From Bartonella elizabethae F9251 = ATCC 49927 (GTDB lineage Bacteria; Pseudomonadota; Alphaproteobacteria; Rhizobiales; Rhizobiaceae), in assembly GCF_000518165.1 (NCBI RefSeq), contig NZ_JADB01000014.1, positions 1-39,607 of the forward strand: a stretch of DNA of 39,607 nucleotides, read 5' to 3'. Shown here piece by piece: positions 1 to 39,607 of the stretch. The number at the start of each line of letters is the position of its first letter. Position 1 is the stretch's first letter. The notes beneath the pieces are model-generated. The model was not told where the DNA came from and did not search any database. It was given only the letters and a program-made list of their open reading frames with translations. The translations under genes and the position numbers were made by a program.

Positions 1-112
1 CCCACGCGTTACTCACCCGTTTGCCGCTCGCTCCAAAAGGAGCGCGCTCGACTTGCATGTGTTAAGCCTGCCGCCAGCGTTCGTTCTGAGCCAGGATCAA
101 ACTCTCATATTG
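1..112 (-). rRNA. rrs: 16S ribosomal RNA, 5' end (partial, cut by window edge)
   Basis: The complement reads as the classic start of bacterial 16S rRNA, with the GAGTTTGATCCTGGCTCAG segment ending near base 108 of the plus strand, followed by the helix that precedes the GGCGGCAGGC... and AACACATGCAAGTCGA landmarks. The mature 5' end is placed near base 112 by alignment in memory to the E. coli start. The gene runs leftwards out of the window, so only about 112 nt are present. The sequence between the landmarks (AGCGCGCTCC with its partner) is of alphaproteobacterial type. Confidence 0.97.
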
Positions 113-350
113 AAAATTCGATTTGGCTTAATATTTGGTCTTTTGCTCCTTAAAACTAAAGAGCACCAATTAAATGGTCACGCTTGAATCGACGAGAACA
201 TATTTTTACACACCAATCTAATAATCAATTATTAGATCCGGTATTAACATCTTCTCTAAAAAAAACGTGCCGCCATATTCTTTTCGAAATCTTAAAATCT
301 TAAGATCTCCGCAGACTATGCCGCCCACGTTTCTCTTTCTTCTTTCTTCT

Positions 351-364
351 CTTGTCAAAGAACA
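351..364 (-). promoter_or_regulatory. rrn leader boxA antitermination site
   Basis: On the minus strand the leader reads TGTTCTTTGACAAG, very close to the boxA consensus TGCTCTTTAACA bound by NusB/NusE in rRNA antitermination. It lies about 240 nt upstream of the 16S 5' end, the usual position in an rrn leader. Confidence 0.7.
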
Positions 365-526
365 TACAGTTAAAAAAAACCGTAAATCAAACCAAAAAAT
401 ACCATACACTAAAAAGTGTAAAATATAAACCTAAAAGGCAAAACACCGCATATATGATAAGTCTTAGTTCATAAAACAAGAGCAAAACCAACCATCGCAA
501 GCAGAAACCGCTCTCGTTACTCCCCG

Positions 527-556
527 TATATAGTACTCTTTCAACAAAAGAGTCAA
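527..556 (-). promoter_or_regulatory. Probable rrn operon promoter
   Basis: The minus strand shows TTGACT (556-551) and TATATA (532-527) separated by 18 bases, followed by CGGGG just after the -10 box, a GC-rich discriminator of the kind common at stringently controlled rRNA promoters. Transcription would begin near 520 and give a leader of about 400 nt containing the boxA site. Confidence 0.6.
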
Positions 557-919
557 TATCATTTTTTACTTTTTTTCTAAAATAAAATATGAATACAAAA
601 AAAACTATTTCAATAAAAGGTCTACCAAAAATATATATATAAAACCTAAAAAACAGAAGAACTTAAGAAAAAGAAGACACTTCTAAAAAAACATAAATAA
701 CCAAAACCGATCAATCATAAAGACGAATTACATGAAAGTTTCTTGCGGGATAATGGTGGCTGTTAGATCATAAGCCTCCCTCCTCTCATAATGACTATAA
801 ATCTCCTTAAATGAAGCGCATCATGTAAAAGACTCAAAGACAGGATACATCTTCTATAATCACCATTGCATAAACACCTTACACGCTTTATGATTTTCCA
901 TGAAAGCAAAAGGAAGAAG
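557..919. other. Intergenic region between rrn promoter and zur-like gene
   Basis: AT-rich spacer between two divergent transcription units. I see no gene here. It must hold the upstream region of the rrn promoter and the promoter of the Fur-family gene, but no box stands out clearly. Confidence 0.6.
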
Positions 920-1318
920 ATGTCTATGTCCTCTAAACTGACGCGTAACCAAACATTGGTTTTGAACACTTTAAAGAATGCAAAAGGGCCTTTAAGTGCT
1001 TATGCGATTCTTGACCAATTACGCGAAGAAGGTTTTCGCGCCCCTCTCCAAGTTTATCGTGCATTAGAAAAACTCGTACAATTAAAATGTATTCATCGTC
1101 TTGAAAGTGTAAATGCCTTTATGGTCTGTTTACATCCTGAAAAATGTCAACACGAACTTACAACTTTTATCATTTGCGAAAACTGCGGTACAGTTAATGA
1201 AATACAAAATCAAACGATTGTATCAAGTTTAAAACAAATGGTTCAAGCTTTTGACTTCCAAGCACACAAAAGCACTCTAGAGGTACGAGGTCTTTGTAAA
1301 AAATGCGTAACAAAATAA
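920..1318 (+). CDS. Fur-family transcriptional regulator, Zur-like
   Basis: Encodes 132 residues from ATG 920, which has AAAGGAAG just upstream; a longer reading from 866 has no ribosome binding site. The N-terminal half is a winged helix (…LSAYAILDQL…APLQVYRALEKLV…), the Fur-family DNA-recognition region. The C-terminal half carries the two structural zinc pairs typical of the family, C-E-N-C and C-K-K-C. The short length and the ALEKLVQLKCIHRLES segment resemble Zur (zinc uptake repressor) more than Fur or Irr. No znuABC is next to it; its downstream neighbour is an efflux pair that may be unrelated. A zinc-linked CobW/WD40 operon lies at 35-37 kb. The metal specificity is inferred, not visible. 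Confidence 0.82.
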   Translation: MSMSSKLTRNQTLVLNTLKNAKGPLSAYAILDQLREEGFRAPLQVYRALEKLVQLKCIHRLESVNAFMVCLHPEKCQHELTTFIICENCGTVNEIQNQTIVSSLKQMVQAFDFQAHKSTLEVRGLCKKCVTK

Positions 1319-1476
1319 GACCCTAAACTTGCAAGTTCATATATTTAGCATTATGTTGCAAAGGATTGCCTTATTATTTGAAAAGCTCTTACTGTCCTTG
1401 CATGTATATCACCCTAGCCTATAGAGTGAGGGACTTATTACACTCGTTGGAACATAAATATTGAAAGTATAAAATC

Positions 1477-2553
1477 ATGTCCATATCTGAGACAATTTTT
1501 TCAACCAAAAATTTCAATAAAACGAAACAAAAGAAAGTAATCAAGGCTCTTCTTATCGTCTTTGCACTTTTTGTTCTTTGGTTTGGCTATAAGTGGATAA
1601 CACATTGGCGTTATATGCTCTCCACTGAAGATGCTTATGTACAAGGAGATATCGCAGCTATTGCACCTAAATTGAATGGATATATTGAAAAAATAGCGAT
1701 TAAAGCCAATCAAGTTGTAAAAAAGGATGATGTTTTATTTTACTTAGACAATGGTGATTATCAAATAGCCTTAGATCAAACAAAAGCGCATCTTAATACA
1801 CAGAAAAAAACACTTCTACGCATTGATGCACAAATTACAGCTGCTCACAGTGCTTTAGATGATGCACAAGCACAAAAAGCAGCCGCTTCAGCCATAGCAA
1901 CCAATGCACAACTCACCTTAAAACGTGTAAAAGAACTGAAAGCCAATCGTTATGCCCCTCAATCAGATGTTGATGATGCCCAATCAGCCTATGAACAAGC
2001 CATTGCTAATGTTAATAGGGCGGATGCACAAATCGCTGCTGCACGTGCCAATATCCAGGTACTAGAAGCACAACGAAATGAAACAGAAAGTCAAACAAAG
2101 AGCTTAGAACTTTCACGTGAAAAAGCACAACGTGATCTTGATTCAACCATTATACGCGCGCCATTTGATGGAATTATAGGAAATTTAACAGCAAAAAGGG
2201 GAGATTTTGTTATAAATGGTCAACGTCTTGCAGCGTTAGTCCCTATCCATGCGCTTTATATTGAAGCAAACTATAAAGAAACACAGTTGCAAAATATTCA
2301 TGCGGGACAAAAAGCTTATATTGCTGTTGATGCCTTCAAAAAGGAGGTCTTTACAGGAACAGTGCTTTCTATTTCACCCGCGACAGGTGCTGTTTTTTCT
2401 CTTCTTCCTCCACAAAATGCCACTGGTAACTTTACAAAGATTGTTCAACGCATTCCCGTACGGATTTCTATTCCAGAAGAAGTCTTAAAGACCGGACATA
2501 TCCGAGCGGGAATGAGTGTTTCAGTAGAAGTTGATACACGCACACAACCATAA
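1477..2553 (+). CDS. emrA: HlyD/EmrA-family membrane fusion protein
   Basis: Periplasmic adaptor of a tripartite drug-efflux pump, 358 residues. It has a short cytoplasmic N-terminus, one membrane anchor at about residues 22-41 (ALLIVFALFVLWFGY), then a lipoyl-like half motif (STEDAYVQGDIAAIAPKL), a long Ala/Gln/Lys-rich coiled-coil hairpin at roughly 90-220, and the second lipoyl half (IIRAPFDGIIGNL) leading into a beta-barrel domain. STEDAYV is characteristic of the EmrA group. The stop is followed after 42 bases by the MFS transporter gene, so the two should be cotranscribed. An outer-membrane TolC partner is not in the window. Confidence 0.9.
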   Translation: MSISETIFSTKNFNKTKQKKVIKALLIVFALFVLWFGYKWITHWRYMLSTEDAYVQGDIAAIAPKLNGYIEKIAIKANQVVKKDDVLFYLDNGDYQIALDQTKAHLNTQKKTLLRIDAQITAAHSALDDAQAQKAAASAIATNAQLTLKRVKELKANRYAPQSDVDDAQSAYEQAIANVNRADAQIAAARANIQVLEAQRNETESQTKSLELSREKAQRDLDSTIIRAPFDGIIGNLTAKRGDFVINGQRLAALVPIHALYIEANYKETQLQNIHAGQKAYIAVDAFKKEVFTGTVLSISPATGAVFSLLPPQNATGNFTKIVQRIPVRISIPEEVLKTGHIRAGMSVSVEVDTRTQP

Positions 2554-2595
2554 AATAAAAGTCTCTTATAACAACAAGAAAATGACCTTATTATT

Positions 2596-4167
2596 ATGAC
2601 ATCTTCCATACCAAAACCCATACAGTCTCAAGAGCGCATAGAAATCCGTAACATTGTGATTTTCATCGTAATGGCCTTTGGCATGTTCATGGCTATTTTG
2701 GATATCCAAATCGTTGCCTCTTCTTTAGCTGAAGTTCAAGCGGGTCTTGCTGCAAGCTCTGAAGAAATTTCATGGGTTCAAACCTCCTATCTCATCGCTG
2801 AAGTCATCATGTTACCCCTTTCTGGCTTCTTAGGAAGATTGCTTTCAACACGCGTTTTCTTTACGATCTCGGCGATCGGATTTACGATTACCTCTATTCT
2901 TTGTGCAACAGCAACATCCATTGGAGAGATGATTATCTACCGTGCTTTGCAAGGTTTTATTGGTGGAGGAATTATCCCAAGCGTTTTTGTTGCCTCTTAT
3001 GTCCTTTTTCCGCCTTCCAAACGTCCAGTTGTCGTCCCTATTGTTGGACTCGTCGCAACACTCGCCCCCACGATTGGTCCAACGATCGGCGGTTATCTTT
3101 GTCATCTCTTATCATGGCACTGGCTTTTTCTCATCAATGTGCCTTTTGGGATTATTATTTCAATTCTCGCTTGGAAATTAATTGATTTTGATAAAGCAAA
3201 CCCATCTCTCATGGCTAAATTTGATTGGTTGGGACTCATTTCTATGGCTATTTTTCTAGGAACTTTAGAGTATGTACTAGAAGAGGGGGCACGCCATGAT
3301 TGGTTAAATGATCGGCTGATTCGGGATTTGTTCATTATCATGATTTTGTCTGCCGCCCTCTTCTTCTGGCGTGCTTTTACGGCAAAAGAGCCTATTGTTG
3401 ATCTTACGGCTTTTTCTAATTTTAATTTTTCTGCTGCATCCATTTTTTCCTTTTCTTTGGGAATAGGTCTTTATGGGCTCACATATCTTTACCCTGTCTA
3501 TTTAAGCCAAATCCGCCATTATGATGCCCTCATGATAGGAGAAACATTGTTTCTTTCAGGATTCGTCATGCTATTAACCGCCCCTCTAGCCGGATATCTT
3601 TCCGCAAGAATGGATGCACGTTTGATGATGGCGATAGGACTTTTGGGCTTTGCAATAGGAACTTGGATGGCAAGTTCTATCACAGACAACTGGGATTTTT
3701 GGCAACTCTTTTGGCCACAAGTTTTCCGTGGTGCTTCTGTCATGTTATGTATGGTTCCTGTTAATAACATTGCCTTGGGAACACTTCCACCAGAACGCAT
3801 GCAAAATGCTTCTGGACTTTTTAATCTCACACGGAATCTGGGAGGAGCTGTAGGGCTTGCCATTATCAGCACTCTCATGACAAAACGTGCAGATTTCCAT
3901 TACGAACGAATAGCCGAAACGCTCAATCACGCAAATAGACAAGCAACTGAAATGCTTTCAAAGCTTACTTTACTCTTCAAAACAGAAACCTTTGATTCGC
4001 ATACGCTTGCTCTTTCTCAGCTATTTGGTATAGCGCGCCTCCAAGCAATGATTATGGCTTTGAGTGATATTTTCTTTATCATCACCATCATCTTTGGTCT
4101 TTTGACATTTATGACTATTTTTCTCAAAAAAATACCACCTCTCACTGATTCGACACCAAGTCACTGA
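2596..4167 (+). CDS. emrB: EmrB/QacA-family (DHA2) multidrug MFS transporter
   Basis: Inner-membrane proton-driven drug exporter of 523 residues, the usual length for 14-helix DHA2 transporters. The first helix carries the motif AILDIQIVASSLAEVQ, matching the DHA2 helix-1 signature (LDxTIVNVALP-like), and the text continues with EEISWVQTSYLIAEVIMLPLSGFLGR, the EmrB hallmark. A long run of hydrophobic helices follows to residue 510. It sits 42 bases behind the adaptor gene in the same orientation, forming an EmrAB-type pair. The substrate cannot be read from sequence. Confidence 0.92.
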   Translation: MTSSIPKPIQSQERIEIRNIVIFIVMAFGMFMAILDIQIVASSLAEVQAGLAASSEEISWVQTSYLIAEVIMLPLSGFLGRLLSTRVFFTISAIGFTITSILCATATSIGEMIIYRALQGFIGGGIIPSVFVASYVLFPPSKRPVVVPIVGLVATLAPTIGPTIGGYLCHLLSWHWLFLINVPFGIIISILAWKLIDFDKANPSLMAKFDWLGLISMAIFLGTLEYVLEEGARHDWLNDRLIRDLFIIMILSAALFFWRAFTAKEPIVDLTAFSNFNFSAASIFSFSLGIGLYGLTYLYPVYLSQIRHYDALMIGETLFLSGFVMLLTAPLAGYLSARMDARLMMAIGLLGFAIGTWMASSITDNWDFWQLFWPQVFRGASVMLCMVPVNNIALGTLPPERMQNASGLFNLTRNLGGAVGLAIISTLMTKRADFHYERIAETLNHANRQATEMLSKLTLLFKTETFDSHTLALSQLFGIARLQAMIMALSDIFFIITIIFGLLTFMTIFLKKIPPLTDSTPSH

Positions 4168-4957
4168 GTTTAATTTAAAGTGAGAAATACCTTATTCCTA
4201 TTCTCGATAACTTTAACGTCCCTTAAGGAATAAGATAAATCTACATATGATTCTAAACGCCTTTTTCTGATAAAAATTCTTTGCAATGTATGACTCTTTA
4301 GACAGTAAAAAATAACTTCTCATATGAAAAATTATTTTAGATGAGAGGATACTAAAATAAAGACTTGATCATAAGGGCTCTACACCATAGAAAATAAAGT
4401 AGCTTTTTCTGTAATATTTTTGATTTCTCACCATAGGGCAAAAAAACTATTAAAAAAATATTTTCCCTCTCATGAGATTTCTCATCTTTCGGACAATCTA
4501 TTTTACGCTACTGTCCTCATAAAAACGTTCCTGTAAGATTCTGTGCACTTCACTCTTTTTAAGCTTACCAGAATAGATCACCTTTTTCTTTTTCTATTTT
4601 CCATGGTCCCCTCTTTCTTTGAAGTATTTCATAAAAGATTGATGATTCTTTTGAGTTTTATTTACGTCCCCATTATTTCCTTACGATCAGAGGCTGCTAC
4701 TCTATATAGAGCAATGATTTTTTGCTTCTGCATATAAAATTTGAAATGAGAATCCTGTATTCGACACGCTCATACCATTTGAAAAACATTGTCTTTAGAA
4801 TCTATTCTCTTTAGAGAAAAGAAGTAAGAATATGTTTTTTTAAGAAGTTTTCAAACATGTGATTTTATTTTTTTATGCTCTGTACAAACCCTTTGTTGCC
4901 TGCCAATAGGCTCTCTTTTAATGCTCACAGGGTTGAAAAACGGAATGAATACAATCT
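4168..4957. other. Gene-free spacer with one large inverted repeat
   Basis: No credible gene; a 64-codon open frame at 4543 is low-complexity and lacks a good start. Just after emrB there is an inverted repeat, CTTATTCCT (4191-4199) with AGGAATAAG (4226-4234), nine perfect pairs around a 26-base loop. It has no T tract and so is a poor intrinsic terminator. Confidence 0.6.
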
Positions 4958-5542
4958 TCAAGCCACTTTATGATGCTGAAAACGCCTAGAAACGGTTCGT
5001 TCTCCGCTCGCAACCAAAGTGCCATAACAACCAGAAAGATAGTGTGGTATCAGTTCCAAGCCTTGAAAACGATGCTTTTCGTAAGGACCAGGCATTGCCA
5101 AATTTTCTGTTAAGCGATTTGAAAAACCAAAACGTTGATAAAATTCAAAATCTCCTACCAATAAAATAGCGCCATATCCTAATTTTTTGGCTGTTTCAAT
5201 TGCATGGCGGACTAAAATTGATCCTATTCCCATACCAGAACATTCAGCAGCAACAGCCAAAGGTCCCAAAAGTAAAGCATGTTGTGTTTCATTTTTTTCT
5301 TTAAAAAAAGACACATGCCAAAGACGCACACTCCCCACAAGCTCACCAAGCGCATTTTTAACCACAAAAGAAAGCCCTTTAGCCGCTAACCGACCACGAC
5401 GTAAAGCCTCTGATGACTTACGTTTACGTCCACGCCCCATTGTTGCATCAAGCAAAATTTCTCGATAAGGCTTGTCTGCTTCTTGCTCCAATAAAAGTGT
5501 AAAACATGCCCCATTTTTTGTTTGAAAATTAATCATGTTCAT
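4958..5542 (-). CDS. GNAT-family N-acetyltransferase
   Basis: 194 residues with a GNAT fold. The acetyl-CoA-binding motif A is clear at about residues 95-125 (LGPLAVAAECSGMGIGSILV, containing the Q/RxxGxG/A-type loop as C-S-G-M-G-I-G), followed by GYGAILLVGDFEFYQRFGF, the motif B region of YhbS-like acetyltransferases (COG3153). The substrate is unknown. ATG 5542 is used, but ATG 5536 is equally possible because a GAG lies only a few bases before either. It is convergent with emrB and lies downstream of the ornithine decarboxylase on the same strand (79-base gap), so it could be read through from speF. Confidence 0.85.
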   Translation of the reverse strand: MNMINFQTKNGACFTLLLEQEADKPYREILLDATMGRGRKRKSSEALRRGRLAAKGLSFVVKNALGELVGSVRLWHVSFFKEKNETQHALLLGPLAVAAECSGMGIGSILVRHAIETAKKLGYGAILLVGDFEFYQRFGFSNRLTENLAMPGPYEKHRFQGLELIPHYLSGCYGTLVASGERTVSRRFQHHKVA

Positions 5543-5620
5543 CTCGATGACCCACCCTCTTATAGTGCAATGACAAGCACAGCCAAAAAATCTAAAAACA
5601 CCTATCGTTACAAGGAAATT

Positions 5621-6754
5621 TCAGATCACATACGATCGTAAAGGCTCAAAACCATTAAAGGCAACAGATGCGTAAGTTGCTGTGTAAGCACCCGTTCCAT
5701 GAATCAATATCTTATCTCCGATCGTTAGAGATAAAGGAAGCGGATAAGGTGTTTTTTCATAGAGAACATCTGCCGAATCGCATGTTGGTCCAGCTAAAAT
5801 ACAAGGCTCCATAACCTTATCATCATGAGGGGTCTCAATAGGATAACGAATGGCTTCATCCATCGTTTCAGCAAGACCATTAAATTTTCCAATATCAAGA
5901 TAAACCCATCGGACATTATCATTATCAGCTTTTTTAGAGATCAGAACAACTTCTGTGCGAATAACACCCGCATTGCCAACCATCGCACGCCCTGGCTCAA
6001 TAATTGTCTCAGGAATACGATTACCAAAATGCTTTTTTAATGAATCAAAAACTGCCGTACCATAAGCTTGTTCTGTAGGAACATCTTTTAAATAACGCGT
6101 TGGGAAACCACCCCCCATATTCACCAACTTCAGTGAAATACCTTCTTGTTCCAAATTTTTAAAAACCCCAGCCACATCCGATAAAGCACGATCCCACGCA
6201 TTTAGATCAACTTGCTGAGATCCAACATGAAAAGAAACACCATGAGCTTGCAAACCTAATTGGTATGCGCGTTTTAGCACATCAACCGCCATAGCAGGGA
6301 CACAACCAAACTTGCGTGACAATGGCCACTCTGCACCTTTTCCATCGGTAAGAACGCGGCAAAAAACCCGCGCTCCAGGAGCAGCACGCGCAATTTTTTC
6401 CACTTCTTCAACACAATCAACGGCATAAAGTGAAACCCCCAATGCGTAGGCACGCGCAATATCACGCTCTTTTTTAATTGTATTCCCAAAAGAAATACGC
6501 TCGGGCGTTGCCCCTGCTTTTAAAGCCATTTCAATTTCTGCAACAGAAGCCGCATCAAAAGAAGATCCTAAAGAACTTAGCAAACGCAAGATCTCAGGGG
6601 CTGGGTTTGCCTTTATTGCGTAAAAAATACGAGACTGCGGAAGCGCTTTTTCAAAATTTAAATAATTTTCACGGACAACATCAAGGTCAACAATTAAGCA
6701 TGGACCCTCAGAACGATGTGTTGCAAGAAAATCGCGAATACGTTGCGTTGCCAT
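5621..6754 (-). CDS. speF: Ornithine decarboxylase (fold type III, PLP)
   Basis: Converts L-ornithine to putrescine, the first step of polyamine synthesis; cytosolic. The 377-residue protein belongs to the alanine-racemase-like (group IV) decarboxylases. The PLP lysine is in FYAIKANP (K48). HVGSQ, the glycine-rich MGGGFP, the EPGRAM motif and GPTCDSADV with the catalytic Cys-Asp are all in order. In this family such sequences can be lysine/ornithine-bispecific, so ornithine preference is inferred from the rhizobial speF context. The start is ATG 6754, preceded by GAGGAGAA; a TTG six bases upstream is less likely. A long structured leader of speF type lies upstream. Confidence 0.93.
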   Translation of the reverse strand: MATQRIRDFLATHRSEGPCLIVDLDVVRENYLNFEKALPQSRIFYAIKANPAPEILRLLSSLGSSFDAASVAEIEMALKAGATPERISFGNTIKKERDIARAYALGVSLYAVDCVEEVEKIARAAPGARVFCRVLTDGKGAEWPLSRKFGCVPAMAVDVLKRAYQLGLQAHGVSFHVGSQQVDLNAWDRALSDVAGVFKNLEQEGISLKLVNMGGGFPTRYLKDVPTEQAYGTAVFDSLKKHFGNRIPETIIEPGRAMVGNAGVIRTEVVLISKKADNDNVRWVYLDIGKFNGLAETMDEAIRYPIETPHDDKVMEPCILAGPTCDSADVLYEKTPYPLPLSLTIGDKILIHGTGAYTATYASVAFNGFEPLRSYVI

Positions 6755-6918
6755 CTGCAATTCTCCTCGAGGGAAAGCTCCCCCACTCTATGCTTGGACA
6801 GCCAAAACTGCCAAGAACCAAAAGACAAAGAACACACAACAACCATCCCCATTCTGATTACAAAAAACCAGAAATTAGCTTTGCATGCAGCGAAAGAACA
6901 GCGCGAAAACCGCGTCAT
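6694..6918 (-). CDS. Possible leader peptide overlapping the speF start
   Basis: A 74-codon frame begins inside the speF leader at 6918 and stops 60 bases inside speF in another reading frame. Its first 40 codons are rich in Phe, Trp, Arg and Cys (MTRFSRCSFAACKANFWFFV). The upstream sequence AAAGTAGA is only a weak ribosome binding site. In enterobacteria a short leader peptide controls speF by ornithine-dependent ribosome stalling; whether this frame is an analogue is only a hypothesis. It could also be chance. Confidence 0.25.
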   Translation of the reverse strand: MTRFSRCSFAACKANFWFFVIRMGMVVVCSLSFGSWQFWLSKHRVGELSLEENCRWQRNVFAIFLQHIVLRVHA

Positions 6919-7175
6919 TCTACTTTATCTGCCTTTTTGATTGGAGTTGAGAAAACTACTTCCGCACTGAAGGCAATGAGGTGTGCCTCTATAGTAATCC
7001 CAGCATTTAAAAGCTGGAAGACACCAGAAAGGCCCGCACCGTCGTTGCTTCAAGATGTCCTCATTCTTGCAATTGGCTGTAAGAATGACTGGAGCGGTTA
7101 GTTCCAGGTACCGTACCGGTTGACCTCACCATTTGAGAACCAGCGGACACCCACAGGCACGTGCGACTTTGGGCA
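6770..7175 (-). ncRNA. speF-type structured leader RNA (alphaproteobacterial speF motif)
   Basis: About 400 nt between the promoter and speF has much higher GC than the surrounding spacers and many local stems on the minus strand. Examples are AAGAATG with CATTCTT (7087-7081 and 7068-7062), CCAGC with GCTGG (7017-7000), and a GGTACGGTACC element near 7110. A conserved structured leader of this size upstream of speF is an established alphaproteobacterial RNA motif. I assign it by position, length and structure; I could not align it to the family model. It may control speF in response to polyamines, but the ligand or mechanism is not visible. Confidence 0.7.
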
Positions 7176-7181
7176 AGGAGT

Positions 7182-7210
7182 CCTATAAAACGAATCCTCT
7201 CTCATTTCAA
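7182..7210 (-). promoter_or_regulatory. Probable speF promoter
   Basis: The minus strand has TTGAAA (7210-7205), a 17-base spacer, and TATAGG (7187-7182), placing transcription start near 7175, exactly where the GC-rich structured leader begins. Confidence 0.5.
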
Positions 7211-8190
7211 TCATTTTTTTAATTTTAAACATTTTTTAATTATTAAAGAGAACATGATGCTAAAAAGCAACACTCTCCGCCACCAGATAAAGCCATCCGC
7301 CCACTTTTATGAGATCATTCCCCTACACAATCCTTACAACAGAAATCACAATCTTGCTTTAAAAGCGCCTCTTGTTTAGCTTTCTCATTCTATTTTTCCA
7401 ACATCATCCATAGAAAACAATGCAACATATCACACTCAACACATTCATTTATAATTGATACTTTCATTATTCTAACCTTAGATCAAAAATCCAATCTTAA
7501 AATACTTTCATTTCCTCCTCTCTTACAAATGCATCAATCAAAATCATTTTTTTCACATCACAAGTGTAAAACAGCGTGTGGCACCAAAAAAGTTGAAAAA
7601 AGAGTAAAATACCTTTTATAAATCGCTTTTAAATGCAAGGAGTCCCAACATTGGAATCTAGGGATATCTTGGCTGAAGCAGCAGCATCTTTAAAGATAAT
7701 GATATCCTTTCCCCAACACCCCTTATCTTGCTCACTAATATCCTAAAAAAACACCCGTACTTTCAACATCTATTTCACTCTATCCTTAAAGCAAGAGATC
7801 ATGTAAAATCACTGTGTAATAGAGTCGATATGGTATAACTCAACTGCGTTTCACCATCTTGAAGCTTCATAAAAGAGCGAGCAGATCATCATCACGCACT
7901 GAACCAATGTGCAATAGCTCTTGATATTTAAGAAGATTCATAAGAGACATATCTTTCTTGTATCCTTTTACTCTACAGGACTTTCCTCGCTTGTAACGTG
8001 CAAAAGACATGGATTTTTTAATTGATTCAATATAGAAACAGTAAATTATTATAAATCAATGTTCTAGACTGTTCATCAACGGCTTTTCTATTTTAAAATG
8101 AAAAATATTTAAAAGATACAATCTCCTATCAAATAAAGCAAAGTGAACAATCTATAATGATTATTTATAAATCAATAAATTAATGTAAAG
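7211..8190. other. Gene-free spacer of about 1 kb
   Basis: AT-rich, with stops in all frames; the only longer frame (7161-7379) overlaps the speF promoter and has no recognisable product. The part from about 7852 to 8064 belongs to a degenerate repeat family listed separately. The remainder shows nothing I can name. Confidence 0.6.
7852..8064. repeat. Degenerate intergenic repeat, family R, copy 1
   Basis: Begins with CACCATCTTGAAGCTTCATA, continues through a GATTCATAAGA…CATA core and GCAAAAGACATGG, and ends near TATAAATCAAT. The same order of blocks occurs near 28138-28408 and 33889-34161. The copies differ by many substitutions and short gaps, so they look like old decayed sequence, not a recent insertion. 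No terminal repeats or intact frame are visible. Confidence 0.65.
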
Positions 8191-8193
8191 AAA

Positions 8194-8216
8194 AAGACCG
8201 AATAACATTCGGTCTT
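8194..8216 (-). terminator. Intrinsic terminator of trhO
   Basis: Perfect 10-bp stem AAGACCGAAT / ATTCGGTCTT around a three-base loop; on the minus strand it is followed by TTTCTTT. It lies about 90 bases past the trhO stop. Confidence 0.8.
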
Positions 8217-8302
8217 ATACGATATTTTTCTAAGAAGATTAAAGATGCTTCTCTCTTAAATTTAAGAGAAAAAAGCTGAAATTTAAAGCGCTACAGTAAT
8301 CC

Positions 8303-9232
8303 TTATGTTCCTTGATGCGCATCAATTGCACGCAACTTCAACAATTGAAATTGCCTATGGCGCTCACGAAAACGCTCTCTATCCGCTTCACTACGCGTGT
8401 TATAACAAGCCTCACAAGAAACACCTTCCTCATAATGAGGCGATAATTTGCTTTCAGCATTCAAAGGAGAACGACATGCGCGACAGAGCTCGCGTCCACA
8501 TTCCTCAAGACCATGCTGAACAGAAACCCGCTCATCAAAAACAAAGCATTCTCCCCACCATAAACTTTCCTCTTTTGGAATTGTTTCCAAATATTTGAGA
8601 ATTCCTCCTTTTAAATGGTACACTTGGTCATACCCAAGTTCACGAACATACGCTGTTGATTTTTCACACCGAATACCGCCTGTACAAAACATAGCAATTT
8701 TCTTTTTTTTCTTCAAAACAGCTTCATGTTGACGCACCCATTCAGGAAATTCGCGAAATGTTTTAATTTGTGGATCAATCGCTCCTTGAAAACTCCCAAT
8801 TGCATATTCATAATCATTACGGGTATCGATCAAAATTGTCTCTTCATCTTGAATAAGAGCATTCCACTCTTCAGGCTCCACATAAGTCCCAACAACTTTT
8901 AGCGGATCAACCCCTTCAACGCCCATTGTTACAATTTCCTTTTTTAACCGCACTTTCATGCGATGAAAAGGCATTTTTGATGCCCATGAATATTTAATTT
9001 CCGGCGTTTGAAACGCTGGCTCAGCCGTAATAAAATCGATCAATGCCTCAATCGCTTCACAAGAACCAGCAACAGTTCCATTAATTCCCTCTTGTGCTAA
9101 AAGGAGGGTCCCTTTGATATCCTTTGCCCGACATAAATCCTGCAAAGGCTTCTGTAATTGACGATAATGCTTCAAATCTGCAAAGCAATAAAGTGCAGCA
9201 ACTTTAAAATTCTTTTCCATGTCTTTTGCCAT
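8303..9232 (-). CDS. trhO: tRNA uridine(34) hydroxylase, rhodanese-domain protein
   Basis: Member of the TrhO/YceA (UPF0176) family, which hydroxylates U34 of tRNAs in an oxygen-dependent reaction on the way to 5-methoxyuridine-type modifications. An N-terminal acylphosphatase-like domain (…[18 protein letters not shown]…) is followed by a rhodanese domain with [17 protein letters not shown] and the active loop [12 protein letters not shown], containing the catalytic Cys. A small Cys-rich tail (C-R-A-C…C-E-A-C) follows. The start is uncertain: ATG 9232 (309 residues) is chosen; a TTG at 9256 and an ATG at 9220 are also in frame, and no strong Shine-Dalgarno decides between them. Confidence 0.92.
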
Positions 9233-9332
9233 AACGCGCGTTTCATCCAATTTCAAGATCTATTCATTTACTCTTTAACATATTGTGCTTAATTAAACGA
9301 TATAAATAATATCATCTCGAAAAAAGAACATT

Positions 9333-9998
9333 ATGTGCCAAAAAAGAGAAACCCTTTTATCATACCTCCAAGGACAAACCGTTATACCTATTTTGACCAT
9401 CAACAATTTACAAGATGCTGTACCTTTAGCACGAGCTCTTGTCAAAGGCGGATTAAAAACAATTGAGATCACCTTGCGAACACCACATGCTCTCAAAGCA
9501 ATTCAGATAATGACACAAGAAGTCCCTGAAGCTATTGTTGGGGCTGGAACAATTCTCAACACAACACACTACGAACAAGCCGAACAAGCTGGAGCAAAAT
9601 TCATCGTAAGCCCTGGATTATCCAATGAATTAATCAATTGTGCAAAAAATAGTGAAGTTCCGCTCCTTCCTGGTGCAATGACCCCAAGTGAACTCATGCA
9701 AGCTTTAGACAAAGGCTATTCATATCTTAAATTTTTCCCTGCCAAAGTCGCTGGAGGTCTTGCCTTCCTCCAAGCATTAGCCTCTCCTTTTTCTGAAATC
9801 TTCTTTTGCCCTACAGGCGGTATAACACAAAAAAGTGCAACACAATGGCTCCAACTTCCTAACGTCTTCTGCGTTGGCGGTTCTTGGATAGCACCCCAAC
9901 AGCTCATTGCTATAAAGGACTGGAATTCGATTAGTGCGTTAGCGCATACTGCATCAAAACTTCCCTCTCACCCTACAAAAACGCGCTCTACAACATGA
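9333..9998 (+). CDS. eda: KDPG/KHG aldolase (2-keto-3-deoxy-6-phosphogluconate aldolase)
   Basis: Class I aldolase of the Entner-Doudoroff pathway and of 4-hydroxy-2-oxoglutarate cleavage, 221 residues. TVIPILTINNLQDAVPLARA and the Glu-containing GGLKTIEITLRT (catalytic Glu) are followed by VGAGTILN, FIVSPGLS, PGAMTPSE and the Schiff-base lysine segment YSYLKFFPA; FCPTGGIT closes the phosphate site. The gene ends inside the first copy of a 191-bp tandem repeat derived from the neighbouring fpr gene, so the last five or six residues (TKTRSTT region) come from antisense fpr sequence. The catalytic core is complete, so the enzyme should be functional. Confidence 0.93.
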   Translation: MCQKRETLLSYLQGQTVIPILTINNLQDAVPLARALVKGGLKTIEITLRTPHALKAIQIMTQEVPEAIVGAGTILNTTHYEQAEQAGAKFIVSPGLSNELINCAKNSEVPLLPGAMTPSELMQALDKGYSYLKFFPAKVAGGLAFLQALASPFSEIFFCPTGGITQKSATQWLQLPNVFCVGGSWIAPQQLIAIKDWNSISALAHTASKLPSHPTKTRSTT

Positions 9999-10363
9999 AG
10001 ATGCAGGAGCATTATTCGCCCCTTCAACAAGACCAAAACCTTCACACATCCTTGCACAATCTTTTAACGCCTGCCATAGAACCACAAATCATCACACGAT
10101 CTTCATCAGGAGAAATTTTGAACAAGCCGGTTTCTTAAAAAAACACCAGCCCCTACCATCACTCTACAAAAGCGCGCTCTACAACATGAAGATGCAGGAG
10201 CATTATTCGCCCCTTCAACAAGACCAAAACCTTCACACATCCTTGCACAATCTTTTAACGCCTGCCATAGAACCACAAATCATCACACGATCTTCATCAG
10301 GAGAAATTTTGAACAAGCCGGTTTCTTAAAAAAACACCAGCCCCTACCATCACTCTACAAAAG
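9982..10363 (-). pseudogene. Two extra degenerate copies of the fpr 3' end (191-bp tandem repeats)
   Basis: The block starting CGCGCTCTACAACAT occurs at 9982, 10173 and 10364, an exact period of 191 bases. The third copy is the real C-terminal coding end of fpr. Copies one and two are almost identical to each other, differ from the third by small indels and substitutions (for example ATGAAGATGCAGG against ATAAGTCGCAGG), and no longer encode the fpr tail in frame. They are gene-end duplications, not independent genes. Confidence 0.9.
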
Positions 10364-11180
10364 CGCGCTCTACAACATAAGTCGCAGGAGCATTATTCGC
10401 CCCTTCAACAAGACCAAAACCTTCACACATCCTTGCGCAATCTTTTAACATTGCCATAGAACCACAAATCATCACGCGATCTTCATCAGGAGAAATTTTC
10501 GGTAAACCAGTCGTTTCAAAAAAAACACCGCTCTCCATAACAGTCGTAATGCGTCCCATATGCTCGGAAGGTTCGCGCGTAGTCATAGGATAAAATTTCA
10601 ACTGTTGTGCATATTCCCCAATCAGTGGATCTTGTTGCAAAGAGCAAACAAGGTCTTTTGCATAAGTCAACTCATTCTTTTCACGCGTTGTTTGAATAAG
10701 AATAACTTCTGAAAATTTTTCATAAGTATCCGGATCACGAATAAGGCTTGCAAAAGGAGCAACCCCCGTACCAGTTGAAAGGAGATAAAGGCGTTTTCCA
10801 GGGATAAGAGCATCCAGAACCAGCGTTCCTGTAGATTTTTTACGCATCAGCACTGTATCACCAATTTTAATTTTTTGCAGATGCTCAGTTAATGGCCCTC
10901 CTGGAACTTTTATCGAAAAAAACTCAAGCTGTTCATCCCAAAAGGGACTTGCAATCGAATAAGCACGATAAATCGGCTTTTTTGCATTTGGCAAACCGAT
11001 CATAACAAATTCACCCGAACGAAAACGAAAACTTTCCGGACGATTCAGGCGAAATTTAAACAAACGATCTGTATAATGATAAACTTCTTGAACCGTAAGA
11101 GCGTATACATTCTCAGGAATCGGAAAATTTGAAGCAACGCTGCTGCTGTTTGACGGAACATTGGTAGCAGACGTATTCAT
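10350..11180 (-). CDS. fpr: Ferredoxin/flavodoxin-NADP+ reductase
   Basis: FAD enzyme that moves electrons between NADPH and ferredoxin or flavodoxin; 276 residues. FAD-binding RAYSIASPFW (RxYS) is followed by GPLTEHLQ, then the NADP domain with LLSTGTGVAPFASLI and VMICGSMAMLKDC. The C-terminus VVERAFVE is the typical end of the bacterial subclass. ATG 11180 is chosen because GGGGAAG precedes it; ATG 11192 lacks a binding site. The gene is convergent with eda, and its 3' end has been duplicated twice in tandem into the space between them. Confidence 0.94.
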   Translation of the reverse strand: MNTSATNVPSNSSSVASNFPIPENVYALTVQEVYHYTDRLFKFRLNRPESFRFRSGEFVMIGLPNAKKPIYRAYSIASPFWDEQLEFFSIKVPGGPLTEHLQKIKIGDTVLMRKKSTGTLVLDALIPGKRLYLLSTGTGVAPFASLIRDPDTYEKFSEVILIQTTREKNELTYAKDLVCSLQQDPLIGEYAQQLKFYPMTTREPSEHMGRITTVMESGVFFETTGLPKISPDEDRVMICGSMAMLKDCARMCEGFGLVEGANNAPATYVVERAFVE

Positions 11181-11192
11181 ACACTTCCCCAT

Positions 11193-11804
11193 ATCTTTAT
11201 TGAACGTTAAATTTCGAATCCCTGACGTGATATAGTACGTGCATCACCATCTGCCAACAATTTTCTTAAAACAAAAGTCTTAAGATTAACACTTTTATGT
11301 CCAAATCAATCGCATGAAGAAAACGCCAATACAAATCATATTCAAAGAAAAATAAAAATTTTGAGCCTTAAACAATCACTACACTTTCTTCGCTTTTAAC
11401 ACACAACGCATATTTTCTCTTGTTAAGAAAGCCCTGCAAGTTCATCAAAACAACCTCATCCGCAACCAACAGCATAACATTGCACTCTTCAAAATGATAC
11501 AATACAATAAATTATGCTTTATTTTTTTAATATGCCTCAACAAGAGAAAACAAGTAAAAAACAAAAACCTATGTTCTACAAACTATCAGAAGGTACCGTA
11601 TTGCTAACAACACAAATAAAACTAAAATATCTCTTATATCCAGAGTATCATTTTACATAAAAAACGATTTCATGGTACATAATTCAGTATGGGAGATTTA
11701 TGATTTTGACCGTCGCAAACAGTATCTTTTCCTTGTATCCTAAGGAACCTCTGTAACGTAACCAAAGAAAAAGCCGTACGCACAAACACAGATAAGATTT
11801 AAAA
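11193..11804. other. Gene-free spacer between divergent fpr and alr
   Basis: AT-rich with no credible reading frame on either strand. It should contain both promoters, but I cannot point to boxes with confidence. Confidence 0.55.
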
Positions 11805-12920
11805 ATGAATAAATCCGCTAATGATGAAATAAATCCACACCTCTATGCCGCTGTCGCAACCATTAATGTCAGTGCCATTGTTGCCAATTATATCACTTTA
11901 GCCAAACGTGTAGCGCCAACACAATGTTCAGCAGTTGTCAAAGCAAATGCCTATGGGCTAGGCGCTCACAAAATTGCTCCTGCCCTTTATCAAGCGGGTT
12001 GTCGTACTTTTTTTGTTGCTCAAATCAGAGAAGCATTGCACTTAAAAAGCATTTTACCACCAGATGTCACGATTGCTCTTCTAAATGGACTTCCACACTT
12101 AGCAGAAGAGTTTGTCGCACAGTCTGGTATTGTTCCTGTCCTAAACTCTTGGAATGCCATTGAAATTTGGCAAAAGATTTGTCAAAAAAAGGATAAAAAA
12201 TTTCCAGCAATTGTTCAAATCGATACCCATATGAACCGATTAGGACTTGATCAAAAAGAATTACAAAAACTCATCAAACGCCCTACAATTTTTGAAACCG
12301 CAGACATAAAATATATTCTCAGCCACCTTTCTAATGGAGAAGATGATACCCAGCCATCAAATTATGCCCAATTGACTGCTTTCAAAACTGCCCTTGCACA
12401 ACTCCCCCCTTGTAAAGTTTCCTTTGCGAATTCTGGAGGTATTTTTTTAGGCTCAGATTTTTATTTTGATCTTGTTCGCCCCGGTATTGCACTTTACGGG
12501 ATTGACCCTTCAGAAAAACACCCGTCCCTTCTAAAACCTGTTTTAAAACTTGAAGCCCAAATCATTCAAAATCGCATTGTTGGTGCAGGAAAACCTGTTG
12601 GTTATGGAGAAAGCTTTATAACCAACAGACCAAGCACTCTTGCAACCATTTCTATTGGCTATGCAGATGGTTGGCTTCGTGCTCTTTCAAATAAAGGAGC
12701 TGTTTATTTCAATGGGTACAAACTTCCCATGGTTGGACGGGTTTCTATGGATTCCATTATTGTAGATACAACCGATCTTGATCAAAAGCCTCAAACAGGT
12801 GACTGGGTAGAACTCATTGGTCCCCATCAAACACTTGAAAAAATATCTCTAGATGCCAACACCCTTCCCAATGAAATTTTAACATCCCTTGGATCACGCT
12901 ATAAATACATTTACACCTAA
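11805..12920 (+). CDS. alr: Alanine racemase
   Basis: PLP enzyme making D-alanine for peptidoglycan; 371 residues. The PLP lysine sits in VVKANAYGLGAH (K46). Further landmarks are IDTHMNRLGL, HLSNGEDD, ANSGG, RPGIALYG and the second catalytic base in ISIGYADGW (Tyr); MVGRVSMDS is the C-terminal domain signature. The length is normal. ATG 11805 has only a weak AAGATTT upstream. Confidence 0.95.
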   Translation: MNKSANDEINPHLYAAVATINVSAIVANYITLAKRVAPTQCSAVVKANAYGLGAHKIAPALYQAGCRTFFVAQIREALHLKSILPPDVTIALLNGLPHLAEEFVAQSGIVPVLNSWNAIEIWQKICQKKDKKFPAIVQIDTHMNRLGLDQKELQKLIKRPTIFETADIKYILSHLSNGEDDTQPSNYAQLTAFKTALAQLPPCKVSFANSGGIFLGSDFYFDLVRPGIALYGIDPSEKHPSLLKPVLKLEAQIIQNRIVGAGKPVGYGESFITNRPSTLATISIGYADGWLRALSNKGAVYFNGYKLPMVGRVSMDSIIVDTTDLDQKPQTGDWVELIGPHQTLEKISLDANTLPNEILTSLGSRYKYIYT

Positions 12921-13956
12921 AGGCTCTTTAAACAAATAAACCGCTACAAATCATCACTTTAGAAAATCAGAGAGCTTTTACGAAAGATTTTACAACAATC
13001 AATCATATACCATGTTCATGAGATACCACCCATTTACAAAATTCTCAAAATAGGCGAGTTAATGAGCTGTTTTATAAAAGTAAACGTCACCCAAAACACA
13101 AAAATTGAACTTTTTTCTCCCATAAATGAACGAAGATGATAAACTGAGGATTGATTTTCACCTTTAAAGCTTTTACATTTTTGCAAAATGAGATTGTCTT
13201 TCAACTTTAAAGATGACTCCAACAAAGATAGACAATCCCCCTCCCTCATCTGGCATACAGCCATGAAAAAGCTGGAACTGTTCATAAAGCCCTTTTTGCC
13301 TCACTCTCTGGCGCAAATATGCTGCTATGTTAGGTTTGGATATTGATTGATGGGCAACAGCTAAAGCACACGCGCTCTTAAAAAAATTAAGCCATAAAGT
13401 CAAAAACTGATTTGCAATAAACGAGAAAAATGTGTGAGCTTTTTATTAAGGGACTCTGTAAAAAACAACCATAACACCATTTGGCTTTATGTTTACTTAT
13501 TCTAACAGGTGTTCATCCATATTTTTTGCGTCATCTTCATAAAGAGCCGATAGAAGAGAAATATTTAGACAATTCTTCGCTCGAAAATCTGAAAGGTTGA
13601 CGAGATACAACAACAGAATTTCGCACACCTTTATAGTCAGAAACACTAAAAGTGAATTTATTCAACCAGTCATAGTCTTCTTAGTGAGAATAGCATGTCA
13701 CACCCCATGTAATAAACTGTAACCCCTCTCCCCATAGGTTTTGCTTTCGTTTATATGGAGATTGGCTGGCTTAGAAATAACCGATGCACCTAGTCAACTC
13801 AAACCATGTCATACGATAGAAAAAAGGAGAGTATACCTATCGCTTACAAAGCACAGCTTTTTTGTCAACTTTTTCGATTTTGCTCATGTTGTAAAAACAA
13901 GGAAAAATTCTAGAAAATAGACAAATAACGCCATAGAAGCATAGCTCAATAAGCAC
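12921..13956. other. Spacer of about 1 kb with a decayed gene remnant
   Basis: No intact gene. Broken minus-strand frames between 13034 and 13430 overlap in two phases, as expected of a frameshifted relic; the best conserved part is listed separately. The rest shows nothing I recognise. Confidence 0.6.
13270..13440 (-). pseudogene. Gene remnant A, paralogous to the remnant at 27.6-27.8 kb
   Basis: Read on the minus strand the frame contains CALAVAHQSISKPNIAAYLR. A plus-strand frame at 27640-27735 contains CALTATCQSTSRPNATAYLK, and the DNA also aligns upstream (ATTGCAAATCAG… against ATTGCTAATCTA…). Both lack plausible starts and break up after about 50 codons. The parent family is not recognised. 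Confidence 0.6.
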
Positions 13957-13988
13957 AAAGCCCACACAAAACGTGTGGGCTTTTTTTA
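13957..13988. terminator. Intrinsic terminator at the end of the gcv operon
   Basis: AAAGCCCACAC / GTGTGGGCTTT with a five-base loop, an 11-bp stem, followed by TTTT on the plus strand and GTGCTTATT on the minus strand. It lies 33 bases past the gcvP stop on the minus strand; the better T tract is on the plus strand, so it may act in both directions. Confidence 0.8.
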
Positions 13989-14020
13989 TGCAAATAAACA
14001 AATTAAGTACATATTTTTAT

Positions 14021-16825
14021 TTAATAAGTATTTCCCAAGGGCGGACACGAACAAATAAGCATTCTATCTCCCGCAACATTATCAATCCGCGATACAGGAG
14101 GCCAATATTTGTTGGCTGGATCAACAGAGCTATTGGGAAAAGCAGCTTCTTGTCGCGAATAGGGTCGCGCCCAAGCATCATCTAAAGTATCTGCGACTGT
14201 ATGCGGAGCATTCACCAATGGATTATTGTCTTTTGGCCAAACCCCATTCCCAACTTTTTTTGCTTCTTCAGCAATGGAGAGTAATGCATCACAAAAACGA
14301 TCAATTTCTGCTTTTGGTTCTGATTCCGTTGGCTCAATCATCAAAGTTCCCGGAACAGGAAACGACATCGTGGGCGCATGGAATCCATAATCAATGAGAC
14401 GTTTTGCAATATCATCAACACTCACCCCATACTGATCTTTTAACAGGCGTGTATCCACAATACATTCATGAGCAACACGTCCATGTTTGCCCCGATAAAG
14501 AATGGAATAAGCCGGTGAAAGACGTGCAGCAATATAATTAGCATTTAAAATAGCTATTTGTGTTGCATATTTTAAGCCATCAGCGCCCATCATTCGAATA
14601 TACATCCATGTAATTGCGAGAATAGATGCACTGCCATAAGGAGAAGCTGAAACTGCATGCGTTGTGCCATCTTGTTCATGCCCTGGTAAAAATGGTTTGA
14701 GATGCGCTGCGACCCCAATTGGTCCCATCCCAGGTCCCCCCCCTCCATGAGGAATAGCAAATGTTTTATGCAGATTCATATGACAAACATCAGCCCCAAT
14801 ATCTGCAGGACGCGCAAGCCCTACAAGTGCATTGAGATTAGCGCCATCAAAATAAACTTGTCCGCCATTTTCATGAATAATGGAACAAATTTCTTTAATG
14901 CTTTCCTCATAAACACCATGGGTTGAAGGATAAGTAATCATGAGAGCGGCCAATTTGTCCTTATGCAATTGCGCTTTCATTTTGAGATCATCGACATCAA
15001 CATCGCCATCGCTTAAACATTTTACTACAACAACTTCCATGCCCGCCATATGCGCCGAAGCTGGGTTCGTACCATGCGCAGAAGCCGGAATAAGACAAAT
15101 AGTCCGTTGCTGTTCTCCCCGTGAGTGGTAATAGCGTCGGATCGCCAAAAGCCCTGCATATTCACCTTGAGCACCAGAATTTGGCTGAAAAGACACTTGC
15201 GCAAATCCTGTAATTTCACACAACCAGGCATTTAACTGATTGATCATCTCCAAATAACCCGCCACATCCTCTTGTGAAACAAAAGGGTGTATATTGGCCA
15301 TGCTTGCCCAACTTACAGGCATCAATTCAGCCGCTGCGTTCAGCTTCATTGTACAAGAACCAAGAGGGATCATCGCCCGATCCAGTGCCAAATCCTTATC
15401 GGCTAAACGACGCAAAAAGCGCATCATATCTGTCTCTGAATGAACTGCATGAAAAAAGGGTTGAGAAAGAAAAGCAGCATCCCGCCTTTGACCAAAGAGT
15501 CTTGGAGACGCCTGATCAACGAGTTTTGCACCTAAAAGCTGTGCTAGAGCAGCAGCATCTTCTTCTGTCGACAATTCATCAAAATTGATTGCAATGGTAT
15601 CATCATCGAGAACACGAACAAGACGCCCACTCATCTTGGCTTGATGCGCAATTTCACGCGCTTTTCCCTTCACAACAATGCTAACACAATCAAAAAAAGC
15701 TTCACCGTCACAAGAAACGCCAGCAGCCTCTAAACCAGCAACAAAACGACATGTTAAATGATGAATCCGCTGCGCAATTTTTTGTAAGCCTTTTGGCCCA
15801 TGCCAAACAGCATAAGCGGTTGCCATATTAGCCAACAAAGCCTGAGCTGTACAAATATTTGATGTCGCTTTATCGCGCCGAATATGTTGTTCACGTGTTT
15901 GCAAAGCTAAACGAAAACCAACGCGCCCTTCTGTATCGACGGATTGCCCCACTATACGCCCTGGAATAAGGCGTGTGAGCGCATCACTCACCGCAAGGTA
16001 ACCAGCATGGGGACCACCAAATCCCATCGGAACACCATAACGCTGCATCGAACCGACAACAATATCAGCGCCCCATTTTGCCGGTGCTTCCATAAGCGTA
16101 AGCGCTAAAGGATCAGCCACAACAATAATCAGCGCACCTTTTTCCTTTGCCTCTTTTATGACCTCACTATAATCATGAAAAGAACCTTTTGTATCGGGCC
16201 AAGAGAGAACAATTGCCGCTGTATCAGGACAAATTTCTTTCTCAAAGCTAATCCGAATGCCCTGTGTTTCAGCACGCGTTTGCACAACACTCAAAGTCTG
16301 AGGATGTAAAAGGCTCTGAAGAGAAATTTTTGTTTTTTTCTCCCGCGCAAAACGAACAGCAAGAGCATTGGCTTCCGCTAAAGCCGTTGCTTCATCAAGA
16401 AGAGAAGCAGCAGCAACAGGCAGGCCTGTCAGTTCACTAATCAATGTCTGAAAATAAAACAGGAGTTCTAAACGACCTTGGCTAATTTCTGCTTGATACG
16501 GCGTATAAGCGGTATACCAAGCTGGATTTTCAAACAGATTTCGTAAAATAACCGGAGGCACAAATGTGCCGTGATATCCTTGCCCAATAAAACTTTTATG
16601 CACACAATTACGCGCCATCATTTTGGAGAGTTCTTCCAAGGCTTGGTTCTCACTGGCAGCCTTGGGAAGGTTCAGTGAACGTCCCAAATGAATAGAATTG
16701 GGAACCGCTTGAGAAATGAGTGTATCAACACTATCGAGCTCTAAAACATCAAGCATTTTTTGTGTTTCATCAGGACGCAGCCCAATATGTCGAGAAGAAA
16801 AAGAACGCTCGATCATGACACTCAT
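14021..16825 (-). CDS. gcvP: Glycine dehydrogenase (decarboxylating), P protein
   Basis: PLP-dependent P protein of the glycine cleavage system; it decarboxylates glycine and passes the aminomethyl group to lipoyl-GcvH. The single 934-residue chain contains both halves that are split into GcvPA/GcvPB in some bacteria. The N-terminus RHIGLRPDE is typical. The PLP lysine lies in the C-terminal half, in [13 protein letters not shown] (about residue 686), followed by a glycine-rich [11 protein letters not shown]. The start codon overlaps the gcvH stop as ATGA, indicating translational coupling. An alternative ATG nine bases later is possible. Confidence 0.97.
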
Positions 16826-17190
16826 CCAATCAAAGCTTTATAAGCATCTTCATCTAATAACCCTTCCAGTTGCGTTTCATCCTGCACTGTCATTTTCCAT
16901 AACCAGCCTTCTGTTTCGGCTTTCTGATTGACCAGTTCAGGATTATCAGCCAGTGCTTCATTGATTTCGACCACTTCACCATCAAGAGGAGAATAAACAT
17001 CTGAAGCTGCTTTAACGGATTCCACCACAGCCGCCGCCTCTCCTTTGGAAAGTTTTGTCCCACTTTGTGGTAAATCAACAAAAACCAAATCGCCTAATTG
17101 TTCTTGCGCATAATGTGTAACCCCAACAGTCACTATTTGTCCTTCAACGCTAAGCCATTCGTGGTCTTGTGTGAAATAAGTTTTAGACAT
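16822..17190 (-). CDS. gcvH: Glycine cleavage system H protein
   Basis: Small lipoyl carrier protein, 122 residues, that shuttles the aminomethyl intermediate between P, T and L proteins. The lipoylated lysine is K60 in [14 protein letters not shown], and [10 protein letters not shown] and GWLWKM are family landmarks. A few bases separate it from gcvT (6), and it overlaps gcvP by four. AAGGATG precedes the start at a suitable distance. Confidence 0.97.
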
Positions 17191-17196
17191 AAAAAA

Positions 17197-18309
17197 TCAT
17201 CCTTTAAAATAACGTTGTTCAACAAAGGGAAGAGAATGCACTGAAAGTGCAATCTTTTTGCCTCGCAATTCTGTAAAGACTTCTGTTCCTTCACCTTTAC
17301 ACGCAACAGGAACATACCCCATCGCGACAGGACCATCAAAAGAAGGACCAAAACCACCGGATGTTACCACACCAATCTCATTGCCCTGTTCATCGAGAAG
17401 CACCGCACCGGCACGAATAGGTTGGCGTGTTTGCGGTTTTAATCCAACACGACAACGATCAGGTCCTTTTTGCAGCGCTTCAAGAAAAGCCTTTGCACCG
17501 TAAAATTGTGCTTTTTCTCGGACACTCTTAGGAACAGCCCATGTTAAAGCTGCATCAATAGGCGTCGTCTCAGGGGTAATATCATTTCCATGCAAACACA
17601 ACCCTGCTTCCAAGCGCAAACTATCGCGTGCAGCAAGTCCAATCCACTCAACACGCGAATCACTCAGCAATTTTTCAGCCAACATATGCGCATGCCCTAT
17701 CGGCAAAGCAATTTCAAAACCATCTTCTCCCGTATAGCCAGAACGCGTTATAAACCAATCTTGTTGTGGTTCGAATCCCTGCATAAAGAACAATTCATTC
17801 CCTGGTAAATCGGCATCAGCCAGAACAGCTGCGGCTTGAGGACCTTGAAGAGCAAGTAACACCCTTTCAAGAGCAATCACTTGACATTCAAAATCAACAG
17901 CACGCTTTTCTAATTCTTCAAAATCAGCCTGTGCATTCCCCGCATTGGCAACCAACATAAAACGGTTCTCTTCCAAACGGGTAATGATCAGATCATCAAG
18001 AATACCAGCCTGCTCATTTAGCAAATAATTATACCGTGAGTGCCCAATCTTTAAAGCTGCTGCATCAATAGGAAAAGCATAGGATAAAAATTCTACGGCT
18101 TGTGCCCCTTCAACGGCAATCAATTTCATATGAGAAATATCAAAAAGTCCTGCATGTGCACGCGTATGAAGATGCTCTTTCAAAACGCCAAGAGGATAAG
18201 TTAAAGGCATATTCCACCCCGCAAAAGCACCAAATTTTGCTCCTGCTTTTTCATGCAGATCATATAAAGGAAGTGTTTTTAAAAAAGATGTTTCTTGTTG
18301 TGTGCCCAT
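17197..18309 (-). CDS. gcvT: Aminomethyltransferase, T protein of glycine cleavage
   Basis: Transfers the methylene unit from lipoyl-GcvH to tetrahydrofolate, releasing ammonia. 370 residues. N-terminal LPLYDLHEKAGAKFGAFAGW and the conserved Asp region FDISHMKLI are followed by GYTGEDGFEIALP and the C-terminal barrel (GVVTSGGFGPSFDGPVAMGY). It is the first gene of the operon, with GGAG shortly before ATG 18309, and sits directly behind the tandem glycine riboswitch. The lpd-encoded L protein is not here. Confidence 0.96.
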   Translation of the reverse strand: MGTQQETSFLKTLPLYDLHEKAGAKFGAFAGWNMPLTYPLGVLKEHLHTRAHAGLFDISHMKLIAVEGAQAVEFLSYAFPIDAAALKIGHSRYNYLLNEQAGILDDLIITRLEENRFMLVANAGNAQADFEELEKRAVDFECQVIALERVLLALQGPQAAAVLADADLPGNELFFMQGFEPQQDWFITRSGYTGEDGFEIALPIGHAHMLAEKLLSDSRVEWIGLAARDSLRLEAGLCLHGNDITPETTPIDAALTWAVPKSVREKAQFYGAKAFLEALQKGPDRCRVGLKPQTRQPIRAGAVLLDEQGNEIGVVTSGGFGPSFDGPVAMGYVPVACKGEGTEVFTELRGKKIALSVHSLPFVEQRYFKG

Positions 18310-18358
18310 AATAACTCCAAAGCTGCGCTAACGCCCACACAATATGGTCGTCTCTGCA

Positions 18359-18540
18359 CCCCTCTGTCATCAACCTGAGAGACTCGCGAAAAGACTTTCG
18401 CTTACACCTTCGGCGCGGGCTCTCCCGACTTTCCAGATCTGCCTTCCTCCTTTTACGGTCCTTAAAGCCTGAGAGATTATGGGCTATTTCCCCTTCGGCG
18501 GCAATGCGAAAACTTGCAATCTGCACTCTCCCGCAAAAGA
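18359..18540 (-). promoter_or_regulatory. Tandem glycine riboswitch (two aptamers)
   Basis: On the minus strand, aptamer one runs from GCGGGAGAGTGCAG near 18535 through GCCGCCGAAGGGG to CTCTCAGGC near 18470. A short linker leads to aptamer two, GTCGGGAGAGCCCGC through GCGCCGAAGGTG to CTCTCAGGTTGATGACAGAGG ending at 18359. GGGAGAG, GCCGAAGG and CTCTCAGG are the invariant aptamer segments. Both aptamers are complete. Placement before gcvT fits the known role: glycine switches on its own degradation. Confidence 0.96.
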
Positions 18541-18578
18541 ATGAAAGAAACGATAACGCTCTTTCCAGCATGTTTTAA

Positions 18579-18607
18579 TCTATAACCTATCTTGATCACA
18601 CTGTCAT
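18579..18607 (-). promoter_or_regulatory. Probable promoter of the gcv operon
   Basis: Minus strand ATGACA (18607-18602), 17-base spacer, TATAGA (18584-18579). The start point would be near 18572, about 35 nt ahead of the first glycine aptamer. Confidence 0.6.
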
Positions 18608-18631
18608 TAGGAAAGTGATAAACGTACTCTC

Positions 18632-18663
18632 ATTTTAAAACTTGCATATTTTAAAACTTGCAT
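18632..18663. repeat. Perfect 16-bp tandem direct repeat upstream of the gcv promoter
   Basis: ATTTTAAAACTTGCAT occurs twice back to back (18632-18647 and 18648-18663). It lies 25-56 bases upstream of the inferred -35 box, where an activator or UP element could act. The surrounding spacer (18608-18991) holds no gene. Confidence 0.7.
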
Positions 18664-18991
18664 AAGCTATTTCAAAAGATTTATAATAGTATCCTTTTGA
18701 AGCTTACAAAAATTGTAAGGAACACATTTTAGGAAATTTAAGACAAAAATACCCCTTGAAAATCATGCCAAACGTTACACACTAAAAAGGTCGCAAAACA
18801 AGATTCTTTCTTGTGCAATTCAGTCTTAAGAGTAGGGTTTTATATTCTTTCAAGAATTAAGAATAAAGACTTCAAGTATTTTATAAGGTTGATGGTAATG
18901 CACAAGAAGTAGATTTTCTGCTTTGTTAATAGTGTCATAAGATGCAACGATTGACAGGCTAAAATTACCGAATAAAGGTCACAATATACTC

Positions 18992-19654
18992 ATGAAAGCT
19001 GGTAATATCTCCTACAATTGCGAAAATGATCTTCCAAAGCAAATTACTCTTTTCCCTTTAGAAGGTGCGCTCTTACTGCCCGGTGGTTTTTTATCACTCA
19101 ACATTTTTGAACCAGAATCGCTTGAAATAATTGAAAATGTTATGGTATCCGATCGTCTCTTGGGCATTATTCAACCCCTTTCATCGGATACGGACCGTTT
19201 TTCTACACAACTTTATAAAACAGGTTGTATAGGACGTATTACAAACTACAGTGAAACCGGCAATGGACAACTTTTCATTATCTTACAAGGCGTTTGCCGT
19301 TTCACCTTAGAACAAGAATTGACAAATACGAAGTCCTATCGAACAGCTCTCATCCAATCAAACATCAAAGACTTACAAGAACTCGATATTGAAGAAAGCA
19401 TTCATCGAGAAAGCTTACTTGATGTTGTTGAAAAATATCTGACCATCCATGAAATGGAATATAATTGGAGCAGTATCATAGAAGCCCCAACACCGATATT
19501 GGTAAATGCTTTTTCAGCGCTTATCCCCTTTACACCGGCAGAAAAACAAGCTCTCCTTGAAGCCCCCGATATCAAAAGTCGTGCTCAAACGCTTCTCGCA
19601 TTAACAGAACGCTCCCTCATGAAACAAACAGGAACAGATTATCGTTTAAACTAA
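18992..19654 (+). CDS. Lon N-terminal-like (LON substrate-binding domain) protein
   Basis: 220 residues with the LON/PUA-like domain usually found at the N-terminus of Lon protease but here without the ATPase and protease parts. [24 protein letters not shown] is the domain's opening, and [27 protein letters not shown] its central strand region. Stand-alone forms are common in Rhizobiales, next to a Trm112-like gene as here (13-base gap). The biochemical role is not established; substrate recognition is inferred from the domain. Confidence 0.88.
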
Positions 19655-19667
19655 TGAACGTAAAAAC

Positions 19668-19874
19668 ATGAAAAAAATGACCACAGATCCTAAAATGCTC
19701 GAATTGCTTGTCTGCCCAATCACGAAAGGCACGCTTTCTTTCAACCGAAAAACACAAGAACTTATTTCTCTCAAAGCCAAACTTGCCTATCCTATTCATG
19801 ATGGTGTTCCCATTATGCTTGCTTCAGAAGCGCGTCCTTTGCAAAACAATGAAAAAACAACCCATAAAAAATAA
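19668..19874 (+). CDS. Trm112-like (UPF0434) small protein
   Basis: 68 residues, with [17 protein letters not shown] and [14 protein letters not shown], the two landmarks of the UPF0434/Trm112 family. Only one Cys of the first zinc-binding pair is present, as in many proteobacterial members. In eukaryotes Trm112 activates methyltransferases; the bacterial role is unclear. ATG 19677 is an alternative start. Probably cotranscribed with the preceding LON-domain gene. Confidence 0.88.
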
Positions 19875-20068
19875 ACACTCTTTAGGCAATTTTTCTTTCA
19901 AAACCCCACTGTTATCAAGATGATATCTTAGTGTCTTGAGAAAAAGAGTTTTACAATCCGACTTTACAACTTTTCAAAGTCTTTCAAACGATATTTTTAT
20001 CTATCGTGGATCCCTTGATGACATCAAAACTTGAAAAAACCAACAAGGAAAATGGGCTGTAATTTCAA

Positions 20069-20300
20069 TTGACGATTGAAAGCTATTGCCTTAAGGTCTG
20101 GTCAGTATACACGGCGGTCAGGGGGGCAAATTCAAACATTAAATCCTACTTTGCAAATATACTTCCGGGACTCTTGTTATGTCCAAGTGCATTTTACGCA
20201 CTAAAAGCAAGAGGCTGACTCGGTTTCAGCACTTCCAGATCCCGGAAGTCTCCAAATCCTGAAAGTTGAATGCCGAGGGTGCTTGCACCTGAAAGGCGTG
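20069..20300 (+). ncRNA. Brt-like RNA, copy 1
   Basis: A possible promoter is TTGACG (20069-20074), 17 bases, TAAGGT. The predicted fold is ACTTCCGGGA (20161-20170) with TCCCGGAAGT (20240-20249), ten perfect pairs, enclosing CTCTTG / CAAGAG (20171-20176, 20208-20213) and an apical AGTGC / GCACT. A second hairpin GGGTGC / GCACC lies near 20277-20288. Assignment to the Bartonella Brt RNA family rests on my recollection of that family's setting (about 200 nt, next to an XRE-type protein). Confidence 0.6.
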
Positions 20301-20402
20301 AGTATAAGCCCAATATCCAGATTTTAATGACATTTCTATAGGCTAATCTATAAGCTAAAAAATGCACTTTGATTTGCTTGAAATAAGCAATTTGAATTTC
20401 AA

Positions 20403-20634
20403 TTGACGATTGAAAGCTATTGCCTTAAGGTCTGGTCAGTATACACGGCGGTCAGGGGGGCAAATTCAAACATTAAATCCCACTTTGCAAATATACTTCC
20501 GGGACTCTTGTCATGTCCAAGTGCGTTTTACGCACTAAAAGCAAGAGGCTGATTCGATGTCAGCACTTCCAGATCCCGGAAGTCCCCAAATCCTGAAAGT
20601 TGAATGCCGAGGGTGCTTGCACCTGAAAGGCGTG
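20403..20634 (+). ncRNA. Brt-like RNA, copy 2
   Basis: Same elements as copy 1, 334 bases downstream, with a few substitutions. One of them, A to G in the apical loop, gives AGTGCG / CGCACT and so adds a base pair to the apical stem. Confidence 0.6.
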
Positions 20635-20736
20635 AGTATAAGCCCAATATCCAGATTTTAATGACATTTCTATAGGCTAATCTATAAGCTAAAAAATGCA
20701 CTTTGATTTGCTTGAAATAAGCAATTTGAATTTCAA

Positions 20737-20765
20737 TTGACGACTGAAAGCAATTGCCTTATGAA
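20737..20765 (+). promoter_or_regulatory. Candidate promoter of the xre leader (copy 3)
   Basis: TTGACG (20737-20742), 17-base spacer, TATGAA (20760-20765). The -35 box is kept in all three copies; the -10 is weaker in copies 1 and 2 (TAAGGT). Confidence 0.4.
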
Positions 20766-20771
20766 TAAAGC

Positions 20772-20990
20772 TTGTGTTTTTGGTCGTATACGCGACGATC
20801 AAATAGGGTCTGGAAGCCCGAAAAACTCAAACTAGAAATAAAACCGCTTTTTGCGGGTATCCCGGAATTTCCGGGGGCTCTTGTTATGTCCAAGTGCATC
20901 TTACGCACTAAAAGCAAGAGGCTGTTTTGAGTCAGCACTTCCAGACCCCGGATACCAATGCGAGGGCGCTCGCAACCGGAGGGGAAACAA
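20772..20990 (+). ncRNA. Brt-like leader RNA of the xre/trp regulator (copy 3)
   Basis: About 220 nt from the inferred start to the regulator's GTG. TCCGGGG (20870-20876) can pair with CCCCGGA (20946-20952), enclosing CTCTTG / CAAGAG (20878-20883, 20915-20920) and AGTGC / GCACT. The same TCCGGG can instead pair with CCCGGA at 20861-20866. GCGAG / CTCGC (20960-20973) forms a hairpin just before the Shine-Dalgarno. This matches the arrangement I recall for Bartonella Brt RNAs, which lie directly upstream of the DNA-binding protein Trp. Confidence 0.68.
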
Positions 20991-20991
20991 A

Positions 20992-21372
20992 GTGCAAGCT
21001 AAAAATTCACATTCTTACGACATTTCTTTAGGCCAAAAAATTCGCTTCAGAAGAAATATGATGGGGTTTTCTCAAAAACAATTAGGAAGTCATTTGGGCG
21101 TAACGTTTCAACAAATCCAAAAATATGAAAAAGGTTTAAATCGTGTGAGCGCAGCACGTTTACAGGAAATTGCTGATGTACTGGGTGTTCCCGTTTCCTT
21201 CTTTTACGCTGATTGCACAAAAAAAGAAGAGACTTCCTCGCATTGTGATGACAGAATATCAAGTAAAGCAGAATATTTACTTTTAAAAAATTTCAGAGAG
21301 CTTACCCGCAAAAAACAAAGAGCAATTTTGCAGTTGATTTCTGATGAAAAAAACAGCCCCTTATTTTTATGA
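20992..21372 (+). CDS. XRE-family helix-turn-helix regulator (Trp-like)
   Basis: 126 residues from GTG 20992, which has GGAGGGG (20978-20984) seven bases upstream. A longer frame from 20851 would translate through the structured leader and is rejected. The XRE helix-turn-helix covers about residues 14-73 (SLGQKIRFRRNMMGFSQKQL then GVTFQQIQKYEKGLNRVSAA), with the rhizobial-type IADVLGVPVSFFYAD end; the C-terminal 50 residues are charged and helical. In B. henselae such proteins are reported, from memory, to act with Brt RNAs on the adhesin gene badA; the target here is unknown. Confidence 0.85.
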   Translation: MQAKNSHSYDISLGQKIRFRRNMMGFSQKQLGSHLGVTFQQIQKYEKGLNRVSAARLQEIADVLGVPVSFFYADCTKKEETSSHCDDRISSKAEYLLLKNFRELTRKKQRAILQLISDEKNSPLFL

Positions 21373-21872
21373 ATTTACTGAAAAGCCCTCAACTGTTCTG
21401 AAGCACATTGAAAAACATTTTAACTGTCTCCGCGCCAAAAGACGAAGATTTTTATCCAGTCTGGAAACAGTCTGAATAGAAATTTTTGTCTTTAGAGAGA
21501 GGGAAGAAATCAAATAATTGGACACTTAACAGATAAAAGACAAAAAAATTTCCCAAGGCGATGCGCCATACCATCTTTTAAAAATTCAAAAGTGTAAAGA
21601 GAAACAATTGACAGAAGAGAAAAAATTCACTTAAGTGCTCTCGCAAAGAGATGAAGAATTCGCATAAAATATTCAATTTTTTTCACTTCTGAAAGATTAA
21701 AAAAGACAATATTATTTGCAATACAATACTTTATTGTGCTGACAATTCTGATTGCTATGCACAACATGGGATTTGTTGAAGATATAATTTAATGATGTTC
21801 CTTGACCAACTCATTCTCTCCTGAGTATAGCGCGGGGAATAAACGTGGAGAGACACGAAGGAGTATAGAACA
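21373..21872. other. Spacer before asd
   Basis: 500 bases without a gene. It must contain the asd promoter; GAAGGAG directly before 21873 is the asd ribosome binding site. No terminator hairpin for the xre gene was found. Confidence 0.55.
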
Positions 21873-22904
21873 ATGAGTTTTAAAGTTGCCATTGTCGGCG
21901 CAACAGGAAATGTCGGTCGTGAAATGCTTACAATTTTAGAAGAGCGTGGTTTTCCTGCGCATGAAATTGTTCCTCTGGCATCACGACGCTCATTAGGACA
22001 AGAAGTTTCTTATGGAGACAAAACGTTAAAAGTAAAAGCTCTGGATACGTATGATTTTTCTGACACAGATTTGTGTCTTATGTCTGCGGGAGGCAGCATT
22101 TCCAAAGAATATGCTCCTAAAATCGCGGCAGCAGACTGTGTCGTTATCGACAATTCCTCTACATGGCGCTATGATGCCAATGTTCCGTTGATTGTCCCTG
22201 AAGTCAACGCTGAAGCTATAAGTGCCTTTTCTAAGCGTAATATTATTGCCAATCCCAATTGTTCAACAATTCAACTGGTCTTAGCTTTAAAACCTCTCCA
22301 TGATGCTGCTATCATTAAACGGGTTGTTGTCTCTACATATCAATCCGTCTCTGGAGCTGGTAAAGAAGGAATGGACGAACTTTTCGAACAATCACGCGCT
22401 GTGTTTGTTGCAGATCCCATTACATCAAAAAAATTCACTAAACGCATTGCCTTTAATGTCATTCCCCATATCGATGTTTTCATGGAAGATGGTTATACAA
22501 AAGAAGAATGGAAAATGACGGCTGAAACGAAGAAAATACTTGATCCGAAAATTAAACTCACAGCCACGGCTGTTCGGGTTCCTGTCTTTATCGGGCATGC
22601 AGAAGCCGTCCATGTTGAATTTGAAAAACCACTCAGCGTATCTGAAGCACAAGCGCTCTTCCGCGATGCCCCTGGTTGTCAACTTATCGATAAACACGAA
22701 GATGGTGGCTATACCACGCCTTATGAATGTACAGGAGAAGATGACACCTTTATTAGCCGTGTTCGTGAAGATATCACCGTTGAAAATGGTTTGGCTTTCT
22801 GGGTTGTCGCCGATAATTTAAGAAAAGGCGCCGCATTAAATGCTGTTCAAATTGCTGAATTGCTCATTTCTCGTAATTTGATAAAGCCTAAGTCTGCCAA
22901 TTAA
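21873..22904 (+). CDS. asd: Aspartate-semialdehyde dehydrogenase
   Basis: NADPH-dependent reduction of aspartyl phosphate to aspartate semialdehyde, the branch point to lysine/diaminopimelate, threonine and methionine. 343 residues. The Rossmann motif VAIVGATGNVGREML opens the protein, the catalytic Cys is in NPNCSTIQLV, and the substrate-binding region includes GHAEAVHVEFEKP with the conserved His. ATG 21873 has GAAGGAG upstream. Confidence 0.97.
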   Translation: MSFKVAIVGATGNVGREMLTILEERGFPAHEIVPLASRRSLGQEVSYGDKTLKVKALDTYDFSDTDLCLMSAGGSISKEYAPKIAAADCVVIDNSSTWRYDANVPLIVPEVNAEAISAFSKRNIIANPNCSTIQLVLALKPLHDAAIIKRVVVSTYQSVSGAGKEGMDELFEQSRAVFVADPITSKKFTKRIAFNVIPHIDVFMEDGYTKEEWKMTAETKKILDPKIKLTATAVRVPVFIGHAEAVHVEFEKPLSVSEAQALFRDAPGCQLIDKHEDGGYTTPYECTGEDDTFISRVREDITVENGLAFWVVADNLRKGAALNAVQIAELLISRNLIKPKSAN

Positions 22905-22932
22905 CGCCCTATCTAAAAGGACGAAGAATCTT

Positions 22933-22960
22933 AGCCGGTCTGTCAAAAGTCCGGCTTCTC
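22933..22960 (+). terminator. Probable terminator of asd
   Basis: AGCCGG (22933-22938) with CCGGCT (22951-22956), followed by TCTCTT; 28 bases past the asd stop. The stem is short and the T tract is broken. Confidence 0.5.
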
Positions 22961-23429
22961 TTCAAAAACAATCTTCCCTTACTGGGGATTTATATCATCA
23001 CCCTAAAAGACAACCATACGGAGCATTGACGAATTCTACTCTTAAACATCCTTGAACCCCTCATCACCTTAAAAAACGAAGATCTCTACCTGCATTGCTC
23101 TTGAACACAATCGCACTTTTTACCCAGTTTATACCGATCACCATCCTCATGCCGCCTTACGACACAATAGGATAAGGACAACAAGCTTCTCACCATTCTC
23201 TTAAAAAAAAATTCAGCTTTAATAAATTCCATCAAACATTATCCTGAAGGACAGTATCTCGAGGCGTTGATAAATTTCACCCTAAATATTCTTAACTCTC
23301 GCCACCTTAAGTTATCTCTCTCCACCTTGATGCTATTTTATGGGATAATAGGATCAGCAGCATAAAGCATTTTTTGCTTCATACTGCCATCTTTTCTGTC
23401 ATTCCCGTTATGATGTTAGTTTTTTATCC
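22961..23429. repeat. Spacer with a degenerate direct duplication of about 241 bases
   Basis: The stretch starting GACAACCATACGGAGCATTG (23009) aligns loosely with GACAGTATCTCGAGGCGTTG (23250). Later blocks also match in order (CAATAGGATAAGGAC… against ATAATAGGATCAGCAG…). No open frame survives in either half. Confidence 0.4.
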
Positions 23430-24077
23430 TTATCGAGCAGGATAGGTCACAACACGGTAACGCGTTTCATTGCGTTCAAAATTTTTGTCATTAACCTTAT
23501 CCGGAAAGAAGGGATTATAAGCATTGACGTGTTTTACAGAAACTTCTTGTGCCTTTGGCGAAGGATTAAAAATTGTCCGTTCATCTCTTTTTTTGACTCC
23601 TGTTGAATCAATAATCACATCTGTTCTGTACAGTTTTTGCATGTTTTTTGGTGTTTTTTGCACCGCTGGAAGAGCTTTTAAATCAGAAACAATCTGTTTT
23701 ACTTTTTCTTTTTTTACTTTTGGCGATTTTATCATGGAATTTGATTTTACCGGCACCTTTTTAAAAGCAATGGTAGGAACATTAGCAACGTTGACATAAC
23801 GTGCAGATGCCCAACCAACTTTTCCATGATACCCAAGAGAACACCAAGTTTTATTGGATAAGCAGCCATAAATTTGCACTTTTGCGCCCACTGGAACCGT
23901 TGTGATCACTTTATAAGCTGTCGCAGGACCTGTGCGTAACGATACCTGACCTGATGCAACACGAGCAACGTTTCCAGCAATAGCCCCCGCTTGCGCGTGA
24001 GAAGCAGTCACAGCCACCCCTGATGCTCCCAAAGCCCATAAGATCATTGTCGTTGATAAAAGATTCTTTCTTAACAT
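23430..24077 (-). CDS. Exported SH3-domain protein
   Basis: 215 residues. An N-terminal signal peptide (about residues 1-29, ending SHAQA) is followed by a bacterial SH3 domain at about 36-95: VSLRTGPATAYKVITTVPVG, then VQIYGCLSNKTWCSLGYHGKVGWASARYV. Such domains in exported proteins usually bind cell-wall peptides. The C-terminal half is Lys-rich and likely disordered. GAGGAAGAAA precedes the start. The cell-wall function is inferred from the domain. Confidence 0.85.
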   Translation of the reverse strand: MLRKNLLSTTMILWALGASGVAVTASHAQAGAIAGNVARVASGQVSLRTGPATAYKVITTVPVGAKVQIYGCLSNKTWCSLGYHGKVGWASARYVNVANVPTIAFKKVPVKSNSMIKSPKVKKEKVKQIVSDLKALPAVQKTPKNMQKLYRTDVIIDSTGVKKRDERTIFNPSPKAQEVSVKHVNAYNPFFPDKVNDKNFERNETRYRVVTYPAR

Positions 24078-24594
24078 TATTTTTCTTCCTCTCTAATCTG
24101 TGAAGGACAAATTTTTCACCTTTGCAAAAATTTGCCGCATTTAAGTCTAGTAATCATCACTCTTTGTTTTTCCCCAAACGCCCCCAGCCCCATTGCAACC
24201 AGATCTCTCTTTGTCCCCTCCACCCCCTCTCCACAAATACAGTCTTTTGATTTTGATTGCGCAGTATGTCGCTCATAAATTGACCGCTAAAACATCATCT
24301 GATTGCTTGGCTCTTTAGCCAATCGTCTCTTAAAGAAGTTTTTAAAGCGACATTGGTTCCCTCAACAAATCATTACAATAGATGAATTGATTGCCTAAAT
24401 TTCAGAGAATTGCTATGAACCAATAATGATGTTTCCCCAAACTGCGGAACATAAAGAAAAAAGAATATTCTTTTTTAAAATAAAAGTGATTGAATATTCT
24501 CTAAAGCTTGTATAACCTTAAATTTCCTTAAAAAAATATAAAGAATATTGAAGCTTTCCTCGAAAAATCTCTTGGAAAAGAAAGTTAAAAGCAC
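24078..24594. other. Spacer between the SH3 gene and metQ
   Basis: 517 bases without a gene. It contains the GAATATTC palindromes noted separately. I looked for SAM riboswitch landmarks in front of metQ and found none. Confidence 0.6.
24472..24500. promoter_or_regulatory. Paired GAATATTC palindromes upstream of metQ
   Basis: AGAATATTCT (24472-24481) is a perfect 10-base palindrome. TGAATATTCT (24491-24500) repeats its core 19 bases further on, and AGAATATTG at 24542 is a weaker third copy. The spacing of about two helical turns suggests an operator for a dimeric regulator, but AT-rich DNA makes such words fairly common. Confidence 0.35.
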
Positions 24595-25413
24595 ATGACA
24601 TTAAAATTTTTTTCTCGCAGTCAGGTTATAGGATTATTCCTCTCTCTCTTTACCCTTTTTTTGTCTACTGCTTTTTCCATGGCCGCAGACAAATCAAAAA
24701 TCAAACTTGGTGTCATGGAAGGACACGAAGCCACTGTTTGGCAAGTCGCTGCAGAGCAAGCTAAAAAAGCTGGTTTAGAAATTGAGCTGGTTTATTTTTC
24801 TGATTACACTTTGCCCAACGATGCTGTTAATGCGGGAGAGATTGATGCCAATGCTTTTCAACACACGCCTTATCTTAAAAACCAAATGGAACAGCGCGGT
24901 TATAAACTTTCAGTTGTAGGGTACACATTTATTGCCCCAATCGGTGTCTATTCCCACAAAATTAAAGATTTAAAGGACCTGCGTGATGGTGCACATGTTG
25001 GCATTCCTAATGATCCATCCAACGGTGGAAGAGCCCTTCTCCTTCTCAATTCTTTAGGTCTTATTCAATTAAAAGACCCTCATGATATTCTTGCCTCCCC
25101 ACTGGATATTATTGAAAATCCTAAAAACGTGCAAATTCGTGAACTTGATGCCGGCATGTTAGGGCGAGCTATTGATGATTTTGATATTGCCGTTATCAAT
25201 ACAAATTGGGCTTTGGTTTCTGGACTAGACTTGCAAAAAGATGTTGTCGCATGGGAAAACGCAGAAAATAATCCCTATACCAATATCATTGTTGTGCGGA
25301 CCAGCGACAAAGATGAACCATGGGTCAAAAAATTAGTTGCTGCCTACAATAGCGAGCCTGTTCGTGCAAAAATCAAAGAGATTTTTGGTCCAGCAGCACA
25401 AACATCTTGGTAA
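24595..25413 (+). CDS. metQ: Methionine ABC transporter substrate-binding protein (NlpA family)
   Basis: Binds D/L-methionine for import; 272 residues. A signal peptide covers roughly 1-30 (…FLSTAFSMAA). The mature part begins IKLGVMEGHEATVW, followed by FSDYTLPNDAVNAGEIDANAFQHTPYL, the family signature, and AVINTNWAL. There is no lipobox Cys, so the protein should be periplasmic and soluble, unlike E. coli MetQ. It is the first gene of the metQNI order. Confidence 0.92.
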   Translation: MTLKFFSRSQVIGLFLSLFTLFLSTAFSMAADKSKIKLGVMEGHEATVWQVAAEQAKKAGLEIELVYFSDYTLPNDAVNAGEIDANAFQHTPYLKNQMEQRGYKLSVVGYTFIAPIGVYSHKIKDLKDLRDGAHVGIPNDPSNGGRALLLLNSLGLIQLKDPHDILASPLDIIENPKNVQIRELDAGMLGRAIDDFDIAVINTNWALVSGLDLQKDVVAWENAENNPYTNIIVVRTSDKDEPWVKKLVAAYNSEPVRAKIKEIFGPAAQTSW

Positions 25414-25461
25414 TTATACCCCATATTCTCGTCGTTTTGCTAAACATTCTGGTAATTTTAA

Positions 25462-26496
25462 ATGGAAAAAAATGCCCTCATTTCCTTAAAAAATGTCAGC
25501 CGTTGTTTTAACAAAACGGCGGGCAATCCAGCGGTTGATAATTTATCTCTTGATATCCATACCGGTGAAATCCTTGGTATTATTGGTCGTAGTGGAGCAG
25601 GAAAATCAACACTTATTCGCTGTTTAAACGGATTAGAAAAAATTGATACCGGCTCTCTTTTTTTTGAAGGCGTCAATATTTCCAATCTATCAGAGACAGA
25701 ATGGGCACCTTACCGTCAACGGATTGGGATGATTTTTCAACATTTCAATCTTCTCTCATCGCAAAAGGTGATTGATAACATTGCATTACCGCTCAAATTA
25801 AGTGGTGTAAACAAAAAACAGCGCAACAAACATGCCCTTGAGCTTATTGAATTAGTCGGATTATGGGGGAAAGAATATTGTTATCCAGCAGAATTGTCTG
25901 GAGGGCAAAAACAACGCGTTGGTATTGCCCGAGCGCTCGCCGCTAATCCTAAAATATTGTTATCAGATGAAGCAACCTCTGCTCTTGATCCTGAAACAAC
26001 ACAATCTATTCTTGAACTTCTTGCCGATATTAACAACCGCCTCAATCTCACAATTGTGCTTATTACCCACGAAATGGAAGTAGTACGCACAATTGCGCAT
26101 CGCGTTGTTGTTCTCAATCAAGGGCGCATTGTGGAAGAAGGACGTGTAAAAGATATTTTTACATCTCCACAAGAAGAAACAACCATTGCCATGCTTAAAC
26201 TTGTTACGCCACAACTTCCTGAAAAATATGCAAAAAATCTTAAACCCATCGGCCAAGAAGCTGTTATTGAAATAAATATTGCCGGTGAAATTGCCCAACA
26301 GCCTTTTCTCCATCTTCTGGAAGATGAAAGCGGTTTAAGAGCACGTATTCTCCACGGAGGCATTGATACAGTCCAAGGGGAAACCATCGGGCGTCTCTTC
26401 TTATGCCTTCCTGCTCAAGATCAAGAAGCTTTTAAAAAAGCCGTTCAATGGTTAACCGAAAAGGGACGATATTGCGAGGTTTTAGGTTATGTTTAA
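25462..26496 (+). CDS. metN: Methionine ABC transporter ATP-binding protein
   Basis: 344 residues. Walker A is GRSGAGKSTL, the ABC signature is LSGGQKQRVGIARALA, and Walker B is ILLSDEATSALDPET, with the H-loop in LITHEMEV. The C-terminal 75 residues form a NIL domain, the methionine-sensing regulatory domain of this transporter. It overlaps metI by eight bases, so the two subunits are translationally coupled. Confidence 0.96.
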   Translation: MEKNALISLKNVSRCFNKTAGNPAVDNLSLDIHTGEILGIIGRSGAGKSTLIRCLNGLEKIDTGSLFFEGVNISNLSETEWAPYRQRIGMIFQHFNLLSSQKVIDNIALPLKLSGVNKKQRNKHALELIELVGLWGKEYCYPAELSGGQKQRVGIARALAANPKILLSDEATSALDPETTQSILELLADINNRLNLTIVLITHEMEVVRTIAHRVVVLNQGRIVEEGRVKDIFTSPQEETTIAMLKLVTPQLPEKYAKNLKPIGQEAVIEINIAGEIAQQPFLHLLEDESGLRARILHGGIDTVQGETIGRLFLCLPAQDQEAFKKAVQWLTEKGRYCEVLGYV

Positions 26497-27148
26497 TGTT
26501 TTATCTCATGAACTTCCCAATGCCTTTTTTGACACAATCTTGATGACGATAAGTGCTTCTTTGATGGCGCTTATTATAGGGCTTCCCCTTGGTCTGCTTC
26601 TTCACACAACAGCACGTGGCGGAATCTTTGCTTCATCTCTTATCAATCGCCCTTTAAGCATCATCGTTGACAGTATTCGTGCCATTCCTTTTATTATTCT
26701 TGCATTTTATCTTCTTCCCGTTACCCGTATCGTGGTAGGAAGAGGGGTGGGAATGTCTTCTGTTATTTTTGTTCTCACCATTTCAGCTATTCCTTTTTAT
26801 GCACGCATGGCCGAACTCTCTTTTAAAACCGTTGAAAACGGTCTCATTGAAGCGATCCGCTCTATGGGAGCAAGCCGTCTTCAAATCATCAGATATGTTC
26901 TCATTCCGGAAGCCCTCCCTAGCCTGATTACAGGTTTTACAGTCATGGTCATTTCTCTGATAGGCGCCACCTCACTTGCCGGATATCTTGGTGGAGGCGG
27001 TTTAGGAGACATGGCAATTCGCTATGGCTATCAACGCTATAATACCTTCATCATGACCATTGTCATCCTTCTTTTAATTATGCTCAATATCATAACCCAG
27101 TGGACTTCTGATAAAATCGTACAAAAACTTGATAAAACAAAGCATTAA
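26489..27148 (+). CDS. metI: Methionine ABC transporter permease
   Basis: 219 residues with five hydrophobic helices. The EAA loop that contacts MetN is GLIEAIRSMGASRLQIIRYV. SLIGATSLAGYLGGGGLGDMA is typical of MetI. The start overlaps the end of metN. No clear terminator follows. Confidence 0.95.
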   Translation: MFNVLSHELPNAFFDTILMTISASLMALIIGLPLGLLLHTTARGGIFASSLINRPLSIIVDSIRAIPFIILAFYLLPVTRIVVGRGVGMSSVIFVLTISAIPFYARMAELSFKTVENGLIEAIRSMGASRLQIIRYVLIPEALPSLITGFTVMVISLIGATSLAGYLGGGGLGDMAIRYGYQRYNTFIMTIVILLLIMLNIITQWTSDKIVQKLDKTKH

Positions 27149-27559
27149 AAGACTGAAGATTTCACACACCAGCTTTATCATCCTCTTTACCACTTCCAAA
27201 GTGAAACCACCTCCCCAGTACACTCATTGGTGATCGAAAGCATTCATTTTAAAAAAACAAGCATTTTTTCTCTTATCTTAAACAGTTTTATCGATATAAG
27301 CTCCCATTTTGTAATCAAGTAAATAGTTTGAATATCTTCAATATAAAAGGATATTAAATGAAAGCTCTTACAACATTCAAAGCTCTCTCTCTCACCGTAA
27401 AAATGATAAATGACCATGTTAAATCACTCTATTGATCACAATCCAATCATAATACCCCATCAAAACAGTCGAGCAGAAAGAACAACCCGCTATGACGAGG
27501 AAAGCTATAAAACCTCCACCATAATACCATAATTATGCCAGATCACTCTTAATGTATTG

Positions 27560-27780
27560 AGTGTTGTCTCCCAAAGCCTTAGATAAAAAACAGGAACATC
27601 TCGCCAATTCATTGCTAATCTATTCATGGTTTTATAACATTCTTTTCTTAAACAAGGTTTGTGCTTTAACAGCGACCTGTCAATCAACATCTAGACCGAA
27701 TGCCACAGCATATTTGAAACACAGATTGAGTGGGATAAAAGTTCTAAACACTGTTCCTACTGTTATACCAAAGTGCAAGC
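27560..27780 (+). pseudogene. Gene remnant B, paralogous to the remnant at 13.3-13.4 kb
   Basis: The plus-strand frame contains CALTATCQSTSRPNATAYLK, aligning with the minus-strand remnant A. The upstream DNA aligns as well, including TTTTAT and TGTGCTTTA blocks in order. The reading frame loses similarity after about 45 codons. No start codon with a ribosome binding site. Confidence 0.6.
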
Positions 27781-28087
27781 GAGTGCATTGCAGATCTGTC
27801 AAGCATAATTTCTAAAACCAGCTCATTTGAAAAGAATATTAAGATGTAAAAGTATCAACCAATTTCCATCTTTACCATCATTCTTGAGTTCGGCATTAAG
27901 GCTTTCAAAAATGCCTCACGCAATATTCTTCAAATAATGAAGATTGCGCATTATCTCATACTTTTATCTATCGCGTTTTTAATGAATCACAACCTGCTCG
28001 TAAAACAGAATGCCCCAAACGGAATAGGCTTGGCACACATCTTCATACGCTTTTAAAAATACATCAAGGTTCTCACGTCCATTTTCC

Positions 28088-28408
28088 ATTTCGCAACAGC
28101 AGCCGTAAACGGTATAATAACCAATCCATTGCCCCCTCATCTTGACGCTTCATAAAAGAGAAAACCGTTACCATCCGACACTTTGCCAGCATCCAATGTT
28201 GTACCCCACTACCCTTAATACTTGAGATGGTTCAAAGACATAGCTTGTCTGTACAGTTTCAGTCCACATAGATGCCCCCGCTTTTAAACGTGCAACTGAG
28301 TGGTTCTAATTGTTTCAACATGGAATGCGTTTAAAATGAGAAAATCTTACGATATTCTGGAGTCGAATTCAGGATGAATGATACGATATTATACTTATAA
28401 ATCAATAT
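28088..28408. repeat. Degenerate intergenic repeat, family R, copy 2
   Basis: CATCTTGACGCTTCATAAAA at 28138 is identical to the start of copy 3 at 33.9 kb. Blocks CCAATGTTG, GAGATGGTTC, CTGTACAGTTTCA and TATAAATCAATAT follow in the same order. About 50 bases before the shared start also align between copies 2 and 3 (TTTCGCAAC… against TTTCGCGAC…). Confidence 0.7.
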
Positions 28409-28486
28409 ATTATCAATTTTATCGTCGATAAAAAATTCTCATAAAATCGTATGAAAATTCTTATTAAATAAAGCTCGCAAATCATC

Positions 28487-28966
28487 TTAAGGATTGGAAA
28501 TTTTTTTTCCCATCACAGCAACAATAAGCCATCGAGCGGTAAGGGCTGGTTTTTTTAACTGTTCCACTTCCACTGTAACCCCATAATGGAAGACTACACG
28601 ACCAGAAGGGCGAATTTCTGCATCATCGAGTAAAAAACGCGCCCGTATCCGTGTTCCTGTTTTCACAGGACTCATGAAGCGTACTTTATCAAAACCATAA
28701 TTAATCCCCATTGTAGCCCCTTCTAACTCTGGAAGGGCCTCATAAGCAAGCGCAGACAAAAGCGATAATGTTAAAAACCCATGAGCAATCGTTCCCCCGA
28801 AAGGTGTCTTTTTAGCCTTTTCCTCATCAACGTGTATCCATTGATGATCATCTGTAGCGCATGCAAATTGATTAATCATATCCTGTGTAACAAGACGCCA
28901 CTCTGATAATCCCATTTCTTTTCCAATAAAAGTAGTGACATCTTGTACTGTGATTTTTTGCTGCAT
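28487..28966 (-). CDS. MaoC-like (R)-specific enoyl-CoA hydratase family protein
   Basis: 159 residues with a hot-dog fold. The hydratase motif is present: ATDDHQWIHVDEEKA contains the catalytic Asp and His, and TPFGGTIAHGFLTLSL the following conserved strand. This resembles stand-alone MaoC dehydratases such as rhizobial NodN relatives. The acyl-CoA substrate is not deducible. AGGA lies nine bases before ATG 28966. Confidence 0.88.
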   Translation of the reverse strand: MQQKITVQDVTTFIGKEMGLSEWRLVTQDMINQFACATDDHQWIHVDEEKAKKTPFGGTIAHGFLTLSLLSALAYEALPELEGATMGINYGFDKVRFMSPVKTGTRIRARFLLDDAEIRPSGRVVFHYGVTVEVEQLKKPALTARWLIVAVMGKKISNP

Positions 28967-29130
28967 AACGCTAGTCCTATTTTATTTGATAAAAGCAATC
29001 ACCCCCCCTTGCTTTTATAAAACCCATTGATTAGAGCATCAAGAATAAAAGATTAATTGTCTTAAAAACAAATACACCTTATGAATGAGAAATTCTTTTT
29101 AGTAGAATAGTTTTCAAATGGGAAAAAAGA

Positions 29131-30465
29131 ATGGCAAGCAATGTAACCCTAACAGGTTTAGCGCATGATTTAAAGCAACGTGCAGAAAACCATCCCCCCA
29201 TCCGTATTGGACTGATCGGTTGTGGAGAGATGGGCACAGATTTATTATCAAGTATTGCGCAAATGGAGGGAATAACCGTTGCTGCTGTAGCCACGAGGAC
29301 ACCGTCACGAATTTTTGATGCTGCAACACTTGCCTATGGCGAAGAGGGACATGTCTGTGAAGTTGAAAATACTCATGCCCTCACACAAAGCATTGAAAAA
29401 GGTTTGATTGCGGCAACAGATGATATTGACCTTGTTTTGCGCCATGAACAAATTGATATTATTGTTGATGCAACAGGCTATCCTGAAGCGGGAGCAGAAA
29501 TTGGCTTTAAAGCGCTTGAAAACAACAAACATCTTGTCATGATGAATGTTGAAGCCGATGTTACGATTGGTGCGTATCTAAAACATGAAGCAGAAAAACA
29601 AGGACTTATTTATACCCTTGGTGCTGGTGATGAACCGACTTCCTGCATGGAACTCATCGAGTTTGTTTCAGCTCTTGGGCATAAAATTGTTGCAGCGGGA
29701 AAAGGAAAAAATAATCCTCTGCTCTTTGATGCCACACCTGATGTTTACGAAGAAGAAGCATTACGGCGTAATATGAATGTACGCATGTTGGTTGAATTTA
29801 TTGATGGTTCCAAAACGATGGTTGAAATGGCAGCCATTGCCAATGCCACTGGACTTCTCCCTGATTGCCCAGGAATGCATGGCCCCCAAGCGGCACTGCA
29901 AGATTTAAACAAAGTCCTTATTCCAAAACAAGATGGCGGTATTTTGCAGCAATATGGTGTGGTGGATTATTCAATAGGTCAAGGTGTTTCTCCAGGTGTC
30001 TTTGTCATTGCAGAAATAGCACACCCACGTTTACGTGAACGTATGGAAGATTTAAAAATCGGTCAGGGACCTTACTTCACCTTTCATCGCCCCTATCATC
30101 TCACAGCAATGGAAGTTCCCCTCACCTGTGCACGCGTAATGCTTTATGGTAAAAAAGATATGGTTCCCCTTAGCCATCCCGTAGTAGAAGTCTGTGCTGT
30201 TGCTAAAAAAGATTTATATCCAGGAGATCAGTTAGATTTTATCGGTCTTTATACGTATCGCGCTTGGATCATGAATATTGCAGAAGCACGCGCCCACCAA
30301 GCCATTCCTTGTGGTCTTTTAGAAAAAGCAACAGTCACAGCTGCCATTAAAAAAAATGAACTTATTACAGCACATAATACGGCGATCCGTGAAGATCAAT
30401 GGATTGCCCGTCTTCGTGCCAAACAGGATCTTTTGCTTGATTGCTCTTCTACCGCCAAACTATAA
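29131..30465 (+). CDS. Homoserine dehydrogenase-like oxidoreductase with SAF domain (COG4091 type)
   Basis: 444 residues. The N-terminal Rossmann domain begins IRIGLIGCGEMGTDLL (about residue 27), with the strand IDIIVDATGYPEAGAEIGF later. The middle resembles the homoserine dehydrogenase catalytic fold. The C-terminal 90 residues form a SAF domain (KKDLYPGDQLDFIGLYTYRA), the source of misleading FlgA-type names. Members occur in sugar-acid catabolic loci of related bacteria. The substrate here is unknown, and it is not a true threonine-pathway enzyme by architecture. GGGAAAAAAG precedes ATG 29131. Confidence 0.85.
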   Translation: MASNVTLTGLAHDLKQRAENHPPIRIGLIGCGEMGTDLLSSIAQMEGITVAAVATRTPSRIFDAATLAYGEEGHVCEVENTHALTQSIEKGLIAATDDIDLVLRHEQIDIIVDATGYPEAGAEIGFKALENNKHLVMMNVEADVTIGAYLKHEAEKQGLIYTLGAGDEPTSCMELIEFVSALGHKIVAAGKGKNNPLLFDATPDVYEEEALRRNMNVRMLVEFIDGSKTMVEMAAIANATGLLPDCPGMHGPQAALQDLNKVLIPKQDGGILQQYGVVDYSIGQGVSPGVFVIAEIAHPRLRERMEDLKIGQGPYFTFHRPYHLTAMEVPLTCARVMLYGKKDMVPLSHPVVEVCAVAKKDLYPGDQLDFIGLYTYRAWIMNIAEARAHQAIPCGLLEKATVTAAIKKNELITAHNTAIREDQWIARLRAKQDLLLDCSSTAKL

Positions 30466-31497
30466 ATATCCTCTCCTTACCCTAACATAAAAATCCATTG
30501 ATGTATAAGGAACAATGTTTTTTTTCTAGAGGAGAGTAACGCATAAAAAAATAAACGCATTTTGAATTCATAGTATTTTCTTCGTGACGATCTCATGGAT
30601 TAAAAATCCTTATTCAAAACAATATTTTATGCTTGTTTTCCCTTTCCTTCCACTCATGCATTCCCTTCTTATCCCCTTCCTTAATAGCCCCCTTCCCTTG
30701 CGCAACAGAACACCCAGAATACACTTGTATTACACATTCAGGTTTCTGTTTGAATAAAGACATTTTTCAACGCCGCCCGTCATCACCTCCCTCTCACGAA
30801 CAGTGCGTATCAATCTCATGCTCAAATCCCCATGAGGCGGTCTAAGATTGGCTATGTATCACTATCTTTACGCCATAACGATACGAAACCAGCATCATCA
30901 TTTTATTTTCCTATATTACGATAGCCCTTAAGCCGTAGAGACTAATTCATGAAAAAAATTTTACCGTTTTCTTAATAATTTTTACCCTTACAAAATGCAA
31001 TTTGTTGTATACGAAAAAACGCTTTTGATAAATCCAACATACACAGATTTAAAATGGTAAATACTTATAAAGAAGTAATTTTATTTTTAATTTAATAGTT
31101 TGATTTATAATGACAACTTACCATCAGTCACGCACATTAGAAGATAAAATACAGAAATTTTTTATTGTATCTCTTCTTGTTTTACCCTCTAAAAAACATT
31201 AAAAAAAAGATAAATATACCTTTGATGAATAAGCTTTATATAGCAATATTAAAAAGGCTCATAAAGAGGATAAAAGGTTTAAACCTTATGGCAAGAAAAT
31301 AATCATAAACTATAAAAAATCTAGTTACATCACTTTGAAAATAAAAAACATCAATTGCAAGATGTTAGACTTTAATAATAGTGTTTAGTATTAATAATCA
31401 CTATTTTTCTATCCAATATAGCACAAAAAGCATCAAATATTGATTTTTTTAAATAAGAAAATAAAAGAAAAACTCATAGACAAAGTCGATGAATCTT
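30466..31497. other. Spacer leading into an AT-rich island
   Basis: No credible gene. A 70-codon frame at 30633 has unlikely composition and no ribosome binding site. From about 30930 the sequence becomes markedly richer in A and T and stays so to about 33250. Confidence 0.6.
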
Positions 31498-31857
31498 CTA
31501 ATGAAGTGTACAGAATATTCCTAAAAGAGAAACAACAGTTCCAACAATGTCCCCAACACATAAAGAAGCAAAAAGCGAGAAAACACCTATTCCACCCCAA
31601 AAGATGTTACCTGAATATGCAGAAACTTTTTCAGCTCTTCCAAAAGCAACGCCATCCTGTTCCTCAAAGCTGTAAATAGCAGCTCTATCCAATACTTTAA
31701 TAACTGCATTATTTTCTTCTTTAGAAACAGCAACTGTCAATCTCCCTTGAAATTGATCTTTTACAAAACTTGCATTCCCCTCTATAATTTGTACAAAAAA
31801 AAGAATAAGGAGGGTAAAAGTAAATGAACATACACGATTTTTAAATATTTTAAACAT
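31498..31857 (-). CDS. Small exported or membrane protein, paralogue 1
   Basis: 119 residues, family not recognised. An N-terminal hydrophobic segment (about 10-25, SFTFTLLILFFVQII) could be a signal peptide or anchor. A soluble middle contains QFQGRLTVAVSKEENNAVIK and LDRAAIYSFEEQDG. A second, glycine-containing hydrophobic segment (about 85-115) ends the protein. GAGGAG lies 11 bases before the start, slightly far. It shares start, middle motif and layout with the gene at 32770-33066, so it is probably real and part of a small family. Confidence 0.62.
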   Translation of the reverse strand: MFKIFKNRVCSFTFTLLILFFVQIIEGNASFVKDQFQGRLTVAVSKEENNAVIKVLDRAAIYSFEEQDGVAFGRAEKVSAYSGNIFWGGIGVFSLFASLCVGDIVGTVVSLLGIFCTLH

Positions 31858-32769
31858 AGCTTCATTTGCTCCTCTTTTTCTTCACTGAAAAAGTGAAAGA
31901 ATATTTACATATATAAAAATATATAACACAATATGATATATTATATGCAACTTTGTGTTAAATATAATACATTATGTATTACGTGTAAAGATGTAAAAAC
32001 GAAATAATTTAAATTTTAAAAATAAATACTGATAAATTCAAAATAATAACAATAATACTAGAAAATTTCTAAACGGCCTAATTAAGAAAATTTATTTTAA
32101 AATCAAATGACTATAAAACACGGAAAACACAATTAAACATCGCCTCACATTACAAAAAATATTATCAACATAAAATGTAATATTTTATTATTATTACCTA
32201 AAATTTTAAAAATATTCATGAAGTTTAAGCGTAATTTATTATTTTTATAATAGAATCAGTTATGATTTATGCTCTTAAATTAAGAATATAAAAGTAATAA
32301 TTTTTATAAATATGCTTGAAAGTAATAAAAATTAATCAAATTTCAAAGCAAAATAAATTAATTAAAAAATATAGACTATAAATTTTATAAATACGTTGAA
32401 ATGACAATAAGTTTAAAATATTATAAAATCAGAACTTTCAACATAATAATACTTGCCTATTATCGAGATCAGAGAAAGATGGCATAGCGCTTCAAGGATC
32501 TCTTATTATATCCCTCATCGATATATGGTACAGGTTTACTCTCAATAATGTCGAGAAATAACATCGCGAGCAAATAAAAATAGCGATCTAAAATGAATAT
32601 ATTTTCATCAGTAAACCTTAAAAGTCTGCCCATTTTTTAACAAAATCGTTATAAAGCGTAAAAGATTTTTCAAGATCTCTATCTTCAAAATTAACAAAAC
32701 GCACTTATAAAATAAATTAACTTATCAGATTTATAAAAACATTATAAGAAACATAAAAGTGCGAGAAAA
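31858..32769. other. Extremely AT-rich spacer between two paralogous genes
   Basis: About 0.9 kb made largely of A and T with stops in every frame. No structure recognised beyond short A/T runs. Confidence 0.6.
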
Positions 32770-33066
32770 CTACCTAAAACCAAATACTAAGATAGTCATG
32801 AAAAAAGAGATAATTCCCCAAAATGCTGAAAAACAACTCTCTTGCCTAACCTTCATAAAAGTTAGCTGATTTTTTTCTTCAATAAGGTAGATCACAGCCC
32901 TATCTATATTTTGATTCACTCTATTTTTCTCTTGATGAGTAAAAAATAATTCTCTTTGAAAGAACTCTTTAGCAATATCTATATGACTTTCTGCACCTTG
33001 TGCAAAAAAAAGAATGAATGCTATAAAAATATAACAATAAAAATTATTTTTAAATACTTTAAACAT
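32770..33066 (-). CDS. Small exported or membrane protein, paralogue 2 (possibly truncated)
   Basis: 98 residues, not recognised. Aligned to the 119-residue neighbour it shares MFK(I/V)FKN at the start, ILFF.Q..E at the end of the first hydrophobic segment, (V/I)(K/A)..FQ.., and the DRA.IY..EE core. The C-terminal hydrophobic segment is shorter (FWGIISFFMTILVFGF), about 20 residues missing. No clear ribosome binding site before ATG 33066, which suggests weak expression or decay. Confidence 0.5.
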   Translation of the reverse strand: MFKVFKNNFYCYIFIAFILFFAQGAESHIDIAKEFFQRELFFTHQEKNRVNQNIDRAVIYLIEEKNQLTFMKVRQESCFSAFWGIISFFMTILVFGFR

Positions 33067-33390
33067 GAATTTATATTGCCATATTTTATTTAAATAAAAA
33101 ATTAAAATAATAATAAATTATTTAAAAATAAAATCTATTTCCTAACAAATTATTTTTATAAATACAATAATACACATATTATAGTTAATATAAACATCAT
33201 TAAAATATGAATAAAAAAATTATGCAAATATTTGAAGGAAAAGTGATAGGGTAAGCTATGGGAAAATCGCGTTTTTGAAGGACCTGCTTCAAGATAAACA
33301 GATTGAAAAAATAGCCTTAAAACCGATATTGATCAATCAATTTATCAACGGCTCATCTTAAAAGCGAGGAACTGATTTATAATCATAATC

Positions 33391-33605
33391 CATTGTTTTG
33401 CATATTGAATGCAAGACCACCTGAAAATTATAAATTCCTCTTAAGTTTAATGCTGTTTATATTAAATCAATCCAATTTATTTGCTTGCAAATCACAAATG
33501 AAAATGATGTGTAGAAGGAAAACTTTAAAGAAAAAAATATAACTTATGAGGTATTTTAAGCACTAAAGGCTGTTGCAAAAATCGAAAGATGACAAAATAT
33601 ATGCT
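33391..33605. repeat. Degenerate intergenic repeat, family S, copy 1
   Basis: CATTGTTTTGCA…, CTGTTTATATTAAATCAATC, ATTTGCTT and GCACTAAAGGC…GCAA occur here in the same order and spacing as in 37773-38000. Confidence 0.6.
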
Positions 33606-33837
33606 GCGCCCCCTTTTTACTTTAACAAGTATAAAGATGATGGTATACAATCTTTTTGCTATTATAGGGATTGACCGTTATACATCTTCGATGTGCAATG
33701 TTACAAAATAGGCTTGAATACTTGCTTTTTCTTTAAAACAAGCGACGTGTAACACAATAGGGTTATCTTGATTTCAACGGTGCTTTCTCTTTATCATCTG
33801 ATCACTCATCAAATGATAAACTCATCAAGCCCTCTAT

Positions 33838-34161
33838 AATTTCGCGACGCTGCACATCGAAGGGCATAAACGGTAAATTCATTGAGAACCACCATCTTGA
33901 CGCTTCATAAAAGAGCAAGCCGGCACCACCACACATTTTACCAGCCGCCTAATGTTGCAAGACCAAACCTTTAGCGCTTGAGACGATTCATAAGAAGCAT
34001 ACCTGTACAGTTTCACGCCTTACAGCTAATCTACTTGTGATGGGCAAGAGACATGGTTTTTATTCACTCAAAATGGAACAGGTTTGGAATAAAAAAGACT
34101 TATGATTTTCGAGACTCTCATTCAACATGAAAAAATAAACACTCTTTATAAATCAATATAG
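33838..34161. repeat. Degenerate intergenic repeat, family R, copy 3
   Basis: Contains CACCATCTTGACGCTTCATA (33889), GATTCATAAGA, CTGTACAGTTTCA, GGCAAGAGACATGG and TATAAATCAATAT. The GCAAGAGACATGG block links it with copy 1 (GCAAAAGACATGG), and the GTACAGTTTCA block with copy 2. Confidence 0.7.
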
Positions 34162-34591
34162 TGTCATTATGTGATTTCATCTCATGTAAATTCTTCTCAT
34201 TATATTTATTTTTTCTTCATAAACACTAAAATCTGTTAAGACACTCTTCAAAGTAAAATGAGTGCACAAACATTTCTATTCTTTTGTAAGACATCTATAT
34301 AAACTTGAATTCAGAACGCAAGAACCCTGATTGAAAGCAAAATTTGTATCACCCTAGTCTTCATATCAACAAAAATGTTTTGGTTATCCTTTCTTCATAA
34401 CAAAAAGACACAATCAAAAATGCCTACAGAAGTTACCGATCTTTAGAATGAGTAGCGCATATTCGATCAAAACTGTATTAGCTTCTCTCAATAAAACTTT
34501 TCACTATTTTTAATAAAACTCTCATTTTTAGAATATCCCTATGAGCTGTAAAAACACACCTATTTGCGTTTCTCGTATAGATAGATTAAAT

Positions 34592-34613
34592 AGTGATAGC
34601 ACCTTTGATCACT
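34592..34613. promoter_or_regulatory. Inverted repeat upstream of the creatininase-cobW-WD40 operon
   Basis: AGTGAT and ATCACT separated by ten bases, 36 bases before the start codon. With a gap the symmetry extends outwards (AGATTAAAT… against …TTTATCT). It could be an operator; the spacing does not match the Zur boxes I know. Confidence 0.35.
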
Positions 34614-34648
34614 TTATCTGTATGAACTCCTCTTTTGGGCAATAATTT

Positions 34649-35392
34649 ATGGTATCTAACACACCTTTTCTCGCTCTTTTACCTTTGGGCGCACATGAAT
34701 ATCACGGAGAGCACCTTCCCTTTGAAACCGACTGGATTATTGCTGAAGCTTTTGCAAAAGCCCTCACGTTAGAAACAAAAGAACAATTTCATATCGCCCT
34801 GTTACCGGTTGAGAAAATTGGCTATTCTATAGAACATATGGATATCACAGGGACACAAACTCTAACCTTTTCTGATGCGATTAAGCGCTGGATAAAGATT
34901 GGTGAAAACTGCTATCATAAAGGGATCAAGCGTCTTCTTCTTCTCAATGCTCACGGAGGCAATTCACCTTTAATGAGCATTGTTATCACCGAATTGAGAA
35001 GGCGCCTTTCCATGCTTGCTGTAGCAACAAGCTGGAGCCGTTTTGGCTTGCCGCAAGGTCTGATAGAACCTTCTCAACAGCATCTTGATATCCATGGCGG
35101 TTTTATCGAAACCTCTCTTATGCTCTATTTAGCCCCAGAAAAAGTCCATATGGAAAAGGCAAAAAATTTTCATAATAAACAAGCGGATATGATTGCCAAT
35201 TATCGCCATTTACGCGCCTATGGTCCTCATGCTTTTGGCTGGACAATGCGTGATCTCAACACGCAAGGTGCAGCAGGAAACGCAAGCAAAGCAACACCCC
35301 AAGCTGGGAAAGAAATCTTTTCTCATGTTCTGTCTCAGCTTCGTGATTTACTTGATGATATCAAGCGGTTTAACATAAATACATGGCAATAA
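34649..35392 (+). CDS. Creatininase-family (creatinine amidohydrolase-like) protein
   Basis: 247 residues. The metal-binding motif appears as LPLGAHEYHGEHLPFETD, matching the family's GSxEQHGPHLPxxTD with its Glu, His and Asp ligands. LLLLNAHGGNSPLM is the second signature. A true creatininase role is unlikely in this organism; amide or peptide hydrolysis is the family-level expectation. The protein starts only about nine residues before the first conserved block, with an in-frame stop two codons upstream, so it lacks the short N-terminal strand of many relatives. It opens a tight operon with cobW (21-base gap). Confidence 0.85.
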   Translation: MVSNTPFLALLPLGAHEYHGEHLPFETDWIIAEAFAKALTLETKEQFHIALLPVEKIGYSIEHMDITGTQTLTFSDAIKRWIKIGENCYHKGIKRLLLLNAHGGNSPLMSIVITELRRRLSMLAVATSWSRFGLPQGLIEPSQQHLDIHGGFIETSLMLYLAPEKVHMEKAKNFHNKQADMIANYRHLRAYGPHAFGWTMRDLNTQGAAGNASKATPQAGKEIFSHVLSQLRDLLDDIKRFNINTWQ

Positions 35393-35413
35393 AGAACAAT
35401 AAAAGGTCTCTCC

Positions 35414-36445
35414 ATGGAAACGACACCCTCAAAAAAACTTCCTGTTACGGTTCTCACAGGCTATCTTGGTGCAGGAAAAACTACTCTTCTCAACCGCATT
35501 CTCAGTGAAAATCATGGCAAGCGTTACGCCGTCATTGTCAATGAATTTGGTGAAATTGGGATTGATAATGACCTGATCATTGAATCAGATGAAGAAATTT
35601 ATGAAATGAATAACGGCTGTGTTTGCTGCACTGTGCGGGGTGATCTCATTCGCATTCTGGAAAGTTTGATGCAACGTTCTCATCGATTTGATGCGATTAT
35701 TATAGAAACAACAGGACTTGCCGATCCGGTTCCCGTAGCACAAACCTTTTTCATGGATGATACTGTCCATGAAAAAACAACGCTTGACAGTGTCATAGCG
35801 GTCGTTGATGCAAAGCATTTGTCCTCTCAACTGAAAAACAGTCGTGAAGTTGAAGAGCAAATTGCCTTCGCAGACATCATTCTTTTAAATAAGATTGATC
35901 TTGTCACGGCACAAGAGCAAGCCCATGCAGAGTCGCTTATTCTTGCCATTAATCCTCGTGCTATACTCTATACAACACAGCGCACCAATATTCCTCTTGA
36001 TAAACTTCTCAATCGTGGTTTCTTTGATCTCCAACGGACTCTAGACCATGAGCCTCATTTTCTTGACCACGAACATAAAAACCAACCTGAAGATCATGTG
36101 TGTGGTCCCGATTGCCATCACGACCATCATCATCACACATCTACCATTCATGATATTACCATCACTTCTATAAGTTTAAAAGCGGGTGCCCTGCAACCAG
36201 AGAAATTTTTTCCTTGGATCCAACAGCTTACGCAGCAACAAGGACCTGATATCTTGCGTCTTAAAGGCATTATTGCCTTTCAAGGAGATGATGATCGTTA
36301 TGTCATTCAAGGTATTCATATGCTTCTTGAGGGACAACACCAACGCCCATGGCGTGAGGATGAAAAACGAGAAAGCCGCCTTGTTTTTATCGGACGCTCT
36401 CTTGATGGCGAAAAATTAAAAACTGATTTTGAAAATTGCGCATAA
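35414..36445 (+). CDS. CobW/COG0523-family GTPase, probable zinc metallochaperone
   Basis: 343 residues. The GTPase P-loop is [14 protein letters not shown]. The metal motif CxCC is [11 protein letters not shown], following [28 protein letters not shown] and LLNKIDLV are further G motifs. A His/Cys-rich stretch near 225-245 ([14 protein letters not shown]) could store or deliver metal, and the CobW C-terminal domain ends the protein. Members of this subgroup serve zinc allocation and are often Zur-controlled. No cobalamin genes are nearby, so zinc is favoured over cobalt; this is inference. Five bases separate it from the WD40 gene. Confidence 0.93.
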
Positions 36446-36450
36446 AATGA

Positions 36451-37428
36451 ATGACAATGCTAAACATAACCCATTATGATCTCCAAAGTTACTGCCTTTC
36501 CTGTGGATTTATAGGCAATAAACCAGCCTTTGTTTCCGTGGAAGGTTTGATTGTTTTTTTAACTCAAACCCCACAAGTCTTTAAAGTTCACCAAGGAGTA
36601 ATTTCAAGTCATTTTTCCCATGACCAGACTGCAATCATCACAGGAGGAGAAGATGGAAAAGTCTGTCAAACAACAGTAGGTGGTCATACAGAACTACTCA
36701 GTCAAAAAGAACGCAAATGGATAAATAACGTTGCTTTTGGTCCCCAAAAAGCTTTTGCCTTTTCCTCTGCACGTCTTGCATTTGTACATGTGGGAAAAGA
36801 ACAACAAGAGCTCCCACATGAGCGCAGTGTAGAAGGCTTGGCTTTTGCCCCAAAAGGTTTACGGCTTGCCGTTGCTCATTACAATGGCGTTACGCTTCAT
36901 TGGCTCTCAACACAAACATCCCCCACCACATTGGTATGGAAAGGGGCGCATTGTGATGTCACCTTTTCACCAGACAACCGCTATGTCATTTCCACGATGC
37001 AAGAAAACGCCTTACACGGCTGGCGTCTTACCGATCATCAACATTTACGGATGAGTGGCTACCCAAGTAAAGTTAAAAGCTGGTCTTGGAGTGCAAAAGG
37101 AAAATGGCTCGCAACATCAGGTGCTTCTGCAGCAATTGTTTGGCCCTTTCATACAAAAGATGGCCCCATGGGAAAAACACCTCTAGAACTTGGGACACGA
37201 GCAGATGCCCTTGTTAGCACCGTTTCATGCCATCCAAGCAAAGAAATTGTCGCCATAGGCTTCAATGATGGAATGATTTTAGCGGCACATTTTCGTGATG
37301 GAAAAGAAGTCCTTCTAAAAGGCTATGGAAAAAGCGCTATTTCAGCACTCAACTGGGATCAAACAGGACACACCCTCACCTTCGGCAGTGAAAATGGTGA
37401 ATGTGGTATGATCAATATCACTGATTAA
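36451..37428 (+). CDS. WD40-repeat protein
   Basis: 325 residues forming a probable seven-bladed beta-propeller. Recurrent segments with GGEDGKVCQ, APKGLRLAVAHYNGVTLHWL, SPDNRYVISTMQENALHGW, SAKGKWLATSGASAAIVW and FNDGMILAAHF are WD40-like blades with degenerate WD ends. No signal peptide, so cytosolic. It follows cobW by five bases. Such a CobW/WD40 pair is a rhizobial association; a scaffolding role with the GTPase is inferred. Confidence 0.88.
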   Translation: MTMLNITHYDLQSYCLSCGFIGNKPAFVSVEGLIVFLTQTPQVFKVHQGVISSHFSHDQTAIITGGEDGKVCQTTVGGHTELLSQKERKWINNVAFGPQKAFAFSSARLAFVHVGKEQQELPHERSVEGLAFAPKGLRLAVAHYNGVTLHWLSTQTSPTTLVWKGAHCDVTFSPDNRYVISTMQENALHGWRLTDHQHLRMSGYPSKVKSWSWSAKGKWLATSGASAAIVWPFHTKDGPMGKTPLELGTRADALVSTVSCHPSKEIVAIGFNDGMILAAHFRDGKEVLLKGYGKSAISALNWDQTGHTLTFGSENGECGMINITD

Positions 37429-38527
37429 GCCAAGAACCAACAAGCACAACCATCATTGATAAAAATACCCACACAATCCTCTAGAAATCTGAACTATCGC
37501 CCATCTCTAGAACTCACAGAAATTCCACTCCCCTCCCCAAAATCCCCAAAGTCTTTATAATCATGAAGCCTTCCATCTTGCTAGAACCTCCCTTGAGACA
37601 AGAAAAGACCTCTTTATTCCTATGATCAAAAGAAGGAAACTCAACACTTATCCTTCTCAATAAATTTTTTTGACCGCCACTTGATACCTCAAAAAATAAA
37701 ACTCCCTACCAGTTTTGATCGAAAATCTGGTTTCTTTTCTAGACATATCAAATTGGTTTAATAAAGGATATTCATTGTTTTACACCTAGGAATGAAAGCC
37801 TTTCAAATCATAAAATTCTCTCAGATCAAATCTGTTTATATTAAATTAATCAAAACCATTTGCTTTTACATGACAAACAGAAGAAAGCCCGTATCAATAC
37901 AAAACATTTAAGAAAAGACTAAAAATACTTCTTATAAATATTTTCGAGTGCTAAAGTCACCGCAATATTGGAAGCTTAAAAAATAGAATGATGATGCCCA
38001 CTTATTAGAGCAATAACAATACTCTATATCTTATCAAAGTTTCTCTTGGTATCTATCATTTGCAAAAAAGAAACAACATCCCTAAAAACACAATCAAGCA
38101 TCCTTTATTTTTTATGATCATTTAACCTCAAATTCTCTCAGTCTTTTCTAAAAAAACAAGTATTTTTCTAAAATCCTCAAGGAAAAATCTTAAAAAAATG
38201 AATAAAGAAACGGACAAAAATAATCCTAAAAACTCTTACGAAAAATGCCTAAAACCATTCTGAGCCCACTTTAATATTAAAAAAAACCATCAATACCACC
38301 TTTTTTGAAAGCTTACACAACAAAGCATTCAGTATAAAAGATTGTCATCACATTCATAATGAAATCCGTCCTCATATCACAACATTAAAATTTGTAGAAA
38401 AGTTTCTCATTACTTAGAAGCAAGCATCTTGAATACTTCAATAATCAATCAAAGAAATCGTTTACAGTAGCTTTTTATACTAAAAAAAATAACCATATAT
38501 TGATGAAGGAATATAAGTTAAGAGATT
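37429..38527. other. 1.1-kb gene-free spacer
   Basis: AT-rich, convergent end of the WD40 operon and the autotransporter. It contains the second family S repeat; otherwise nothing recognised. Confidence 0.6.
37773..38000. repeat. Degenerate intergenic repeat, family S, copy 2
   Basis: Aligns with 33391-33605. The best block is CTGTTTATATTAAATTAATC against CTGTTTATATTAAATCAATC, followed by CATTTGCTTTTACATGACAA against TATTTGCTTGCAAATCACAA. Confidence 0.6.
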
Positions 38528-38528
38528 A

Positions 38529-38553
38529 AAAGGCAGAAGATTTTTCTGCCTTT
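38529..38553 (-). terminator. Intrinsic terminator of the autotransporter gene
   Basis: AAAGGCAGAA / TTCTGCCTTT, a ten-base-pair stem with a five-base loop. On the minus strand it ends CCTTTTAAT. It lies 28 bases past the stop. Confidence 0.8.
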
Positions 38554-38580
38554 CATATAAAAGTGTACAATGGATCTCTT

Positions 38581-39607
38581 TTAAAAACGGTGGCGCAATC
38601 CAGCAGAGAAACTCGCACCAGAAAAGCCAACTTTTTTAAGCCCATGCTGATAACTAACATCCCCATGAAGAGAAAGTTTTGAAGAAAGACGCGCATTAAA
38701 CCCAAGCCCTGCTTCTAAGTGAGAACCAAAAGAACCTAATTGAAAATCATCTTTAAAAGAAACAAATTGCTTATCTTCAAAACTATGCAAATAAGAAAAC
38801 TTACTATAAAAAGAAATCTCTCGTCCCTCTTGAGAAACATTAAGTGTCTTACTTAAACGCCCACCAACACCCCCCATCCATTGATGAAATTTCCCCAAAT
38901 CAACATCAATCTGATCAACATCATATGCTTGATAAAACTGAAGTTGCTGATACATAACCTGAACCTGTGGATCAAAAACAACACCTTTATACCCTATTGA
39001 AAACCTTCTGCCACTCGTTAAAGATCCACTAAACTCTTTTCCCTTTAACGCCAAAACCTTACCTCGTGCAAGCGTCAAAATATCTCCCTTAAAAAGACCA
39101 TAGGATAATACCCCATCAATATAAAAACCCGCATCATGCCGTAGACTTCCATAAGCCCCAACAGACCATTTGTTTAATGCGCTTTTTTTACTTTGTTCAA
39201 CCTCCTGAGGATATAGAGAAAGATTTCCATAGTTTCCCAAAGCCCCAAAGAGTGTACGCGTATATAAACCCTCCATCTCGTTTAACAAAACACCGGCTTG
39301 CAACGCATTATAATCAAGCTCAGCGCCATAGCCATATTCGAAAGCGGATAAATTGGAAGCATAATGATGGCTTGCCCCATAAGCATGCAGAAAAAAGGCC
39401 GTGTCTTTATTATCTCTTCCAAAAGAATAAAAAGCTCCCCGCATTGTCTCTAACATCTTATTTTGCGTGGTCATCTCCATCAATCCCGCATGGAATAAAG
39501 CATTTGGCAAAAGCAGATACGTTGGCAATTGAGGAACAACAGCTCTAATTCCTTGTTCAGGCTGCCCATCAAACGGGACAGAAAGATGAGACGAAGGATC
39601 AACAGGA
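38581..39607 (-). CDS. Autotransporter beta-domain, C-terminal part (partial at window edge)
   Basis: The last 341 or so residues of a type V secreted protein. The frame stays open to the right edge of the window (reading VDPSSHLSVP… upstream of LPTYLLLPNALFHAGL), so the passenger domain and start lie outside. The beta-barrel is visible as alternating aromatic strands (WSVGAYGSLRHDAGFYIDGV, FSIGYKGVVFDPQVQVMYQQ, GLGFNARLSSKLSLHGDVSY), ending GLRHRF with the terminal Phe required for outer-membrane insertion. In Bartonella these are inducible or surface autotransporters; the passenger's role cannot be judged from this part. Confidence 0.92.
   Translation of the reverse strand, partial: PVDPSSHLSVPFDGQPEQGIRAVVPQLPTYLLLPNALFHAGLMEMTTQNKMLETMRGAFYSFGRDNKDTAFFLHAYGASHHYASNLSAFEYGYGAELDYNALQAGVLLNEMEGLYTRTLFGALGNYGNLSLYPQEVEQSKKSALNKWSVGAYGSLRHDAGFYIDGVLSYGLFKGDILTLARGKVLALKGKEFSGSLTSGRRFSIGYKGVVFDPQVQVMYQQLQFYQAYDVDQIDVDLGKFHQWMGGVGGRLSKTLNVSQEGREISFYSKFSYLHSFEDKQFVSFKDDFQLGSFGSHLEAGLGFNARLSSKLSLHGDVSYQHGLKKVGFSGASFSAGLRHRF

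Follow-up and report, generated by a model that had tools for sequence, protein, structure and literature searches.

A tandem Brt-trp locus of Bartonella elizabethae with two leader-only copies, and occurrence of its core hairpin outside the genus

Introduction

A regulatory RNA that is present three times in front of a single regulator gene may be a means of raising RNA dosage or a by-product of duplication, and an array in Bartonella elizabethae F9251 raises the question of which of these applies. According to the original description (PMC5387305), the Brt1–9/Trp1–9 loci of B. henselae each contain one RNA per regulator, with trp8 being a pseudogene. Brt is there an abundant transcript of 194–203 nt, followed after 10–18 nt by a small XRE gene (108–152 aa), and its specificity for Bartonella rested on BLAST. 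A review (PMC8070961) mentions a heme response of Brt1 as well as an increase in trp1 transcription on deletion of the 3' end of Brt1.

Results and discussion

Layout of the array

The window, by which we mean the whole stretch of 39,607 nt that was analysed, corresponds to contig C11 of a draft assembly with 39 contigs and a total of 1.96 Mb. A preliminary description of this DNA had recorded three exact copies of a 334-bp unit. The tandem arrangement was confirmed, with unit starts at 20061, 20395 and 20729 and hence a spacing of 334, but the copies are not exact. Units 1 and 2 are 98% identical (gap-free over 300 nt, with differences at 7 of 334 positions), whereas unit 3 has in common with them only blocks at shifted spacing: a 33-nt promoter block (94% identity), a 57-nt core (89%), and blocks of 22 and 46 nt. 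Tandem Repeats Finder gave the array a score of 1339 with 2.1 copies, and the repeat is therefore not due to chance. Features of the locus are listed in Table 1.

Table 1 Coordinates of features of the array and of a related locus. Positions are those of the window unless another locus is named.
Feature	Position	Strand	Basis or remark
Copy 1 (w1), trimmed Brt-type unit without regulator	20061..20394	+	R1 match 20089–20282, 89.2 bits
Promoter-like block, copy 1 (TTGACG-17-TAAGGT)	20069..20098	+	Profile score −1.5
P3 core hairpin, copy 1	20161..20249	+	P1 and P3 pairs kept in 132/134 cells, four copies of the type
Copy 2 (w2), trimmed Brt-type unit without regulator	20395..20728	+	R1 match 20423–20616, 85.9 bits
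Promoter-like block, copy 2	20403..20432	+	Profile score −1.5
P3 core hairpin, copy 2	20495..20583	+	Same pairing count as copy 1 (132/134 cells)
Copy 3 (w3), complete Brt leader and promoter block	20729..20991	+	R1 match 20771–20986, 196 bits, E 1.6e-74
Promoter-like block, copy 3 (TTGACG-17-TATGAA)	20737..20766	+	Profile score 17.1, 8th percentile of 99 reference Brts
P1 hairpin, copy 3	20780..20802	+	Consensus structure, 98.3% of cells paired
P3 core hairpin with P3a, P3b and P3c, copy 3	20871..20951	+	Part common to traM leaders
Window equivalent of the B1099 element junction	20941..20955	+	
P4 hairpin, copy 3	20960..20973	+	98.0% of cells paired; by analogy near the Brt 3' end given in PMC5387305
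Shine-Dalgarno region of trp	20974..20984	+	Sequence; absent from copies 1 and 2
trp/xre gene, GTG start, 126 aa	20992..21372	+	Pfam HTH_3, E 4.8e-13
Integrative element inside the orthologous Brt, Bartonella sp. B1099	about 938–16863 (locus L178)		

A Brt family model and the complete third copy

We aligned 51 leaders (alignment A1), comprising copy 3, leaders of named Bartonella, and paralogues from the same genome. The consensus fold consists of P1, P1b, P2, P3 with arms a to c, and P4, with 42 pairs. Pairing was found in 96.7% of cells, compared with 93.6% after shuffling and 32.5–42.7% after sliding, and cells changed on both sides of a pair numbered 95 compared with 26.4 after shuffling. 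A covariance model built from A1, and thus from Bartonella leaders alone (R1), matched 27 places in the genome of origin and had matches in at least 49 of 71 Bartonella genomes. Searches of more than 40 genomes with R1, or with the model R2 described below, used stricter filters and scored a fraction of each genome's candidates; the tallies of these large searches are therefore lower bounds.

Consistent with the initial recognition of the units as Brt-like leaders, R1 detected all three copies, of which copy 3 belonged to the training set and copies 1 and 2 did not. Copy 3 has the sequence and the fold of a Brt leader. If, by analogy, the RNA is assumed to stop where P4 ends, the GTG of the small XRE gene is located 18 nt downstream, and size and spacing fit the published pairs (PMC5387305). 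A full regulator gene is present behind this last copy alone, as had been noted before. The locus thus resembles Brt1–9/Trp1–9 of B. henselae in its folded leader of about 200 nt, the small XRE gene behind it, and the many copies per genome, and differs from them in the two upstream units that lack a regulator and several leader parts. The plasmid copy of B. grahamii ("26 + 1 plasmid" in Table 1 of PMC5387305) was also found here, in NC_012847.1.

Several simple modes of action were considered for the leader. The Shine-Dalgarno region of copy 3 was mostly open on folding, and that of 49 of 59 folded leaders was mostly paired, with varied partners; leaders without a GGNGG motif in this stretch had been skipped in the folding set. 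A single conserved partner, as expected for occlusion by a fixed element, was not found in these 59 leaders. No terminator-like site was present at P4, and the published Brt 3' end was accordingly rejected as a simple intrinsic terminator. Many copies contain a short ATG-opened frame in P3 (ATGTCCAAGTGC), but the ATG is absent from several rows of A1, including L113, L003 and L006, and a conserved leader peptide was therefore rejected. A phage origin of the leader was likewise rejected, since none of 50,697 phage records matched the copy 3 leader DNA at E 0.01.

Parts kept and lost in copies 1 and 2

The claim that copies 1 and 2 keep the RNA leader holds for the central hairpin P3, which is present together with a P1-like hairpin; it does not extend to P1b, P2 and the Shine-Dalgarno region, which are lost, or to P4, which is altered, and there is an insertion on the 3' side of P3. 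The parts lost or altered, like the missing reading frame, are those of use to a gene downstream. Neither copy has the full Brt leader fold or a regulator gene directly downstream. A frame of nine codons begins at a GTG in each, in agreement with the remnant of about nine regulator codons reported earlier, and the codons that align with trp are broken by stops; the longest frame behind these copies in the interval tested was 20 aa and not Trp-like. Among the four copies of this type, the pairs of P1 and P3 are kept almost throughout (Table 1), one P1 pair having changed on both sides.

Age and variation of the orthologous site

The locus lies between genes that we take, from the encoded proteins, to be a Trm112-like small gene and asd. 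This position is orthologous in many Bartonella; trp orthologues of named Bartonella are 74–97% identical and have asd behind them, the closest named Trp being that of Bartonella sp. B1099 (97%). Single units of the copy 1 type occupy the same position in Bartonella sp. MM73XJBT.G (84% identity) and in genome G025 (86–87%), and the type is therefore older than the duplication in the window. Relative to MM73XJBT.G, 4 of 87 sites differ in P3 and 12 of 63 just after it (Fisher p 0.007); the corresponding values for G025, 10 of 86 and 13 of 63, are not significantly different (p 0.17). Given that the tail of the copy-1-type unit, with differences at 5 of 83 sites (p 0.74), is about as conserved as P3, the latter is not uniquely conserved. 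The P4/Shine-Dalgarno region of copy 3 shows no change at 35 sites relative to both relatives.

Eleven named loci differ in what they carry at the orthologous site. In four (L052, L053, L056, L058), Brt-trp is preceded by an RNA-only unit, which three others (L054, L055, L057) lack; L060 has a further Brt with trp, and L051, L059 and L123 have an integrase at the junction. In B1099 the orthologous Brt is split into segments corresponding to copy 3 positions 1–227 (88%) and 213–644 (99%), about 16 kb apart. The intervening element is adjoined at one end by a tyrosine integrase (Arm-DNA-bind_3, Phage_integrase) and codes for a Toprim protein, a DUF3987 protein and a Type ISP restriction-modification protein. 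Its right junction recurs, together with a 96% identical integrase, in Bartonella sp. AU16XJBT and in B. grahamii ATCC 700132. Its left junction recurs in G020 and G054, which may be the same genomes as these two. The site of the array is rearrangement-prone. Elsewhere in the window, positions 13134–13655, 27553–28131 and 33839–34000 resemble the integrase end of the B1099 element, the first two also as integrase protein, and are interpreted as remnants of related elements.

Such variation, together with the fast change just after P3, is what would be expected if copies 1 and 2 were dead duplicates at a site often rearranged by recombination and integrative elements. The retained pairing of P1 and P3 and the persistence of the unit type in three lineages argue against this explanation, which we regard as doubtful, though not negligible.

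Promoter blocks and RNA dosage

The preliminary description had further proposed that RNA dosage has been raised at this locus while the protein stayed single, and copies 1 and 2 would then be active Brt genes kept to increase Brt RNA relative to one regulator. Each copy does have a −35-like block, and copies from three lineages retain the P3 pairing. We scored these blocks with a profile built from 99 named Brts with trp (median 37.5; 99th percentile of random window stretches, −3.9). The degraded blocks of copies 1 and 2 scored −1.5, compared with 17.1 for copy 3, and the proposed increase in dosage was accordingly not borne out. The stretch from −10 to P1 is also 13 columns shorter in copies 1 and 2 than in copy 3, so that, at the usual spacing, transcription would begin within P1. 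A generic sigma-70 scan yielded no plus-strand promoter at any of the three copies.

RNA-only Brts of the named loci have mostly kept the promoter block (median 35.8, n = 47, vs 37.5, n = 99, for those with trp), and some have lost it, as is apparent from the lower percentiles (25th, 16.0 vs 30.4; 5th, −25.5 vs 11.6). The 30-nt block upstream of Brts, such as that of copy 3, is conserved also between −35 and −10 (TGAAATTACTT). This conservation suggests a putative regulator binding site, perhaps for a Trp itself.

RNA-only Brts are frequent, which favors the dosage explanation. We examined 26 of the 27 R1 places in the genome of origin, leaving out one weak place of 22.8 bits: 11 have a Trp-like frame of at least 90 aa directly behind, 13 lack one, and 2 are followed by stretches of N. 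For 11 of the 13 without an intact trp, another Brt follows on the same strand within 900 nt, and 9 of these 11 directly precede an intact Brt-trp. Among 150 Brt matches in named Bartonella loci, 100 are followed by trp, 48 lack a Trp-like frame of at least 90 aa, and 2 are at an edge, the RNA-only share being biased here because the loci were fetched by their trp gene. A partial Trp frame is present behind 11 of the 48; four of these frames are 77–87 aa and may be still working proteins. The rule of one RNA per regulator, cited in the preliminary description, thus stands for B. henselae as published and fails for the genus. An RNA-only unit upstream of a complete one is a common architecture in this genome and the prevailing order in the named loci: with R denoting RNA-only and F a Brt with trp, the runs in these loci include 20 RF, 2 FR, 7 FF and 2 RRF. 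The prevalence of the RF order would be expected automatically if a 5' leader segment is duplicated.

A second RRF array, separate from that of the window, is located on contig C17 (unit starts 10341, 10731 and 11121; locus L181, to 11700). It has the order RNA-RNA-RNA+trp with a 390-bp unit, and its leaders are full, at about 186 bits each with R1. The regulator-less units resemble products of trp-frame deletion between similar stretches at the start and end of the frame (ATGCAA). Judged by its sequence, the C17 array fits the dosage idea better than the window array. For the window, the degraded promoter blocks and the absence of P1b, P2 and the Shine-Dalgarno region from copies 1 and 2 make the dosage explanation improbable. 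A wrong repeat count in assembly, conceivable for a draft genome of 39 contigs, is highly improbable in view of the differences between copies 1 and 2, the far greater divergence of copy 3, and the assembly of related units in other species.

The reading that we prefer is that of a Brt-trp locus with a tandem-duplicated 5' part, in which copy 3 is probably an intact switch and copies 1 and 2 leader-only duplicates that keep P3 and are heading to loss. Taken by themselves, these two copies are most likely duplicated leader segments in which P3 persists and which either are in decay or give rise to little transcript. The 5' part of Brt-trp (promoter, leader and first codons) would have been duplicated in tandem. 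The intact leader would act in cis as an expression switch for the regulator, its P3 core binding a ligand, a protein or another RNA, and most transcripts would end near P4, giving the Brt RNA of about 200 nt. Copies 1 and 2 would yield at most little P3-bearing RNA, which might compete for the same partner, and would be on the way to loss. Competition of gene-less copies with the gene-bearing one may serve as a working hypothesis for the family as a whole, and is more plausible for the C17 array than for the window.

The P3 core outside Bartonella

In a sample of 199 genomes of the family, R1 found matches in at least six: the genome of origin, one other Bartonella, and four from outside the genus (E 4e-10 to 6e-7). 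Three of these four matches cover exactly the P3 core and lie upstream of a TraM gene (Pfam E 7.6e-17, 7.2e-28 and 1.4e-17) beside a LuxR-type gene; behind the fourth lies a frame of 98 aa for which Pfam gave no match. Given that three of the four de novo matches stand before a TraM gene, a chance origin was rejected. BLAST with one of the non-Bartonella leaders returned 406 places in 332 plasmid records (E 1e-5). We fetched 14 non-Bartonella plasmid loci, in nine of which the next gene is annotated TraM; in the other five it is, once each, of XRE type (HTH_3, E 3.2e-10), of DUF2285/RovC type, of AraC type at a distance of more than 200 nt, hypothetical, and uncharacterised with LuxR beside it. 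R1 matched 13 of the 14 rhizobial plasmid loci at 21.6–35 bits, but these loci were chosen by BLAST and are therefore not independent of the family search.

An alignment of the P3 core (A2) from 10 Bartonella and 16 other leaders kept 21 pairs, 14 of them with changes on both sides; some of the loci in A2 had themselves been detected by R1, or by BLAST from L160, and its copy 3 row is cut at the 3' end. The P3 model R2 found matches in at least 35 of 297 genomes of the order, 32 of 289 of the class and 21 of 249 of the phylum, with the genome of origin included each time. Nine downstream proteins of 28 R2 loci, chosen by hand and thus not a random sample, comprised three TraM, three HTH_3, one RovC DNA-binding, one nuclease homologue and one unmatched protein. 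Because the core was found outside the genus with a model of Bartonella leaders alone and covaries across genera, these sequence comparisons indicate that P3 is not genus-specific, and the published specificity is not upheld for the core.

The traM/traR circuit of rhizobia is well studied, and a literature search on the traM leader yielded no RNA class or family for it. Like Brt, the traM leader region of Rhizobiales plasmids has a P1 loop UACGC, a P1b-like hairpin, the P3 core UAUGUCCA..CUAAA, a GC-rich 3' element, and a small regulator gene directly downstream. Unlike Brt, it is followed mostly by TraM and is GC-rich in sequence.

Rfam returned no family for the array at gathering score, and no credible match emerged from 19900–21100 when E values up to 10 were admitted; the candidates CRISPR-DR45 (21.4 and 19.3 bits) and Afu_304 (14.8 bits) were far below cut-off. 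The four de novo leaders likewise matched no family, apart from an Atu_Ti1 piece at the far end of one locus (L159). A similar, P3-like fold is shown by sRNA-Xcc1 (RF02221; PMC2996969, PMC12444791). This family was absent from the window at gathering score, and from 19900–21100 at E up to 10. One R2 place (L202) matched it below cut-off (36.2 vs 53 bits; E 5.9e-5 in 301 nt, 0.012 in a 60-kb scan), and 13 of 58 RF02221 places outside the genome of origin coincide with R2 places, as read from the match lists; 14 control genomes gave no RF02221 match. On the other hand, R2 reached E 1e-3 or better at only 2 of the 15 RF02221 loci, and none of the five RF02221 places in the genome of origin is a Brt place. 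sRNA-Xcc1 is thus a possible distant relative of the P3 class, judged from these matches, rather than the family itself. The five places are one on C18 (11659–11746, L219) and four on C1, two of the five being over cut-off; that on C18 is about 40 nt before the gene of a beta-solenoid/hexapeptide protein, and this protein by eye resembles frames of the B1099 element.

AbcR1/AbcR2 of rhizobia are tandem sRNAs and are not known to be a regulator leader; they are like the array in being tandem copies of one RNA, and unlike it in that the RNA is a different one.

We consider it fairly probable that Brt, the traM leaders, and the leaders of XRE and other small-regulator genes of Alphaproteobacteria form one unrecognised class of leader RNA around P3. 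This class would be distantly related to sRNA-Xcc1 and borne by mobile elements, and its amplification in Bartonella would have produced arrays whose gene-less members can influence the gene-bearing copy at the end. The results correct the view of Brt as a genus-specific pair of one RNA and one regulator, and, if the wider class is real, a puzzling Bartonella RNA becomes testable in harmless laboratory strains of rhizobia, and its ligand or partner can be sought through the natural variants on the 332 plasmid records.

Other features of the window

A speF leader and an ar45 sRNA are adjacent at 6869–7174 on the minus strand, upstream of a decarboxylase-like gene. Tandem glycine riboswitches are present at 18354–18543, also on the minus strand, with what are presumably glycine cleavage genes behind them. 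A 191-bp tandem repeat at 9968–10499 (2.8 copies, 97% alike) overlaps the ends of the frames 9333–9998 and 10350–11192.
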